Of a DNA stretch of 64,000 nucleotides, positions 1 to 64,000 are shown one piece after another; the first letter of the stretch is position 1, and each line of letters starts with the position of its first letter. Position numbers and translations under genes: made by a program. This DNA is from Ochrobactrum sp. RH2CCR150 (GTDB lineage Bacteria; Pseudomonadota; Alphaproteobacteria; Rhizobiales; Rhizobiaceae). A model generated the notes under the pieces. The model saw nothing but the letters and a program-made list of their open reading frames with translations. It was not told the DNA's origin and did no database searches. The stretch covers positions 248,001 through 312,000 of the forward strand of contig JACGXE010000001.1 of the NCBI GenBank assembly GCA_014138095.1, read 5' to 3'.

Positions 1-1441
<1,441 letters not shown>

Positions 1442-1497
1442 GGGTTTCCCGTCGCACAAAACGAGGCGCTTCTCAAGCCGTTCGCACCTATTCGCAG

Positions 1498-2136
1498 CTA
1501 ATCTCTGACGGTATGTCCGTCAAAACCGCGTGCGATCAGGAAATCATACGCTTCCATGACCTCCATGGGAACAGCCTGCGCAATCTGGTAGCCTTTGGCC
1601 GGATAGTCCAGAATGCGCTCCAGATCGCCGGTCATCTCGTTGATGAGCATCTCCACCGGATAGGAAGGTGTCGGCTGTTCGTCGAAGGAAAGGAGCGGTG
1701 CGGTCACGCTGGCCTTTGCTTCCGGCCATTGCCGCGCGACGGTGGCGTGCACACGGCGTTGTGTCTGTGGCTTGGTGACGAAAATCGGGCTGATCACGCC
1801 CGGTAGCATTTTTTCAAGTGAGAAGCGGATGTTTTCGCCAATATTGGTGGCGTTCGGTTCGATGGTGATTGCCTCTTCGGGCACACCGCGCCGCATTGCC
1901 ACTTCGGCAAAGGCTTCCGCTTCGCTGGCGGGGTAAAGGTTTTCGGTCCAGTGACCGCTTTTGCCGGTAAAGATCACCAGCGGCGCCATACCTTCGAGAT
2001 AGAGATCGGCGGCGCGTTCCGCTACGCGCAGATCGTAGCTGCCGAGTCCGATGATCACATCGGATGCCGGAATGGGATCGTAAATGCAGTGGTAGTCCCA
2101 CAGCACCTTGGCGGCGGTCAGTATTGATGGGTTCAT
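1498..2136 (-). CDS. YdcF family protein (DUF218)
   Basis: A 212-residue DUF218 protein without a clear membrane anchor. Family marks are VIIGLGSYDLRVAERAADLY near residue 30, VIFTGKSGHW, the segment EPNATNIGENIRFS, and a late TKPQTQRRVHAT motif. DUF218 proteins are linked to envelope or peptidoglycan processes and bind S-adenosylmethionine in E. coli YdcF; the substrate is unknown. The start is set at the ATG that overlaps the stop of the upstream metallopeptidase gene (ATGA), implying translational coupling. It ends 56 bp before trpF on the same strand. Confidence 0.85.
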   Translation of the reverse strand: MNPSILTAAKVLWDYHCIYDPIPASDVIIGLGSYDLRVAERAADLYLEGMAPLVIFTGKSGHWTENLYPASEAEAFAEVAMRRGVPEEAITIEPNATNIGENIRFSLEKMLPGVISPIFVTKPQTQRRVHATVARQWPEAKASVTAPLLSFDEQPTPSYPVEMLINEMTGDLERILDYPAKGYQIAQAVPMEVMEAYDFLIARGFDGHTVRD

Positions 2137-2894
2137 GTAAAGTCTATAGCCTGTAATGCGCTGCCATTTCGCTTCAGCCACGCCTTGCAGCGTTCTGTAT
2201 CGGGGCAAAGCTCCTGACAGAGTTTCCAGAATTGCGGCCCATGATTCATCTCGATCAGATGCGCGACTTCATGCGCGACGAGATAGTTGATGACGGCCGG
2301 CGGTGCCATGCCGATACGCCATGAAAAGGAAAGAACGCCATCCGAGGTGCACGAACCCCAGCGGCTCTTGGTATCCTTAAAGCGAACGGCCTTGGCTTTG
2401 CGCCCGACGGTCGCCGTGTGGCGCGCGACGAGCGCTTCGATATCCCGCTTCACCTGCCCTTTGAGATAATCGGCCAGACGGCGCGGCAAGTGACTGGGAT
2501 CGCCGTGAACCAGCAGCACATTGCCTTCAAGAAGGTCGACTGTGCCACGTCCAGGCTGATGCATGATAAGGTGCGGCACGCCGCGGATCGGAATTTTCAC
2601 ACCGGGCCGCACGGCAGGCTGATCCGGCAGTTTGGTGATGCGGCTTTCGATCCAGCCTTGATGGCGCTTGAGAAAGCTCTGCACCTCGCGCTCTGGCAGG
2701 CCGGGCGGGACGGTGATGCGCAGACCTTTTCCGCCAGCTTCGATGCGCAGCGTCAGACGCTTGGCACGCGGGTTTTCGAACACACGTAACTGCAACTCGC
2801 GACCCGCCACCGCATGGATGTGCTCGCTCCGGACAGTCGCCGTATTGGCAGATGCCCTGTTGCCGCTGATTTGCCGAAGGAAGGATAAGCCCAT
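2133..2894 (-). CDS. YgjP-like (DUF45) zinc metallopeptidase
   Basis: A 253-residue cytosolic protein of the YgjP/SprT-related family. The zinc site HEVAH lies at residues 208-212 with the third ligand probably His218 in MNHGPQFW. The family signature SRWGSCT lies at 177-183. The N-terminal half (about 30-110) is the usual beta-rich DUF45 portion. Members are predicted metal-dependent proteases whose substrates are unknown. The gene overlaps the DUF218 gene by 4 bp, so the two are probably co-translated. The ribosome site before the ATG at 2894 is weak. Confidence 0.88.
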   Translation of the reverse strand: MGLSFLRQISGNRASANTATVRSEHIHAVAGRELQLRVFENPRAKRLTLRIEAGGKGLRITVPPGLPEREVQSFLKRHQGWIESRITKLPDQPAVRPGVKIPIRGVPHLIMHQPGRGTVDLLEGNVLLVHGDPSHLPRRLADYLKGQVKRDIEALVARHTATVGRKAKAVRFKDTKSRWGSCTSDGVLSFSWRIGMAPPAVINYLVAHEVAHLIEMNHGPQFWKLCQELCPDTERCKAWLKRNGSALQAIDFT

Positions 2895-2950
2895 TGCCTA
2901 AGAATAAGCGATTCGCGCAAAAAGCCAGACAAAAAAGCTTTTTTAAGCAA

Positions 2951-2975
2951 AACGGCGCGGTTTTACCGCGCCGTT
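2951..2975 (-). terminator. rho-independent terminator after the DUF2852 gene
   Basis: A perfect 10-bp stem (AACGGCGCGG with its complement) around a 5-nt loop. On the minus strand it is followed by a TTTT-containing stretch. It lies about 30 bp after the DUF2852 stop and separates that gene from the YgjP-like gene. Confidence 0.8.
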
Positions 2976-3003
2976 TCGAGAGATTTCAGGGCGTTATACA
3001 TCA

Positions 3004-3450
3004 TCAAAGATCGGTGATGTCGTTCTTGCCGCCCTTTGCTGGCGTCTTCTTGGCGGCAGCGCGTCGCTCGGCCATGAAGCGGTCGAATTCTTCCTTGTCG
3101 CGTGCGCGGCGAAGCTCTGCGGCATAGGATTCGAATTCGGCGCGGGCTTCGTCAAGCTTGCGGCGCTCTTCGGCAAGACGGTCCAGTTCTTCGCGACGCC
3201 AGTCGTCGAAGGCTGCATTGCCGGTTGCGCTGCCAAAGTTGAAGCTCTCGCTTTTGCGGCAGTTGCGGAAATAACCGAACATGGAATCGGTCTTCTCGTT
3301 GACGCCGCGCTTGAACCCTTCGAGACGGTCGCCCCAAAGGATATAGGCGAGCATGGCAAGGCCAAGCGGCCAGAAGAGAAAGAAGCCGAGCACCATCAGC
3401 GCAATCGTGGCTGGCGTCCATGCCGGTCGTATCAATGCGGAATTGGTCAT
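3004..3450 (-). CDS. DUF2852 membrane protein
   Basis: A 148-residue protein. Residues about 12-40 are one or two hydrophobic helices (ATIALMVLGFFLFWPLG...). A basic/aromatic stretch follows, and then a highly charged C-terminal half (WRREELDRLAEERRKLDEARAEF) expected to form a coiled coil. This is the layout of the alphaproteobacterial DUF2852 family, whose function is unknown. I use the internal Met of MTNSALIRPAW as the start, as is usual for the family; the frame could begin 12 codons earlier. It is followed by a strong terminator, so it is probably monocistronic. Confidence 0.85.
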   Translation of the reverse strand: MTNSALIRPAWTPATIALMVLGFFLFWPLGLAMLAYILWGDRLEGFKRGVNEKTDSMFGYFRNCRKSESFNFGSATGNAAFDDWRREELDRLAEERRKLDEARAEFESYAAELRRARDKEEFDRFMAERRAAAKKTPAKGGKNDITDL

Positions 3451-3607
3451 GGTCTGCTCCATAATAATCAGGCCTGCCAGGTCCACATCATGCGGACATT
3501 TGTGTTTGGCGGCTTGATTTCGAATTGGTGAAGGGATTGCGGCATTTCAAGAATGTCGCAATCCGATTCCAGCCCGATTCAGAGGGAGTCAGAGCTAACC
3601 AATGTGA

Positions 3608-4759
3608 TTATCTCGAAATTTTTTTCCGAAAATGTTCGAGAAAAGTAACGGCAAGCCCGGCAATCAGGGCCCAGAAGGCAGAGCCGACCCCGAAAAACGC
3701 CATGCCGGAGGCGGTTACAGCGAAGGTGATCGTGGCTGCGAGGCGCTCCGGTTCGTCCTTCAGGGCAAGCGACATGGCGTTGATGAACGGGCCGGTCAGG
3801 GCAAGACCGGCAACCAGCGCAATCAGCGTTGTTGGCAGGACGGCAAAGATCGCGACCAGCGACGCGCCGAACAAAGCGAACACCACATAGATTGCCGCAT
3901 AGACCGGGCCGGTCAGCCAGCGCTTGGTCGGATCTGGATGCGCGTCGGGATTGGTGCAGAGCGCTGCCGAAATTGCTGCCAGATTGGTGGTCGATGCGCC
4001 GAAGGGCGCGGACAGAATGGAAAACAGGCCTGTCACACGCAGGCAGGCGCTGGTTGGCGGTTCATAGCCGGATGCGCGCAGCACGGCGAAACCGGGCAGG
4101 TTCTGTGACGCCATGGTCACGAGATAGAGCGGCAAGGCGAGGCCGATCATCGCGCCCAGATGAAATTCGGGCCAGACGAGGGTGAGCGTAGAGATTTCCG
4201 GTGCGGGCAGGGTTGGCGAGCGGCCTGAGACAAGCGCGAAGATCATGCCGACCACCAGAACGGCGATGACCGCCAGCGATGGATTGAAGAGGCGGATCAG
4301 GAAGAACAGCGCCACCAGCGGCAATACGAAAACGGGATCGAAAGGGACGGTCTTTGCGGCAGCGATGACGAAGCTCAACAGCACGCCCGCAAGCATGCCG
4401 GAGGCTACCGATGCCGGTATGCGCGACACCAGAACCGAAAGCTGGCGGATCAATCCCGTGGCAATCAGCGCCAGCGCCGTCACGATGAAGGCGCCGACAG
4501 CTTCCGCCATGGTGAAACCGGCGCTTGCGCCGATCAGCGCCAGTCCGGGCGTCGACCATGCCGCGATGATCGGCATGCGATAGCGGGTGCTGAGCCAGGC
4601 CGAGGTGGCGGCGATGGAAAGACAAATGGCCGTGACCCAGCTCGCCGTTTGGGCCTGCGTGGCGCCCAGAACCTGTGCGGCGGCGATGATCAGCGCCAGC
4701 GTGCCGCCGAAGCCGACAATGGCAGCAACCGCCGATGACGCGATGACCGAAAAGCGCAT
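3608..4759 (-). CDS. benE: BenE-family benzoate/H+ symporter-like transporter
   Basis: A 383-residue, strongly hydrophobic inner-membrane protein with about 11-12 predicted helices. Family marks include the segments STPGLALIGASAG (about residues 68-80), LPLYLVTMASQNLPG (mid-protein) and FGASTTNLAAISAALC. BenE proteins are benzoate/proton symporters, but no benzoate-degradation gene lies nearby, so the substrate here may differ. It starts 13 bp after the stop of the alpha/beta hydrolase gene, so the two probably form an operon. Confidence 0.88.
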   Translation of the reverse strand: MRFSVIASSAVAAIVGFGGTLALIIAAAQVLGATQAQTASWVTAICLSIAATSAWLSTRYRMPIIAAWSTPGLALIGASAGFTMAEAVGAFIVTALALIATGLIRQLSVLVSRIPASVASGMLAGVLLSFVIAAAKTVPFDPVFVLPLVALFFLIRLFNPSLAVIAVLVVGMIFALVSGRSPTLPAPEISTLTLVWPEFHLGAMIGLALPLYLVTMASQNLPGFAVLRASGYEPPTSACLRVTGLFSILSAPFGASTTNLAAISAALCTNPDAHPDPTKRWLTGPVYAAIYVVFALFGASLVAIFAVLPTTLIALVAGLALTGPFINAMSLALKDEPERLAATITFAVTASGMAFFGVGSAFWALIAGLAVTFLEHFRKKISR

Positions 4760-4772
4760 GATGATGCCCCGT

Positions 4773-5576
4773 TTATGCTGTTGCGGTCACGCGTTCTGCC
4801 AGACCGGAAACCGTGCGGATGAGAAGATCGAGATCCTGCGGCCGTGACAGCCTGTGGTCGCCGTCACGCACAAGCGTCAACGTCACATCGTCAACCGGCA
4901 GATGCTCTACCAGCGTCAGCGCGTGCTTGTATGGCACGTCCGGGTCCTGCATGCCTTGCAGAATATGCACCGGGCAACCCGTTTCGATAATGCCCTTGAG
5001 CACGACGTTCTTGCGACCGTCTTCTATCAATGCGCGTGTGTAGACATAAGGGTTGGGCGAATAATCGGACGGCTCTTCGAAATACCCCTTTTCCTGCAAG
5101 TCGCGCTTCTGTGCGTCGGAAAGGCTTGGCTCGACAAGTGCCGCCGTGAAATCGGGAGCAGGAGCAATCAGCACGATGCCAGCAGGCGACTTGCCTTCCT
5201 TCATCAGTTCCTGCGCCATGCGCAGCGCGATCCAGCCGCCCATGGATGAGCCGACAAGAATCTGCGGACCCTTGGCGTAATGGCGATAGGCGGCGAGGCT
5301 TTCGTTGAGCCAGCGCGAGATCGTGCCCTCGTTGAAGTCGCCACCGGATTCGCCATGGCCGGAATAATCGAGCCTTAACGCGCTGTGGCCGGTTTTTTCG
5401 GCCCATTGATCAAGAACCACGGCCTTGGTGCCGAGCATGTCGGAGCGATAGCCACCCAACCAGACAAGTCCGGGCTGATTTTTGCCCTCTCTATGGCGAA
5501 CAGCGATCTTCGCGCCGTCAACGTCAAGAAATTCCGGCAGCAATTCCTGCTCCACTTCTGGCCCTGCATTGCTCAT
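4773..5576 (-). CDS. alpha/beta hydrolase
   Basis: A 267-residue serine hydrolase. The nucleophile elbow GSSMGG puts the catalytic serine at residue 111. The acid is probably Asp211 or Asp213 (QDPDVPY) and the base His241 (DGDHRLS). The oxyanion region is probably LGGYRSDM near residue 40. The sequence resembles the ABHD10/short-chain thioesterase group, but the substrate cannot be read from it. No signal peptide, so probably cytosolic. It is the first gene of a two-gene unit with the BenE-type transporter and is divergent from infC. Confidence 0.85.
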   Translation of the reverse strand: MSNAGPEVEQELLPEFLDVDGAKIAVRHREGKNQPGLVWLGGYRSDMLGTKAVVLDQWAEKTGHSALRLDYSGHGESGGDFNEGTISRWLNESLAAYRHYAKGPQILVGSSMGGWIALRMAQELMKEGKSPAGIVLIAPAPDFTAALVEPSLSDAQKRDLQEKGYFEEPSDYSPNPYVYTRALIEDGRKNVVLKGIIETGCPVHILQGMQDPDVPYKHALTLVEHLPVDDVTLTLVRDGDHRLSRPQDLDLLIRTVSGLAERVTATA

Positions 5577-5874
5577 CTGAGTCTCCCGATAATTGGGATG
5601 TCTTGTGCCATGTCTCGCGAAGCGAGGAAACCCGCGCGATTGGTGGAAGCATTTGGCACATCTTGAAATTGAAGGAAATGTGACCGATATGTCGCTTTTC
5701 GCCCCTGATTTAGCTCTTTATCACGTGGGGGTGATTTTTCCTGTCAAAGATGCTATTGACTTCGCCGCTTGCTTGACGACAAGTCCGCGATCAACTGCGG
5801 TTGGATCGGGGATATGTCGTGTAAGCGACAAAAGTTCTTGCCGTATGAACGTTAACAATCAGGAGATAACGACC
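5577..5874. other. intergenic region upstream of infC
   Basis: About 300 bp without a supportable gene between the hydrolase and infC. A long frame runs through it in phase with infC, but it has no ribosome site and the conserved protein begins at the ATT at 5875. An imperfect stem is visible at about 5788-5810 and a small TGTCG/CGACA stem at 5815-5830. Both could lie in the infC leader. I found no convincing promoter. Confidence 0.5.
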
Positions 5875-6411
5875 ATTCGCCGACCGTTCAGAGCGACGCC
5901 GGTCCAGAAAGACGGACCGCGCTCCAACCGTGACATCCGGGTTCCCCGGGTCCAGCTTATCGATGCCGAAGGCCAGAACCACGGTGATGTTTCCATTCAG
6001 GAAGCTATCGCCATGGCAGAGGAAGCGGGCCTCGATCTCGTTGAGATCGTGCCGAACGCAGAGCCTCCGGTTTGCAAGATCGTAGACCTTGGTAAGCTGA
6101 AGTATCAGAACCAGAAAAAGGCCGCCGAGGCACGCAAGAAGCAGAAAACGGTTGAAATCAAGGAAATCAAGATGCGACCGAACATCGACACCCATGACTA
6201 TGAGGTGAAGATGAAAGCTGCTCTGCGTTTCTTTGAGGAAGGCGACAAGGTCAAGGTCACCTTGCGTTTCCGCGGCCGTGAAATGGCGCACCAGGAGCTT
6301 GGTATGAAGCTTCTGCAGCGCGTCAAGGAAGACACTGTCGAAATCGCGAAGGTCGAGTCCGAGCCAAAGCTCGAAGGCCGTCAGATGATGATGGTGCTCG
6401 CACCGCGCTGA
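5875..6411 (+). CDS. infC: translation initiation factor IF-3, AUU start
   Basis: IF-3 binds the 30S subunit, prevents early joining of 50S and proofreads the start codon. The 178-residue protein has the N domain ([12 protein letters not shown] to about residue 80), a lysine-rich linker ([12 protein letters not shown]) and the C domain with [14 protein letters not shown]. The start is ATT at 5875, with AGGAG at 5861-5865, so a 9-nt gap. The next plausible ATG upstream lacks conservation. AUU starts on infC let IF-3 repress its own translation, and the same logic is inferred here. Confidence 0.95.
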
Positions 6412-6430
6412 TTTTTCAGCATAGTCTTGG

Positions 6431-6456
6431 AAAAGCCGCCTTCGGGCGGTTTTTCT
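6431..6456 (+). terminator. terminator after infC
   Basis: GCCGCC-TTCG-GGCGGT stem flanked by AAAA and TTTTT, 20 bp after the infC stop. It separates infC from rpmI-rplT. Confidence 0.85.
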
Positions 6457-6506
6457 TTGCAATTAAGCAACTGAGCCGCATTGAATATGGCAACTGTGGA
6501 ACGATC

Positions 6507-7121
6507 ATGAAGACAATAGGTGAATTGGGGAAGTATCAGCAGCGCCGCCGTCTGGCGATTGGCGTTGTGATTGCGCTTCTGGTGATCGCGCTGCTTTTCG
6601 TCCGCTCTTCCTGGGTTGGACGGGTTCATGAATATATCGAGTCCATCGGTCTCAGCTTCATCGTTGCCGCGATTCTCGGGCGCATGTGGTGCACGCTGTA
6701 TATCGGCGGGCGCAAGAGCGCCGAAATTGTGCGCAGCGGTCCCTATTCGATGACGCGTAACCCGCTTTATGTGTTCAGCACGCTTGGCGCCATGGGCATC
6801 GGCGCGCAGACGGGCAGTGTCATCGTGGCTGTCGGCTTCGGCGTCCTTTGCTATGTCGCCTTTTCCATCGTCATCCGCACGGAGGAGAAGTTTCTGGAGC
6901 AGACTTTCGGCGAGCCGTATCGCGCTTATTGCCGGGATGTTCCCCGCTTCTTCCCGAAGTTCTCGATCTATAATGATGATGCGACGGTGACGGTGAAGCC
7001 GGATCGCCTGTATCGCACCTTTACGGACGGTCTGGTGTTCTTCGTAGCCTATCCGTTCTTTGAATTTATCGAATACCTGCAGGACATTCATGCCTTGCCG
7101 GTTTTGCTGCGGCTTTATTGA
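6507..7121 (+). CDS. isoprenylcysteine carboxyl methyltransferase-like membrane protein
   Basis: A 204-residue integral membrane protein with four or five hydrophobic helices. It carries the ICMT/phospholipid methyltransferase signature RSGPYSMTRNPLYV (about 77-90) and, further on, RTEEKFLEQTFGEPYRAYCRDVPRFFP, typical of bacterial members. These proteins use S-adenosylmethionine; bacterial substrates are mostly unknown and no prenylated protein is expected. It sits between infC and rpmI, which are adjacent in many bacteria. It has its own ATG after the infC terminator. Confidence 0.85.
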   Translation: MKTIGELGKYQQRRRLAIGVVIALLVIALLFVRSSWVGRVHEYIESIGLSFIVAAILGRMWCTLYIGGRKSAEIVRSGPYSMTRNPLYVFSTLGAMGIGAQTGSVIVAVGFGVLCYVAFSIVIRTEEKFLEQTFGEPYRAYCRDVPRFFPKFSIYNDDATVTVKPDRLYRTFTDGLVFFVAYPFFEFIEYLQDIHALPVLLRLY

Positions 7122-7143
7122 TTCATTTCAGTCGATTCAGCCA

Positions 7144-7172
7144 TTGCGTTTTATGGGCTTTGAGCCTATAAG
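7144..7172 (+). promoter_or_regulatory. probable promoter of rpmI-rplT
   Basis: TTGCGT (7144-7149), a 17-bp spacer, then TATAAG (7167-7172), close to the sigma-70 consensus. It would give a leader of about 165 nt before rpmI. Confidence 0.55.
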
Positions 7173-7182
7173 GCCGCGTTCG

Positions 7183-7274
7183 AACCGCCCGGCAGGGCAT
7201 GCCGTGGCGGTTTCGTATGCTTTTCAGGCTCGGTCTGCCTGAAAGTAAAAACAGATTTCGGTCGGTTTCAGGCA
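7183..7274 (+). promoter_or_regulatory. structured leader of rpmI-rplT with mutually exclusive stems
   Basis: A strong stem at 7183-7212 (AACCGCC plus CGGCA arms) is followed by TTTCAGG (7222-7228), TGCCTGAAA (7236-7244) and TTTCAGGCA (7266-7274). The middle segment can pair with either flank, but not both. L20 represses its own operon through leader RNA in other bacteria, so such a switch is plausible here, but this is inference. Confidence 0.5.
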
Positions 7275-7290
7275 CGAACGCCCTCCATAA

Positions 7291-7334
7291 CAAGAGGCGT
7301 GGAGTGCCGCAGGCACGACGGGGACGAAACAAAG
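7291..7334 (+). repeat. single copy of the CAAGAGGCG hairpin element before rpmI
   Basis: CAAGAGGCGTGGAGTGCC, GCA loop, GGCACGACGGGGACGAAAC. It matches the units found in tandem before pheS (8081-8204). It ends next to the rpmI ribosome site AAAGGAG (7331-7337). Confidence 0.7.
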
Positions 7335-7344
7335 GAGTAGCAAA

Positions 7345-7545
7345 ATGCCCAAGATGAAGACCAAATCGGCCGCCAAGAAGCGGTTCAAAATCACCGGCAC
7401 TGGCAAAGTTGTAGCTGCAGCTGCAGGCAAGCGCCATGGCATGATCAAGCGCTCGAACAAGTTCATTCGCGATGCACGCGGCACCATGGTGCTCTCGGAA
7501 GCAGATGCGAAGATCGTAAAACAGTTCCTGCCTAACGGCCTCTAA
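7345..7545 (+). CDS. rpmI: 50S ribosomal protein L35
   Basis: A structural protein of the large subunit. At 66 residues it has the normal length and the conserved start [15 protein letters not shown], followed by [26 protein letters not shown] lies 8 bp before the ATG. It is followed 27 bp later by rplT, so the two are co-transcribed. Confidence 0.98.
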
Positions 7546-7572
7546 GCCGCTGTCCTTTAAGGAGATCATAAT

Positions 7573-7977
7573 ATGGCACGCGTAAAACGCGGCGTTACTT
7601 CACACGCCAAGCACAAAAAAGTTCTCGATCAGGCTGCCGGTTTCCGCGGTCGTCGCAAGAACACCATCCGCACCGCTAAGGCTGCAGTTGATCGTTCGAA
7701 GCAGTATGCTTACCGCGATCGCAAGAATCGCAAGCGTACCTTCCGCGCTCTCTGGATCCAGCGCATCAATGCTGCTGTCCGTGAGCAGGGCCTGACCTAT
7801 GGCCGTTTCATCGACGGTCTGGCAAAGGCTGGTATCGAAGTTGACCGCAAGGTCCTGTCCGACATCGCAATCCACGAACCGGATGCATTCGGTGCGCTGG
7901 TTGCATCGGCGAAGAAGGCTCTTGAGTACCTCAAGAACACCGAAACGCCGAACGCTTTTGAAGGCGCTGTCCGCTAA
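7573..7977 (+). CDS. rplT: 50S ribosomal protein L20
   Basis: Binds 23S rRNA early in large-subunit assembly and in other bacteria represses its own operon. The 134-residue protein begins [18 protein letters not shown] and has the family stretch [23 protein letters not shown]. Length is slightly above the enterobacterial form because of a short C-terminal tail ([13 protein letters not shown]). It follows rpmI with a clear AAGGAG site and ends at a strong terminator. Confidence 0.98.
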
Positions 7978-8012
7978 GCCAGCCCTTCCCAAGTGATATT
8001 GTGAATTTGGGG

Positions 8013-8046
8013 AACCCGCGCTGGCTCGGCTGGCGCGGGTTTTTCT
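8013..8046 (+). terminator. terminator after rplT
   Basis: AACCCGCGC with GCGCGGGTT as a 9-bp stem around an 11-nt loop, then TTTTCTTTCTT. It lies about 35 bp after rplT. Confidence 0.85.
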
Positions 8047-8080
8047 TTCTTATCTGGTGCCCGTTGCAAATATCGCCGAT

Positions 8081-8204
8081 GAAGAGGCGTGGGTGTTGCA
8101 GGCGCGACAGGGCGTAAACCAAGAGGCGACGAGTGTCTTTAGACACGAGTGGGATGTAAACAAGAGGCGTCGAGTGTCCCTTGGACACGAGAGGGATATA
8201 GACA
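8081..8204 (+). repeat. three tandem hairpin units of about 41 bp in front of pheS
   Basis: Units start at 8081, 8120 and 8161. Each has AAGAGGCG, a short hairpin and a GGG-containing tail ending in TAAAC or TAGACA. The hairpin arms differ but stay paired in units 2 and 3 (GTGTC/GACAC; GTGTCC/GGACAC), while unit 1 is degenerate. The GAGGGA of the last unit (8191-8196) acts as the pheS ribosome site. A fourth copy lies before rpmI. I do not recognise the element as a named RNA. Confidence 0.75.
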
Positions 8205-9314
8205 ATGAGCGATCTTGAACAACTCGAACAAACGATCATGGGCGAAATCGCCGCCGCCAGCGATGAGCAGGCGATTGAAGCGGTCCGCGTCGCGGCGCTG
8301 GGCAAGAAGGGCACGGTTTCCGAAAAGCTGAAACTGCTTGGCACCATGACCCCGGAAGAGCGCCAGGTTCAGGGACCGGCGATCAACGGTTTGAAGAACC
8401 GCGTCACCGATGCGCTGACCGAGCGCAAGACCGCGCTGCGCAAGGCGGCTGTTGCGGCCCGCCTTGAGCGCGAAAAGCTCGATGTAACGCTGCCAGTCCG
8501 TGAAAGCGCTGCTTCGCGCGGTCGCATTCATCCGATTTCGCAGGTGGTGGACGAGATCACCGCGATCTTCGCCGATATGGGTTTTTCGATTGCCGAAGGT
8601 CCGGATATCGAGACCGATTACTACAATTTCACCGCGCTGAATTTCCCGGAAGGGCACCCGGCGCGCGAGATGCACGACACGTTCTTCTTCAATCCGGACG
8701 AGAAGGGCGAGCGCAAGCTTCTGCGCACGCATACCTCGCCGGTGCAGGTGCACACGATGGAGAAGTTTGCAGCGATCCGTGACAAGGAAGGCCGCGACGA
8801 GCCGATCCGCATCGTGATCCCGGGCAAGACCTATCGCATGGATTCCGACGCCACCCATTCGCCGATGTTTCATCAGGTCGAAGGTCTGGTCGTGGACAAG
8901 TCGGCCAATGTCGCCAACATGAAGTGGGTGCTGGAAGAGTTCTGCAAGTCGTTCTTCGAAGTGCCGTCGGTGACGATGCGCATGCGCCCGAGCTTCTTCC
9001 CGTTCACGGAACCGTCTGTCGAAGTGGACATTCAGTGCGACCGTTCCGGCCCGCATGTGAAGTTCGGCGAAGGCAATGACTGGCTCGAAATTCTGGGCTG
9101 CGGCATGGTGCATCCGAATGTGCTGCGCGCTTCCGGCTATGATCCGGACGTCTATCAGGGCTTTGCCTGGGGCATGGGCATCGATCGCATCGCCATGCTG
9201 AAATACGGCATGCCAGATCTGCGCGCCTTCTTCGATGCCGATGTGCGCTGGATCAACCATTACGGTTTCCGTCCGCTCGATCTGCCAACACTGTTCGGTG
9301 GCCTGAGCGCATGA
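8205..9314 (+). CDS. pheS: phenylalanyl-tRNA synthetase alpha subunit
   Basis: Charges tRNA-Phe as an alpha2beta2 enzyme; this subunit carries the catalytic core. In 369 residues there is an N-terminal coiled coil (1-90), then the class II motifs: [19 protein letters not shown] (motif 1 region), [14 protein letters not shown] (motif 2 region) and [18 protein letters not shown] (motif 3). It starts right after the last copy of the tandem hairpin repeat. Its stop overlaps the ASCH gene by 4 bp, so pheS and pheT are separated by one gene but probably share a transcript. Confidence 0.98.
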
Positions 9315-9715
9315 CGCAACTGCCCGAACCTTATCGCGATGCGGTGACTTTCGCCTTTGGCGATTCGCCAGAACTCGCCGATGAGTTGCTTGCGCTGGTA
9401 CTGGCGGGTCGCAAGACTGCGACCTGTGCCGCGCTTGCCTCTTTCGGTGAAGACGGCGAGCCGATGCCGGTTGTCGGACGTCGCGATGTGGTTCTGGATG
9501 GTCTTGGTCGCCCTGCAGCGGTGGTTGAAACAGTCGAGCTGACGGTCTGTCGCTTCGATGAGGTTGATGCCGCTTTTGCGGAACAGGAGGGTGAAGGCCC
9601 GCTGGAAGAATGGCGAAAGGGGCACGAAGCCTATTTTCGCCGCAACGGCGGTTTCTCCCCGGATATGGAATTGCTTTGCGAGCGCTTTCGCGTTGTCGAA
9701 GTGCTCAAACGCTGA
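9311..9715 (+). CDS. ASCH domain protein
   Basis: A 134-residue protein. [16 protein letters not shown] (about 27-42) is the ASCH signature, and residues 55-90 and 100-130 ([23 protein letters not shown]) complete the PUA-like fold. ASCH proteins are thought to bind RNA or nucleosides; E. coli YqfB is an amidohydrolase acting on N4-acetylcytidine. The start ATGA overlaps the pheS stop, and pheT follows 21 bp after the stop, which implies tight co-expression with the tRNA synthetase. The exact role here is unknown. Confidence 0.85.
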
Positions 9716-9736
9716 AATTTAGGAAAGAACACGATC

Positions 9737-12151
9737 ATGAAATTCACGCTTTCCTGGCTCAAGGATCACCTTGAAACCGATGCGACGCTCGAACAGATCG
9801 TCGAAAAGCTGACCGATATCGGTCTTGAAGTGGAATCGGTCGATGACCGCGCTGCCTTCAAGGCTTTCAAGATCGCCAAGGTGGTGAGCGCCACCCAGCA
9901 TCCCGATGCTGACAAGCTGCGCGTACTCTCCGTCGATACGGGCGATGGCAAGCCGGTTCAGGTCGTTTGCGGTGCGCCGAACGCCCGCACGGGTCTGGTC
10001 GGTGTTCTGGGCCGTCCGGGCGACTATGTTCCGGGTCTTGATGTCACCTTGTCAGTCGGCAAGATTCGCGGTGTCGAAAGCTTCGGCATGATGTGTTCCG
10101 AGCGCGAGCTGGAACTGTCCGACGAGCACAACGGCATTATCGATCTGCCGGAAAATGCACCGGTCGGCACCAGCTTTGCGGCCCATATGGGGCTTGATGA
10201 TCCGATCATCGAAATCGGCCTCACGCCAAACCGCGCCGATTGCACCGGCATTCACGGTATTGCCCGCGATCTGGCAGCCGCCGGTCTTGGCACGCTGAAG
10301 AACACGCTGCCTGCCGCCGCCAAGGGCGAAGGCGAAACGCCCGTCAAGATCATTCTCGATCAGGATGCAGCAAACCCGTTCTGCCTCGGCTTTGCGCTGC
10401 GCATGGTCAAGGGCGTGAAGAACGGCCCAAGCCCGAAATGGATGCAGCAGCGTTTGAAGGCAATCGGTCTGCGCCCCATCAATGCGCTGGTGGATATCAC
10501 CAATTACGTGACCTTCGATCAGGGCCGTCCGCTGCATGTGTTTGACGCGGCCAAGGTCAAGGGCAATCTGACGGTGCGTGCCGCCAAGGATGGCGAAACC
10601 ATTCTGGCGCTCGACCAGCGCGAGTACAAGCTGAACACCGGCATGTACATCATCGCCGATGAGAACGGCCCCGAATCGATTGCCGGTATTATGGGCGGTG
10701 AGCATTCGGGCTGCGACGAGAACACCACGGATGTGCTGATCGAATCCGCTCTGTGGGATGCCCGCATGATTGCGCGCACGGGCCGCGAACTCGGCATCGT
10801 CACAGATGCACGCTATCGTTTCGAACGCGGCGTCGATCCGGAAATGATGGTTCCGGGTGCGGAAATTGCGACCAAGATGGTTCTGGATCTGTGCGGCGGA
10901 CAGCCGACGATGCTGGACGTTGTCGGGTACAAGGCTCCTGCGTCGCGCGTCATCGATTTCCCGGTCACGGAAGTGAAGCGCCTGACGGGTATCGAGGTTT
11001 CCTACGATGCCTCGCTGGATATTCTCAAGCGCCTCGGTTTCGGTGTTGAAGGTGACGGCAAGGTTATCAAGGCGACGGTGCCGACATGGCGCGGAGACGT
11101 GGAAGGCAAGGCCGACCTCGTTGAAGAAGTCATGCGTATTCACGGCATCAACCAGATCGAGCCGCAGCCGCTGCCGAGCCATGGCGCCGTCAATGGTCGC
11201 ATCCTGACCACATTGCAGATCCGCACGCGTCATGCCCGCCGTATGCTCGCTTCGCGCGGCATGCTGGAAGCGGTGACCTATTCCTTCATTTCCGAAGCGC
11301 AGGCCAAGGCATTTGGCGGCGGCCAGCCGGAACTGAAGCTCGCCAACCCGATTGCATCCGACATGTCGGACATGCGTCCGTCGCTTCTGCCCGGCCTGCT
11401 GGCCGCGGCACAGCGCAATGCGGATCGCGGTTTCGGCGATATCGCTTTGTTCGAAGTGTCAGGCATTTACGAAGGAGACACGCCGGAGAAGCAGCGCCGT
11501 GTGGCGGGCGGTATCCGTCGTGGAACGGCAGGCGTTGAAGGCGCTGGTCGTTTCTGGTCCGGCAATGCCGCAACGGTCGGTGTGTTCGACGCCAAGGCCG
11601 ATGCGCTGGCCGCACTGGAAGCTGCCGGTGCGCCGGTTGATCGCATCCAGATCGAAGCCGGTGGTCCGGAATGGTTCCATCCGGGCCGTTCGGGCACGCT
11701 GAAGCTTGGCCCCAAGGTCGTTCTCGGCACGTTCGGCGAGTTCCATCCGGACACGCTGGAAGCGCTCGATGTGTCGGGCAATCTCTGCGGTTTCGAAATC
11801 TATATTGATGCGATCCCTGAGCCGAAGGCAAAGGCAACCCGCACGAAGCCTGCGCTCAACCTGTCGCAGTTCCAGAGCCTCAAGCGCGATTATGCCTTTG
11901 TGGTGGATGCGAATGTTGAAGCAGGCAATGTCGTGAAAGCGGTTTCCGCTGCCGACAAGAAGCTGATTGTCGGCGTGCAGGTGTTCGACGTCTTCACGGG
12001 CGCATCGCTTGGCGAAGGCAAGAAGTCGATCGCGGTTGAAGTGCTGCTGCAACCACAGGATCGCACCCTGACTGACGAAGACCTGGAAGCGCTGTCCCGC
12101 CAAGTGGTGGCCAGTGTCGCCAAACAGACCGGCGGCGTGCTGCGCGGATAA
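9737..12151 (+). CDS. pheT: phenylalanyl-tRNA synthetase beta subunit
   Basis: The 804-residue beta chain that binds tRNA-Phe and edits mischarged tyrosine. Domain order is normal: N-terminal EMAP-like tRNA-binding domain (about 40-150, ending near SEREL), B3/B4 editing domain (about 205-385, [15 protein letters not shown]), B5 domain (about 405-480), catalytic-like core, and a C-terminal anticodon-binding FDX-ACB domain (about 710-804, [16 protein letters not shown]). Start ATG with AGGAAAG upstream. It ends in a strong terminator, closing the pheS-ASCH-pheT operon. Confidence 0.98.
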
Positions 12152-12153
12152 AT

Positions 12154-12180
12154 AAAAGGCCCCGGAAACGGGGCCTTTTT
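12154..12180 (+). terminator. terminator after pheT
   Basis: AAAAGGCCCCG-GAAA-CGGGGCCTTTTT, 11-bp stem with a GAAA tetraloop and U-run. Confidence 0.92.
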
Positions 12181-12219
12181 CATTGTTACATATGTCTTTT
12201 TTAAAAGGTGGATTTTCAA

Positions 12220-13002
12220 ATGAGACCTGTTTTTTATTGTTTTCTTTGCTTCTTTATTCTGTTGTCCCGAGCATCATTCGCCGATGCGGATCACAAATCC
12301 CGTCTGGACGAGATTCTGGCTGACGGTGTTTTGAAAGTCGGCACGACAGGTGATTACCGACCATTCAGCTTCAAGAAGCCCGAAACTGGATCTTTCGAAG
12401 GCTTTGATATCGATCAGGCGAAAGCTCTTGCCAAGGCCCTTGGTGTCCGGCTGCAACTGGTTCAGACGTCGTGGAAAAATCTTTCCGCTGATTTCGCTGG
12501 CGACAAGTTTGACATCGCAATGGGTGGTGTTTCCGTCACTCTTGAACGGCAGAAGACAGGCTTGTTCTCGACGCCTTATCTGGAAGACGGCAAAGCGCCG
12601 CTCACCCGCTGTGCGGATAAGGACCGATTTGCAACTTTTGCCGATGTCGACCAGCCTTCAGTGCGGGTGATTTTCAATCCGGGCGGCACCAATGAAGCCT
12701 TTGTGAGGGAAAATCTGAAAGAGGTGCAGCTCGTCCCGTGGAGAGACAATGAAGGCATCTTCGACGCTCTTGCTGGCGGAAAGGCCGATCTGATGATGAC
12801 GGATGCCGTGGAAGCGCGCCTGCAGCAGAAACTGCATCCGGATATTCTATGCGCCGCTTCTGTCAAAAAGCCGTTCACCTATGTCGAGAAGGCATACTGG
12901 ATTCAGCGGGATACGGAGTTGGCTGCTTTTGTCAATCAGTGGCTTCATCTTTCGCAGAAGGATGGAAGCTTCGATGCGGCTGTGCGGAAGTGGCTCGATT
13001 AG
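12220..13002 (+). CDS. PheC-like periplasmic cyclohexadienyl dehydratase (solute-binding fold)
   Basis: A 260-residue secreted protein. The signal peptide is MRPVFYCFLCFFILLSRASFA. The mature part has the type II periplasmic-binding fold. It matches, as I remember it, Pseudomonas PheC along its length: TTGDYRPFSF, DKFDIAMGGVSVTLERQ, NPGGTNEAF and GKADLMMTDAVEARLQ. PheC turns prephenate or arogenate into phenylpyruvate or phenylalanine in the periplasm. No ABC permease or ATPase gene lies nearby, which fits an enzyme and not a transporter component. The ATG at 12220, after AAGGTGG, is preferred over a GTG 12 bp upstream. Confidence 0.72.
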   Translation: MRPVFYCFLCFFILLSRASFADADHKSRLDEILADGVLKVGTTGDYRPFSFKKPETGSFEGFDIDQAKALAKALGVRLQLVQTSWKNLSADFAGDKFDIAMGGVSVTLERQKTGLFSTPYLEDGKAPLTRCADKDRFATFADVDQPSVRVIFNPGGTNEAFVRENLKEVQLVPWRDNEGIFDALAGGKADLMMTDAVEARLQQKLHPDILCAASVKKPFTYVEKAYWIQRDTELAAFVNQWLHLSQKDGSFDAAVRKWLD

Positions 13003-13033
13003 CAACGTGTTCGTGCGCTGTCGGCTCTCGGTG

Positions 13034-13402
13034 TTACAGCCAGTCCGGGCGCATATCTTCGAAAGAATGATACTCGGATTGTAACTCAGGGCGCTTGTTG
13101 TCATCAAAGCCGCCAATGAGAAGGGCAATCACCGGCGCGTCGTCGATCGCACCTATGGAACTGCCGCAAGACTGGCAGAAGGCCCTGCTAGAATAATCGG
13201 ACGAGCGATAGGTGGACGGCGTGCCTGCTGGTCCGGTCCATCGGACCCGGTCGGCGTCAAACTCGACCCAGCCCGCATCAAACGATCCCGTATGGCGCTG
13301 GCAGTTTTTGCACGAACAGAAATGCGGATTGGCGACAGGTCCCTGCGCTTCGAAGCGGATGGCGCCACAAAGGCAGCCGCCTGTATAGAGCAATTCGGTC
13401 AT
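13034..13402 (-). CDS. GFA-family zinc protein
   Basis: A 122-residue protein of the GFA (glutathione-dependent formaldehyde-activating, CENP-V) fold. Zinc ligands are visible: Cys10 and Cys12 (CLCGAIRFE), Cys29/31/34 (CSCKNC), and Cys76/79 (CQSCG). Most small members have no proven enzyme activity and the original formaldehyde-activating role is disputed. The start overlaps the stop of the TetR gene by 4 bp, so the two form a coupled operon read away from the MFS gene. Confidence 0.88.
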   Translation of the reverse strand: MTELLYTGGCLCGAIRFEAQGPVANPHFCSCKNCQRHTGSFDAGWVEFDADRVRWTGPAGTPSTYRSSDYSSRAFCQSCGSSIGAIDDAPVIALLIGGFDDNKRPELQSEYHSFEDMRPDWL

Positions 13403-14019
13403 GCGTCTTCCGTGACGGCTGTGGTCTGGCGTTGCGGCATGGCGCGCATGGCCATGTCGATGATCTTTTGCACTGCCGCACGCGAACTTCCGTCGCGCGC
13501 CTCATAGGAGAGGCTCTGCTGGATTGCGTGGTAGAACTCACTCATCTGGGTGATATCGGTATTTGCTGGCAGGTCGCCATCGCACAAGGCGCGTTGCAGG
13601 CGTTTCGAAAGCAGTTCCTGATTGGTATGGCGAATGGCGGTCAGGAACTCCTTGACCGGCACATTCTCCGGTTTGCACTGGATCGAGCTGACGCTGATCA
13701 TGCAGCCGCCAGCCGGACAGGCAAAAGCGCTGTCCGCGCTCAATTCGAGCCAAAGGCGTATGCCATCCTGAATGGCGGCGGCGTCTTCCAAAGCTGCGAA
13801 GGGGGTGGCGCCGATGGTGCGCCGGTAAAAATCGACGGCCTCGCGAAAAGCCTGCTCCTTATTGCCGAAAGCGGCATAGAAGCTCGGCGGCGTAATGCCT
13901 ATGGCTGTCGTGAAATCACTGATCTGGGCGCATTCATAGCCTTTGGCCCAGAACACCTTCATGACCTTGTCCAGCGCAGCATCGCGATCGAAACTGCGCG
14001 GGCGACCGCGCGAAACCAT
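13399..14019 (-). CDS. TetR/AcrR-family repressor
   Basis: A 206-residue regulator. The N-terminal helix-turn-helix (residues about 8-55, with FDRDAALDKVMKVFWAKGYE and FYAAFGNKEQAFREAV) is typical of TetR; the C-terminal domain is a ligand pocket of unknown effector with a CPAGGCM cysteine pair near residues 100-106. It is divergently transcribed from an MFS transporter across a short region with overlapping promoters and an 11-bp inverted repeat, so it probably represses both itself and the transporter. Confidence 0.88.
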   Translation of the reverse strand: MVSRGRPRSFDRDAALDKVMKVFWAKGYECAQISDFTTAIGITPPSFYAAFGNKEQAFREAVDFYRRTIGATPFAALEDAAAIQDGIRLWLELSADSAFACPAGGCMISVSSIQCKPENVPVKEFLTAIRHTNQELLSKRLQRALCDGDLPANTDITQMSEFYHAIQQSLSYEARDGSSRAAVQKIIDMAMRAMPQRQTTAVTEDA

Positions 14020-14044
14020 TTTTCCTCCCTTTCTATAGTCTGTC

Positions 14045-14093
14045 TTATATAATTCGCTTGACGTCTCCGAACAAGTCGATATGAATTATATAA
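14045..14093. promoter_or_regulatory. divergent promoters and candidate TetR operator
   Basis: TTATATAATTC (14045-14055) and GAATTATATAA (14083-14093) form an exact 11-bp inverted repeat. Plus strand: TTGACG (14058-14063), 16 bp, TATGAA (14080-14085) for the MFS gene. Minus strand: TTGTTC (14074-14069), 17 bp, TATATA (14051-14046) for the tetR gene. The two promoters overlap face to face. Confidence 0.65.
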
Positions 14094-14122
14094 TCATTAT
14101 TACATAAATAGGATTCGTCTCC

Positions 14123-15334
14123 ATGAACGATTCGTGCGAATCTGCCCTTGCGGCGGAAGGGACGTCCATGTCCCGTAAAGAGGCGCGGGCAATACCGATG
14201 GTTGTCTATTGCCTCAGTCTCGGCGTTTTTGCGCTGACGACCTCCGAGTTGATGATCTCGGGCATGATGCCTTCGCTTCAGGAGGCTTTTGGCCGGTCCA
14301 TTGCCGATATCGGCAATCTGATCTCGCTCTATGCCTTGGGCATGATGATTGGCGGTCCGCTGGTGACCGTACTGTTTCTCGCCCTCAAGATCGAGAACAA
14401 GCGTGGGCTTCTGGGCCTCTTGATCTTCTACGCGCTTGCCCAGAGCGTTGCCGCCTCCACCAGCAATTTCCATGTGCTTCTGGTTGCCCGTGTGCTGACC
14501 GGCATGGCCGCCGCGACGAGTTTCGGCCTCATGCTGGCCATCACCGCACAGCTGGTCGCGCCGGAATTGCGGGGGCGGGCATCGTCGCTGGTCTTTGCCG
14601 GATTGATGCTCTGCACCGTGCTCGGCGTGCCGATTGCAACGGCAATCACCAATGCTTTCGGCTGGCGCGCCAGCTTCTGGAGCATCGTGGTGCTGATTCT
14701 GCTTTGCGCGCTGGTCATCGCGCTGAAGATCGAAACGACCCGCGACGGACCCCAGGCTGACCTGCGCTCAGAACTGGCGGAAATGCGCAAGCCGAAGCTC
14801 TGGGCGGCCTATGCGACAAGTGCGCTGGTCATCGGCTCGTCCTTTGCGGTTTACAGCTATCTGTCGCCGATCACCGTGGAGCTGGCCGGTTTCTCGGCCA
14901 TGCAGGTTCCGTTTCTGCTTGCCGTCTATGGCGCCGCCAATATTGTCGGCAACTATGTTTCCGGTCGTTTTGCCGACCGATACACGATCATGACCATCTT
15001 CGCTGGTCTGGTGGTGATGCTCGCAGCCATGCTGATCTTCGCGCTCTTCGCAGAACTCAAGCCAGCTGCGATCCTTGCCATTGTGATGATCGGCCTGACG
15101 GGAATTGCGCTGAACCCCGCCTTTGTGGCACGCGTGATGCGCATTGCCCATCCCGGTGCATTGGTGAATGCGATGCATGCATCGGTCATCAATATCGGAC
15201 TTGGCCTCGGCCCTTGGATCGGTGGTCAGGCGATGGAGGCAGGATATGGTCTGCACGCGCCACTGTGGGTTGGCTTTGCCATGACGCTGGCCGGGTTACT
15301 GACGCTGGCTCCGCCCGCCTTGCGGCGCATGTAA
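14123..15334 (+). CDS. MFS transporter (DHA1-type efflux)
   Basis: A 403-residue inner-membrane protein with 12 predicted helices. Residues about 60-110 carry the cytoplasmic-loop motifs typical of DHA1 drug/metabolite exporters (GGPLVTVLFLALKIENKRG), and LLVARVLTGMAAATSFGLML is the motif of helix 4. Related exporters include AraJ and PbuE; the substrate is unknown. The start ATG is preceded by TAGGA. Control by the divergent TetR gene is likely. An inner ATG 45 bp downstream (MSRKEARAIP) is a possible alternative start. Confidence 0.88.
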   Translation: MNDSCESALAAEGTSMSRKEARAIPMVVYCLSLGVFALTTSELMISGMMPSLQEAFGRSIADIGNLISLYALGMMIGGPLVTVLFLALKIENKRGLLGLLIFYALAQSVAASTSNFHVLLVARVLTGMAAATSFGLMLAITAQLVAPELRGRASSLVFAGLMLCTVLGVPIATAITNAFGWRASFWSIVVLILLCALVIALKIETTRDGPQADLRSELAEMRKPKLWAAYATSALVIGSSFAVYSYLSPITVELAGFSAMQVPFLLAVYGAANIVGNYVSGRFADRYTIMTIFAGLVVMLAAMLIFALFAELKPAAILAIVMIGLTGIALNPAFVARVMRIAHPGALVNAMHASVINIGLGLGPWIGGQAMEAGYGLHAPLWVGFAMTLAGLLTLAPPALRRM

Positions 15335-15355
15335 CCGCAATTCAAAACGACAATA

Positions 15356-15384
15356 AAAAGCCGGGGCATGCCCCGGCTTTTTTC
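15356..15384. terminator. bidirectional terminator
   Basis: AAAAAGCCGGGGCATGCCCCGGCTTTTTT, a self-complementary 14-bp arm pair. It ends the MFS gene on the plus strand and the DUF3829 gene on the minus strand. Confidence 0.92.
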
Positions 15385-15406
15385 TGACGCTACAGATGTA
15401 AACGGG

Positions 15407-16330
15407 TCAGTCCTTGGAAAACATGGTGGCCGACTGAGAGGTCGAGACCATCATATTATAGTCGTTGACGATCCATTCGAGGTCGGAACCAACGCGTGCC
15501 TTGCGGGCGTCGCCCTTGGTCTTCTGCAGCGCTTGCTGGAACGAACGCAGTTTGCCGAGCAGGCTTGCCGGGCGGGATTCGAAGACGTGGAAGGAGTTCG
15601 GATGCTCCGAGGCGTAGTCATCCATTTCGCGTACGGCGGCCGCATAGACATCCATCGCCTTGCCGAAGGCTTCCATGTCGACCACCGGCTTGTCATTGTC
15701 CGGCAGCAGGTCCACCACCGACTTGGCGCGCATCATGACATTACGGACGTGCCAGTTGGCCTTCTTGCCTTCCGCCTTTTCAAGGGCGTCGAGTTCTGCA
15801 AGATCGATCTTGCTCTTCTCTTCATCCAGAAGCGCGTCGACACGCTTGCGCTCCTTCAGGAATTCCGGCGCATAGTCGGCAATCTGCTTGTGGAAGGCTT
15901 TGGCTTCGGCAAACTTGTCGGACATATAGTCCTTGCGATCATAGTATTTGCTGGCCTTTTCGATCACTGGCGCCAGCTTCTGGTAAATCGCGATGTAGCT
16001 TTCCATGGCCGCATCGAGATCTGGCATTTTCGGATCGGCCTTGGTCGCGCCCTCGGCGGCTTCGATTTCGCTGCGCACGTCATAGAGCGAATAGAGCCCG
16101 TAGACATTGCGCTCCTTGCCGGTTGGCCCCTTTTTCATATCGACCCAGCTGTCATATCTGCCGAGCGATTCCGATGCGCGGATCGTGCGATTGAGAAGCG
16201 AAACATAGGCGTTCATCTTCTCAATGGCGGCATTCGGATCGGCCTCATTGGCGGATTGCGCGAAGGCCGTGGCAGGCAGAAGGACTGCCAGAAACGCAAA
16301 CAGGATTGCGCGCGGCGAAAATCGTCTCAT
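15407..16330 (-). CDS. DUF3829 (YiiG-like) exported protein
   Basis: A 307-residue protein with a signal peptide (MRRFSPRAILFAFLAVLLPATAFAQ, cut after AFA). The mature part is helical and charged, with long amphipathic segments (about 80-250), and matches the general layout of the DUF3829/YiiG family: MNAYVSLLNRTIRASESL near the N-terminus and RKARVGSDLEWIVNDYN near the C-terminus. Function is unknown. It is the second gene of a minus-strand pair with a membrane protein 40 bp upstream, then meets the MFS gene tail to tail. Confidence 0.8.
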   Translation of the reverse strand: MRRFSPRAILFAFLAVLLPATAFAQSANEADPNAAIEKMNAYVSLLNRTIRASESLGRYDSWVDMKKGPTGKERNVYGLYSLYDVRSEIEAAEGATKADPKMPDLDAAMESYIAIYQKLAPVIEKASKYYDRKDYMSDKFAEAKAFHKQIADYAPEFLKERKRVDALLDEEKSKIDLAELDALEKAEGKKANWHVRNVMMRAKSVVDLLPDNDKPVVDMEAFGKAMDVYAAAVREMDDYASEHPNSFHVFESRPASLLGKLRSFQQALQKTKGDARKARVGSDLEWIVNDYNMMVSTSQSATMFSKD

Positions 16331-16370
16331 GTGCTTTTCCTCTTTTAAGAACCGGACGCTGTGTCCTCAA

Positions 16371-16913
16371 TTATTCACGAGCATTGTCCGGCAGCCAGTT
16401 GTTGCCGGAGCGTTTTCTGATGAAGGTGATGATTGAAACGACGACGGACAACACCACCAGATATTCAAAGAAGCGGAACGGGATGACGATCCAGCCGCTG
16501 ATGGAGCGTTCGATGGCGCCATAGATGTTGATGAGCTGGAAATCGTAGTTCACGCTGGTGCTCCCGCCGCCATGGCTGACGATTTCCCTGATCTGCATAT
16601 GGCTTCCGGGGCTGCCGAAAATCCATGCCAGCGGCTGGTTATAGAGCGGATTGCCGCGGCTATCGAAGAACATGGCAGTGAAGGCCATGAAGGAAATCAT
16701 GATCGCGGCTGCTTCCGGCTTGCGCCAGTCGACCTTGGTGAACCAGAATATCGCGGAGAAAACGACAAGGAGAACGGCGCTTGCAACGCCATCAATGAAG
16801 ATGACGCCATACATCCCGTAGACCAGGGCCAGTCCCACGAGGGCAAAGCAAGCGATGACAGCGGCGGCAATGGCAAAAATGCCAAGCACTTTTGTAACAG
16901 ATCCTGTTTGCAT
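16371..16913 (-). CDS. membrane protein of unknown function
   Basis: A 180-residue protein I do not recognise. There are about five hydrophobic helices: residues 10-32, 36-58, 68-88 and two near 140-165. The loop at 90-125 contains a PLAWIFGSPGSHM segment and an SHGGGSTSVNYDF stretch. The C-terminus is short and basic (RKRSGNNW). It precedes the DUF3829 gene by 40 bp on the same strand, so the two may act together at the membrane. No promoter was identified. Confidence 0.65.
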   Translation of the reverse strand: MQTGSVTKVLGIFAIAAAVIACFALVGLALVYGMYGVIFIDGVASAVLLVVFSAIFWFTKVDWRKPEAAAIMISFMAFTAMFFDSRGNPLYNQPLAWIFGSPGSHMQIREIVSHGGGSTSVNYDFQLINIYGAIERSISGWIVIPFRFFEYLVVLSVVVSIITFIRKRSGNNWLPDNARE

Positions 16914-17058
16914 AGCGCGCAGAGAGCATGTGTAGAACGGAATAACAAGTCTTATTAGCGACTTATAATATTGAGAGCGGTACTCATGAACTTCTTTTTA
17001 CGCTTTGCTTTTGGCGCCGAAACTTGAACCCAGGTCCAAATTGACAGGAATGAGCAGG

Positions 17059-17706
17059 ATGAACCATCTGCGCTATGCCGGATTGCCAGAGAACGAACAG
17101 CGGGCGGTCTTCACAGAGATCATCCTGCAAAACCCGCTCCTGAAAGATGCTTTTTCCCGCCTGCAAGCCTTTGCTACGTCCAGCGGACTAACTGGGAATG
17201 GCAAAGAAAGTCTGGAATTCTGGATTGTCTCTGGCGCGCTTTATAACAGTGTCTGGAATCACCTGACCGAATGCCCCGTGCTGCACGGCATCAAAGATGT
17301 CGATATTTTCTATTTCGATGCACGTGATCTGTCCTGGGAGGCGGAAGACAGACTGATCGAACACGGAAAGGCTCTTTTCAGCGATTTTTCTCTGCCGGTC
17401 GAAATACGCAATCAGGCGCGGGTGCATCTGTGGTTCGAACAGCGCTTCGGTCAGCCTTACGAACCGCTGCGCTCTGCGACGGAATCGATTGGGCGCTTTT
17501 CAACCATCGCGCACTGCGTCGGCGCCCGCTTGGAAAGCGATGGCGCGCTGACGTTACAGACGCCCTTCGGCCTCGACGACATTTTTTCGTTTCGTCTCAG
17601 ACCTAATCGTGCCATCGATAACGCCGCAACGCATCGCACCAAGGCGCGCCGCGCGCTTTCATACTGGCCGGAACTGACTTTTCAGGACTGGGACGCGCCA
17701 GAATGA
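17059..17706 (+). CDS. nucleotidyltransferase-like protein (COG3575/DUF925)
   Basis: A 215-residue protein. The pattern SGALYNSVWNHL and KDVDIFYFDARDLSWEAED (residues about 55-105) resembles the GS...DxD active site of nucleotidyltransferase folds as found in the COG3575 family, and a C-terminal R-rich part (LRPNRAIDNAATHRTKA) is typical too. No experimental function is known to me. The start at 17059 (MNHLRYAG) fits an AGGA ribosome site 9 bp upstream better than an ATG at 17050. It lies 48 bp before the oxidoreductase gene. Confidence 0.7.
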   Translation: MNHLRYAGLPENEQRAVFTEIILQNPLLKDAFSRLQAFATSSGLTGNGKESLEFWIVSGALYNSVWNHLTECPVLHGIKDVDIFYFDARDLSWEAEDRLIEHGKALFSDFSLPVEIRNQARVHLWFEQRFGQPYEPLRSATESIGRFSTIAHCVGARLESDGALTLQTPFGLDDIFSFRLRPNRAIDNAATHRTKARRALSYWPELTFQDWDAPE

Positions 17707-17754
17707 TTCGGCGATGCGTTTTGTGAGAGTAACGATCTGAACGAAGGAAATGGC

Positions 17755-18741
17755 ATGTTCCGCTGGGGTATTCTTTCCACCGCCAAAATCGGCGTCACGC
17801 AGGTGATTCCCGCATTCGCCGCATCGGATAACGGCGTTGTCCACGCAATCGCGAGCCGCGATCACGCCCGTGCCCGGGCTGTGGCCGACCGTTTTGGCGC
17901 TCCGCTTGCCTTCGGCTCCTATGAGGAATTGCTCGCCAGCGATCAGGTGGACGGCGTTTATATCCCGCTGCCGACATCGCAGCATATCGAATGGACGATC
18001 AAGGCCGCAGAAGCTGGCAAACATGTGCTGTGTGAAAAGCCCATCGCGCTCAAGGCCGATGATATCGACCAGCTCATCGCCGCGCGTGACAAGCACAAGG
18101 TCACGATCGCCGAGGCCTTCATGGTCTATTATCATCCGCAGTGGATCAAGGTGCGCGCATTGCTGGCGGAAGGCGCCATTGGCACCTTGCGCCATGTTCA
18201 GGGCGCTTTCACCTATTTCAACGTCGATCCGGGCAATATGCGCAACCAGCCGGACCTTGGCGGCGGCGCTCTGCCCGATATCGGCGTTTACCCGACGGTC
18301 GTGACGCGCATGGTGACGGGCAAGGAGCCGCTCTCGGTGCAGGCTTCGGTCGAGATCGATCCGAACTTTGGCACTGACCGCTATGCCAATGTCGCGGCGC
18401 GATTCGACGGCTTTGACATGACCTTCTATGTCGCGACTCAGCTTGCTGGACGCCAGACTATGGTTTTCCACGGCGACAAGGGCTTCATTGAAGTTCATGC
18501 GCCGTTCAACACCGGAAAATACGGTCATGGCCGCATCACGCTTCATGACGCAGGCCATACGGAAGCGACGGAATGGTCGTTTTCGGACGCAAATCACTAT
18601 CAGTTGCAGGCGCAGAGCTTCGTGCGCGCGGTGCAGGGCGAGGATGTAGGCTTGTTTTCATTGGAGAATTCCAAAGCAAATCAGCGCTTTATCGATGCGA
18701 TCTATCGCGCGGGCAAAAATAGTGGTTTCGTAGAGGTATAG
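17755..18741 (+). CDS. Gfo/Idh/MocA-family NAD(P)-dependent oxidoreductase
   Basis: A 328-residue protein. Residues 1-120 form the Rossmann domain ([11 protein letters not shown] at the start; the family motif EKPIAL has its lysine at residue 95). The C-terminal half is the substrate-binding beta-sheet domain ([19 protein letters not shown] near 165). It is probably a cytosolic sugar or sugar-derivative dehydrogenase; the nearest described relatives include D-xylose and trans-dihydrodiol dehydrogenases. Substrate unknown. It may be co-transcribed with the nucleotidyltransferase-like gene. Confidence 0.85.
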
Positions 18742-18806
18742 AACCGTCTGGAAACAGACCTGTCAGAATAGCCGGGAAGGAATTTAAGGCTGTCCGGCTG
18801 TTCTGA

Positions 18807-18836
18807 CTTGCAGTGAAAAAGCGCCTTTCTTATATA
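18807..18836 (+). promoter_or_regulatory. candidate heat-shock (RpoH) promoter of dnaK
   Basis: CTTGCA (18807-18812), 16 bp, then CTTATATA (18829-18836). This resembles the alphaproteobacterial RpoH pattern (CTTG... with a C-rich TATAT -10). It leaves a leader of about 140 nt before dnaK. Confidence 0.5.
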
Positions 18837-18982
18837 CGCCTCGCACAGGGCTTCGATGACAGGCCGGAGGCTCTAGAAAAAACCTCCGGAACCCAACCTT
18901 GAAGCGGGCATTGTGAAAACCGTAGGAACCGCCCATGGAACGCTCGGTAGAGGTCTTGGCGGTTTGCTGAATGGAGAGAAAT

Positions 18983-20893
18983 ATGGCTAAAGTTATTGGT
19001 ATCGATCTGGGAACGACCAACTCCTGCGTCGCCGTCATGGACGGTAAGAGCGCGAAGGTCATCGAGAATGCCGAAGGCGCCCGCACGACGCCTTCCATTA
19101 TTGCTTTCACCGATGGTGACGAACGTCTCGCTGGTCAGCCTGCGAAACGTCAGGCTGTCACCAATCCGGAAGGCACCCTCTTTGCAGTCAAGCGCCTGAT
19201 CGGTCGCCGTTTCGACGACCCGATGGTAACCAAGGACAAGGATCTTGTCCCATACCACATCGTCAAGGGCGACAACGGCGATGCGTGGGTAGAAGTTCAC
19301 GGCAAGAAGTATTCGCCATCGCAGGTTTCCGCGATGATCCTTCAGAAGATGAAGGAAACGGCTGAATCCTATCTCGGTGAAACCGTCACGCAGGCCGTTA
19401 TCACGGTTCCGGCTTATTTCAACGACGCCCAGCGTCAGGCCACCAAGGACGCAGGCAAGATTGCCGGTCTGGAAGTGCTGCGTATCATCAACGAGCCGAC
19501 CGCTGCTGCGCTGGCTTATGGCCTCGACAAGAACGAAGGCAAGACCATTGCCGTATACGATCTTGGCGGCGGCACCTTCGACGTGTCGGTCCTCGAAATC
19601 GGCGACGGCGTGTTTGAAGTGAAGTCCACCAACGGCGACACGTTCCTCGGCGGTGAAGACTTCGACATGCACATCGTCGACTACATGATCACCGAGTTCA
19701 AGAAGGAAAGCGGCATCGATCTGAAGAACGACAAGCTTGCTCTGCAGCGTCTTAAGGAAGCTGCCGAAAAGGCAAAGATTGAACTGTCGGCTGCCCAGCA
19801 GACCGAAATCAACCTGCCGTTCATCACCGCTGATGCGAGCGGTCCGAAGCACCTTGCAATCAAGCTGTCGCGCGCCAAGTTCGAAAGCCTGGTTGAAGAT
19901 CTCGTCAAGCGCACGATCGAGCCGTGCAAGGCCGCTCTGAAGGATGCCGGTCTCAAGGCTGGTGAAATCGACGAAGTGGTTCTGGTCGGCGGCATGACCC
20001 GCATGCCTAAGATTCAGGAAGTCGTGAAGGCCTTCTTCGGCAAGGAACCGCATAAGGGTGTGAACCCGGACGAAGTCGTCGCCATGGGCGCGGCAATTCA
20101 GGGTGGCGTTCTGCAGGGCGACGTCAAGGACGTTCTGCTGCTCGACGTGACCCCGCTGTCGCTCGGCATCGAAACGCTGGGTGGCGTGTTCACCCGTCTG
20201 ATCGACCGCAACACGACCATCCCGACCAAGAAGTCGCAGACCTTCTCCACTGCCGAAGACAACCAGTCGGCTGTGACGATCCGCGTCTTCCAGGGCGAGC
20301 GTGAAATGGCTGCCGACAACAAGATCCTCGGCCAGTTCGACCTCGTGGGCATTCCGCCTGCACCGCGTGGCGTGCCGCAGATCGAAGTGACCTTCGACAT
20401 CGATGCCAACGGCATCGTGAACGTCTCTGCCAAGGATAAGGGCACCGGCAAGGAGCACCAGATCCGCATTCAGGCTTCGGGCGGTCTGTCGGATGCCGAC
20501 ATCGAAAAGATGGTCAAGGACGCCGAGGCCAATGCCGACGCCGACAAGAAGCGCCGCGATGCTGTCGAAGCCAAGAACCAGGCCGAAAGCCTGATCCACT
20601 CGACTGAAAAGTCGCTGAAGGATTATGGCGACAAGGTCTCGGAAGACGACAAGCAGGCAATCGAAGGTGCTGTTGCAGCACTCAAGACCTCGCTTGAAGG
20701 CGACGACGCTGAAGACATCAAGGCCAAGACCCAGACGCTTGCTGAAACGGCAATGAAGCTCGGTCAGGCCATGTATGAGGCAGCGCAGGCTTCTGAAGGT
20801 GCAGAGGCTGAAGGCGGTGAAAACGCTTCGTCCAAGGACGATGTCGTTGACGCCGACTATGAAGAAATCGACGACGACAAGAAGAAGTCGTAA
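18983..20893 (+). CDS. dnaK: chaperone DnaK (Hsp70)
   Basis: ATP-driven chaperone that works with DnaJ and GrpE. The 636-residue protein has the ATPase domain ([21 protein letters not shown] at the start and [21 protein letters not shown] near residue 190), the substrate-binding domain (about 385-505) and a helical lid, ending in the acidic [13 protein letters not shown] tail of proteobacterial DnaK. The frame could start four codons earlier, but MAKVIGID is the family start. A probable RpoH promoter lies upstream, and a terminator separates it from dnaJ. Confidence 0.98.
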
Positions 20894-20912
20894 TCATCTG
20901 CCGCTGACAGTG

Positions 20913-20938
20913 AAAGCCCGGCTCCATGCCGGGCTTTT
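20913..20938 (+). terminator. terminator between dnaK and dnaJ
   Basis: AAAGCCCGG, 7-nt loop, CCGGGCTTTT. A stem of 9 bp with a short U-run, so it may only partly stop transcription and set the dnaK:dnaJ ratio. Confidence 0.8.
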
Positions 20939-21021
20939 GCCAGTTTCTGTATTCGGCATATGACGAATAATAACGAAGGCTCCGGTTGGGAGTCCGGTCC
21001 AGCCGCCGGGGTAACGGACGT

Positions 21022-22155
21022 ATGAAGATCGATTATTACGAAGCATTGGGCGTAGAAAAGTCCTGCGATGACAAGACGCTGAAAGCGGCTTTTCGCAAGC
21101 TTGCCATGCAGTACCATCCTGATCGCAATCCGGATAATCCGGAAGCTGAACGCAAGTTCAAGGAAATCGGCGAGGCTTACGAAACGCTGAAGGACCCGCA
21201 GAAGCGGGCTGCCTATGATCGTTTCGGCCATGCTGCCTTTGAAAATGGCGGCGCAGGCGCCGGTTTCGGCAATGGCTTTGGTGGCGCAGGCGGTTTTGCC
21301 GATATTTTCGAAGATATTTTTGGCGAGATGATGGGTGGCGGTCGCCGCCGTTCCAGCAACGGTCGCGAACGCGGCGCCGATCTGCGCTATAATATGGAAG
21401 TGACGCTCGAAGAAGCATTTGCCGGCAAGACCGCGCAAATTCGCGTGCCGACCTCCATCACCTGTGACGAATGCTCTGGTTCTGGAGCCAAGGCCGGTTC
21501 GCAGCCCACCACCTGTACCATGTGTTCGGGTTCGGGCCGTGTTCGCGCGGCGCAGGGCTTCTTCTCTGTGGAACGCACTTGCCCGACCTGTAACGGTCGC
21601 GGACAGGTCATCAAGGACCCTTGTGGCAAGTGCCATGGTCAGGGCCGCGTCACGCAGGAGCGTTCGCTCTCGGTCAATATCCCGGCCGGTATTGAGGATG
21701 GCACCCGCATTCGCCTTGCAGGCGAAGGCGAAGCCGGAATGCGTGGCGGACCATCGGGCGATCTGTACATCTTCCTGTCGGTCAAACCACATGAGTTCTT
21801 CCAGCGCGACGGTTCCGACCTTTATTGCAAGGTGCCGATCTCGATGACCACAGCGGCGCTGGGCGGCCAGTTCGAAGTCTCGACACTGGACGGTACCCAG
21901 ACCCGCGTCAAGGTTCCGGACGGTACGCAGAACGCCAAGCAGTTCCGCCTTAAGGGCAAGGGCATGCCGGTTCTGCGACAGCAGGCAGTGGGCGATCTCT
22001 ATATCCAGATCGATATTGAAACGCCGCAAAACCTGTCGAAGCGCCAGCGCGAATTACTGGAGGAATTCGAAAAACTCTCCTCGCAGGAGAACAGCCCGAA
22101 ATCAGCCGGGTTCTTCTCACGGATGAAGGAATTCTTCGAGGGAATAGGTGATTAA
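21022..22155 (+). CDS. dnaJ: co-chaperone DnaJ
   Basis: Stimulates DnaK and delivers unfolded proteins. In 377 residues there is the J domain with HPD at residues 32-34, a Gly/Phe-rich stretch (about 75-110), four CxxCxGxG zinc repeats ([32 protein letters not shown]), and the C-terminal peptide-binding domains. The start is the ATG at 21022 and not the upstream frame start, because [10 protein letters not shown] is the family N-terminus. A terminator separates it from dnaK, as in many rhizobia. Confidence 0.97.
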
Positions 22156-22156
22156 G

Positions 22157-22184
22157 AAAGGGGAGCCATGCGGCTCCCTTTTTT
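22157..22184 (+). terminator. terminator after dnaJ
   Basis: GGGAGCC-ATGC-GGCTCCC stem, preceded by AAAG and followed by TTTTTT. Confidence 0.9.
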
Positions 22185-22265
22185 CGTATTTTCCTTATTC
22201 CTGCCTTGCTTAGGGAATTGAAAGCGGCATAAACTTGTCCAATAACGACAATGGGAGCATGCGGA

Positions 22266-22865
22266 ATGGCAGGTCAACTCGGCAGGAAACTCGCCGCGAA
22301 ATTCGACGAGGAAATCCGTTTTTTCAAAGGGTGGATTGACGGTCCGAAAGCGGTAGGCGCCATTCTGCCGACCAGCTCCATAACCGCGCGACGCATGGCC
22401 AGCGTGATTGATATTCATTCGGGTCTGCCGGTTCTGGAACTGGGACCGGGCACCGGCGTCATCACCAAGGCGATCCTCAAGCATGGCGTGAAGCCGTCCG
22501 ATCTTTACTCCATCGAATATTCGCAGGATTTCGTCGAGCATCTGAACAAGACATTTCCCGAGGTGAACATTATCCAGGGCGATGCCTTCGATCTCGACAC
22601 CACGCTTGGCGAGAAGAAGGACCAGCAATTCGACAGTATTGTTTCTGCTGTACCGCTGCTCAACTTCCCGATGGCGCGCCGCGTCCAGCTCATCGAGGAC
22701 ATGCTGACGCGTATTCCCCGCGGTCGCCCGTTCATGCAGATCACCTATGGTCCTCTGCCGCCAGTTCCCGCCGGTCGCGGAAACTATACGGTTCAGCACT
22801 ATGATTTCGTCATGCGCAATGTTCCGCCTGCACAGCTTTGGGTTTACCGCAAGCCGCTTGGCTGA
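22266..22865 (+). CDS. pmtA: PmtA-like phospholipid N-methyltransferase
   Basis: A 199-residue class I SAM methyltransferase. VLELGPGTGVITKAIL (about residues 58-73) is the SAM-binding loop. It starts with KKFDEEIRFFK-like sequence (residues 11-21: AKFDEEIRFFK), as in Rhizobium/Brucella PmtA, which methylates phosphatidylethanolamine to make phosphatidylcholine at the inner membrane. The start ATG at 22266 has GGGAGC upstream and is preferred over one 15 bp earlier. A related function such as rRNA adenine methylation (KsgA fold) is less likely. The gene is followed by a long palindrome. Confidence 0.78.
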   Translation: MAGQLGRKLAAKFDEEIRFFKGWIDGPKAVGAILPTSSITARRMASVIDIHSGLPVLELGPGTGVITKAILKHGVKPSDLYSIEYSQDFVEHLNKTFPEVNIIQGDAFDLDTTLGEKKDQQFDSIVSAVPLLNFPMARRVQLIEDMLTRIPRGRPFMQITYGPLPPVPAGRGNYTVQHYDFVMRNVPPAQLWVYRKPLG

Positions 22866-23007
22866 GTGTCTGATCCAAAAGTCACCATGCCGGTCTGCAA
22901 ATGGCAATTTCTGTGCTTCCGGTGCTCACGTACCCAAAAGTACGCTGCGCTCCGGTTCTCGAAATCACCATTTTCGCCACGGCATGTCGCTTTTTCATTC
23001 AGACACT
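22865..23007. repeat. long imperfect palindrome between pmtA and the FMN-reductase gene
   Basis: Nested complementary arms: AGTGTCTGA/TCAGACACT (22865-22873, 22999-23007), CATGCCG/CGGCATG (22886-22892, 22980-22986) and, at the centre, CGTAC/GTACG (22929-22933, 22940-22944). Partial pairs lie between. Size and form recall Brucella Bru-RS-type repeats, but I cannot confirm identity. Confidence 0.7.
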
Positions 23008-23026
23008 GACTTCATAGGAGTTCTCC

Positions 23027-23593
23027 ATGACCGCACGTGTTCTTGTTTTCGCCGGTTCGATCCGTATTGGCGCTTTCTCGGGTCATATGGCGGATGCCGC
23101 CGAAAAGGAATTGCGTACGCAGGGCGCGGAAGTCACACGCATTACGCTTGCCGACTATCCGCTGCCGCTGATGGACCAGAATCTGGAAAAGGAACACGGC
23201 GTTCCTGAAAACGCCATGAAGCTCGGTCGGCTCTTTGCAGAACACGACGCGCTTCTGATCTGCTCGCCGGAATATAATGCGTCGATCCCTCCGCTGCTCA
23301 AGAACACGCTCGACTGGGTCAGCCGTATTTCCAAGGATGGTGATCAGCCGCTTCGGCCCTATAGCGGGCTGACGGTCGGCTTGTGTTCGACGTCGGACGG
23401 CATGTTCGCCGGTATGCGCGGGCTTTATCATCTGCGCGCGGTACTCATGGCGGTGGGAACGCAGGTTGTGACCGAGCAATGTTCAGTCGGCCGCGCCTCG
23501 GCAGCATTCAATGAAGACGGTACGCTCAAGGATGAGCGCAGCGCGAAGATGCTCACGGCTGTCTGCCACAGCGTGATCAGCCGGGTCGGCTGA
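23027..23593 (+). CDS. NADPH-dependent FMN reductase-like flavoprotein
   Basis: A 188-residue flavodoxin-fold protein. VFAGSIRIGAFSGHMAD (residues 6-22) is the FMN-phosphate loop, and SPEYNASIPPLLKNTLDW (about 82-99) is the NADPH-dependent FMN reductase signature. Probably reduces flavin or quinones; the physiological substrate is not evident. AGGAG lies 7 bp before the ATG, just after the long palindrome. A stem-loop terminator follows, so it is probably a single-gene unit. Confidence 0.87.
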   Translation: MTARVLVFAGSIRIGAFSGHMADAAEKELRTQGAEVTRITLADYPLPLMDQNLEKEHGVPENAMKLGRLFAEHDALLICSPEYNASIPPLLKNTLDWVSRISKDGDQPLRPYSGLTVGLCSTSDGMFAGMRGLYHLRAVLMAVGTQVVTEQCSVGRASAAFNEDGTLKDERSAKMLTAVCHSVISRVG

Positions 23594-23619
23594 TTCTCCG
23601 TTCAATCTGCATATTTCAG

Positions 23620-23649
23620 GGCGCGGTATCTTTCGTACCGCGCCTTGTT
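23620..23649 (+). terminator. terminator after the FMN-reductase gene
   Basis: GGCGCGGTA, 7-nt loop, TACCGCGCC, then TTGTTGT. Good 9-bp stem, weak U-run. Confidence 0.65.
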
Positions 23650-23658
23650 GTGCGATTA

Positions 23659-23760
23659 GAGCATGATCCCGAAAAGTGGGCACCGGTTTTCGGAAACGAT
23701 CATGCTTAAGCAAAATGCTTGAGCGGGATGATGTTCAACGTGAAATAGATCCCGCTCAAG
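23659..23760. repeat. two rhizobial-type palindromes before pyrF
   Basis: First: GCATGATC/GATCATGC arms (23661-23668, 23698-23705) with inner CCGAAAA/TTTTCGG. Second: CTTGAGCGGGAT/ATCCCGCTCAAG (23718-23729, 23749-23760), exact 12 bp around a 19-nt loop. The first has a diverged copy at 24802-24844. They end 23 bp before the pyrF start. Confidence 0.75.
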
Positions 23761-23783
23761 ATAAAATCACAGCGGAGAATTTC

Positions 23784-24485
23784 ATGACGACGACAGAATT
23801 GCGCGATCAGCTGATCGTGGGCCTCGACGTGCCAACTATCGCCGAAGCGGAAAAAGCCGTTGAGGAACTTGGCGACGCCGTTTCCTTTTACAAGATTGGC
23901 TATCAGCTGGTTTTTGCGGGCGGTCTCGATTTTGCAAAGAGCCTGATTGCGGCGAAGAAAAAAGTCTTCCTCGACATGAAGCTCCTCGACATCGACAACA
24001 CCATCGCCAAGGGCGTGGAGAATGTTGCGAAAATGGGTGTTTCGATGCTCACGCTGCATGCCTATCCCAAAGCCATGCGCGCCGCCGTCGAAGCGGCCAA
24101 GGGGTCCGATCTTTGCCTGCTCGGCGTGACGGTGCTGACCTCGATGGACGATGCTGACCTGAAGGAAGCTGGCTATTCCGACAATGCTGAAACGCTGGTG
24201 CTGAAGCGTGCGCGTCAGGCGCGCGAGGCAGGTCTGGGCGGTATCGTCGCTTCCGCAGCTGAAGCTGCCGCCATTCGTCAGGCCATCGGGCCGGATATGG
24301 CCGTGGTAACCCCGGGCATCCGTCCCGCAGGCGCTGAGAAGGGCGATCAGAAGCGTGTCATGACGCCTGCGGATGCGCTTCGGGCCGGTGCGAGCCATCT
24401 GGTTGTGGCGCGACCGATTGTCGGAGCGGCGGATCGCAAAGCGTCAGCGCTTGCCATTCTGGAGGAAATGCGCTCGGTTGCGTAA
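23784..24485 (+). CDS. pyrF: orotidine 5'-phosphate decarboxylase
   Basis: Last step of UMP synthesis. The 233-residue TIM barrel has the catalytic DxKxxDI motif as DMKLLDI (Asp64, Lys66, Asp69), preceded by FYKIGYQL and followed by [10 protein letters not shown] and the phosphate loop VVARPIV near the end. The start is the ATG at 23784 after a GCGGAG site; a longer frame upstream runs through the palindromes and lacks conservation. Single gene, with DUF1330 21 bp downstream and probably co-transcribed. Confidence 0.97.
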
Positions 24486-24506
24486 ATAATGTTGGAGGAG
24501 GAAAGC

Positions 24507-24800
24507 ATGACAAAAGCCTATTGGATTGCTCGCGTGGATGTTCGCGACCCGGAACGCTACAAGGATTATGTGGCAGGCTCCAAGGTTGCATTCGAGCGCT
24601 ATGGCGCCAAGTTTCTGGCGCGCGGCGGCAAGGCGGAAGCCGTCGAAGGGCAAGGCCGCGCACGCAATGTCGTTATCGAGTTCGAGACCATGCAGCACGC
24701 GCTCGATTGCTTCAATTCGCCGGAATATCAGGCCGCAGCAGCTATCCGCCGGACAGTCGCGGATGGGGAAGTTCTCATTGTTGAGGCTTTTGAAGGCTAA
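24507..24800 (+). CDS. DUF1330 protein
   Basis: A 97-residue protein of the DUF1330 ferredoxin-like fold. It begins MTKAYWIARVDVRDPERYKDY and has the conserved YGAKFLARGGKAEAVEG and FNSPEYQAAAAIRR stretches. These are dimeric cytosolic proteins of unknown function. The start chosen has GGAGGA upstream. It follows pyrF closely and is followed by a palindrome and a strong bidirectional terminator. Confidence 0.88.
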   Translation: MTKAYWIARVDVRDPERYKDYVAGSKVAFERYGAKFLARGGKAEAVEGQGRARNVVIEFETMQHALDCFNSPEYQAAAAIRRTVADGEVLIVEAFEG

Positions 24801-24801
24801 A

Positions 24802-24844
24802 GCACATCCCGAAAAGTGCTAAGCGGTTTTCGGACAAGATGTGC
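24802..24844. repeat. diverged copy of the rhizobial palindrome
   Basis: GCACATC/GATGTGC (24802-24808, 24838-24844) with inner CCGAAAA/TTTTCGG. The inner arms equal those at 23669-23693; the outer arms differ on both sides, so pairing is kept by compensatory change. Confidence 0.75.
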
Positions 24845-24875
24845 GTGCAAAAAGAGCGCTTGCATTCTGGAATGT

Positions 24876-24906
24876 AAAAAGGCCCCGGAAGGGGCCTTTG
24901 TCTTTT
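24876..24906. terminator. bidirectional terminator
   Basis: AAAAAGGCCCC-GGAA-GGGGCCTTTG followed by TCTTTTT. It serves DUF1330 on the plus strand and the SMP-30 gene on the minus strand. Confidence 0.88.
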
Positions 24907-24915
24907 TGGCAGCTT

Positions 24916-25791
24916 TTAGAGCAGCACTGGCGGGTCGTGTCGCCCTGCCAATGTGAGGTCGAGCAACAGCACTTTTCCGGCATGGGGGTCGGCGTTGCGC
25001 GCTTCGACGTTCATGCCTTCATGGGCGCTGGTCACGATCATCACCGCCGCATCCGGACCCACAAAGGCCGGGCAGGAAGGCTGGGTTACCGGCAACTCGA
25101 TGGAGCGGATCAGACGACCTTGCGGCGAATAGGCGTGCAGCGCTCTTCCGCCCCAGCAGGCATTCCAGACGGTGCCTTCTGCATCCACGACCGATCCGTC
25201 AACGCCGCCTTCCTCGACACGATGGTGAAAGACGCTCTTTTCCGAAACCGGCAGACCATTTTCTGGATCGGTGTCGACGCGCCAGATAATGTTGCGATCG
25301 GTATCGGCGAAATAGGCGATCTTTCCATCGGGGGAAAAGCAGATCGAATTGGTGATCGTGATGCCGGAGAAAAGCTTCTTCACCTGGCCTTCCCGATACC
25401 ACCAGATGGAACCGGCATCCTTCTCGGCCTTCCGGCCCATGGTGCCAATCCAGAATGACCCGGATGGGTGGACGCGCGCATCATTGGAGCGCGTCACCGG
25501 ATTGTCGGCTTCCAGCGGATGATGCATCGTCAGGCGTCCATTGGCGCGTTCGCGGATGAACAGCCCGTGTTCGCTGACCAGAAGCTGGCGTTCGCGGTCG
25601 ATGACGGCAAGGGCGCTGGTTTTCATGCCGAGGTCATGGACCTCCATAGCGCCGCTATCCCAGTTTCGCTCGATCAGCTTCTGCCCAAGAATGTCGAACC
25701 ACCAGACGTGGCCAGTCAGCGGATCGTAACCCGGACCTTCGCCCAGCTCGGCAATATGGTCGGCGAATATGGCGGTTTTGACGGACGTCAC
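24916..25791 (-). CDS. SMP-30/gluconolactonase family protein
   Basis: A 291-residue six-bladed beta-propeller. Family marks: FADHIAELGEGPGYDP near the start (metal ligand Glu), SNDARVHPSGSFWIGTMG (about 100-117), TITNSICFSPDGK and GGVDGSVVDAEGTVWNACW (about 190-210), which hold the metal ligands. Hydrolyses sugar lactones, or a related substrate, with a divalent metal. The start is GTG at 25791, with GGGAGG 8 bp upstream; the frame begins 9 codons earlier but without a site. Substrate not defined by context. Confidence 0.87.
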   Translation of the reverse strand: MTSVKTAIFADHIAELGEGPGYDPLTGHVWWFDILGQKLIERNWDSGAMEVHDLGMKTSALAVIDRERQLLVSEHGLFIRERANGRLTMHHPLEADNPVTRSNDARVHPSGSFWIGTMGRKAEKDAGSIWWYREGQVKKLFSGITITNSICFSPDGKIAYFADTDRNIIWRVDTDPENGLPVSEKSVFHHRVEEGGVDGSVVDAEGTVWNACWGGRALHAYSPQGRLIRSIELPVTQPSCPAFVGPDAAVMIVTSAHEGMNVEARNADPHAGKVLLLDLTLAGRHDPPVLL

Positions 25792-25939
25792 CTTTTCCTC
25801 CCGAAAAGCGTCTTGCAAGCTTTCTGCTTAGACCAGTTTCCCGCCAATTGGAAACCTCTCACGTGGCACCAATAGGGCAAACATGAAGAAGCGGCTTCAC
25901 CCACGCTCCGGGGCAAAGCCGCTGCTGATCAAAATGCGA

Positions 25940-26962
25940 TTAGCGCCAGCCAAGCGCCGGAGCGACATGTTTCAAAATCGCTTCGATAACATGGGCGTTG
26001 TAGTCGACGCCAAGCTGGTTGGGAACAGTCAGAAGCAGCGTATCCGCCTCTGCAATTGCCTCGTCCTGCGCCAGTTCCTTGATGAGATCTTCCGGTTCCG
26101 CCGCATAAGACCGACCGAAGATCGCCCGCGTGTTTTCATCGATATAGCCGATGCTGTCCTGTTCCTTGCCGCCAGCACCGAAATAGGCGCGATCGCGATC
26201 GTCGACGAGCGCGAAGACGCTGCGGCTCACCGAAACGCGCGGCGTGCGGCTGTGGCCCGCTTCCTTCCAGGCTTCGCGATAGGCGCGTATCTGTTTCGCC
26301 TGCTGGATATGGAACGGCTCGCCGGTCTCATCGTCTTTCAGCGTGGAGCTTTGCAGGTTCATGCCGAGCTTGGCCGCCCAGACAGCCGTAGCGTTGGACG
26401 ACGCCCCCCACCAGATGCGGTCGAGCAATCCTTCGGAATGCGGTTCCAGACGCAGCAGGCCGGGCGGGTTGGGGAACATCGGGCGCGGATTGGGCTGGGC
26501 AAAGCCTTCACCCTTCAGGGTGCGCAGAAACACTTCCGCATGTTTGCGCCCCATATCCGCATCAGTCTGGCCTTCTTCCGGCGCGTAGCCGAAGTAACGC
26601 CAGCCGTCGATCACCTGTTCCGGAGAGCCGCGGCTGATGCCGAGCTGCAGGCGTCCGCCGGAGATCAGGTCGGCAGCGCCGGCATCTTCCGCCATATAAA
26701 GCGGGTTTTCATAACGCATGTCGATGACAGCGGTGCCGATCTCGATCTTGCTGGTCTTGGCGCCAACTGCGGCCAGAAGCGGGAAGGGCGAGGCGAGCTG
26801 GCGCGCAAAATGGTGCACGCGGAAATAGGCGCCATCGGCCCCCAGTTCTTCAGCGGCGACTGCCAGGTCGATGGATTGCAACAGCGTATCGGCAGCCGAA
26901 CGGGTTTGCGACTGCGGTGAGGGCGACCAATGGCCGAACGAGAGAAAGCCGATCTTTTTCAT
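25940..26962 (-). CDS. luciferase-like (LLM class) flavin-dependent oxidoreductase
   Basis: A 340-residue TIM-barrel flavoprotein of the bacterial luciferase-like family. It opens MKKIGFLSFGHWSPSP; AEELGADGAYFRVHHF (about 36-51), IEIGTAVIDMRYENPLYMAEDAGAADLISGGRLQLGISRGS and a late TLLLTVPNQLG are typical. These enzymes use reduced FMN or F420; a monooxygenase acting on an unknown substrate is likely. It is divergent from gshB with 209 bp between the genes and 148 bp from the SMP-30 gene on the same strand. Confidence 0.86.
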   Translation of the reverse strand: MKKIGFLSFGHWSPSPQSQTRSAADTLLQSIDLAVAAEELGADGAYFRVHHFARQLASPFPLLAAVGAKTSKIEIGTAVIDMRYENPLYMAEDAGAADLISGGRLQLGISRGSPEQVIDGWRYFGYAPEEGQTDADMGRKHAEVFLRTLKGEGFAQPNPRPMFPNPPGLLRLEPHSEGLLDRIWWGASSNATAVWAAKLGMNLQSSTLKDDETGEPFHIQQAKQIRAYREAWKEAGHSRTPRVSVSRSVFALVDDRDRAYFGAGGKEQDSIGYIDENTRAIFGRSYAAEPEDLIKELAQDEAIAEADTLLLTVPNQLGVDYNAHVIEAILKHVAPALGWR

Positions 26963-27171
26963 GGAGTTCCCTTGAATCTAGGGGGATTTATTTGTGATCC
27001 ATCATATGGGGTGGGGCGCGTACTTTGGAAGTGAGGCCCTATCGCAAACACTTTTTTGTGTTTCGCTTACGCCAGAAAGCCTGAATTGGCACCGTTTCGA
27101 CGGCAGAAAGGCACTATATCGCCGGTGCATTCCGTTTTAGATTTCCCGCAACTTCGAATCGCGAGGAAATC

Positions 27172-28110
27172 ATGGCTCTCAAAGTCGCGGTCCAGATGGA
27201 CCATATCAGCACGATCAACATCAAGGGCGACACGACATTTGCGCTTTCGCTGGAGGCGCAGAAGCGCGGCCACGAGCTGTATCACTACACGCCTGACCGC
27301 CTGTCGATGCGCGACGGCGTCGTTTCGGCCCGTCTCGAAAAGCTGGACGTGCGCGACGTCGTGGGCGACCATTTCACACTGGGCGAGCCTATCCGCCGCG
27401 ACATGTCGGAAATGGATGTGGTGCTGCTGCGCCAGGACCCGCCATTCGACATGAACTACATCACCACCACGCATCTTCTGGAGCGCATTCATCCAAAGAC
27501 GCTGGTCGTCAACGATCCGGCCTGGGTGCGCAACAGCCCCGAAAAGATTTTTGTCACCGAGTTTCCTGACCTGATGCCAGAAACGCTCATCACCAAGGAC
27601 CCGCAGGAAGTCATGGATTTCCGCCGGGAGTTCGGCGACATCATCCTCAAGCCGCTTTATGGCAATGGCGGCGCGGGCGTGTTCCATCTTGCCGATGGCG
27701 ATCGCAATCTCTCATCGCTGCTCGAAATGTTCGGACAGCTCTTCCGAGAGCCGTTCATTGCCCAGCGTTATCTGAAAGATGTGCGTGCAGGCGACAAGCG
27801 CATCATCCTGATTGATGGCGAGCCGGTGGGCGCGATCAACCGCGTGCCGTCTGAAACCGACGCCCGCTCCAACATGCATGCTGGCGGCAAGGCCGAACAG
27901 AGCAAGCTGACGCCGCGCGAACGCGAAATCTGCGAACGCATCGGACCGTCCTTGCGGGAGCGTGGCTTCATTCTCGTCGGCATCGATGTCATTGGCGACT
28001 ATATGACCGAGATCAATGTTACCTCGCCGACCGGAATCCGCGAGATTGAGCGTTTCGACGGAACCAATATCGCTGCGCTGTTCTGGGATGCGGTGGAAGC
28101 AAAGCGATAA
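27172..28110 (+). CDS. gshB: glutathione synthetase
   Basis: Joins gamma-glutamylcysteine and glycine using ATP. The 312-residue protein has the GshB N domain ([24 protein letters not shown] at the start) and a C-terminal ATP-grasp fold (about 125-312), including the [10 protein letters not shown] loop and the metal-binding [17 protein letters not shown] near 280. Length and sequence are those of the bacterial enzyme. A terminator follows, so it is likely a single gene. The start is the ATG at 27172 after GAGGAA. Confidence 0.96.
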
Positions 28111-28170
28111 TCGACAACGCTCTCTCGTTCTGTTCAGGCGAGATCGTTTTATTATACAACTATGAGTAAT

Positions 28171-28212
28171 AAGCCGCGGGCTTCGAGAAATCGAGGCCCG
28201 TTTCCTTTTTTA
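28171..28212 (+). terminator. terminator after gshB
   Basis: CGGGCTTCGA-GAAA-TCGAGGCCCG (one G-T pair) followed by TTTCCTTTTTT. Confidence 0.85.
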
Positions 28213-28318
28213 GCCAGCCGATTGCTTGTTGCAGCTACACCATTGAGAAAACTTGTAAAAACAAAGTTCGAAGCGCCCTGCCTTTCTCATTCGAGGCTTT
28301 TCGCAACACCTTTTGATA

Positions 28319-28338
28319 AAATTAGATTCGACTAATTT
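28319..28338. promoter_or_regulatory. AT-rich inverted repeat upstream of the autotransporter
   Basis: AAATTAG-ATTCGA-CTAATTT, exact 7-bp arms, about 80 bp before the ATG. Could be an operator; the regulator cannot be named. Confidence 0.4.
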
Positions 28339-28416
28339 ATATTATTGCCAATGTCGCGCTTTAGTGCTGAATTCAATCTATTCAGTGATTTACGAATAGT
28401 ATTCGAGGGGATTTCT

Positions 28417-31149
28417 ATGCGTCGTTCGACTGGGAACAGAAAAAGTCACGCCTTTCCGTTACTGCGTTTGACCGCACCTCAGTTCAAAATGCCCATACCC
28501 GTTATCGGGGTTCTTTTCCTCTTTCCATATACAGAGACCGCGCTGGCCGACTGTACACCCGCATCTCCTGCTTCCGGCGGTACTGTCATCTGCAACGGCA
28601 ATCCGAACGGGTTCAGCACCAGCGGACTTGGCAGCCTCGATGTCGTGATCCAGCAGAACACCAATCTGAACGGCCCTTTCACGGCCAGCAGCATGGGTGC
28701 GCTGACCGTCGACAATTCGGGTAATATGCAGAGCGCTGTCATAACCGACGCGACCAGCCTCGTTTTCGACAATCGCGCCACGATCAATGGCGGCCTGACG
28801 ATCAGCGGTACCGGCACCTATACGGTCCACAATTACGCCAATTCGCATATCAATTCGGCTTTCAGCTTCACCGGCAACAGCACCAATATCATTACCAATG
28901 ATGGCACGCTGAACAACGGCGTCACCATCAATGGCGATGGCCGGACCAACATTACCAACACCACCGGCGCCTCGCTCAACAACGGCATTTTCGTCAACGG
29001 CGCCAGCCAGACCTATGTGCAAAATTACGGCACGATCCAGAGCACGATCGCGCTTGGTTCCGGCAATGACACGATCATCAACTACGACCCCGGCCAGATA
29101 AACGGCAATGTTTCGCAAGGGTCAGGCGACGATATTTTTGACATGCGCGGCGGTCGTGTCAGCGCAACTGTCAATCAGGACGACGGCAACGACGTCTTCT
29201 TACTGTCCGGCGGCGAAGTCACCGGCTCGCTGATGGCAGGCGCAGACACCGACTACATGCTATGGACCGGCGGTCTGATCGGCGGCATCGATATGGGCAC
29301 GGAAAATGACGTGGCCGTGTTTCAGGGGCTGACCGACACGCAACTGAGAGGCATCCAGATCAATGGTGGTCTCGGCACGGATCAGCTGACCTGGCAGAAC
29401 ACCAAGGGCAGCAATCCGCAGCGTCTGATCAACTGGGAGCTTATCCAGCTTCTGAGTGCATCGGAGCTGACGATGAACAGCAATCTGACGCTCGGCGACA
29501 GCGGCACCTCGACCGGTACGCTCTCGATCGATTCGACCAGCTATCTGCGTGCAGGCAGTGGCACCTGGACCATCAGTCCCGCAGTGAGTGGCAGCCTCAC
29601 GCAAGTGGTGAATGCTGGCGTGATCGATCTGACCAACGGCTCCAATTCCACGTCGGATAGCCTCACCATTGTCGGTAATTATCAGGGCAATTCCGGCCAG
29701 CTCTGGTTGAATACGGTTCTCGCGGGCGACAATGCACCGTCCGACAAGCTGGTTATTTCAGGCGGTACGACGACCGGCTCGACCGGTATCGTGGTCACCA
29801 ATGTAGGAGGGACAGGCGCGCAGACCCAGCAGAACGGTATTCTGGTTGTGGAGGCGGTCAACGGAGCGACCACCGGTGCAGGCACGTTCACGCTCGCTCG
29901 ACGCGCCTCTGCCGGCATTTACGAATATCAGCTGGTTCAGGGCGGAGTGACGGATGGCACGGACAATAACTGGTATCTGCGCAACAATTTCTCCGGTATC
30001 GACACCAGCAACCCTAACATTCCAGCCGAATGGTTGATACCTGGCCCGGATGAGGGCGATGGTGGCAGCACCGGCGGCGGCTCTGGCGGTGGCACAGGTG
30101 GCGGAACCGGTGGTGGTACTGGCGGCGGTACAGGGGGTGGCACTGGTGGAGGAACCGGCGGCGGATCGGATGGTGGTGACGGCGGCGGCAGTGTTACGCT
30201 GGTCCGTCCCGAAGTTCCGATTTTGAGTGCAACGCCAACTGTCGTGCGCGGCCTGCTGCGCGTGGCTCTGGGCACGTTCCACGAACGCCATGGCGAACAG
30301 TCTTGGTTTGGCGATGAGGCAAACAAGAACGTCATCTGGGCGCGTATATTCGGCGATCAATATCGCCAGAACCTGAGCACATTCGCAGATCAGCGCTATA
30401 AAGGTAACCAGTGGGGCATGCAGTTCGGCGTGCCGGTCTATCGCGCCGAACACGACAACGGCCAGCTGGACACCGTCGGCCTCATGGCAAGCTATGCTCG
30501 GGGCTGGGGCGACATGCGCGCCAGAAACATCTACGGCAATAATATCGAGATCGGAAATATCGATATCGATGCCTATAGTCTCGGCGCGTACTGGACCCAT
30601 ACGTGGCAGGATGAGGCTTATATCGACGCCATCATCATGCATTCCTGGCTCAGCATCGATACGGAATCGGTTGCGAACTATAGTTCCAGCTTCCACGGCA
30701 AGGAATGGACGGCATCTCTCGAAGCCGGTAAAAAATTCTCGATCACTGAAAAATGGGTGCTGGAGCCGCAAGCACAGATCTACTGGCAGTATCAGAATTT
30801 CGACGATACGAGCGATCCGGGTGCTTCGATCCGCTTTGACAATAACGATAGCTGGACAGGCCGTATCGGCGCACGTCTGCAAGGCAATTACACGATCAAT
30901 GAACGGCCATTCAATCCGTTCGTACTGGCCAATGTCTGGCACCAGTTCAAGGCGAGCGATACGATCTATTTCAACAACGACTCGGTTCACCCATCCTGGG
31001 AAGAAACCAGCCTCGAATTGGGTGCAGGCTTCACAACCAAGGTTGCCGACAACACTTCGCTTTATGCCAATGCATCCTATGAGTTCAATCTGGGGGGCGA
31101 GCGCTTCCGGGTCGTTTCCGGTCGCTTGGGCGCCCGCATTTCCTGGTAA
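28417..31149 (+). CDS. type V autotransporter with repeat-bearing passenger
   Basis: A 910-residue secreted/outer-membrane protein. A long signal region (1-44, ending ETALA) is followed by a Thr/Asn/Gly-rich passenger predicted to be a beta-helix. Residues 213-302 hold four and a half units of 20 residues with a GxGxD-like core (for example GSGNDTI, GSGDDIF, DGNDVF). A glycine-rich linker (about 542-592, GGGT repeats) leads to a C-terminal beta-barrel (about 640-910) ending in the aromatic ARISW, as needed for BAM insertion. GAGGGG 6 bp before the ATG at 28417 decides the start. Such proteins act as adhesins in Brucella; this one is of unknown target. Confidence 0.88.
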   Translation: MRRSTGNRKSHAFPLLRLTAPQFKMPIPVIGVLFLFPYTETALADCTPASPASGGTVICNGNPNGFSTSGLGSLDVVIQQNTNLNGPFTASSMGALTVDNSGNMQSAVITDATSLVFDNRATINGGLTISGTGTYTVHNYANSHINSAFSFTGNSTNIITNDGTLNNGVTINGDGRTNITNTTGASLNNGIFVNGASQTYVQNYGTIQSTIALGSGNDTIINYDPGQINGNVSQGSGDDIFDMRGGRVSATVNQDDGNDVFLLSGGEVTGSLMAGADTDYMLWTGGLIGGIDMGTENDVAVFQGLTDTQLRGIQINGGLGTDQLTWQNTKGSNPQRLINWELIQLLSASELTMNSNLTLGDSGTSTGTLSIDSTSYLRAGSGTWTISPAVSGSLTQVVNAGVIDLTNGSNSTSDSLTIVGNYQGNSGQLWLNTVLAGDNAPSDKLVISGGTTTGSTGIVVTNVGGTGAQTQQNGILVVEAVNGATTGAGTFTLARRASAGIYEYQLVQGGVTDGTDNNWYLRNNFSGIDTSNPNIPAEWLIPGPDEGDGGSTGGGSGGGTGGGTGGGTGGGTGGGTGGGTGGGSDGGDGGGSVTLVRPEVPILSATPTVVRGLLRVALGTFHERHGEQSWFGDEANKNVIWARIFGDQYRQNLSTFADQRYKGNQWGMQFGVPVYRAEHDNGQLDTVGLMASYARGWGDMRARNIYGNNIEIGNIDIDAYSLGAYWTHTWQDEAYIDAIIMHSWLSIDTESVANYSSSFHGKEWTASLEAGKKFSITEKWVLEPQAQIYWQYQNFDDTSDPGASIRFDNNDSWTGRIGARLQGNYTINERPFNPFVLANVWHQFKASDTIYFNNDSVHPSWEETSLELGAGFTTKVADNTSLYANASYEFNLGGERFRVVSGRLGARISW

Positions 31150-31270
31150 GTTCCAAACCGCAATCGCCACACGACGTTCTTGATCCGTTTCGGGAAAAAT
31201 GCTTAAATCCTCTGGTTGTATTTAAGCATTTTCTCACTTTAGGGATGTGCTGCGTGGCGAGTGGGGGCTT

Positions 31271-32803
31271 ATGGTCGCGCGGGTTGGAACGGTTGCCTTT
31301 CAAGGCATAGAAGCGGTGCCTGTCGACGTGCAGGTCATGGTTGCGCCGGGCAAGATGGGGATGTCGATTGTCGGCCTGCCCGACAAGGCGGTGGCGGAAA
31401 GTCGCGAACGCGTACAGGCGGCTTTGCACGCCTCGGGGCTATCGATGCCCACCAAGCGTGTCACGGTCAATCTGGCACCTGCCGATTTGCCGAAGGAAGG
31501 GTCGCATTACGATCTGCCGATCGCGGTCGGGCTGATGGCGGCTATCGGCGCTATCCCGGCCGATGCAATTCAATCCTATCTGGTTCTGGGCGAACTCTCA
31601 CTGGACGGTTCGATTACGGCTGTGGCGGGCGTTCTGCCTGCTGCCATCGGTGCCAATCGCGAAGAGAAGGGGCTTATCTGTCCGCATGCTTGCGGGCCGG
31701 AAGCGGCCTGGGCGGGTGCCAATATCGATATCCTCGCGCCGCGCAGCCTGATTGCGCTTGCCAATCATTTTCGTGGGACGCAGGTTTTGACGCCGCCCGA
31801 TCCTTCCATGCGGGTATCCAGCGAACACCTGCTGGACCTGGCGGATATCAAGGGGCAGGAAACGGCAAAGCGCGCGCTGGAAATTGCTGCAGCGGGCAAT
31901 CATAACCTGCTTCTCGTCGGCCCTCCCGGTTCCGGCAAGTCGATGCTGGCGCAGCGTCTGCCGTCAATCCTTCCGCGCTTGTCTCCGCGCGAATTGCTGG
32001 ATGTTTCCATGATCGCGTCCATTGCCGGAGAGCTGGCGGGCGGAAAACTGTCCGACCGCCGACCATTCCGGTCGCCGCATCATTCTGCATCCATGGCTGC
32101 GATGGTGGGTGGTGGTCTGCGCGCCCGCCCGGGCGAGGTGTCGCTCGCGCATAATGGTGTGCTGTTTCTCGACGAGTTTCCCGAATTCTCGCCACAGGTA
32201 CTCGATTCACTGCGTCAGCCGTTGGAAACCGGGGAATGCCTGATTGCCCGCGTCAATCACCGCACTAGCTATCCGGCTCGTTTTCAATTGATTGCCGCCA
32301 TGAACCCATGTCGGTGTGGGATGGCGGGCGAGCCCGGCCACACCTGCGCCCGCGGACCACGCTGCCAGACGGACTATCAGGCGCGGATTTCCGGGCCGCT
32401 TCTGGACCGTATCGACTTGCGTGTGGACATGCCCGCCCTCTCGGCGCTTGACCTCATCCAACCCGCGCAGTCGGAGCGCAGCGAAACCGTGGCTCAACGG
32501 GTCGCTCGCGCCAGGGGCTTGCAGGCTGCGCGCTATGCGGCGCTGGGTTTCGATCCGTCGATGACGAATGCTCATTGTTCGGCAAATCTGATTGAGGATG
32601 TTGCGCGACCGGATGCAGCCGGATTGAAGCTGTTGCGGGATGCGAGCGAGCAGATGCGCTTTTCCGCTCGCGCCTATCATCGGATCCTGAAAGTTGCGCG
32701 TACGCTGGCCGATCTCGACGGCGTGGATCAGGTCAGCCGCATTCATTTAGCTGGCGCAATTTCCTATCGGATCGGTGCGGAACGGTTGATTTCTGCGGCG
32801 TGA
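31271..32803 (+). CDS. YifB family Mg-chelatase-like AAA+ ATPase
   Basis: A 510-residue protein. Residues 1-170 are the ChlI-like N-terminal (S5/Lon-like) domain (VARVGTVAFQGIEAVPVDVQV). The AAA+ core has Walker A GPPGSGKS (217-224), Walker B VLFLDEF and a C-terminal Mg-chelatase lid with the cysteine-rich NPCRCGMAGEPGHTC. The family (YifB/ComM) is linked to branch migration in natural transformation in some bacteria (ComM); the role here is not known. The frame begins 8 codons earlier; the ATG after GTGGGGGC is preferred. Confidence 0.9.
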   Translation: MVARVGTVAFQGIEAVPVDVQVMVAPGKMGMSIVGLPDKAVAESRERVQAALHASGLSMPTKRVTVNLAPADLPKEGSHYDLPIAVGLMAAIGAIPADAIQSYLVLGELSLDGSITAVAGVLPAAIGANREEKGLICPHACGPEAAWAGANIDILAPRSLIALANHFRGTQVLTPPDPSMRVSSEHLLDLADIKGQETAKRALEIAAAGNHNLLLVGPPGSGKSMLAQRLPSILPRLSPRELLDVSMIASIAGELAGGKLSDRRPFRSPHHSASMAAMVGGGLRARPGEVSLAHNGVLFLDEFPEFSPQVLDSLRQPLETGECLIARVNHRTSYPARFQLIAAMNPCRCGMAGEPGHTCARGPRCQTDYQARISGPLLDRIDLRVDMPALSALDLIQPAQSERSETVAQRVARARGLQAARYAALGFDPSMTNAHCSANLIEDVARPDAAGLKLLRDASEQMRFSARAYHRILKVARTLADLDGVDQVSRIHLAGAISYRIGAERLISAA

Positions 32804-32836
32804 TTGCTCACGCCGCAAACGATCCTTGGTCGGCGA

Positions 32837-33553
32837 TCAATTGCCGTTAAGCTGAAGCCTCACGGTGCCGTTGTTGAGAAAACAGGTTTTGTTGAACAGC
32901 GAAAGATCAAGCGGATTGGGCAGCCGGACGTCGTCAAGGTCGGGGCAGAGCTTGACCTCAGCATCGAACGACCGGTCGATCTGGGAAATGCAAATGATTG
33001 TCATCGCATGCGCGCGGGCAAAAGCTTTGAGCGCATTGATTTGCACCATAAGCTCCGGCTTGTCGCGTTTCTGATCAAGGATTTGCAGATAATCGATAAC
33101 GGCAAAACTGCCCGCCGGTTCGCGGCTCAATATTTCCGCAACATAACTGGCGCTGATCGCATCAGAACTATCGAAGACAAAACGGTCGCTGAACAATGCG
33201 GGACGAGTCCCCAGATAGTCGAAGCGGCTTGCGACATCCTTTTCATTGTAATCGAGCGAGAAAAACAAACCGCGTTTTCCGTCTTTCATCGCTTCGATCA
33301 AAATCTCCAGACTAAGCAAGGTTTTGCCATGGCCGGGACGAGCCCCGATCAAAACCAGATCGCCAGCTTGCAAGGACTGATACAGGTCTTTGCCGGACAT
33401 GGAGGCCGATGACCTCTGTGCGAGCATGCTCCAGCTTTTATAGCCTTCTTGCGCAGCCACCTGATCCAGCGCGGCATGAAGCGGAATTTGGGCATCACGT
33501 GAAAGGCGCTTTGCGCGATGCTTCAGGTGATAGATGGGAGACGACAATTTCAT
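32837..33553 (-). CDS. short DnaB-like RecA-fold ATPase
   Basis: A 238-residue protein with only the ATPase half of DnaB. Walker A is GARPGHGKT (70-78), Walker B SFAVIDYLQIL (mid-protein) and a late RTII-type SQIDRS motif is present. The N-terminal 50 residues (KRLSRDAQIPLHAALDQVAAQEGYKSW) form a short helical segment, not the DnaB N domain that binds primase. This cannot be the replicative helicase of the cell; a small accessory helicase or an ATPase regulator is possible. The start follows AGAAGGTC. It converges on yifB. Confidence 0.75.
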   Translation of the reverse strand: MKLSSPIYHLKHRAKRLSRDAQIPLHAALDQVAAQEGYKSWSMLAQRSSASMSGKDLYQSLQAGDLVLIGARPGHGKTLLSLEILIEAMKDGKRGLFFSLDYNEKDVASRFDYLGTRPALFSDRFVFDSSDAISASYVAEILSREPAGSFAVIDYLQILDQKRDKPELMVQINALKAFARAHAMTIICISQIDRSFDAEVKLCPDLDDVRLPNPLDLSLFNKTCFLNNGTVRLQLNGN

Positions 33554-33804
33554 CGTTGTGACCTTCTGTGGCGAGCAGTCATCGCAATCCCTCCTCATGC
33601 TTTTTGCTCGAACAGCTGGTTCGATGATTGATACTTCCCGCATGAAAAATGCTTTCCCGATTGGAGGGGGGAGGCGTGGAAGCAGCCAGAATCAGATCAT
33701 AGCGCAACGAGCGGCGATGCGGAATCTCCTCGTGCGCTTTGCGGCCAATAAGAGCTGAGCCGAAGGGACGACTGGTTTCAAACAATGCTGAGTGTGTTGC
33801 GGGC

Positions 33805-34227
33805 CTAGAGTCCGAAGGTCACGAGCCCGTTCTCATCGATTTGCCAGGCCGGATTCCAGGCAATTTCCCAGGCGTGATTATCTGGGTCGGCGACATAGCC
33901 GCGAAAGCCGCCATGTTGAGGCGCGTCGGCGGCGCGTAACAGTTTCCCACCGGCCGCTACCAACCGGTTCATCAGCGGCTCCACATCGGCTGTTTGCTCC
34001 ACATTATGGGCAAGAGAAAATGCGCCGGGTTGCAAGAGGCCGTTCCAGTTCATGTCGGCTTCGAGTGCCGTTTTGAGAAAGGTGCCGAGCACAAAGCCGT
34101 TCATTTGATAAAAGACGATCTCTTCATTCTCGAATATCGGCGTCCAACCGAAGCCTTCGACGTAGAAGCGACGCGAAGGGGCCAAGTCGGCGACACCAAG
34201 TGTGATAACGGAGATTTGCTGTTTCAT
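33805..34227 (-). CDS. VOC-family (glyoxalase/bleomycin-resistance-like) protein
   Basis: A 140-residue protein with the paired beta-alpha-beta-beta-beta modules of the vicinal oxygen chelate fold: ISVITLGVADLAPSRRFYVEGFGW at the N-terminus, and FRGYVADPDNHAWEIAWNP in the second module, where His and Glu could bind metal. Metal use and substrate are unknown. It is on the minus strand, single, with no visible operon partner. Confidence 0.82.
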   Translation of the reverse strand: MKQQISVITLGVADLAPSRRFYVEGFGWTPIFENEEIVFYQMNGFVLGTFLKTALEADMNWNGLLQPGAFSLAHNVEQTADVEPLMNRLVAAGGKLLRAADAPQHGGFRGYVADPDNHAWEIAWNPAWQIDENGLVTFGL

Positions 34228-34388
34228 TGTCCAAACCCTTGGTCCTCCGGCGCACTATTGCTCCGGAGTTGAAGGTCAGGGGACTCGACGGGTTTGCAAA
34301 CAGAACCGCGAAGGTCAGGACCCGTACATGCATCATGCGAGACGCTGTTACACGGGAGCCGGGCTAACCGCACCGGCCTCTCCTTTTT

Positions 34389-34419
34389 AGACCCGGACTG
34401 TCTAGCATATTCCGGGTCT
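34389..34419. repeat. inverted repeat between the VOC and cysteine-protease genes
   Basis: AGACCCGGA (34389-34397) and TCCGGGTCT (34411-34419), exact 9-bp arms. On the minus strand it follows the cysteine-protease gene but has no U-run, so it may be a weak terminator. Confidence 0.5.
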
Positions 34420-34445
34420 GAAATCAATTTTTGGAAGCTTACGAT

Positions 34446-35069
34446 TTAGTGACGAACCGAACCGACCAGCAGGTTGTCCGGGGCTTCGATGCTGACCCAG
34501 CGACCGGTATTGTTCGTGGCCTGACGCTTCAGATAGGTATAATCGGTTTCGTTCCAGCGCAGAACTTCGTCGGTCAGATTGTCGAGAACGAAGTCACCAC
34601 GATCAGTGCGAACGGTCAGGACGGCATGGCCTTCACCATCAGGCTTGCGCACGACAGTGATCAGCAGGTCGGTGATCGGAACGCCAGCCTTTTGCAGCTC
34701 GCGCTGCTTGAGAAGCACATAGTCTTCGCAATCGCCGACGGTGGTTGGATAAGCCCAATATTCCTCGACGCCGTAGATTTCCATATCGGTCATCGGCTTG
34801 ATGCGTTCATTGACCGAAAGATTGACTTCGACAATCTGCTGCCAGTTGGCATGGCCAAGCTGAAACGGGCTGGTGTTGCGGCTGGCGATATTGCATTCCT
34901 GCGCTTCGCGCTTGCAGAATTCGTAATGGCCGATCGGCTGGGACGTGACCTTTCCGGTCTGCATGAAGTCGCCAGAGGCTGCCTCAGCGCCAAAGCCTGT
35001 CATCAGCACCGAAGCCGCGAAAGCAGCTGCTGCCATAATTTTCTTGGTCGAGCGAACTACGCAAAACAT
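34446..35069 (-). CDS. exported transglutaminase-like cysteine protease (BTLCP)
   Basis: A 207-residue periplasmic or secreted protein. A signal peptide ends near AEAA (residue 31). The catalytic triad of the bacterial transglutaminase-like cysteine proteinase family is visible: Cys114 (GDCEDYVLLK), His148 (EGHAVLTVRT) and Asp163 (FVLDN). Such proteins often sit beside type I secretion or biofilm systems (LapG-like); none is seen here. The ATG at 35069 is chosen over a TTG two codons earlier. Two TTAA-N7-TTAA sites lie upstream. Confidence 0.86.
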   Translation of the reverse strand: MFCVVRSTKKIMAAAAFAASVLMTGFGAEAASGDFMQTGKVTSQPIGHYEFCKREAQECNIASRNTSPFQLGHANWQQIVEVNLSVNERIKPMTDMEIYGVEEYWAYPTTVGDCEDYVLLKQRELQKAGVPITDLLITVVRKPDGEGHAVLTVRTDRGDFVLDNLTDEVLRWNETDYTYLKRQATNNTGRWVSIEAPDNLLVGSVRH

Positions 35070-35123
35070 ACTCAACGCCTTTGGTGGGGGCCTTTGATCT
35101 GGCCCTTGCCGGATACTCGTTTA

Positions 35124-35138
35124 TTAACGAAACGTTAA
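35124..35138. promoter_or_regulatory. CtrA-type box 1
   Basis: TTAACGAAACGTTAA, an exact TTAA-N7-TTAA, 55 bp upstream of the cysteine-protease start. Confidence 0.5.
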
Positions 35139-35190
35139 AATCTGAAACACTTCGGAGTCAATTCGATTTGCCGCTTCATCGCCCAACATC

Positions 35191-35205
35191 TTAATTAATG
35201 GTTAA
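35191..35205. promoter_or_regulatory. CtrA-type box 2
   Basis: TTAATTAATGGTTAA, an exact TTAA-N7-TTAA, 122 bp upstream of the cysteine-protease start. Confidence 0.5.
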
Positions 35206-35384
35206 CGCGGGTGGCCCGTAAAAATGCAATCATAGATTGAATTTACTGGGTTTTTGAGGCTGTAAGAACGCCCGGTTGCCACTCATAATTTTGCCATGCT
35301 CGGGGAGCTTGTTTTTGCCAGCGAATATGCCAATGGTTGGCACATTCCACCGGACCTTTGAGGTCCATTTGCAAAGGCCACGGG

Positions 35385-36491
35385 ATGACAAGCGCAACCA
35401 CGCGCAAGGCCACGGCAGACGACATTGATGCGTTATTGCGCATCGAAGAGCGCTGCTTCGAAGCAGACCGTATTTCCCGACGCTCCTTCCGCGCCTTAAT
35501 CGCGCGTCCCACCGCTGAAACGATCATTGCGGAAGCCGATGGCAACATCATCGGCTATGCGATGATCCTTTTCCGGCACGGTACGGCGATGGCGCGGCTC
35601 TATTCGATCGCCGTCGATCCGGATGCGAGTGCCAGGGGTATTGGTGCGCTTCTGCTGCAGGCTGCTGAAACGGCGGCCTATGAGCACGACCGCCCGCTGT
35701 TGCGGCTTGAGGTGCGCGAGGACAATGCACGGGCCATCGCGCTTTATAAACGCAACGGTTATCGCCCAATCGGGCGCTATCTCGATTATTATGCGGATCA
35801 TTCCGACGCCCTGCGTTTTGAAAAGACGGTGCGCGGCGGCACCCCTCCGATCACGACATTTCCCTATTATCGGCAGACGACCGATTTCACCTGCGGGGCG
35901 GCCTGCCTCATGATGGCGCTCGCCTATCACAAGCCCGGCGTGCAACTCGATCCGGTGCTGGAAGTTCGCCTGTGGCGCGACGCGACCACCATTTACATGA
36001 TGTCTGGGCCGGGGGGCTGCGAACCTTTCGGCCTTGCCGTCGCCGGGTATGAGCATGGATTGAAGGCGTCCATCATCGTTTCCATCGAGGATATGCTGTT
36101 TTTGCAATCGGTGCGTTCGGAGAAAAAACGCCGGGTGATGCAGCTCGCGCAAACCGACTTTCGCCAGCGCACGGAAGCCTATGGCATTCCGGTGGATTAT
36201 CGCAGCTTTACCTTGTTTGACATCGTCACGGCGCTGCGGCGTGGCGCGTCGGTGGTCGTTCTGATCAGCGGCTATCTCATGTTCGGCAACAAGGTGCCGC
36301 ATTGGGTTCTCGCCCACGGCGAAGATGGCCGCCATATTTTTATTCATGATCCGTGGGTGGAAGAGGAACAAGGCGAAAGCATCGCCGATGCGGCCAATGT
36401 GCCGGTTCCATTCCACATCTTCGACCGCATCGCCCGTTTCGGCCGCGATGGGCTCAGAGCAGCAGTGATTCTCGAAAAAGGGACAGATTGA
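35385..36491 (+). CDS. GNAT acetyltransferase fused to a C39-like peptidase
   Basis: A 368-residue two-domain protein. Residues 1-145 are a RimI-like GNAT fold (acetyl-CoA loop near VDPDASARGIGALLL). Residues 155-368 are a C39-like papain-fold peptidase with Gln164, Cys170 (FTCGAACLMM), His306 (VPHWVLA) and Asp322 (IHDPW) in the expected order. The pair could acylate and trim a peptide. It overlaps the next gene by 1 bp (TGATG), so both are co-translated. Similar GNAT/C39/ATP-grasp clusters were described from genome analysis; the product is unknown. No signal peptide. Confidence 0.85.
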   Translation: MTSATTRKATADDIDALLRIEERCFEADRISRRSFRALIARPTAETIIAEADGNIIGYAMILFRHGTAMARLYSIAVDPDASARGIGALLLQAAETAAYEHDRPLLRLEVREDNARAIALYKRNGYRPIGRYLDYYADHSDALRFEKTVRGGTPPITTFPYYRQTTDFTCGAACLMMALAYHKPGVQLDPVLEVRLWRDATTIYMMSGPGGCEPFGLAVAGYEHGLKASIIVSIEDMLFLQSVRSEKKRRVMQLAQTDFRQRTEAYGIPVDYRSFTLFDIVTALRRGASVVVLISGYLMFGNKVPHWVLAHGEDGRHIFIHDPWVEEEQGESIADAANVPVPFHIFDRIARFGRDGLRAAVILEKGTD

Positions 36492-37951
36492 TGACGATTT
36501 GCGTCATTCTCGTTGGGCGCCTCTCGGATATCGATAATGGCGCCACACCGCACAAGGTCATGACCAATCGTGACTATCTCGCGCATCCGGCGCTGTTCAA
36601 CGGCCAGCAGCGCCCGCGCATCATCAACCTGTCGCGCACCTATGCCTACCAGAGCCGCGGCTATTATGCCTCGCTTCTGGCGGAAGCGCGCGGCCATCGC
36701 ATCATTCCGTCCGTTGAGACGATGATCGATCTTTCCGAGCGTCGGCTCTATGAGAATGCCATTCCCGAACTGGAAGACATGCTCAACAAGGCGCTCGGCA
36801 AGCATCCGGAAAAAGCGCCTGAAACCATCCACGTCCATTTCGGTCTGGCCGAGAACCCGGAATTCGAGCGTTTCGGCAGGCTTTTGTTCGATTGGTTCCG
36901 CGCGCCGTCGCTGGAAGTGACGATCAAGCCGGGTGAGTGGGCGCGTATCCAGAAAATCGGCTTCTCCAATATTTCGAAATTCTCGAAACATCAAAAGGAG
37001 CGTTTTGAGGATGCGCTCGACCGCTACACCCAGCGCGAATGGCGGGCGGCCAAGCCGAAAGTTCCGGCCCGTTATTCTGTTGCGACGCTCTGCGATCCGA
37101 AAGAGGCGATGCCGCCATCATCCATGGCGTCTCTGAAGCACTGGGCGAAGATCGCGGCGCGGCTTGGTGTTGAGGTCGAACCAATCGGCAAGAAGGACCT
37201 GTCGCGTCTTGCCAATTACGACGCGCTGTTCATCCGCGAAACCACATCGATTTCCAACCACACCTATCGCTTTGCGCGCCGGGCGCAGCAGGAAAACATG
37301 CCGGTCATCGATGATCCGATTTCGATGATCCGTTGTACCAACAAGGTCTATCTGCACGAGCTGATGCAGGCCAATGATGTGGCGGTGCCGCAGACCGTGA
37401 TGATTGCTGGTGAGGAGGATCTGGAGCGGGCCGCTGATATGCTGGGCTTTCCGCTGGTCATCAAGATCCCGGATTCCTCGTTCTCGCGCGGTGTGAAGAA
37501 GGTGAGTGATCTGGGCGAGCTGAAGGCGCTGGCAATGCTGTGGCTTCAGGATAGCGATCTTTTGCTGGCGCAGAAATATATGCCGACCCGGTTCGACTGG
37601 CGCGTGGGCGTCCTCGACGGCAAGCCGCTTTTCGTCTGTCAGTATATGATGGCGAAAAACCACTGGCAGATCGTGAAGCACGATACGGGCGGCAAACCGC
37701 TTGAGGGCGGCTTTCGCACCTATACGCTGGCAGAGGCCCCGCAAGCCGTTCTGGAAACCGGCCTGCGCGCTGCGCGGTGCATCGGCAATGGCTTGTATGG
37801 TGTCGATCTGAAGGAGACGGATGACGGTGTCGTGGTGATTGAAGTCAACGACAATCCCAATCTAGAACACGGCATCGAAGATGCGGCGGAAAAGGATGAC
37901 GTCTGGGTCAACCTGACCAAGTGGTTCACCGACCGGCTGGATCGCAAATAA
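36491..37951 (+). CDS. RimK-like ATP-grasp ligase with N-terminal RLAN domain
   Basis: A 486-residue protein. The N-terminal part (1-about 150; begins TICVILVGRLSDIDNGATPHKVM) is the RLAN domain that accompanies a class of RimK-like enzymes. The C-terminal ATP-grasp domain (about 270-480) has SNHTYRFARRAQ, VIKIPDSSFSRGVKKV and the metal-binding VVIEVNDNPNLEHGIED. RimK-type enzymes form amide bonds by adding amino acids to a protein or peptide carboxyl end. The 1-bp overlap with the GNAT-C39 gene predicts joint action on one peptide substrate. Confidence 0.86.
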   Translation: MTICVILVGRLSDIDNGATPHKVMTNRDYLAHPALFNGQQRPRIINLSRTYAYQSRGYYASLLAEARGHRIIPSVETMIDLSERRLYENAIPELEDMLNKALGKHPEKAPETIHVHFGLAENPEFERFGRLLFDWFRAPSLEVTIKPGEWARIQKIGFSNISKFSKHQKERFEDALDRYTQREWRAAKPKVPARYSVATLCDPKEAMPPSSMASLKHWAKIAARLGVEVEPIGKKDLSRLANYDALFIRETTSISNHTYRFARRAQQENMPVIDDPISMIRCTNKVYLHELMQANDVAVPQTVMIAGEEDLERAADMLGFPLVIKIPDSSFSRGVKKVSDLGELKALAMLWLQDSDLLLAQKYMPTRFDWRVGVLDGKPLFVCQYMMAKNHWQIVKHDTGGKPLEGGFRTYTLAEAPQAVLETGLRAARCIGNGLYGVDLKETDDGVVVIEVNDNPNLEHGIEDAAEKDDVWVNLTKWFTDRLDRK

Positions 37952-37986
37952 AGTGATAGCGGCCCGATCCGGGCCGCTATCACTTT
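37950..37986. terminator. strong bidirectional terminator
   Basis: AAAGTGATAGCGGCCCG-ATC-CGGGCCGCTATCACTTT, exact 17-bp arms, between the ATP-grasp gene (plus) and the rlpA-like gene (minus). The ATP-grasp stop codon lies inside its left end. Confidence 0.85.
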
Positions 37987-38013
37987 ATTATCCGAAGATA
38001 TCTTTACGCCCGA

Positions 38014-38370
38014 TTACATCGGCGTGAAGCAGACCTTGGTGTGTCCGGCGCCAATGAAGCCGAGACGGCTTGCAGCACCCTTGGAGAGATCCAGCACACG
38101 TCCCTTGATGAACGGGCCGCGGTCGTTGATGCGCACGACGAGCGACTTGCCATTTCTCTGATTGGTAACTTTGACCTTGCTGCCAAGCGGCAGGGAGCGG
38201 TGCGCTGCGGTCAATCCGGCTGGGTTCATACGTTCACCCGATGCCGTGCGGGAGGTCAGGGCGTACCAGGAGGCACCGCCGCATTGCTGTGCCGAGGCTT
38301 CGATTGCACTGACAGCGAGAAGGCTGGTTGCTGCAAAGCCGAGCATAGCCATACGGGTCTTGAAGTTCAT
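38014..38370 (-). CDS. short RlpA-like exported protein
   Basis: A 118-residue protein with a signal peptide (ends near ASA) and a single double-psi beta-barrel domain. [27 protein letters not shown] and [23 protein letters not shown] are the RlpA signature, with Asp83 in NDRGPF. Full-length RlpA is a lytic transglycosylase with a SPOR domain; here the SPOR part is absent. A role in cell-wall or septal remodelling is probable but not shown. Confidence 0.85.
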
Positions 38371-38943
38371 ACCAGTTCCATTAGTTGTTAACGGGGCGCT
38401 TTGACAGTTTTGCTGAGAAAGACCTGAGTGAAGTGGAATCTAAATGTGGCGATGACGTGGTTCGAATGAGAACATTGTGCGGTAATTGAATCTATATCCG
38501 CAGCGGAAAATCATCCTATACTATGCGTTGTTTACTTATATTCTGAAACAAAACTGAGGAATATTTGGAAGGATTCAGTTTGATTGCTGTAAAAGCGTTT
38601 ACGATTCGTTAAGAATCTGGCGTATGGCTCTACGCGTCCATGTTTTCGGGCGTGGAATCCAAGAAAAGCTGCTTGCGACCTTTGTTGCGCTTGCGCCTGA
38701 CCCTGCAATTTTTATTTGTAGACTAAGTTTTGAAGCACCTTCTAAAAGTTGTCGAAATGCGGCCTTTTCCGGGCAAAATTACAATTTTGGCGTGTGAGTG
38801 GCATTTTTCACAGGTCGCCTTTTGGTTATCCACAGGCCGGAAAACGGGGCTTATGACGTTTCTTTGACCGATCAGCCAGTGCAATTTATGGAAGAAATCC
38901 TGCTATAAGCCAGTGGCGAACAGGTGCGATTCCAACGGAAAAC
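38371..38943. other. 573-bp region without a gene
   Basis: No supportable ORF or RNA. Contains a near-CtrA site TTTA-N7-TTAA at 38598-38612 and several short AT-rich stretches. It is upstream of both rlpA (minus) and the DUF454 gene (plus), so at least one promoter should lie in it. Confidence 0.5.
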
Positions 38944-39360
38944 ATGCAGGACGATCCTTCCGACACGAACACAAATGCTTCCGATCCGGCGATCTCCGCC
39001 GGCAAGCGGGTGCTGTTTCTCGTGCTCGGATTTGTGATGCTGGCGCTTGGTATTATCGGTGCGCTTTTGCCCGTCATGCCGACAACGATCTTCATTATTC
39101 TGGCGGCATGGTTCTTTGCGCGGTCTTCGCCCAAGCTTGAAGCGCGGCTTCTTCGCGATCCGCGTTTCGGCCCGCTGATCATCAAGTGGCGCGACCGAGG
39201 CGCCATTCCACCAAAGGCAAAGCTCTATGCCTGTCTGGGCATGACTGTCGGCTACGGGTTTTTCTGGTGGGGCGCTCATCCGGGCCCATTGCTGGCAATT
39301 GCGGTGACGATCTTCATGCTGGGTTCTGCGGTCTATGTGCTTTCGCGACCCAGTGAGTAA
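38944..39360 (+). CDS. DUF454 (YbaN-like) membrane protein
   Basis: A 138-residue protein. It has two hydrophobic helices near 22-58 (VLFLVLGFVMLALGIIGALLPVMPTTIFIILAAWFFA) and one or two near the C-terminus. The signature LPVMPTTIFIILAAWFFARSSP and RFGPLIIKWRDRGAIP are typical of DUF454/YbaN. It is an inner-membrane protein of unknown function. The aminotransferase gene follows 59 bp later on the same strand. Confidence 0.86.
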   Translation: MQDDPSDTNTNASDPAISAGKRVLFLVLGFVMLALGIIGALLPVMPTTIFIILAAWFFARSSPKLEARLLRDPRFGPLIIKWRDRGAIPPKAKLYACLGMTVGYGFFWWGAHPGPLLAIAVTIFMLGSAVYVLSRPSE

Positions 39361-39419
39361 CGGCTTTAATCGTCTCTCCCTTCGCTATAAGAGTGGCGCA
39401 ATCGCAATGGGAGCCTCCT

Positions 39420-40595
39420 ATGAAACTGCCCGCCGTCAATCCGCTGATCGATCAACTCTCCGCACCGCCCATTCCGGCTGTGCAGGCCTGGGCGCGGGAT
39501 TATGACGGCAGCCACGGCCCCCTGATTGATCTTTCGCAGGCGGTTCCCGGCTATCCACCGCATCCAGACATGTTGCAGTTTCTGGGCGAGGCGGCAGGGT
39601 CGCTCGCCTGCGCGGGCTACGGACCGATTCAAGGCGAGGCGGTGCTGCGTCAGGCCTATGCCGCACATGTCAGCGCGCTTTATGGTGCGTCGATTGAAGC
39701 GCGCAATGTGCATGTCACATCTGGCTGCAATCAGGCTTTCATCGCGGCAATTATGTGCGTGGCCGGCAGCGGCGATACGGTACTGACCACCGATCCGTTC
39801 TATTTCAACCACCGCTCTTCACTGGAAATGCTCGGCATCAAGCCGGCTTCTTTTCCGTGCCGTGCGGAAAATGGCTTTGTGCCGACGATCGAGGATGTGC
39901 GGGCAGCGCTGCATCCCGGTGTGAAGGCGCTGACACTGGTTTCTCCGAACAATCCGACCGGTGCGGTTTATCCGCCGGAGCTGCTTGGCCAGATCTACGC
40001 GCTCTGCCGTGCCAACGGAACATGGCTGATCCTCGACGAAACCTATCGCGACTTTCTGCCAAATGCCGGTGAAGCCCCGCACGAGTTATTCGGTGAGGCC
40101 GACTGGCCGTCGCATCTGATCCAGCTCTATAGCTTTTCAAAATCCTTTTGCATTCCGGGGCATCGTCTGGGGGCCATTGTTGCGGGCGCCGACATGGTGG
40201 CCAATATCGCCAAGGTGATGGACAATCTGCAAATCTGCGCCACACGCGCCCCGCAAGTGGCTGTTGCCCGTGCGCTTGCGCCGCTGGAAGCCTGGCGCAA
40301 TGACAACCGCAAGGAAATTGCACGCAGGGCGGCAGCGCTTCGTTCCGTCATGGCGGGTGTCGATGGCTGGCGCGTCGAGGCGGTGGGAGCCTATTTTGCC
40401 TTCGTGCGCCATCCCTTTGGCGGCACATCTTCTGTGACGGTGGCCGAGCGCCTTGCGAAGTCGCTCGGCATTGTCACATTGCCGGGCGTCTTCTTCGGTG
40501 AAGGACAGGAAGCCTTTCTGCGTTTTGCCTTTGCCAATGCCGATGTGGCGGGCATTGAGGCCACGGGAGCCCGTCTGCCGCGCCTACGGCTTTGA
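39420..40595 (+). CDS. class I/II PLP-dependent aminotransferase
   Basis: A 391-residue fold type I enzyme. The PLP lysine is Lys241 in SFSKSFCIPGHRLG; VSPNNPTGAVYP (about 174-185) and LILDETYRDF (203-212) are the phosphate and pyridine-ring regions. The family acts on amino acids by transamination; the substrate cannot be told from sequence. The start ATG at 39420 has GGGAG 7 bp upstream, and the frame begins 9 codons earlier. It ends 172 bp before pstS. Confidence 0.86.
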   Translation: MKLPAVNPLIDQLSAPPIPAVQAWARDYDGSHGPLIDLSQAVPGYPPHPDMLQFLGEAAGSLACAGYGPIQGEAVLRQAYAAHVSALYGASIEARNVHVTSGCNQAFIAAIMCVAGSGDTVLTTDPFYFNHRSSLEMLGIKPASFPCRAENGFVPTIEDVRAALHPGVKALTLVSPNNPTGAVYPPELLGQIYALCRANGTWLILDETYRDFLPNAGEAPHELFGEADWPSHLIQLYSFSKSFCIPGHRLGAIVAGADMVANIAKVMDNLQICATRAPQVAVARALAPLEAWRNDNRKEIARRAAALRSVMAGVDGWRVEAVGAYFAFVRHPFGGTSSVTVAERLAKSLGIVTLPGVFFGEGQEAFLRFAFANADVAGIEATGARLPRLRL

Positions 40596-40673
40596 TTCCC
40601 ATAACAGTTCCAGCAGCTCTTCCAATGCCTGCGAAACCCCACACAATTGGTGGCGCGGAGCATTGATACAAAC

Positions 40674-40702
40674 CTGTAACATTACTGTCATATGAATGTA
40701 AT
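40674..40702 (+). promoter_or_regulatory. PHO box and promoter of the pst operon
   Basis: Three 7-bp repeats at 11-bp spacing: CTGTAAC (40674-40680), CTGTCAT (40685-40691), ATGTAAT (40696-40702). The middle one equals the consensus. TAATAT at 40699 may be the -10. PhoB made from this operon would bind here. Confidence 0.7.
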
Positions 40703-40767
40703 ATAGAGCGCGTAGACGGCTACTGACGCTAATCGTCATAGGCTTTTTACAACAGGAGCTGCTGCTC

Positions 40768-41814
40768 ATGAACAAGATGATTTCCTCGACCGCGGCGCTG
40801 GCCATTGCTGCCGTTCTGTCGGTTTCCGCTGCCCAAGCGCGCGATCAGATTCAGGTTGCCGGTTCCTCGACCGTGCTGCCTTACGCAAAGATCGTCGCTG
40901 AAACCTTCGGCGAAACCTTCCCGAACTTCAAGACGCCGGTTGTTGAATCGGGCGGTTCGGGCGCAGGTATCAAGGAATTCTGCAAGGGCGTCGGTGAAAA
41001 CACCATCGATATTGCCAATGCATCGCGCGCCATGAAGGACACGGAACTGAAGTCTTGCGTCGACGCTGGCGTCAAGGACGTTCAAGAAGTGCGCTTCGGT
41101 TATGACGGCATCGTATTCGCGACCGACGCTAAGGGTCCGGATTGGAAGCTGAAGCCGGAAGACGTCTACAAGGCTCTGGCCGCCAAGGTTGTTGTCGACG
41201 GCAAGCTGGTCGACAATCCAAACACCAAGTGGAACCAGGTCAACCCGAACCTGCCGGATTGGGACATTGCTGCCTACATCCCGGGCGAAAAGCACGGTAC
41301 CCGTGAAGTTTTCGAAGAAAAGGTTCTGGCTGACGGCTGCAAGCACTCGGGCGCTCTGGACGAAATCAAGAAGGCCGGTCTCGACGACAAGGCTGCCGCT
41401 TCGGCCTGTATCGCAGTTCGCAAGGACGGCAAGGCTGTCGACATCGACGGCGACTATGCTGAAACGCTGGCTCGCATCGACTCCAACAAGACCGGCGTTG
41501 GCGTTTTCGGCCTCTATTTCTACGAAAACAACGCTGACAAGCTGAAGGTTGCGACTGTCAACGACATCACGCCGTCGGCTGCAACCGTTGCTTCGGGTGA
41601 ATATCCGGTTTCGCGCCCGCTGTTCTTCTACGTGAAGAAGGCTCACCTCGGCGTCGTTCCGGGCCTCAAGGAATATGTTGATTTCTTCCTGAACGATCAG
41701 ATGATCGGTCCTGACGGCCCGCTCGCTGAATACGGTCTGGTTCCGGCTCCGGATGCAGAGCGTGAAGCACAGCGCGCTGCCTTCACCGACGGCAAGACGA
41801 TGGCTGCAAAGTAA
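40768..41814 (+). CDS. pstS: phosphate-binding protein PstS
   Basis: Periplasmic receptor of the high-affinity phosphate ABC importer. The 348-residue protein has a signal peptide (ends AAQA) and mature start RDQIQVAGSSTVLPYAK, with the phosphate loops GSSTVLPY and SGGSGAGIKEF. It precedes pstC, pstA, pstB and phoU. A PHO box is upstream, so expression should rise in low phosphate. A stem-loop follows it, likely giving more PstS than the membrane parts. Confidence 0.96.
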   Translation: MNKMISSTAALAIAAVLSVSAAQARDQIQVAGSSTVLPYAKIVAETFGETFPNFKTPVVESGGSGAGIKEFCKGVGENTIDIANASRAMKDTELKSCVDAGVKDVQEVRFGYDGIVFATDAKGPDWKLKPEDVYKALAAKVVVDGKLVDNPNTKWNQVNPNLPDWDIAAYIPGEKHGTREVFEEKVLADGCKHSGALDEIKKAGLDDKAAASACIAVRKDGKAVDIDGDYAETLARIDSNKTGVGVFGLYFYENNADKLKVATVNDITPSAATVASGEYPVSRPLFFYVKKAHLGVVPGLKEYVDFFLNDQMIGPDGPLAEYGLVPAPDAEREAQRAAFTDGKTMAAK

Positions 41815-41827
41815 GACTAAAACTGTG

Positions 41828-41863
41828 GAACGCGGGGATGAAACCTCCCCGCGTTCTTCTCCT
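41828..41863 (+). terminator. attenuating stem-loop between pstS and pstC
   Basis: GAACGCGGGGA and TCCCCGCGTTC, 11-bp arms around a 7-nt loop, then TTCTCCTTT. The U-run is broken, so partial read-through into pstC is likely. Confidence 0.7.
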
Positions 41864-41970
41864 TTCGCGCCATTCTAATATGACAGGCGCAATCGCGCGG
41901 AACCGACAGTCTGGTCATAGGGGTCATGTCTTTGTCGTTTCGCATTTTTCAGGGCAACCGGGGAAATTGA

Positions 41971-43476
41971 ATGTCCTTCTTTCTGGTTCTCGTTAGCGTC
42001 ATTGCAATCGGGTTAGTCGGCTTCTTTATCGGCCGTCAGCGCGCCGTTGCACTGGACAAAGCGCAGCCTGTCGCGACCCAAGGTTCTGGTCAGGGTTCGA
42101 CGGCCGAGAAAATGCATTCCCGCCCGCATTATCATGGCTGGTGGGTTTTCCTCGTTTCTGCATTGCCTGCAGTTCTGTTTCTTGCGGTCTGGGCTATCGG
42201 AGCGTCCGTCTATCTCGATCACAGCGCCTCCTCACGACTGCCCGATGCGGTCGAGGGTGGTTCCTATACCAATCGCAGCCTTCAGCTCGGTATGGTGCGC
42301 GGTCTCGCCAACGGTCTAGAACGCCTGACGCCGGCGGAGCTGGAAAGCTTCCCATCCACTTATCAGGATGCGCGCACGGTTCTCGGCAACAAGGGCGTGG
42401 CTCTCGCAACTGAGGGCCAGGACTTTATGGTGCCCATCGCCCTCTATCTGAAGAAGGCGACGGACCTGACACACACAATCGGTGCCGCCGTGGCGCTGGT
42501 CATTGCCGTTGCCGGTTTGATTTTCGGTCTCTCCACGATCAACCGCCGCATGCGCGCCCGCAACAATGTCGAGCGCATCGTGCTGTGGGGGCTGATCGCC
42601 GCATCCGGTATCGCTATTCTGACGACCATCGGCATCATCTGCTCGATGCTGTTCCAGACGATCAGCTTCTTTCAGGCTGTTTCCCCTTGGGACTTCTTCT
42701 TCGGTACGGTCTGGGATCCGCGCTTTGCCGCTGCCGGTTCCGGTGGCGAAACGGGCCAGTTCGGTCTGATCCCGCTTCTGGCCGGTACGCTCTATATCGC
42801 GCTGGTCGCGATGCTGTTCGCGGTTCCGGTTGGCCTGTTCGCCGCCATCTACATGGCCGAATATGCCTCGCCGCGCGTGCGCACGGTGGTCAAGCCGGTG
42901 CTGGAGCTTCTGGCCGGTATTCCAAGTATCGTCTACGGCTTCTTCGCCCTTGTGACGGTCGGCCCGTTCCTGCGTGACCTTTCTGCCGCGATAGCGGGTG
43001 GTCAAGGCTTCATCATGGCGCAGAGCGTTCTGACAGCCGGTCTCGTCATGGGCGTGATGCTCATTCCTTTCGTGTCGTCGCTCTCCGACGACATCATCAC
43101 CGCCGTTCCGCGTACGCTGCGCGACGGCTCGCTCGGTCTTGGCGCAACCCGCTCCGAAACCGTCAAGCGCGTTGTCCTGCCAGCGGCACTGCCGGGCATT
43201 GTCGGCGCACTTCTGATGACAGCCTCACGCGCCATCGGCGAAACCATGATCGTGGTTCTGGCGGCAGGTGTTGCGGCACGTATCAATATCAATCCATTCG
43301 ACGCGATGACCACCATTACGGTGAAAATCGTCAACCAGCTGACCGGCGATCTTGAGTTCAACTCGCCGCAGACGCTGGTTGCCTTTGCGCTCGGCATCAC
43401 GCTTTTCGTCCTGACGCTGATCATGAACATCTTTGCGCTGCACATCGTGCGCAAGTACCGGGAGCAGTACGAATAA
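41971..43476 (+). CDS. pstC: phosphate ABC transporter permease PstC
   Basis: Inner-membrane permease subunit. At 501 residues it is longer than the enterobacterial form (about 320) because of an N-terminal region with extra helices (1-200), a form common in alphaproteobacteria. The permease core (about 270-490) has EYASPRVRTVVKPVLELLAGIPSIVYGFFALVTVGP and the coupling EAA-like loop DGSLGLGATRSETVKRVVLPAALPGI. Its stop overlaps pstA by 1 bp (TAATG). Confidence 0.95.
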   Translation: MSFFLVLVSVIAIGLVGFFIGRQRAVALDKAQPVATQGSGQGSTAEKMHSRPHYHGWWVFLVSALPAVLFLAVWAIGASVYLDHSASSRLPDAVEGGSYTNRSLQLGMVRGLANGLERLTPAELESFPSTYQDARTVLGNKGVALATEGQDFMVPIALYLKKATDLTHTIGAAVALVIAVAGLIFGLSTINRRMRARNNVERIVLWGLIAASGIAILTTIGIICSMLFQTISFFQAVSPWDFFFGTVWDPRFAAAGSGGETGQFGLIPLLAGTLYIALVAMLFAVPVGLFAAIYMAEYASPRVRTVVKPVLELLAGIPSIVYGFFALVTVGPFLRDLSAAIAGGQGFIMAQSVLTAGLVMGVMLIPFVSSLSDDIITAVPRTLRDGSLGLGATRSETVKRVVLPAALPGIVGALLMTASRAIGETMIVVLAAGVAARININPFDAMTTITVKIVNQLTGDLEFNSPQTLVAFALGITLFVLTLIMNIFALHIVRKYREQYE

Positions 43477-44795
43477 TGACCGATACGACCTTCAACGCAA
43501 GCGGCGCGGTTTCTGCAAAGCCGGTGCGCCGCGATATCGGGCTCAAGCGCCGCTATGCTGCCGAACGCCGCTTCCGCCTCTATGGCATTGCTGCAATCTC
43601 GATTGGCGTGTTCTTCCTCTGCGCGCTGCTGTTCTCGGTTTTCTCCAAGGGCTATACCGCCTTCTGGCAGACGACGCTTTACCTGCCGGTCAAGCTTGAG
43701 GCGCAGGTGATCGATCCGGGCAACAAGCGCGCGACTGATCCGAATGTGCTGATCACGGCGAACTATCCGCTTCTGGTGCGCAACGCTCTGGCTGAAAAGC
43801 TCGGCGTGTCGCCCACGGACCGTCCGGCCATGCGCGATCTCGGTCGCTTCTATTCGGACGGCGTGCGCATTCAGCTTCGCCAGATGGTGATGGACAATCC
43901 GTCGCTCATCGGCACGACGCAGACCGTTCCGGTTCTGGCTGGCGCAGACATCGATTCCGCCTTCAAGGGGCAGATCGACCTGACTGTGCCTGAAACGAGC
44001 CGCAAGGTTTCCGACCGTCAGGTCGGCTGGATGAAGACGCTTTCGGAAGAAGGCGTCATGAAGGAAGCCTTCAATACCGGCCTCTTCACCTATGGCGCAT
44101 CGAGCCGCCCGGAAACATCCGGTCTCGGTGTGGCGCTGGTCGGTTCTCTTTATATGATGCTGATCGTGCTGGGTCTGGCTCTGCCTATTGGTGTCGCCGC
44201 ATCGATCTATCTGGAAGAGTTCGCCAAGAAGAACCGCTGGACCGATATGATCGAGGTGAACATCAACAACCTCGCAGCCGTGCCGTCCATCGTGTTCGGT
44301 CTGTTGGGTCTGGCAGTTTTCGTCAACTTCTTCGGCCTGCCGCGTTCGGCTTCGCTGGTCGGCGGTTTGGTGCTAACGCTGATGACGCTGCCGACGATCA
44401 TTATCGCAACGCGCGCCGCATTGCGCGCCGTGCCGCCATCGATCCGCGCCGCGGCGCTCGGTCTCGGCGCTTCCAAGACGCAGATGGTTTTCCATCACGT
44501 CCTGCCGCTTGCCGCACCCGGCATTCTGACGGGCACCATCATCGGGCTTGCCCATGCGCTCGGTGAAACCGCTCCGCTTCTGCTGATCGGTATGGTGGCC
44601 TTCGTGGCGGATGTTCCGTCGACCCCGATGGAACCCGCGACCGCTTTGCCTGTCCAGATCTATATGTGGGCCAATGAAGCAGAACGCGCCTTTGTGGAAC
44701 GCACGTCCGGCGCTATCATCGTCCTGCTTCTGTTTCTGGCCGTGATGAACATTGCAGCAATCATTCTGCGCCGCCGGTTCGAGCGCCGCTGGTAA
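43476..44795 (+). CDS. pstA: phosphate ABC transporter permease PstA
   Basis: Second permease subunit, partner of PstC. The 439 residues include an N-terminal extension (about 1-195) and the permease core (about 220-435: LAAVPSIVFGLLGLAVFVNFFGLP, ALGLGASKTQMVFHHVLPLAAPGILTG). Membrane insertion by about eight helices. It overlaps pstC by 1 bp and is followed by pstB after 15 bp, in one transcript. Confidence 0.95.
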   Translation: MTDTTFNASGAVSAKPVRRDIGLKRRYAAERRFRLYGIAAISIGVFFLCALLFSVFSKGYTAFWQTTLYLPVKLEAQVIDPGNKRATDPNVLITANYPLLVRNALAEKLGVSPTDRPAMRDLGRFYSDGVRIQLRQMVMDNPSLIGTTQTVPVLAGADIDSAFKGQIDLTVPETSRKVSDRQVGWMKTLSEEGVMKEAFNTGLFTYGASSRPETSGLGVALVGSLYMMLIVLGLALPIGVAASIYLEEFAKKNRWTDMIEVNINNLAAVPSIVFGLLGLAVFVNFFGLPRSASLVGGLVLTLMTLPTIIIATRAALRAVPPSIRAAALGLGASKTQMVFHHVLPLAAPGILTGTIIGLAHALGETAPLLLIGMVAFVADVPSTPMEPATALPVQIYMWANEAERAFVERTSGAIIVLLLFLAVMNIAAIILRRRFERRW

Positions 44796-44810
44796 ACGGG
44801 AGTCGAAGCT

Positions 44811-45632
44811 ATGAACTTGATGACAGAACGTACTCTCGAGAAAGCCGTAGGAGAAAAGATGAACGCCAACGCCAGTTCCGTAAAGATGCGCGGCGACAAG
44901 GTTTGCGTATTCTATGGTGAGAAGCAGGCTCTTTTCGACGTCAATCTGGATGTTCCGGAAAAGATGGTGACGGCGCTGATCGGTCCTTCCGGCTGCGGCA
45001 AGTCGACATTCCTTCGCTCGCTCAACCGCATGAACGACACGATTGAAGGTTGCCGCATCGGTGGCAAGATCACCCTCGACAATGAGGATATCTACGATCC
45101 GAAGATCGATGTGGTGGAACTGCGTGCCCGTGTCGGCATGGTGTTCCAGAAGCCGAACCCGTTCCCGAAGACGATCTACGAGAACGTGGCTTACGGCCCG
45201 CGCATTCACGGTCTGGCCCGCTCCAAGACTGATCTTGAAGAAATTGTCGTGACGAGCCTTCAGAAGGCCAGCCTGTTCGAGGAAGTGAAGGATCGCCTTC
45301 ACGATGCGGGAACGGGTCTTTCCGGTGGTCAGCAGCAGCGCCTGTGCATTGCACGTGCGATTGCGGTCAGCCCGGAAGTCATTCTGATGGACGAACCTTG
45401 CTCGGCGCTCGATCCGATTGCTACCGCAAAGGTGGAAGAGCTGATCGACGAACTGCGCCAGAACTACACGATCGTCATCGTCACCCACTCTATGCAGCAG
45501 GCGGCCCGCGTTTCGCAGCGCACCGCCATGTTCCATCTCGGCAATCTGGTCGAAGTGGGCGACACGGAAACGATGTTCACTGCGCCGACCGAAAAGCGCA
45601 CGCAGGACTACATCACCGGACGCTTTGGCTAA
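44811..45632 (+). CDS. pstB: phosphate ABC transporter ATPase PstB
   Basis: The 273-residue ATPase that drives PstCA. Walker [10 protein letters not shown], the ABC signature [14 protein letters not shown] and Walker [14 protein letters not shown] are all present. The N-terminal 30 residues ([19 protein letters not shown]...) are slightly longer than in E. coli. An alternative start at the second in-frame Met is possible. An imperfect 10-bp stem lies between this gene and phoU at 45640-45665. Confidence 0.96.
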
Positions 45633-45639
45633 CAAACTG

Positions 45640-45665
45640 GGGCAGGGGACAAGCCTCCCTTGCCC
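45640..45665 (+). other. stem-loop between pstB and phoU
   Basis: GGGCAGGGGA and TCCCTTGCCC as a 10-bp stem (one G-T pair) around a 6-nt loop. No U-run; could slow mRNA decay or transcription. Confidence 0.5.
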
Positions 45666-45727
45666 GCGGACTGCGCTAGCAAAAACAGAAGTGCGGCTTC
45701 CCCGCAATTTATATTACGAGGTCTACC

Positions 45728-46450
45728 ATGCCGTCTCAGCATACCGTTCGTTCCTACGATGAGGAACTGAAGTTTCTCACCCACAAGATCGCCGAAATGG
45801 GCGGACATGCGGAACGTATGGTCGAACAGTCGGTCGCCGCTATCGTCAATGCGGACAACGCCCTTGCCCAGCGCGTCATTTCAGACGACCTGATCCTGGA
45901 CGCCAGCGAACGCGAAATCGACGACAAGGCCGTGATGATCATCGCCAAGCGTCAGCCGATGGCTGTCGATCTGCGCGAGATTATCGGTTCGATCCGCATC
46001 TCCGCCGATCTGGAGCGCGTTGGCGATCTGGGCAAGAACATTGCCAAGCGCGTTGCCGCCGTTTCGGAGTCCCGCCAGCCGGTCAAGCTCTATCGCGGTC
46101 TTGAAACCCTGGCCGAACTGGCGCTGACCCAGCTCAAGGACGTGCTCGACGCCTATGCGTCGCGCTCGGTGCAGCAGATCAATATCGTGCGTGATCGCGA
46201 TGATGAGATCGACGCCATGTACACCTCGCTGTTCCGCGAGCTGCTCACCTATATGATGGAAGATCCGCGCAATATTTCGGCCTGCACGCATCTTCTGTTC
46301 TGCGCCAAGAATATCGAGCGCATCGGCGACCATGCGACCAACATCGCGGAAACCGTCTATTACATCGTGACCGGCCTGCAGATGCCTGCCGAACGACCGA
46401 AAGAAGACCTGAGCCACGGCATTGTCGTGGATGAGGCACGCAAGCCCTGA
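45728..46450 (+). CDS. phoU: phosphate signalling protein PhoU
   Basis: A 240-residue regulator that links PstSCAB to the PhoR/PhoB pair and represses the Pho response when phosphate is plentiful. It shows the two PhoU repeats of three helices, each with the (E/D)xxxD metal motif: LRLILASE-like DLILDASEREIDDKA near 55 and FCAKNIERIGDHATNIAE near 195. Cytosolic. It lies between pstB and phoB, as in most rhizobia. Confidence 0.96.
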   Translation: MPSQHTVRSYDEELKFLTHKIAEMGGHAERMVEQSVAAIVNADNALAQRVISDDLILDASEREIDDKAVMIIAKRQPMAVDLREIIGSIRISADLERVGDLGKNIAKRVAAVSESRQPVKLYRGLETLAELALTQLKDVLDAYASRSVQQINIVRDRDDEIDAMYTSLFRELLTYMMEDPRNISACTHLLFCAKNIERIGDHATNIAETVYYIVTGLQMPAERPKEDLSHGIVVDEARKP

Positions 46451-46462
46451 GTAAGCGCTGCG

Positions 46463-46504
46463 TTTGGAGCACATCAGGACGGCTTTGCCGAAAGGTGCTC
46501 CAAA
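46463..46504 (+). other. stem-loop between phoU and phoB
   Basis: TTTGGAGCAC (46463-46472) and GTGCTCCAAA (46495-46504), exact 10-bp arms, with an inner CGGC/GCCG. It could cause partial termination before phoB. Confidence 0.5.
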
Positions 46505-46595
46505 TGCGGTGGAGAATGAGTGAATAGCGCGGCGGCACGCGGTCGATAGGGGGACGTGTATCTTCCGCTCGCCGGATTTTAATAGGGAATATTGG

Positions 46596-47282
46596 ATGTC
46601 ACAGGTACCCAAAATCGCTGTGGTGGAAGACGAAGAAGCGCTGAGCGTTCTGCTGCGCTACAATCTTGAGGCCGAAGGCTATCAGGTGGATACGATGCTA
46701 CGCGGCGACGAGGCTGAAATCGCGCTGCGCGAGAACGTACCGGATCTTCTCATCCTCGATTGGATGCTTCCTGGCGTATCCGGCATCGAATTGTGCCGCC
46801 GTCTGCGCCAGTGGCCGGAGACGGAACGTTTGCCGGTCATCATGCTGACCGCCCGCGGTGAGGAAAGCGAACGCGTTCGCGGCTTGAGCGTCGGCGCCGA
46901 CGATTACGTGGTGAAGCCGTTCTCGACCCCTGAGCTTCTGGCCCGCGTCAAGGCCATGCTGCGCCGCGCTAATCCAAGCCTGCTGTCGCATGTGCTGAAG
47001 GTGGGCGATCTGGTGCTCGACCGCCAGCAGCATCGCGTTTACCGCAAGGAAAAGGAAGTCCGTCTTGGACCGACGGAGTTCCGTTTGCTCGAATATTTCA
47101 TGATGTCGCCGGGCCGCGTTTTTTCGCGCAGCCAGCTTCTCGATGGTGTCTGGGGACCGGACATCTATGTCGATGATCGCACTGTCGACGTCCATGTCGG
47201 ACGCCTGCGCAAGGCTATCAACTTGGGTCGCGCGCTTGATCCGATCCGCACGGTACGCGGCGCCGGTTATTCTTTCGGCTGA
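46596..47282 (+). CDS. phoB: phosphate response regulator PhoB
   Basis: A 228-residue OmpR-family activator of the Pho regulon. Receiver domain 1-120: acidic pocket EDEEAL (11-16), phosphorylated Asp55 (LILDWMLPG), Lys in VVKPFS. DNA-binding winged helix 130-228: LRLGPTEFRLLEYFM-like segment and DDRTVDVHVGRLRKAI. The partner kinase phoR is not in this window. The PHO box before pstS is a natural target. Confidence 0.96.
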   Translation: MSQVPKIAVVEDEEALSVLLRYNLEAEGYQVDTMLRGDEAEIALRENVPDLLILDWMLPGVSGIELCRRLRQWPETERLPVIMLTARGEESERVRGLSVGADDYVVKPFSTPELLARVKAMLRRANPSLLSHVLKVGDLVLDRQQHRVYRKEKEVRLGPTEFRLLEYFMMSPGRVFSRSQLLDGVWGPDIYVDDRTVDVHVGRLRKAINLGRALDPIRTVRGAGYSFG

Positions 47283-47308
47283 TCGAACTTTAATAAAAAC
47301 TGCTCTTT

Positions 47309-47340
47309 GAGCCCGTCTTTCGGGACCGAAAGGCGGGCTC
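47309..47340 (+). terminator. stem-loop after phoB
   Basis: GAGCCCG...CGGGCTC with inner CTTTCGG/CCGAAAG, about 15 bp with one wobble, 26 bp after the phoB stop. Weak U-run. Confidence 0.6.
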
Positions 47341-47634
47341 GATCACTTTTGGCCGTGCCCGTTTTGCCAGTTGCCTGCGCCACCCGATTCGGCCAGATGA
47401 GGCGCTGAAAAGGCCTAAAATGGCCGATCTCACGGAATGTTACGCATCTTGCATCAAAGTTGAAGGAACCGGCGCAGGACTTGCTAAAACAGTTACGCCG
47501 CAGATTTTCCCAATCGGATGAAGCAAGATATATCAAAATTTTACAGCAGTTGCGAATTAAGGCAGCGATGTGGCCTGTATTGCGGAACTATCATTTCCAT
47601 CAAATCAAAGGTTTATCTCTTTTCTGTAGGTTCA

Positions 47635-47649
47635 TTAAGAAACTATTAA
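47635..47649 (+). promoter_or_regulatory. CtrA-type box before the cell-wall hydrolase
   Basis: TTAAGAAACTATTAA, an exact TTAA-N7-TTAA, about 270 bp upstream of the presumed start. CtrA binding is inferred. Confidence 0.45.
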
Positions 47650-47920
47650 TAGTTTTGAATGGTTTGTGAGGGCAATTACGCTCATGATTCGGGTTTCATT
47701 TGTGGCCGTTTCGATGGTTTCAGCAATTTCGGAATTTGACCCATTGCCTTTTTTTGGCCTAAAAATTCCAAAACCTTGAAGAAGACGAGCGACGGCAGGT
47801 TGTTTGATTTTTGATCTTCGCCTGCTTTGACTTGCACCGCAGCTAGACCCGTACTGGTCATTATTGGCCTTCGGATCGACTGCTTCAGTTAAGGGTCCTG
47901 AATATGAGACTGAGCCGTTG

Positions 47921-48871
47921 ACGCGCGCTGGTAATTGGAAGCTGCCTGTATTGGCAGGACTGCTCGTAGCGCCCTTCGTAGTGACGGGCTGCACGACGAC
48001 CGGCACCACAGCCAAGACTGAGAAGACGGCGGCCGCAAGCCACGTCAAGTCGGTTAACGGCGTCAAGACCTATACCTACACGGCGAAGGACAAGGAGTGC
48101 CTTGAGCGCGCAATGTTCTTCGAATCGAATCGTTCCAGCCCTGATGGTCTGATGGCCGTTGGTACGGTCGTCATGAACCGCCTCGCATCGGGCCGTTATC
48201 CGGATACGATTTGTGGCGTTGTCGGTCAGAAGAACCAGTTTGCACCAGGCGTTCTCAGCCGCAGGATGGAATCGGGCAAGCTGCCCGACGTTCAGGCTGC
48301 TGCTGACGCCGTGCTAAAGGGCCAGCGCCATCCGAAGCTGAAGAACGCCATGTTCTTCCACACGGCTGGTCTGTCATTCCCGTATAACAACATGCATTAC
48401 GTGCTGGTTGCCGGTGGTAATTCTTTCTACGAGAAGCGCAATCGCGACGGCTCGTTGCAGAACCCGGTGCCGCAGGAGCCATACAATCTGGCTCTCGCCT
48501 ATTCGCCGCAGTCGCCATCCACGCCGCAAGATCCGTCTTATGACGTAACGCTGCCGCAGGCCGGTCCAGTGCCGGAAGCAGCGCCCACCGTACAGGTTGC
48601 GCTGGCGGATGCCGCAAAGATGGAAACCTCTATACGGGGCAGCGGCCTTGGTCCGCAGGCACGTGGCAATCGGCTCTCGCACCAGAATGGCATAGCGACA
48701 GCACAGGTACAGCCACAGATTCAGCAGGTCGCGTCCTACCAGCCGCAATTCGATACGTCGGCCCCTGCAAGCCAGCCGCAAACGCTCGGCTATGCTGCGG
48801 CAGACCAAAAGCAGGCCGATGCAATCGGCGCGCTGCTTCTGTCGCAGGATCGTCCAGAAACGCCTCTATAA
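47921..48871 (+). CDS. SleB-type cell-wall hydrolase lipoprotein
   Basis: Residues after a lipoprotein signal (WKLPVLAGLLVAPFVVTGC, cysteine at the lipobox) form a SleB domain: ECLERAMFFESNRSSPDGLMAVGTVVMNRLAS..., QFAPGVLSRRME, AMFFHTAGL. It is expected to cut peptidoglycan at the envelope. The C-terminal 110 residues are rich in Gln/Pro/Ala and look like a spacer. The frame opens at TTG 47864; I prefer the TTG at 47921. An ATG at 47904 reads MRLSR then a stop, which could mean a one-base frameshift near the start. Confidence 0.75.
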   Translation, partial: TRAGNWKLPVLAGLLVAPFVVTGCTTTGTTAKTEKTAAASHVKSVNGVKTYTYTAKDKECLERAMFFESNRSSPDGLMAVGTVVMNRLASGRYPDTICGVVGQKNQFAPGVLSRRMESGKLPDVQAAADAVLKGQRHPKLKNAMFFHTAGLSFPYNNMHYVLVAGGNSFYEKRNRDGSLQNPVPQEPYNLALAYSPQSPSTPQDPSYDVTLPQAGPVPEAAPTVQVALADAAKMETSIRGSGLGPQARGNRLSHQNGIATAQVQPQIQQVASYQPQFDTSAPASQPQTLGYAAADQKQADAIGALLLSQDRPETPL

Positions 48872-48951
48872 GTTGATTTAAACAGCTTCGGTGCGGGCTG
48901 ATCTTTTCGATTGGCCCGCATTTTTCATTTGAGCCCCGCAATCTGCCGCAA

Positions 48952-49224
48952 TTAGCGGGGGCGAACCACGACCGGACGATAGATCGGCTGATAGAGCATG
49001 ATTGGCCGGTCGTAAAAATCGACGCGGTTCTCCCAGGCGCGGCGATCTGCGCGGCGGTCGAGATCGAGACGCATCAGGCAATTGGCAAATGCTTCGGTCT
49101 GCGGCTTGAACCCATAGCCCCGGCAGGTCCGTTCATCGGCAGCGCGGCGCTCTTCCGGTGTCATGGTGACACAACCGGCCAGCAGGCCTGCAAGTCCCAA
49201 TAATACAAGCGCTTTCGTGTTCAT
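48952..49224 (-). CDS. small lipoprotein of unknown function
   Basis: A 90-residue protein. MNTKALVLLGLAGLLAGC is a lipoprotein signal with the lipobox cysteine at residue 18. The rest contains RTCRGYGFKPQTEAFANCLMRLD, where two cysteines could form a disulfide, and a positively charged tail ending in YRPVVVRPR. I do not recognise a family with confidence. It is convergent with the SleB gene and divergent from the M29 aminopeptidase. Confidence 0.7.
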   Translation of the reverse strand: MNTKALVLLGLAGLLAGCVTMTPEERRAADERTCRGYGFKPQTEAFANCLMRLDLDRRADRRAWENRVDFYDRPIMLYQPIYRPVVVRPR

Positions 49225-49396
49225 TCTCTTTGCTTTCCATATTGCTGACCGCAGTATCCAGTATAGACCATATCCTGAAAAGAACGTGGTTTAATTGCGC
49301 CATCTGATAAACTGGCGGCGAGTGTACAGAAGTGATTCTTTCATGACGCCCCCTTTCTCGAGGGAGGCGCTTTCGCATCAAAGAGGTCCGCAGCCC

Positions 49397-50650
49397 ATGG
49401 CTCACGATATGCAAAATCCCGTCATCGATCCGGTAAAGCTCGAACGTCTGGCTGAAGTGGCCGTCCGCGTCGGCCTGCAATTGCGCGAGGGGCAAGATCT
49501 GATCATCACGGCGCCTGTTGTTGCCTTGCCGCTGGTTCGACTGATTGCCAAACATGCCTATAAGGCGGGCGCGGGTCTGGTGACGCCGTTCTTCGCCGAT
49601 GATCAGATTGCACTGGCTCGCTATGAAAATGCGCCGGATGCAAGCTTCGACCGTGCTTCGACCTGGCTTTATGAGGGCATGGCCAAGGCTTATTCCGAAG
49701 GTGCGGCGCGTCTGGCGATTGCTGCCGACAATCCGATGCTTCTGTCCAGCCAGGACGCCGCCAAGGTCTCGCGCGCCAATCGCGCCAACTCCAAAGCCTA
49801 TCAGCCAGCGCTGGAAAAGATCGCCGGTTTCGACATCAACTGGAACATCGTTTCCTATCCGAATGCGGCATGGGCGCAGCTCATGTTCCCGAATGAGCCG
49901 GAAGAGGTGGCGACCCGCAAGCTGGCGGAGGCCATCTTCGCCGCTTCGCGTGTGGATGTCGAAGATCCGATTGGCGCGTGGGCTGCGCATAATGCAGCAC
50001 TTCGCACCCGCACACGCTTTCTGAACGGCAAGGCCTATAGCGCCCTGAACTTCAAGGGGCCGGGCACGGATCTGACCGTTGGGCTTGCAGACGGCCACGA
50101 GTGGCACGGCGGCGCATCGACCGCCAAGAACGGCATTACCTGCAATCCGAATATTCCGACGGAAGAGGTTTTCACCACGCCGCATGCATTGCGTGTCGAT
50201 GGCTATGTCGCCAGCACCAAGCCGCTCTCGCATCAGGGCACGCTGATCGAAAACATCGCAGTGCGTTTCGAGGCGGGCCGTATCGTCGAAGCCAAGGCGA
50301 CCCGCGGCGAAGAAGTGCTGTCGAAAGTGCTTGATACGGATGAAGGCGCGCGCAGGCTGGGTGAAGTGGCGCTGGTGCCGCATTCCTCGCCAATCTCGCA
50401 AAGCGGCCTCTTGTTCTACAACACGCTCTTCGATGAAAATGCGGCGAGCCATATCGCGCTTGGCCAGTGCTATTCCAAGTGCTTCATCGACGGGGCCAAG
50501 CTGACGCCCGAACAGATCAAGGCGCAGGGCGGCAATTCCAGCCTCATCCATATCGACTGGATGATCGGTTCCGGTGAAATCGATGTCGACGGCATCAAGC
50601 CCGATGGCAGCCGCGAGCCGGTGATGCGTCGCGGCGAATGGGCCAGCTAA
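49397..50650 (+). CDS. M29-family aminopeptidase (thermophilic aminopeptidase-like)
   Basis: A 417-residue cytosolic metallo-aminopeptidase. It begins VGLQLREGQDLIITAPVVALPLVRLIAKHAYKAGA and carries the M29 metal-binding regions NIPTEEVFTTPHALRVDGYVASTKPL, EARGEEVL-like GRIVEAKATRGEEVLSK, and LGQCYSKCFIDG. Removes N-terminal residues from peptides; specificity unknown. The start at 49397 (MAHDMQNP) has GAGG upstream; an ATG 12 bp later is an alternative. A bidirectional terminator follows. Confidence 0.9.
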   Translation: MAHDMQNPVIDPVKLERLAEVAVRVGLQLREGQDLIITAPVVALPLVRLIAKHAYKAGAGLVTPFFADDQIALARYENAPDASFDRASTWLYEGMAKAYSEGAARLAIAADNPMLLSSQDAAKVSRANRANSKAYQPALEKIAGFDINWNIVSYPNAAWAQLMFPNEPEEVATRKLAEAIFAASRVDVEDPIGAWAAHNAALRTRTRFLNGKAYSALNFKGPGTDLTVGLADGHEWHGGASTAKNGITCNPNIPTEEVFTTPHALRVDGYVASTKPLSHQGTLIENIAVRFEAGRIVEAKATRGEEVLSKVLDTDEGARRLGEVALVPHSSPISQSGLLFYNTLFDENAASHIALGQCYSKCFIDGAKLTPEQIKAQGGNSSLIHIDWMIGSGEIDVDGIKPDGSREPVMRRGEWAS

Positions 50651-50670
50651 GAGCTGGCTAGCAGAAATTG

Positions 50671-50698
50671 AAAAGGCCGGGATTTTTCCCGGCCTTTT
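50671..50698. terminator. bidirectional terminator
   Basis: AAAAGGCCGGGA-TTTT-TCCCGGCCTTTT, 12-bp arms. It ends the aminopeptidase gene on the plus strand and dps on the minus strand. Confidence 0.92.
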
Positions 50699-50721
50699 GT
50701 TTGACTGTTTGAGGGTAAGCC

Positions 50722-51219
50722 TCAGTTCTTTTCCTGCACATGGGCTTCGAGGAACCAAAGCGCCTTGTCCAGCGAGCGTGATGCGGCGGTGAAAATATCC
50801 GCCGTGTTGTCGTCGCCCGCTTCGTCCGAATCCTTGATCGATTTGCGCAGCAGGTTGGCGACATCGCCATAGCGCTCGATCAGTGCGCCCAGATGGTCGT
50901 GAACCGCATAAATATCGGTCGGATAAGGCTTCAGTTTCGTGTCCTTCACGACGATCTGCGATGTGCCATAGGCGGTGCCGCCGAGCTGAACCGCACGTTC
51001 TGCAATCGTGTCGACATGATCGTCGAGTTCGGTCCTGAAACCGTCGAGCATTTCGTGCACTGCGATAAATTGCGGGCCCTTGAGGTTCCAATGCGCCTGC
51101 TTGGTGATCAGCGCAAGATCGATGGTCGCAGCCAGATTTTCATTCAACAGCGCGATCATGGTCGTCTTGGTATTGGAAGGAAGATCGTTGCGGGTTGCAT
51201 GCGTCGACTTATTGGACAT
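50722..51219 (-). CDS. dps: Dps-family iron-storage/DNA-protection protein
   Basis: A 165-residue ferritin-like protein that forms dodecamers, oxidises Fe(II) with H2O2 and protects DNA. Ferroxidase residues are in [12 protein letters not shown] and [21 protein letters not shown]. The C-terminal helices follow the usual order. The start MSNKSTH at 51219 has GAGGA 8 bp upstream. Transcription is probably stress-linked; a 5' palindrome lies at 51361-51386 between this gene and tsaB. Confidence 0.94.
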
Positions 51220-51543
51220 TTTATCCTCATATCCTTTGCACAATCAGGCGCGAGCGATTGGCCAGCTCGCAGCGATTGGGGAAATCGCCAGCGTGGGGGC
51301 GGTCGAAAGGACGCACAAACGGCACCGTCAAATCTGTAAAAGGCCCGTATTGCAGCAAAACTTGCTGTTGCAAAGGCAACAACAAGACCTTCCCGCACCC
51401 GGCGAGATAACGCCTGCCGGGGGATTTTGTTCCGCAGGAAATGCCGAAAATTGCAAGCACCGCTGCGCGTTGACAATGATTTGGTATCAGCTTCGTCACG
51501 GTTAGACTTGTCGCGGGGCCAATTCTCATTTACCCGGAAGTGC
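51220..51543. other. divergent intergenic region between dps and tsaB
   Basis: About 320 bp. CTTGCTGTTGC-AAAG-GCAACAACAAG (51361-51386) is an imperfect palindrome about 140 bp from the dps start, a possible operator. Nothing else is clear. Confidence 0.45.
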
Positions 51544-52233
51544 ATGAAGATACTCGCCCTTGATACCGCCGCTTCCTATTGCGCCGCAGCCGTCTACGAC
51601 GCTGACGGTGATGTCGTTCTCGCTCAGGTCAGCGAGAATATCGGCAAGGGGCATGCGGAAGTGCTGATGGATTATGTCGGGCGCGCGTTGGCAGAAGCAG
51701 GCGTCGCGATAAAAGACATCGACCGTGTGGCGGTAAACATCGGCCCCGGTTCTTTCACGGGCGTTCGCATCGGTGTTTCGGCGGCGCGCGGTTTTGCACT
51801 GGCGCTCAAGTGTCCGTCGATTGGCGTCACGACATTCGAGGCGCTGGCTGAAGAGACGCTTGCACAAGTGCCGGGCAAGCCGGTGACAATCCTGCTCGAC
51901 GCGCATCGCGGCGAGATTTATGCGCAGACATTCGACGCCAATGGCGCTGCCCTGTCCAAGCCATCGGTTCTGTCGCGGGAAGAAGCGGAAGCTTTTGCAG
52001 GCAATGCGCCCCTCGAAACCGTACTGGCCGGATCGGCAGCACGATCAATCAACGAGGCTTTGGGTGACAAGTTTGCGCTCGGTCCCGTCGAACCGACCGC
52101 TGCTATTGCCACTTTCGCCCGTCTGGCAGCCACGCGCACACCCGGTGATGCGCCGAAGCCGCTTTATATGCGTGGCCCAGATGCCAAGCCGCAAGTTGGG
52201 TTTGCATTGCCACGCAGGCAGGCCGGAGAATAG
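51544..52233 (+). CDS. tsaB: tRNA threonylcarbamoyladenosine biosynthesis protein TsaB
   Basis: A 229-residue ASKHA-fold partner of TsaD in making the t6A modification of tRNAs that read ANN codons. It begins MKILALDTAASYCAAAVYDADG and has NIGPGSFTGVRIGVSAARGFALAL near residue 65-88, as is typical. It starts a compact plus-strand run tsaB-rimI-plsC-miaB, spacing 3-90 bp. Confidence 0.94.
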   Translation: MKILALDTAASYCAAAVYDADGDVVLAQVSENIGKGHAEVLMDYVGRALAEAGVAIKDIDRVAVNIGPGSFTGVRIGVSAARGFALALKCPSIGVTTFEALAEETLAQVPGKPVTILLDAHRGEIYAQTFDANGAALSKPSVLSREEAEAFAGNAPLETVLAGSAARSINEALGDKFALGPVEPTAAIATFARLAATRTPGDAPKPLYMRGPDAKPQVGFALPRRQAGE

Positions 52234-52236
52234 CCG

Positions 52237-52737
52237 ATGATGGGCTTGCCATTCGGTCGCTTCGGACGCCGACAGGTTTCAGTGGAAGCGCTCAGCGCGC
52301 AGGACAGTCATGCGATCCAGCGCATTCATGCTGTTGCCTTTCATCATGGCTGGAGTTCTGACGATTTCCGCTCGCTGATCGCGCAGGATACGGTTTTCGG
52401 CTTTGTCGCCCGTGCGCAAGGCAAGCCCAATGACGCCTGCGGCTTCGTGCTGGCGCGGCTGGTGGCCGGTGAGGCGGAAATCCTCACCATCGCGGTTTCT
52501 CGCGATGTGCAGCGGCAGGGTGTCGGTCGCGCGCTGATGGATGCGGTGTTGCGCTATCTCTATCAGGAACGGGCGGAAACGCTGTTTCTTGAAGTCGATG
52601 AAGCCAATATCGCTGCGCAGGCGTTGTATCGGCGTCTCGGGTTCCAGAAAGTCGGCGATCGTCCGGCCTATTACGAAACCGCCAATGGACGCTCGGCAGC
52701 GCTCGTTCTGCGGCGCGATCTGAAGAGACCGCAATGA
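52237..52737 (+). CDS. rimI: GNAT acetyltransferase RimI
   Basis: A 166-residue GNAT fold that acetylates the N-terminus of ribosomal protein S18. Motif A: ILTIAVSRDVQRQGVGRALMDAVL (acetyl-CoA loop QRQGVGR), then LEVDEANIAAQALYRRLGF. It begins 3 bp after tsaB and overlaps the plsC start by 4 bp. An N-terminal part (1-30) is longer than in E. coli RimI. Confidence 0.88.
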   Translation: MMGLPFGRFGRRQVSVEALSAQDSHAIQRIHAVAFHHGWSSDDFRSLIAQDTVFGFVARAQGKPNDACGFVLARLVAGEAEILTIAVSRDVQRQGVGRALMDAVLRYLYQERAETLFLEVDEANIAAQALYRRLGFQKVGDRPAYYETANGRSAALVLRRDLKRPQ

Positions 52738-53537
52738 TCGGCGCGATCCGGGTCTTTCTCGTTCTCGCGGCCATGGTCATGCTGAGCCTGTCGCTGATCC
52801 CGGTCCAGTATGTGTTTCTCAAGCTCAAAAACGGTTGGAAACGCAGCCTGCCCAACACGTTCCACCGCATGATTGCGCGGCTGTTCGGCTTTCGGGTGCG
52901 CACAGTTGGCGAAATGCATCGCGGTCGCCCGTTGTTGCTGGTCGCCAATCATACGTCGTGGAGCGATATTGTTGTTTTGTCCTCGGTCGGGCAGGTGTCC
53001 TTTATCGCCAAGTCAGAGGTGCGCAACTGGCCGATTTTCGGCATGTTCGCTGTTCTGCAGCGGACTGTTTTTGTCGAGCGCGAGCGGCGCGGCAAAACCG
53101 GCGAACAAACGTCAGAAATTGCGACACGGATGAGCGAGGGAGATGCGATGGTGCTGTTTCCCGAAGGCACGACATCCGATGGCAATCGGGTCTTGCCGTT
53201 CAAGACCGCACTTTTCGGCGCAGCCCATGCGGCGATCAAGGAAGCCGGTGTGCCGGAAGTGCTGGTCCAGCCGGTCGCCATTGCCTATACCGGCGTGCAT
53301 GGCATGGCCATGGGGCGTTACTTTCGCCCGATTGCATCCTGGCCGGGTGATGTCGAGCTAATGCCGCATCTGAAAGGCATCCTGCGCGAAGGCGCTATCG
53401 ATGTTGAAATCCGCTTCGGCGAGCCGATGGTTGTCACGGCGGCGACAGACCGCAAGATGCTGGCTCGCACCATGGAAGGCCGGGTGAGGGCGCTTCTGCA
53501 AAGTGCTCTTCTGGGGCGCGAGATTGCCGACGATTAG
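52734..53537 (+). CDS. plsC: 1-acyl-sn-glycerol-3-phosphate acyltransferase (PlsC-like)
   Basis: A 267-residue inner-membrane acyltransferase for phosphatidic acid synthesis. N-terminal helix (about 5-25), the HX4D site NHTSWSD with His73 and Asp78, and FPEGTTSDGNRVLPFK near 144-159 are the catalytic and substrate motifs. The start ATG overlaps the rimI stop by 4 bp. A homologue adding ornithine or other lipid acyl groups (OlsA-like) is an alternative. Confidence 0.88.
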   Translation: MIGAIRVFLVLAAMVMLSLSLIPVQYVFLKLKNGWKRSLPNTFHRMIARLFGFRVRTVGEMHRGRPLLLVANHTSWSDIVVLSSVGQVSFIAKSEVRNWPIFGMFAVLQRTVFVERERRGKTGEQTSEIATRMSEGDAMVLFPEGTTSDGNRVLPFKTALFGAAHAAIKEAGVPEVLVQPVAIAYTGVHGMAMGRYFRPIASWPGDVELMPHLKGILREGAIDVEIRFGEPMVVTAATDRKMLARTMEGRVRALLQSALLGREIADD

Positions 53538-53628
53538 TGCGCGGCTTTGCGCTCGAAAATGCGAAAGCGAAAAAGCCGATCAGTTTGTCACCTTCCAATG
53601 CGGCGACAAAAGCTGTAGATAGCCCCGC

Positions 53629-55029
<1,401 letters not shown>

Positions 55030-55147
55030 AGGCATGATACCGTTCAGGCAGATGTTTCGGCGCTTGAGTCTCGCGCCGATAATCCTGTCGGGCCGATGAT
55101 CCCGTCGGAACTGTGATTGCAATGCGTGAACTCTTGAGGAGATACGG

Positions 55148-56221
55148 TTGAGCGCCACGGAAAAGCTGAGACCTGCCAAGCCAACCACTCTAACGCAAAA
55201 AAGCCCGACTACCGGGGCCTCGGATATGGCCCATATCGTGCTCACTTTCGAGAACAACCGCCTGGCCAGTGCGCTTTACGGTCAGTTCGACGAAAATCTG
55301 GCACGTATCGAGCAAAAACTCGGTGTCGATGTTCGCTCCAAGGGCAACCAACTCTCGATCCGGGGCGAACCAACCGCGACCGAACAGGCGCGCCGCACGC
55401 TCGATCATCTTTATGAAACCGTGCAGAAAGGTCATGAACTGACGGCATCGGATGTCGATGGCGCCTTGCGCATGGCCATTGCGGCTGATGATCAGCTGGA
55501 TCTGCCGACGATGGAAAACAAGGGCAAGCTATCCGCCGCCCAGATTTCCACGCGCAAGAAGACGATCTTCGCGCGCACGCCGACACAGGACGCCTATATG
55601 CGGGCGCTCGACCGTTCCGAACTGGTGTTCGGTGTCGGTCCCGCCGGTACGGGCAAAACCTATCTGGCCGTCGCCCACGCAGCCATGCTGCTGGAACGCG
55701 GTCTGGTGGAGCGGATCATCCTTTCCCGCCCGGCTGTTGAAGCGGGTGAGCGCCTGGGCTTTCTGCCGGGTGACATGAAGGAAAAGGTCGATCCCTACCT
55801 GCGACCGCTCTATGACGCGCTTTACGACATGATGCCCGCCGACAAGGTCGAGCGTGCTATCACTGCAGGCGTCATTGAAATCGCGCCGCTGGCCTTCATG
55901 CGCGGGCGCACGCTGGCCCATTCGGCAGTCATTCTCGATGAAGCGCAGAACACGACATCCATGCAGATGAAAATGTTCCTGACGCGTCTTGGTGAAGGAT
56001 CGCGGATGATCGTGACGGGCGATCCAAGCCAGATCGATCTTCCACCCGGTCAGAAATCCGGGCTTGTCGAAGCGCTTCGCGTGCTGGACGATGTGGAAAG
56101 CGTCATCAAGGTGCGGTTCACCCAGAAAGACGTGGTGCGGCATCCGCTGGTGGCGGCAATCGTCAACGCCTATGACCGCGATGCCAAAACGCATGTCCAG
56201 CAGCCGGTTCGTCCGGAATAG
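55148..56221 (+). CDS. phoH: PhoH-like RNA/ATP-binding protein
   Basis: A 357-residue protein with a short N-terminal KH-like part (about 30-95) and a PhoH P-loop ATPase domain. Walker A is GPAGTGKT (164-171), Walker B VILDEAQN. TTG at 55148 is the start, after GAGGAG at 55136-55141; an ATG 78 bp later has no ribosome site. Next to ybeY, as in many bacteria, and likely tied to RNA processing. The gene name is historical and does not show a role in phosphate. Confidence 0.93.
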   Translation: MSATEKLRPAKPTTLTQKSPTTGASDMAHIVLTFENNRLASALYGQFDENLARIEQKLGVDVRSKGNQLSIRGEPTATEQARRTLDHLYETVQKGHELTASDVDGALRMAIAADDQLDLPTMENKGKLSAAQISTRKKTIFARTPTQDAYMRALDRSELVFGVGPAGTGKTYLAVAHAAMLLERGLVERIILSRPAVEAGERLGFLPGDMKEKVDPYLRPLYDALYDMMPADKVERAITAGVIEIAPLAFMRGRTLAHSAVILDEAQNTTSMQMKMFLTRLGEGSRMIVTGDPSQIDLPPGQKSGLVEALRVLDDVESVIKVRFTQKDVVRHPLVAAIVNAYDRDAKTHVQQPVRPE

Positions 56222-56351
56222 GGGCCAAGGACTTGTAATTGGTCGTCAGAATGACGATCTAAAAAAATGCTGTCTGCCTTTTTGGGGCAGACGGCTTTCG
56301 AACAACTGAAAGGACGAAGCGGCTTGCTGTCAGGGGAAGCCGCCGCAGAAC

Positions 56352-56858
56352 GTGTCAGACAACGCGATCCATATCGATATAACGATCGAAGCCGGCAGCT
56401 GGCCGGATGAAACAACACTTGAAGGACTTGTCAGAAAGTCTGTCGAGGCAGCATGGGCCAATCTTGGCCTCAAGGATGCCGACAGCGAATTGAGCGTCGT
56501 CTTCACCGACGATGCGTCCATTCAGGAGCTGAACGCCGAATGGCGCGGCAAGGACAAGCCTACCAATGTGTTGTCGTTTCCTGCTTTTCCGGTCAAGGCC
56601 GGTGCGCAGCCGGGGCCGATGTTGGGCGACATCGTCATCGCTCGCGAAACCGTAGAGCGTGAAGCGGTTGAAGAAGACAAACCTCTCGACCACCACCTCT
56701 CACACCTTGTCGTGCATGGATTCCTGCATCTTTTGGGATACGATCATGAAACCGACGAGGAAGCTGAGGAAATGGAGCACCGTGAGCGCGAAATTCTTCA
56801 TGCTATTGCCATCCCCGACCCTTATGCTGTATCCGAAGAGACCATTAACAACGATTGA
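56352..56858 (+). CDS. ybeY: endoribonuclease YbeY
   Basis: A 168-residue zinc RNase for 16S rRNA maturation and ribosome quality control. The H3-type motif has zinc ligands His122, His126 and His132 in [14 protein letters not shown] start at 56352. It lies between phoH and corC, a conserved cluster, and its stop is 2 bp before the corC start. Confidence 0.96.
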
Positions 56859-56860
56859 CC

Positions 56861-57976
56861 ATGGCTGATCAAACCTCACAACCTCCGTCCGCTGGCGAGA
56901 ATCGCAGCGAGACCCAAGACGCCGAAGGGCAAAGTACGCAGCGGCCTGTGGCGGCCGAAAAGCGCTCCCTTCTGTCGAATATTTTCCCTTTCATCCGCTC
57001 GCGACAGCAATCTTCCTTGCGTGAAGATTTGGCCGATGCCTTGTCGAGTACGACGAGCGAACAGGATTCTGCATTCTCGCCCGAAGAAAAGGCGATGCTG
57101 CACAACATCCTGCGCCTGCGTGAAATCCGCGTCGAAGACGTTATGATTCCGCGTGCGGATGTCGAGGCGGTGGAAATTTCCACGCCGCTCTGGGAAGTGC
57201 TGGAACTCTTCGAGGAATCCGGTCACTCCCGTATGCCGGTCTATGCCGAAACGCTGGATGATCCGCGCGGAATGATCCATATTCGCGATGTTCTGAATTT
57301 CATCACGCGTCAGGCGCGCCAGAAAACGCGCCGCCGCACGACGGCTAAGACGCCTGCTGCGGCAACGCCGCCGAAATTCGATATGAGCCGCATCGATCTC
57401 ACCAAGACGATTGGCGAGCTTAACCTCATGCGCAAGGTGCTGTTCGTGCCGCCGTCGATGATGGCAAGCGGCCTGATGGCCCGTATGCAGGCAACCCATA
57501 TTCAGATGGCGCTGGTCATCGACGAATATGGCGGCACCGATGGTCTTGTTTCGCTGGAAGACATCGTCGAAATGGTTGTCGGCGATATTGAAGACGAGCA
57601 TGACGACGAAGAAATCATGATCGCCGAGGAAGCCGATGGCGTATTCGTCGTCGACGCGCGCGCTGATCTGGACGAATTTGCCGCAAAGATTGGCCCCTCT
57701 TTCGAGGTGGGCGAACATGGCGAGGATGTTGACACGGTCGGCGGCCTGATATTCTCGGTTCTTGGCCGGATTCCCGTCCGTGGTGAGGTCGTGCAGGCCG
57801 TGCCGGGCTATGAATTCCATGTGCTCGAAGTTGATCCGCGCCGCGTGAAGAAGGTGCGCATTGTGCCGCTTTCCGCTGCCGACCGCCGCAGGCAGCAGCG
57901 CGCTGTCGTCACCACCAAGCCTGAAGAGCAGTCACCGGCCACGGCCGAAGACGCTGAAACCTTCAAAGAGGCCTGA
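56861..57976 (+). CDS. CorC/HlyC-family CBS-domain protein
   Basis: A 371-residue cytosolic protein with two CBS domains (about 90-150, VMIPRADVEAVEIST; and about 170-230, LVIDEYGGTDGLVSLEDIVE) and a CorC_HlyC C-terminal domain (about 250-330). Linked to Mg2+/Co2+ efflux control and envelope stress; sometimes named as haemolysin. The start is ATG 56861; it follows ybeY by 2 bp and overlaps lnt by 1 bp (TGATG). Confidence 0.9.
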   Translation: MADQTSQPPSAGENRSETQDAEGQSTQRPVAAEKRSLLSNIFPFIRSRQQSSLREDLADALSSTTSEQDSAFSPEEKAMLHNILRLREIRVEDVMIPRADVEAVEISTPLWEVLELFEESGHSRMPVYAETLDDPRGMIHIRDVLNFITRQARQKTRRRTTAKTPAAATPPKFDMSRIDLTKTIGELNLMRKVLFVPPSMMASGLMARMQATHIQMALVIDEYGGTDGLVSLEDIVEMVVGDIEDEHDDEEIMIAEEADGVFVVDARADLDEFAAKIGPSFEVGEHGEDVDTVGGLIFSVLGRIPVRGEVVQAVPGYEFHVLEVDPRRVKKVRIVPLSAADRRRQQRAVVTTKPEEQSPATAEDAETFKEA

Positions 57977-59583
57977 TGATCGAAAGGCTTGCGGGCAGGA
58001 TCATTCTTTCTAGCGGCTGGCGTCGTGCGCTGGCCGCTTTTTTGAGTGGCGCCTTTGCGACACTGACCCAGCCGCCTTTCGATCTCTTCATTGCCGGGTT
58101 TGTTTCCTTCCCGATCCTCGTCTGGCTGATCGACGGCGCTTTGGCGCGCGCCGATGCTGGTCCGATCCGTCGCGTTCTGCCCGCGGCAATAGTCGGCTGG
58201 TGGTTCGGTTTCGGTTATTTCGTCTCCGGCCTCTGGTGGATCGGCACGGCTCTTCTGGTCGATGCAGACCAGTTTGCCTGGGCCCTGCCGCTGGCGGTTT
58301 TGGGCCTGCCTGCCTTTCTGGCGATTTTCTACGCCTTCGCGACCTTGGTTGCGCGCATCTTTTGGTCCGACGGGTTAGGACGTATTTTCGCGCTCGCTTT
58401 TGGTTTTGCGCTTGCGGAATGGCTGCGTACGTTCCTGCTGACCGGTTTTCCGTGGAACGCTATCGGTTATGCGGCCATGCCGGTGCCGGTGTTGATGCAG
58501 TCGGTCGCCGTGGTTGGCCTTGTCGGCATGAGCGCGTTGGCTGCGTTCATTTTTGCGTCGCCCGCATTGCTGATCGGTGGACGTTTGGCAAAGAGCGGTA
58601 TCGTTCTGGCCATTCTTCTGACCGCAGCCCATGTCGGCTTTGGCGTGTGGACCCTGTCGCATGCGCCCGCCATCGGTGATGAGAAGGGCACGGTCAATAT
58701 CCGCATCGTACAGCCTTCCATCGCGCAAAGCCTGAAATGGGACAATGCCGAACGCCGCTCGATCTTCGACAAGCTGATTGCGCTGACGGCGGAAGCACCC
58801 GCGGACGGCAAGCCGAAGCCTGATGTCGTCATATGGCCCGAAACTGCGGTGCCGTATATTCTGACATCGACGCCGGAAGCTCTGGCGCAAATCGGCACTA
58901 CATTGCAGGACGGTCAGGTCCTGTTGACTGGCGCTGTGCGTGAGGAGAAGGCGGCGGGCAATGGCGAGCCGCGTTATTATAATTCCATCTACACGATCAA
59001 TGACCGGGGCGAGATTACGGATGCCGCCGACAAGGTGCATCTTGTTCCATTCGGCGAATATCTGCCTTTTGAAAGCTTTCTCCGTGGTCTTGGACTTCAG
59101 GAAGTGGTCGAAATGCCGGGCGGCTTTACCGCCGGTTCCTCGCGGCGTCTTTTGAACGTCAAGCCAGGCCAGTCTTTTTTGCCGCTTATCTGCTACGAAG
59201 CCATTTTCCCGGACGAACTCGGTTTTTCGGGCTCGCAGGCCGGTACGCCCAATGCCATCGTCAATGTTACGAATGACGCCTGGTATGGCGACACGCCGGG
59301 GCCTTACCAGCATTTCAGGCAGGCGCAGGTTCGTGCAGTGGAGCAGGGCTTGCCGCTGGTCCGTGCAGCGAATAACGGCCTTTCGGCGGTAACGGATTCC
59401 TACGGTCGAATCACTGAAGGTCTTGCGCTGGATGTCGTCGGGGTGGTGGATGCTTCCCTACCGTCAGCTCGTGCCCCATTTTGGGGCACTGCCCCCGGAT
59501 CGAAACAGACGATATCGATCCTGTTAACCTTACTCTTTGTCAACGCAGCTTTCAGGGTGTCATTCCGTAGGCGTTTTCATTGA
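57976..59583 (+). CDS. lnt: apolipoprotein N-acyltransferase
   Basis: A 535-residue inner-membrane enzyme that adds the third acyl chain to lipoproteins. About eight N-terminal helices (1-225) are followed by a nitrilase-like periplasmic domain with the catalytic triad Glu289 (IWPET), Lys353 (DKVHL) and Cys406 (LICYE). Last step of lipoprotein maturation. It overlaps the upstream corC-type gene by 1 bp. Confidence 0.96.
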   Translation: MIERLAGRIILSSGWRRALAAFLSGAFATLTQPPFDLFIAGFVSFPILVWLIDGALARADAGPIRRVLPAAIVGWWFGFGYFVSGLWWIGTALLVDADQFAWALPLAVLGLPAFLAIFYAFATLVARIFWSDGLGRIFALAFGFALAEWLRTFLLTGFPWNAIGYAAMPVPVLMQSVAVVGLVGMSALAAFIFASPALLIGGRLAKSGIVLAILLTAAHVGFGVWTLSHAPAIGDEKGTVNIRIVQPSIAQSLKWDNAERRSIFDKLIALTAEAPADGKPKPDVVIWPETAVPYILTSTPEALAQIGTTLQDGQVLLTGAVREEKAAGNGEPRYYNSIYTINDRGEITDAADKVHLVPFGEYLPFESFLRGLGLQEVVEMPGGFTAGSSRRLLNVKPGQSFLPLICYEAIFPDELGFSGSQAGTPNAIVNVTNDAWYGDTPGPYQHFRQAQVRAVEQGLPLVRAANNGLSAVTDSYGRITEGLALDVVGVVDASLPSARAPFWGTAPGSKQTISILLTLLFVNAAFRVSFRRRFH

Positions 59584-59684
59584 CACGGCAATTTTGTTAA
59601 GATGTTATACCGGCGCGGTGACGGTTCCCACGTGCGAAATCGTGCGAAGCTCGTCAGACTACCTCCCACAACGTGGTGTTATCC

Positions 59685-59700
59685 CTGTTCAGATGAACAG
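59685..59700. promoter_or_regulatory. palindrome before the XRE regulator
   Basis: CTGTTCA-GA-TGAACAG, exact 7-bp arms, 41 bp before the ATG. A fitting autoregulation site for an XRE protein, unproven. Confidence 0.45.
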
Positions 59701-59741
59701 TACATGAATGAAAGCTCGCAGCCGCGAGGAGTGACAGCTGT

Positions 59742-60155
59742 ATGATTGAGAATAAAAAGAAGCCCAACCCAATCGACGTACATGTCGGCAGCCGCATTCG
59801 TCTTCGCCGCAACATGCTGGGCCTCAGTCAGGAAAAGCTCGGCGAGAATCTGGGCATCACGTTTCAGCAGATTCAAAAATATGAGAAGGGCACCAATCGC
59901 GTCGGCGCCAGCCGCCTTCAGGCGATCTCTGCCATTCTCAACGTTCCGGTTTCCTTTTTCTTTGAAGACGCACCGGGATCGAACCCTGCCGGTCAGGAAG
60001 GTTTTGCGGAAGACAATGAAGCAACCTATGTGGTCGATTTCCTGAATTCCAACGAAGGCGTTCAGCTCACCCGCGCGTTCACGAAGATTTCAGATCCGAA
60101 AGTGCGCCGGAAAATCATCGATCTGGTGAAGTCGCTCGCAGCAGACGCCGAGTAA
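59742..60155 (+). CDS. XRE-family helix-turn-helix regulator
   Basis: A 137-residue regulator. HTH residues about 15-68 (IRLRRNMLGLSQEKLGENLGITFQQIQKYEKGTNRVGASRLQAIS). The C-terminal half (about 70-137) contains FFFEDAPGSNPAGQEG and a helical RAFTKISDPKVRRKIIDLVKSLA stretch, as in the rhizobial family that lies between lnt and metK. Target genes unknown. GAGGAG precedes the ATG; an inverted repeat is upstream. Confidence 0.88.
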   Translation: MIENKKKPNPIDVHVGSRIRLRRNMLGLSQEKLGENLGITFQQIQKYEKGTNRVGASRLQAISAILNVPVSFFFEDAPGSNPAGQEGFAEDNEATYVVDFLNSNEGVQLTRAFTKISDPKVRRKIIDLVKSLAADAE

Positions 60156-60312
60156 GCTATCCGCTGTTATACCCTGCATTTCGGCGGTTTATGCGCCTTT
60201 TTCCCCTTTTGACGTAGGTTTCGCGGCCTTGGGAATGAATTTTTCTGGCTGCGCCCCGTCGCGATACGAAAATGCATTGACGGTTTGATCCTAACTTCGC
60301 TAACACTTTGAC

Positions 60313-60365
60313 GCGCCCGGAAAGTTCCGGGCGCTACTGTGTTTCCTAGGCGGAGATGTTCTCCG
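60313..60365 (+). promoter_or_regulatory. two stem-loops in the metK leader
   Basis: GCGCCCGG/CCGGGCGC (60313-60334) and CGGAGA-TGT-TCTCCG (60351-60365). The metK start at 60390 lies 25 bp further. No known SAM riboswitch consensus was matched by eye. Confidence 0.5.
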
Positions 60366-60389
60366 TTGGATTTTCAAGAGGGGTTACCC

Positions 60390-61652
60390 GTGTCGCGCAG
60401 TTCTTATCTCTTCACCAGCGAATCTGTGTCTGAAGGACACCCGGACAAGGTTTGCGACCGCATCTCCGATGAAATCGTCGACATGATCTACAAGGAAGCC
60501 CGCCGCACCGGCGTGGATCCGTGGTCTGTCCGTGTTGCCTGCGAAACGCTTGCCACCACCAATCGCGTGGTGATTGCCGGCGAAGTCCGCGTACCGGAGA
60601 CTTTCCTGAAGAAGAACAAGGACGGTTCGATCGCCAAGGATGCCGCTGGCCATCCGCTGATCAATCCTGCCCGCTTCCGTTCGGCAGCGCGCAAGGCGAT
60701 CCGCGAAATCGGCTACGAACAGGACGGCTTTCACTGGAAGACGGTGAAGATCGACGTACTTCTGCATCCGCAGTCTGCCGATATCGCACAGGGCGTGGAC
60801 AATGCTGCCGACCGTCAGGGCGAAGAAGGTGCTGGCGATCAGGGTATCATGTTTGGCTATGCCTGCCGCGAAACCCCGGATCTGATGCCTGCCCCGATCT
60901 ATTACTCGCATAAGATTCTCGAAAAGCTGTCCGAAGCACGCCATAAGGGCGAAGGCGATGCGGGCAAGCTTGGCCCGGACGCCAAGAGCCAGGTTACGGT
61001 GCGTTACGAAAACGGCAAGGCTGCCGAAGTCACGCAGATCGTGCTCTCGACGCAGCATCTGGATGCCAGCTGGGATTCCAAGAAGGTTCGCTCGGTTGTC
61101 GAGCCTTATATCCGTGATGCGCTGGGCGAGCTGCCGATTGCAACCACCTGCAACTGGTACATCAACCCGACCGGCAAATTCGTCATTGGTGGCCCGGACG
61201 GCGACGCAGGCCTGACGGGTCGCAAGATCATCGTCGACACTTACGGCGGTGCGGCTCCCCATGGCGGCGGCGCATTCTCCGGCAAGGACACGACCAAGGT
61301 CGACCGTTCAGCTGCTTATGCTGCGCGTTATCTCGCCAAGAATGTCGTGGCGGCTAATCTTGCCGACCGCTGCACGATCCAGCTTTCCTACGCCATCGGC
61401 GTTGCACAGCCGCTTTCGGTCTATGTCGATCTGCACGGGACGGGCAAGGTTGCTGAAGCCGCTGTTGAAGACGCGCTGCGTGAAGTGATGGACCTTTCGC
61501 CAACCGGTATCCGCAAGCATCTCGACCTCAACAAACCGATCTATGCCAAGACCTCGTCTTATGGTCACTTCGGCCGTAAGCCGGGCCGTGACGGTTCCTT
61601 CTCCTGGGAGAAGACCGACCTCACCAAGGCGTTGAAGGCATCTGTCGCTTAA
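60390..61652 (+). CDS. metK: S-adenosylmethionine synthetase
   Basis: Makes SAM from methionine and ATP. The 420-residue protein begins, from GTG at 60390, with [26 protein letters not shown]. It has the ATP and Mg motifs (GHPDK near residue 14-19; [22 protein letters not shown] about 290-312). The frame extends 17 codons further upstream, but the conserved family start and the AAGAGGGG site fix GTG. Length is a little above the enterobacterial form. Confidence 0.95.
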
Positions 61653-61741
61653 ATCTTGGAGCGTTGTGCGTCCTTTTGGGCGTACAACGAGACCAAAAGT
61701 TGCATCACAGATCGCTTGGCGTTATGTGTCCGGGAAAATTT

Positions 61742-61776
61742 CAGAGAGCGCGATTTCAAATCGCGCTCTCTGTTTG
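61742..61776 (+). terminator. terminator after metK
   Basis: CAGAGAGCGCGATTT-c-AAATCGCGCTCTCTG, exact 15-bp arms. The following T-rich stretch TTTGTGTTG is weak but the stem is very strong. Confidence 0.8.
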
Positions 61777-61814
61777 TGTTGTTAAGCTGCATTTTGCAGG
61801 CCGACGGATAGAAC

Positions 61815-62516
61815 ATGACCGAAGAAACCCATCCTCTACGCGGTGCCGGAAACTTTTTTGGCCGTCGTCACGGCAAGCCGTTGCGCAGCCATCAGCGGAA
61901 CCTGTTCGAGGAGCTGCTGCCCGAGCTGAAGATCGACCTCGCCAAGCCTGCCCCACAGGATCTGCGCGCGCTGTTCCCCATCGCGGCGGACGCCGTGCGC
62001 ATGGAAATCGGCTTTGGCGGCGGCGAACATCTGCATCATGAAACGGGCCGCTATCCGCAGACGGGTTTCATCGGCGTCGAGCCTTTCGTCAACGGCATGG
62101 CCAAGATGCTGGCGGCGCTCGATCAGGAGCCGCGTCCCAACATGCGGCTTTACGATGAAGACGCGACGGCGGTTCTCGACTGGCTGCCAGATGCCTCTTT
62201 GTCCGGTATCGACCTGTTTTATCCTGACCCATGGCACAAGCGTCGCCACTGGAAGCGCCGTTTTGTCAGCGATGCCAATCTGGATCGCTTCGCCCGCGTT
62301 TTGAAACCCGGCGCGAAATTCCGCTTCGCTTCGGATATCGAGCATTACGTGAACTGGACGCTACAGCATTGCCGCCGTCACGATGCGTTCGACTGGCAGG
62401 CGGAAGGACCGTCGGACTGGAACGACGCCTATGAAGGCTGGCCGGGCACGCGTTATGAGGCCAAGGCCTTCCGCGAGGGCCGCAAGGCTGCCTATCTGAC
62501 ATTTATCCGACGTTGA
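61815..62516 (+). CDS. trmB: tRNA (guanine-N7-)-methyltransferase
   Basis: A 233-residue SAM methyltransferase making m7G46 in tRNA. SAM loop [15 protein letters not shown] (near residue 63), [15 protein letters not shown] and the catalytic [12 protein letters not shown] motif (about 138-149), then the C-terminal [17 protein letters not shown]. The neighbours metK and rimP are as in Brucella. Confidence 0.96.
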
Positions 62517-62537
62517 ATTTCATCACGGAAGCGGGAC

Positions 62538-62566
62538 TTGAAAAAATCCGCTTCCGCTGGTATATA
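62538..62566 (+). promoter_or_regulatory. promoter of rimP-nusA
   Basis: TTGAAA (62538-62543), 17 bp, TATATA (62561-62566): near-consensus sigma-70. The inferred transcript start is near 62573. Confidence 0.7.
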
Positions 62567-62592
62567 ACTCTCAAATTCTTGGTCGAACGAAC

Positions 62593-62625
62593 AAGAGTGG
62601 GTCCGTCCGGTCCCGCTCTTTTTTG
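62593..62625 (+). terminator. early terminator in the rimP leader
   Basis: AAGAGTGGG, 10-nt loop, CCCGCTCTT (one T-G pair), then TTTT, only about 20 nt after the inferred start. TGGGTC (62598-62603) and GACCCA (62633-62638) form a competing stem. Confidence 0.65.
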
Positions 62626-62677
62626 TTACTTAGACCCAGGAAATAGAGGTTTTTCGACCCCTTTGAGAGGTTTAGAG

Positions 62678-63337
62678 TTGACGGAACAGGTTCAGGCAAA
62701 CGAAGCAGAGACGCCGGAAGTGGCTGTGGATGAGCGCATCATTCGCGAAACGGGCATCGATGCGAAAGTGGCAGGCATTATTGAGCCGGTGCTCAATACG
62801 CTGGGCTATCGTCTTGTGCGCGTGCGTCTTTCCGGTCTCAACGGCCAGACCTTGCAGATCATGGCCGAACGTCCCGACGGCACGATGACGGTCGACGATT
62901 GCGAGCTGGTCAGCCGCACTGTCGCGCCGGTGCTCGATGTCGAAGACCCGATCAGCGGCAAGTATCATCTGGAAGTCTCGTCACCGGGCATCGACCGTCC
63001 GCTGGTGCGCAAGTCGGATTTCGCCGATTGGGCAGGCCATATTGCCAAGGTGGAAACCTCGATCGTGCATGAAGGCCGCAAGAAATTCCGCGGTCGTATC
63101 GTGCTGGGCGATGCCGAGACAGTCGTGATCGAAAGCGATCAGGTGTCTTACGGCAACGAACCGGTCGTGCGCATTCCCTTCGACGTGATTTCGGATGCGC
63201 GTCTGGTCCTGACCGACGATCTGATCCGCGATGCACTGCGCAAGGACAAGGCCCTTCGCGAAGGCCGCATCCCCGGAGACGATCTGGGCGATGCGCCGGA
63301 AGAAGCGACGACAGAAGATACGGCTGAAGAGAAATAA
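62678..63337 (+). CDS. rimP: ribosome maturation factor RimP
   Basis: A 219-residue factor for 30S assembly. Residues 20-100 are the N-terminal alpha/beta domain ([28 protein letters not shown]), followed by [15 protein letters not shown] and the C-terminal SH3-like domain (about 110-180). An acidic tail ([12 protein letters not shown]) ends the protein. TTG at 62678 is the start: GAGAGG lies 7 bp upstream, and the homologous start TEQVQAN follows directly. nusA comes 66 bp later. Confidence 0.95.
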
Positions 63338-63403
63338 GCCGACGAAACAAGTTTCAGGCATTCGGCGCAAGGAGAAGCCGGGTGCGACACCAAGGAGAGA
63401 CCT

Positions 63404-64000
63404 ATGGCAGTCAGTGCTAACAGGCTGGAGCTTCTGCAGATCGCCGATGCGGTCGCACGCGAGAAGTCGATTGACCGCGAGATCGTTCTTGCGGCCATGG
63501 CCGATGCGATCCAGAAGGCAGCGCGTTCGCGTTATGGTCAGGAAAGCAACATCCGCGCCGACATCAATGCGAAGTCCGGCGAGATCAAGCTTCAGCGTCT
63601 GCTCGAAGTGGTCGAGAATGTCGAAGACTACGCCACGCAGATTTCGCTGTTCACCGCACGTGACCGCAACCCGGATGCGCAGATTGGCGACTTCATCGCT
63701 GATCAGCTGCCGCCGATGGATTTCGGCCGTATCGCTGCCCAGTCGGCCAAGCAGGTTATCGTGCAGAAAGTGCGCGAAGCCGAGCGCGACCGCCAGTATG
63801 ACGAATACAAGGATCGCGTTGGCGAAATCGTCAACGGCACCGTGAAGCGCGTCGAATACGGCAATGTGATCGTCGATCTGGGTCGTGGCGAAGCCATCGT
63901 GCGCCGTGACGAACTGATCCCGCGTGAAGCCTTCCGTTATGGCGACCGTATCCGCGCCTATGTTTACGACGTGCGCCGTGAACAGCGTGGCCCGCAGATT
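63404..64000 (+). CDS. nusA: transcription termination/antitermination factor NusA (3' end outside the window)
   Basis: The first 199 residues are present. The N-terminal domain (1-about 130: AVSANRLELLQIADAVAREKSIDREIVLAAMADAIQKAARSRYGQ) binds RNA polymerase. The S1 domain starts near residue 135 (GEIVNGTVKRVEYGNVIVDLGRGEAIVRRDELIPREAF). AAGGAG lies 7 bp before the ATG. The remainder, including the KH domains, lies beyond the right edge. Co-transcribed with rimP. Confidence 0.97.
   Translation, partial: MAVSANRLELLQIADAVAREKSIDREIVLAAMADAIQKAARSRYGQESNIRADINAKSGEIKLQRLLEVVENVEDYATQISLFTARDRNPDAQIGDFIADQLPPMDFGRIAAQSAKQVIVQKVREAERDRQYDEYKDRVGEIVNGTVKRVEYGNVIVDLGRGEAIVRRDELIPREAFRYGDRIRAYVYDVRREQRGPQI

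Follow-up and report, generated by a model that had tools for sequence, protein, structure and literature searches.

The mammalian N-acetylaspartylglutamate cycle is carried out by NAT8L, RIMKLA/B, GCPII and aspartoacylase, and an ATP-grasp part is contained in Ngg of NAGGN biosynthesis. As described in PMC8070244, Ngg performs both N-acetylation and peptide-bond formation as one enzyme, and a peptidase gene is present in its operon. For R2K-type ATP-grasp ligases, a GNAT acetyltransferase was predicted to cap the peptide that they make (PMC4431377), and the RimK/RimB and RloC/RloA systems pair an ATP-grasp protein with a protease (PMC12239564). The DUF3335 family is presented in PMC10318531 as a close relative of PF09778, with phytochelatin synthase among the papain-fold relatives; the same paper cites a prediction by Iyer et al. 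for GNAT-DUF3335 fusions, which is cited in PMC12239564 too. The RLAN and DUF3335 families have been described before and the pathway has reportedly been predicted; a literature search on the RLAN gene pair and on peptidase or amidase activity of DUF3335 gave no experiment, and no assay among the papers listed.

The gene pair and its domains

The window, i.e. the whole 64,000-nucleotide stretch of DNA analyzed from Ochrobactrum sp. RH2CCR150, contains two genes that share 1 bp, the final base of the first TGA codon being the A of the second ATG (Table 1). The overlap, the domain composition and the organization as a two-gene unit had been proposed in an earlier note, and are confirmed by the open reading frames, by Pfam and NCBIfam, and by retention of the pair at one site in 17 loci of the genus, respectively. 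The hairpin that follows the second gene is missing from the output of a simple terminator scan, and it probably marks the end of the unit.

Table 1. Positions of the genes, domains and hairpin within the window
Feature	Position	Strand	Evidence
Gene 1: RimI-like GNAT fused to DUF3335 (C39-like) papain-fold domain, 368 aa	35385..36491	+	ORF, Pfam, NCBIfam
GNAT domain of gene 1, residues 15-126	35427..35762	+	Pfam PF00583, E 6.3e-18
DUF3335/C39-like domain of gene 1, residues 159-363, with Q164, C170, H306, D322	35859..36473	+	Pfam PF11814, E 1.7e-80
Gene 2: RLAN-type RimK-like ATP-grasp ligase, 486 aa	36491..37951	+	ORF, Pfam
RLAN domain of gene 2, residues 27-175	36569..37015	+	Pfam PF14401, E 2.1e-43
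ATP-grasp region of gene 2, about residues 237-460	37199..37870	+	NCBIfam TIGR00768 stretch 237-459; Foldseek
20-bp perfect hairpin, terminator-like, directly 3' of second stop codon	37947..37989	no strand	Fold -35 kcal/mol, z -9.27

Among NCBIfam models, rimI (TIGR01575) scores highest with the gene 1 protein, but its 82.6 or 85.1 bits in two comparisons are below the cut-off of 86.4. In the AlphaFold2 model (mean pLDDT 89.4), the best Foldseek matches of the GNAT domain are Ard1/RimI N-terminal acetyltransferases. Residues E109 and Y121, which we take to correspond to the catalytic Glu and Tyr of RimI, are well conserved both in 100 GNATs fused to DUF3335 (100% and 95%, respectively) and in 58 other cassette GNATs (98% and 100%); a further conserved residue, Y136, is located just past the domain end at residue 126. 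The GNAT resembles RimI, the N-acetyltransferase of ribosomal protein S18, which is its top curated model and among its nearest solved folds. However, a separate RimI is encoded in the same genome (window positions about 52309-52698; 93.9 bits, above the cut-off). In a weakly supported tree, nine RimI proteins group apart, and the long branch of eight other GNATs is placed within those of the cassettes.

The second domain of gene 1 is a member of the DUF3335 family (PF11814, 269.8 bits, cut-off 25) with the Gln/Cys/His/Asp set. The intact set noted earlier is indeed present and conserved: among 103 related domains scoring above 200 bits, of which 100 are fused to GNAT and 3 are stand-alone, Gln, Cys and His are found in all 103 and Asp in 98, the other five having Glu. 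The active site is thus preserved rather than mutated in most orthologues, which suggests that the domain is active. Bacteriocin-processing C39 peptidases (PF03412; a marginal match of 33 residues, 22.9 bits against a cut-off of 22) and the GUCD1/Guanylate_cyc_2 family (PF09778, 19.9 bits) show weak similarity around the Q...C motif. Unlike the C39 peptidases, the protein has no ABC transporter part, since beyond the GNAT families and DUF3335 only the marginal PF03412 match passes in Pfam, and no leader-peptide substrate was found. DUF3335 stands as its own Pfam family, apart from both.

The gene 2 protein belongs to the RLAN (PF14401, 148 bits, cut-off 25) and RimK (PF08443, 37.2 bits, cut-off 21, E 3.1e-9) families, passes the cut-off for R2K_3 (31.3 bits, cut-off 26.3), and falls below that for RimK alpha-L-glutamate ligases (TIGR00768, 78.6 bits, cut-off 143.4). 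Its structural model has a mean pLDDT of 87.8 and a pTM of 0.60, and Foldseek relatives of the ATP-grasp region include RimK, LysX/ArgX and D-Ala-D-Ala ligase. For the RLAN part no PDB chain was found by sequence, as all 23 PDB profile matches (alignment A3) begin at position 232 or later. The motif H391-W392-Q393 is kept in at least 97% of 155 ligases, a set limited to matches of at least 500 bits, which removes L085, L089, L120 and the second piece of L191, and without the duplicate L166; the divergent Aeromonas ligase L120 does not have the conserved motif.

Core and optional components

Of 159 loci surveyed, some of them not independent of each other, 156 have a GNAT within 2 kb of the RLAN ligase. 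In one of the three exceptions (L236) a GNAT-C39 gene is found elsewhere in the same genome, and in two loci of one genus (L096 and L270) GNAT and ligase form a single protein. The C39-like domain is missing beside the ligase in 13 of 32 loci of the class set, and 12 of 33 RLAN genomes drawn from the class, some of them incomplete, have no DUF3335 match anywhere, while their GNAT still adjoins the ligase. Across two draws of genomes, DUF3335 frames with room for a GNAT were seen solely together with the ligase, and ligase and GNAT often occurred without C39. The core is thus made up of the GNAT and the ligase, with the protease-like part as a dispensable addition. On account of this optional occurrence, C39 was rejected as an essential third activity; the earlier proposal of proteolysis as an integral step is not supported.

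Of 398 genomes taken from the whole phylum, 72 encode an RLAN ligase and 58 a DUF3335 protein; many Proteobacteria, with Mesorhizobium, Azospirillum and Pseudomonas among them, therefore probably make a product that has yet to be assigned. In Mesorhizobium ciceri WSM1271 (L146) and Azospirillum brasilense HAMBI_3172 (L187), the ligase is accompanied by GNAT-C39. Within the genus, presence of the pair varies at a single site: it is found in 17 of 30 viewed loci, always at the same position beside a BTLCP gene, so it is a conserved unit and not a chance association. Among 14 control genomes, one (Methanosarcina acetivorans) has DUF3335 without RLAN.

Outside the cassette, DUF3335 genes are the last ones of peptide-importer operons that are homologous between Sinorhizobium meliloti AK83 and Microvirga VF16. 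Another such operon, in genome G523, is probably independent of these, because its identity to them is low; the sole NCBIfam match of the adjoining gene there is DoeB, an N-acetyl-diaminobutyrate deacetylase (265.9 bits, cut-off 402.7). The importer link thus consists of probably two independent operons among the 13 non-cassette DUF3335 loci examined, and a homologous permease occurs in at most 2 of 72 control loci. The importer-linked proteins are only about 31-40% identical to the cassette DUF3335 domain. A further search for importer-linked DUF3335 genes gave matches in 28 of 297 genomes, with frames of 352-464 aa that are cassette-like by length. The neighbours viewed at stand-alone DUF3335 loci (L110-L112 and L308-L311) were uninformative.

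Neighbouring genes and regulation

Among the 202 genes that flank 102 loci, 23 are co-directional within 50 bp and no family recurs in more than five loci; in a wider all-against-all comparison of flanking ORFs, no family reached more than 11 of about 100 loci, and few could be given an identity. One of these families, present in 5 of 159 cassette loci, is DUF2817, an occasional partner whose relatives include M14 carboxypeptidases and acyl-amino-acid deacylases. A record of Legionella adelaidensis groups an RLAN ligase with a GCS2 ligase and a homologue of N-formylglutamate amidohydrolase. The earlier observation that no substrate peptide gene lies alongside the pair was extended by the small-ORF search it had called for: 896 small ORFs from 98 loci contain no credible cross-genus family, and of the 15 largest clusters, ten are confined to three genomes that are nearly identical, another lies antisense to the end of the GNAT and the rest are weak pairs. 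Given neither a general third gene nor a conserved small ORF, the substrates should be generally available.

A CpxR box matching 9 of 10 positions is located upstream of the ligase gene in all seven named Pseudomonas loci, which are related and hence not independent, and in L118. At 9 or more positions it occurs in 2 of 35 loci of the phylum set, versus a background of 4.2% of 261 windows, and at 9 positions in none of 97 alphaproteobacterial loci. CpxR control was therefore rejected as a general feature and kept as specific to Pseudomonas. In PAO1, the CpxR site before PA1345 is given in Table 1 of PMC12802237 as a motif prediction without DAP-Seq support; the main text of that paper mentions PA1345 a single time.

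Candidate functions and relation to known systems

The making or tagging of a peptide, as a general class of activity, is supported; of the two, synthesis of a small acylated peptide fits the evidence better than the addition of a C-terminal tag to a distant protein. We tentatively propose, at a little short of an even chance, that the pair makes a small N-acylated peptide on its own, the C39-like domain acting as hydrolase. The GNAT would acylate, most simply acetylate, an amino acid or short peptide at its alpha-amine. With ATP, the RLAN ligase would couple a carboxylate to the amino group of a further amino acid. The C39-like domain would hydrolyse an amide bond, either in the product or in an intermediate, and so serve for recycling or trimming, a function that lineages can lose. 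This chemistry, the order of steps, the substrates and the biological role (compatible solute, store or signal) are inferred. The proposal is supported by the near-universal and sometimes fused GNAT-ligase linkage, by GNAT-length DUF3335 frames depending on the ligase and not the other way round, by the lack of a general third gene and of a conserved small ORF, by the position of DUF3335 at the end of peptide-importer operons, once beside a DoeB-like gene, by DUF2817 as the recurring third gene where one is present, and by the precedents of Ngg, the mammalian cycle and the predicted R2K ligase-GNAT pairs. Against this proposal, the closest relatives of the GNAT, RimI and Ard1, act on peptide or protein N-termini and not on free amino acids; the importer association is limited to probably two independent operons, whose DUF3335 proteins share only about 31-40% identity with the cassette domain, and M. 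acetivorans has DUF3335 without RLAN. A synthase and a hydrolase in one operon would also not be an obvious arrangement for a stored metabolite.

The main rival, a real possibility though on balance an unlikely one, is protein modification, in which the RimI-like GNAT acetylates a ubiquitous protein, the RimK-like ligase adds amino acids to it and C39 removes the added residues, like RimB for RimK. The affinity of the GNAT to RimI and Ard1 in sequence and fold and of the ligase to RimK/LysX and D-Ala ligases agrees with this, as do the lack of a general third gene, which fits a chromosomally distant target, and the absence from the source genome of any RimK above the family cut-off. On ribosomal protein S6 (RpsF), the action of RimK is opposed by RimB, and a further locus that combines a ligase with a protease is RloC/RloA (PMC12239564). 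Ribosomal proteins S6 and S18 would be candidate joint targets. However, DUF3335 in importer and deacetylase operons points to small molecules, the Legionella partners belong to small-molecule families, and gene 2 scores below the RimK cut-off.

ATP-grasp ligases and MshD-like GNATs are found in low-molecular-weight thiol pathways, and a glutathione- or mycothiol-like thiol or cofactor could be made as an acylated Cys peptide by ligase and GNAT, with the papain-fold domain as transpeptidase or hydrolase. The MshD model (34.7 bits, cut-off 163.1), the GCS2 partner in Legionella and the kinship with phytochelatin synthase (PMC10318531) lend this some support, but it is improbable: the cassette has no direct link to cysteine, and a glutathione-synthetase-like ATP-grasp match, its identity inferred, lies about 7 kb upstream of the pair inside the window, so that glutathione is probably made anyway. 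RiPP maturation, in which C39 would remove a leader and the ligase would introduce graspetide-like cross-links, is disfavoured and very improbable. C39-like folds and ATP-grasp ligases are both known from RiPP pathways, but no conserved small ORF that could be a precursor gene lies near the 98 loci, no transporter family accompanies the cassette at more than a handful of loci, C39 is dispensable, and within the genus it is just the pair that is present or absent. A defence or toxin-antitoxin function, suggested by the patchy presence among relatives, is hardly credible given no PADLOC family matched at E 0.01, one conserved chromosomal site within the genus, and four phage matches confined to the ATP-grasp part.

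If the small-peptide proposal is true, a common metabolite and its hydrolase would be named, and two Pfam families so far without a function would gain one. In a broader form, which we regard as doubtful, Proteobacteria would carry a widespread, unrecognized N-acetyl-peptide cycle parallel to the mammalian one: GNAT and RLAN ligase would make an acetylated di- or oligopeptide that DUF3335 splits, some bacteria would import and consume such compounds through dedicated operons (peptide ABC importer, DUF3335 and a DoeB/AspA-like deacetylase), and the Pseudomonas ligase gene may be controlled by CpxR, a regulator of envelope stress.

As far as the mammalian cycle is described, it shares a GNAT, a RimK-like ligase, a peptidase and a deacylase acting on an N-acetyl dipeptide, which is a functional parallel only; its peptidase is presumably unrelated to the DUF3335/C39-like domain. 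NAGGN biosynthesis (Ngg/AsnO and peptidase; PA3459-PA3461), as outlined in PMC8070244, likewise brings together N-acetylation and peptide-bond formation with a peptidase nearby. However, the peptidase family differs here and no third enzyme is generally conserved; the NAGGN synthetase model TIGR03103 matches only the GNAT part of gene 1, far below its cut-off (29.7 against 569 bits), and is not among the matches of the fused GNAT-RLAN relative at E 1e-5. Compared with RimK/RimB and RloC/RloA, the protease is papain-like in the cassette and retropepsin-like there; the account of these pairs in PMC12239564 does not mention an acetyltransferase, and the cassette ligase has an RLAN domain and the H391-W392-Q393 motif. 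The predicted operons of R2K.3 ATP-grasp ligases with GNAT are similar in gene content, and the R2K_3 cut-off is passed. However, the passages of PMC4431377 on these operons do not mention RLAN or a C39-like domain, and the cassette ligase scores far higher with RLAN (148 bits; RimK domain 37.2).

The gene pair and its site within the genus

The pair is a two-gene unit, as the earlier note had described it, with one base common to the stop codon of gene 1 and the start codon of gene 2. Folding revealed a 20-bp perfect hairpin 3' of the second stop codon (-35 kcal/mol, z -9.27), which is absent from the terminator list of a simple scan; a simple scan of the + strand for promoter-like sites found none. 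The window's genome is 5.54 Mb in size, and the ligase of its genus relative Ochrobactrum teleogrylli LCB8 is 96% identical. GTDB places Ochrobactrum in the genus Brucella.

Using the BTLCP cysteine-proteinase gene, we searched 34 genus genomes and viewed 30 loci. GNAT-C39 and the start of the ligase gene directly adjoin BTLCP in 17 loci, including that of the window's genome, whereas the RlpA gene occupies this place in the other 13, and no RLAN match was found anywhere in those 13 genomes. In the window, the order is ligase, then RlpA. Thus, the pair is gained or lost as a unit at the BTLCP-RlpA site. The RLAN match is split in two less complete genus genomes (G001 and G006). In another genus relative (L016), GNAT, C39 and ligase form one 855-aa frame; this single case arises from a frame difference near the C39 end and may be an assembly error rather than a natural fusion. 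Ligase matches in two pieces, possibly broken copies or sequencing errors, were also seen in L085 and L191.

Elsewhere in the window lie the genome's own RimI, above its family cut-off, an ATP-grasp gene (83.1 bits with the RimK family model) taken to be a glutathione synthetase, and a large frame that, by reading only, resembles an autotransporter containing a repeat stretch rich in Gly and Thr.

Coordinates of the genes, operons and sites discussed
Locus	Feature	Position	Strand	Context
Window	Gene 1, RimI-like GNAT (residues 15-126) and DUF3335/C39-like domain (159-363), 368 aa	35385-36491	+	
Window	Gene 2, RLAN RimK-like ATP-grasp ligase	36491-37951	+	
Window	BTLCP cysteine-proteinase gene		opposite	upstream of pair
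Window	RlpA-like DPBB gene			downstream of pair
Window	RimI	~52309-52698	+	
Window	ATP-grasp gene	~27337-28092	+	
Window	Autotransporter-like frame	28345-31149	+	
L016	GNAT, C39 and ligase in one frame	316-2883		
L085	Ligase match in two pieces	5299-6776		
L191	Ligase match in two pieces	6001-7727		
L121	RLAN ligase and two following genes	41-3232		9-kb record
L189	DUF2817	4665-5774	-	between GNAT-C39 and ligase
L256	DUF2817	7393-8469	+	directly 3' of ligase
L268	DUF2817	7351-8436	-	convergent, adjoining ligase
L269	DUF2817	3303-4367	-	convergent, adjoining ligase
L248	DUF2817	9585-10667	-	~2 kb away
L312	Importer operon with DUF3335	2523-8615		
L314	Importer operon with DUF3335	~2600-8590		
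L304	Importer operon with DUF3335	5557-14394		
L304	Second DUF3335	4136-5260	-	adjoins another ABC substrate-binding protein
L118	CpxR-like box	~9818-9833		upstream of ligase gene
L192, L193, L196, L198-L201	CpxR-like box			upstream of ligase gene

Partners of the RLAN ligase and conservation of active sites

We surveyed 159 RLAN-ligase loci: 32 from a class draw, which together with the window represent all 33 genomes with an RLAN match; 3 from the order; 80 from named genomes, chosen as the best of 583 relatives and rich in Mesorhizobium; 40 from a phylum draw, out of 72 genomes with a match; and 4 from plasmid records. In 156 of these partly non-independent loci (L084 and L166 being one and the same), the ligase has a cassette-type GNAT no more than 2 kb away, either co-directional or, in many phylum-set loci and in Pseudomonas, divergent. 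A profile built from the cassette GNATs gave only three matches elsewhere in the surveyed loci (28-32 bits). One exception (L236) has no adjacent GNAT and carries an unlinked GNAT-C39 gene in the same genome. No GNAT was found within 10 kb of the ligase in a Pseudomonas aeruginosa locus (L118), and in Legionella adelaidensis (L121) a GCS2-type ligase and a homologue of N-formylglutamate amidohydrolase come after the ligase in place of a GNAT. By comparison, C39 stands beside the ligase in 19 of 32 class, 53 of 80 named and 27 of 40 phylum loci. The near-invariant partner of the ligase is therefore the GNAT, not the protease. Of the single unit of acylation, proteolysis and ligation proposed from the window sequence, the first and last steps hold together, whereas proteolysis belongs to it in only part of the loci. 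GNAT and ligase even form one reading frame in two loci of one genus (L096 and L270, with both parts confirmed by Pfam in L270), which links GNAT function with the reaction of the ligase.

The class draw (289 genomes) contains RLAN in 33 genomes, DUF3335 in 26 and both in 21. Twelve RLAN genomes have no DUF3335 match, and five genomes (G096, G109, G222, G224, G322) have DUF3335 without RLAN, in frames of 222-253 aa that leave no room for a GNAT. In the phylum draw (398 genomes), RLAN is present in 72, DUF3335 in 58 and both in 57, G096 being the only genome with DUF3335 alone; in 55 of the 57, no more than 4 kb separates the best DUF3335 from an RLAN ligase. Fisher tests of co-occurrence gave 4e-19 and 1e-53, which are not true probabilities since the genomes are related and some are common to both draws. 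The control genome of Methanosarcina acetivorans, with DUF3335 and no RLAN, counts against strict dependence.

The earlier note had reported an intact active-site set in the C39 domain, and active-site mutations across most orthologues, named there as a refutation, were not found. Among 103 DUF3335 domains scoring more than 200 bits, of which 100 are joined to a cassette GNAT and 3 stand alone, Gln164, Cys170 and His306 are invariant, and Asp322 is kept in 98 and replaced by Glu in the other 5. A more divergent stand-alone domain outside this set (L114) has Asn aligned at position 322. In the cassette GNATs, E109, Y121 and Y136 are present in 100%, 95% and 100% of 100 fused and in 98%, 100% and 100% of 58 other proteins, respectively. 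Positions at least 97% conserved among 155 ligases include K285, K325, D369-W370-R371, H391-W392-Q393, D439, E451, N453 and N455.

Neighbouring genes, importer operons and regulation

We examined 202 genes flanking 102 loci; 23 of them run co-directionally within 50 bp, and none of the immediate-neighbour families occurs in more than 5 loci. A search of 896 small ORFs near 98 loci likewise yielded no credible cross-genus family, in agreement with the first reading that no substrate-peptide gene lies beside the pair. Without a generally conserved neighbour or small ORF, we expect the pair to act on commonly available molecules or on a ubiquitous protein. One recurring family nearby was identified as DUF2817, with Pfam scores of 344-384 bits against a cut-off of 23. 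It was found in 5 of 159 cassette loci and in none of 10 non-cassette loci that were scanned for it. Pfam assigns it no function; it is presumably related to M14 carboxypeptidases and possibly represents a second hydrolase.

We also viewed 13 non-cassette DUF3335 loci. On pSINME02 of Sinorhizobium meliloti AK83 (L312), a stand-alone DUF3335 follows co-directional genes for a substrate-binding protein, two ATPases and two permeases, and Microvirga VF16 (L314) has a homologous operon; in both, DUF3335 closes the co-directional run of genes for a peptide-type ABC importer. In genome G523 (L304), a LysR regulator, a more distant oligopeptide-type ABC operon, a DoeB-like deacetylase gene and a DUF3335 gene with no more than a degenerate GNAT stand in a row. 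G523 probably belongs to Mesorhizobium, since genes flanking the cassette of its genus-mate G407 are also found in M. ciceri. In NCBIfam, the deacetylase gene (Pfam AstE_AspA_cat) matches only DoeB, the model for N-acetyl-diaminobutyrate deacetylase, and at 265.9 bits does not reach its cut-off of 402.7. All three loci have importer-linked DUF3335 domains with a complete Q/C/H/D set. The other 10 loci have at most isolated ABC ATPase matches. As a control, 72 cassette loci, mostly shorter, were searched for both permeases, and no more than 2 carry a homologue of either. The importer operons are probably two independent cases and thus suggestive, not proof, of DUF3335 acting on small, perhaps acylated peptides.

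A CpxR-like box, GTAAA-N6-GTAA, lies upstream of the ligase gene in all seven named Pseudomonas loci and in L118, and in the remaining groups of loci does not exceed background. Letter for letter, the L118 box agrees with the site given for PA1345 in Table 1 of PMC12802237, so that its ligase gene is taken to be PA1345; in this table, the PA1345 site comes from the motif search and not from DAP-Seq. The box hints at an envelope-stress link in Pseudomonas only.

Putative product and relation to known systems

In the class and phylum draws, ligase and GNAT can occur without C39, and no GNAT-C39 was found without a ligase; C39 therefore most likely acts on what GNAT and ligase make or use. In Chelativorans, stand-alone GNATs fall among the fused ones in a weakly supported tree, which suggests secondary loss of C39. 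The AlphaFold2 models are of good quality, with a mean pLDDT of 89.4 for the first protein and 87.8 for the ligase, whose domain placement is uncertain given its pTM of 0.60. The best Foldseek matches are the Ard1 and RimI N-terminal acetyltransferases for the first protein, with none for its C39 part among the best 50 listed, and RimK, LysX/ArgX and D-Ala-D-Ala ligases for the second; no PDB chain matched the RLAN part by sequence.

By curated cut-offs, the cassette falls outside the RimI, RimK and NAGGN-synthetase families, and both RLAN and DUF3335 are already in Pfam. PMC10318531, citing Iyer et al. 2009, notes that GNAT fusions of DUF3335 are frequent and that PF09778 is a close relative of this family, and PMC4431377 predicts GNAT capping of peptides from R2K-type ligases. 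Since the literature searched yielded no experimental work on RLAN ligases or DUF3335 proteins, the cassette is, as far as we have seen, a member of a described and experimentally unexplored kind.

The near-constant company of GNAT and ligase, their union in one protein in one genus, the optional hydrolase and a logic like that of Ngg lead us to favour, tentatively, a small N-acylated peptide as the product. Protein tagging in the RimK/RimB manner, as outlined in PMC12239564, appears less likely and is kept as a rival because the cassette GNAT is RimI/Ard1-like. For the N-acylated peptide, the closest likeness is Ngg: according to PMC8070244, this enzyme both acetylates a glutamine at its amino group and couples it to another glutamine, and its operon includes a peptidase gene.
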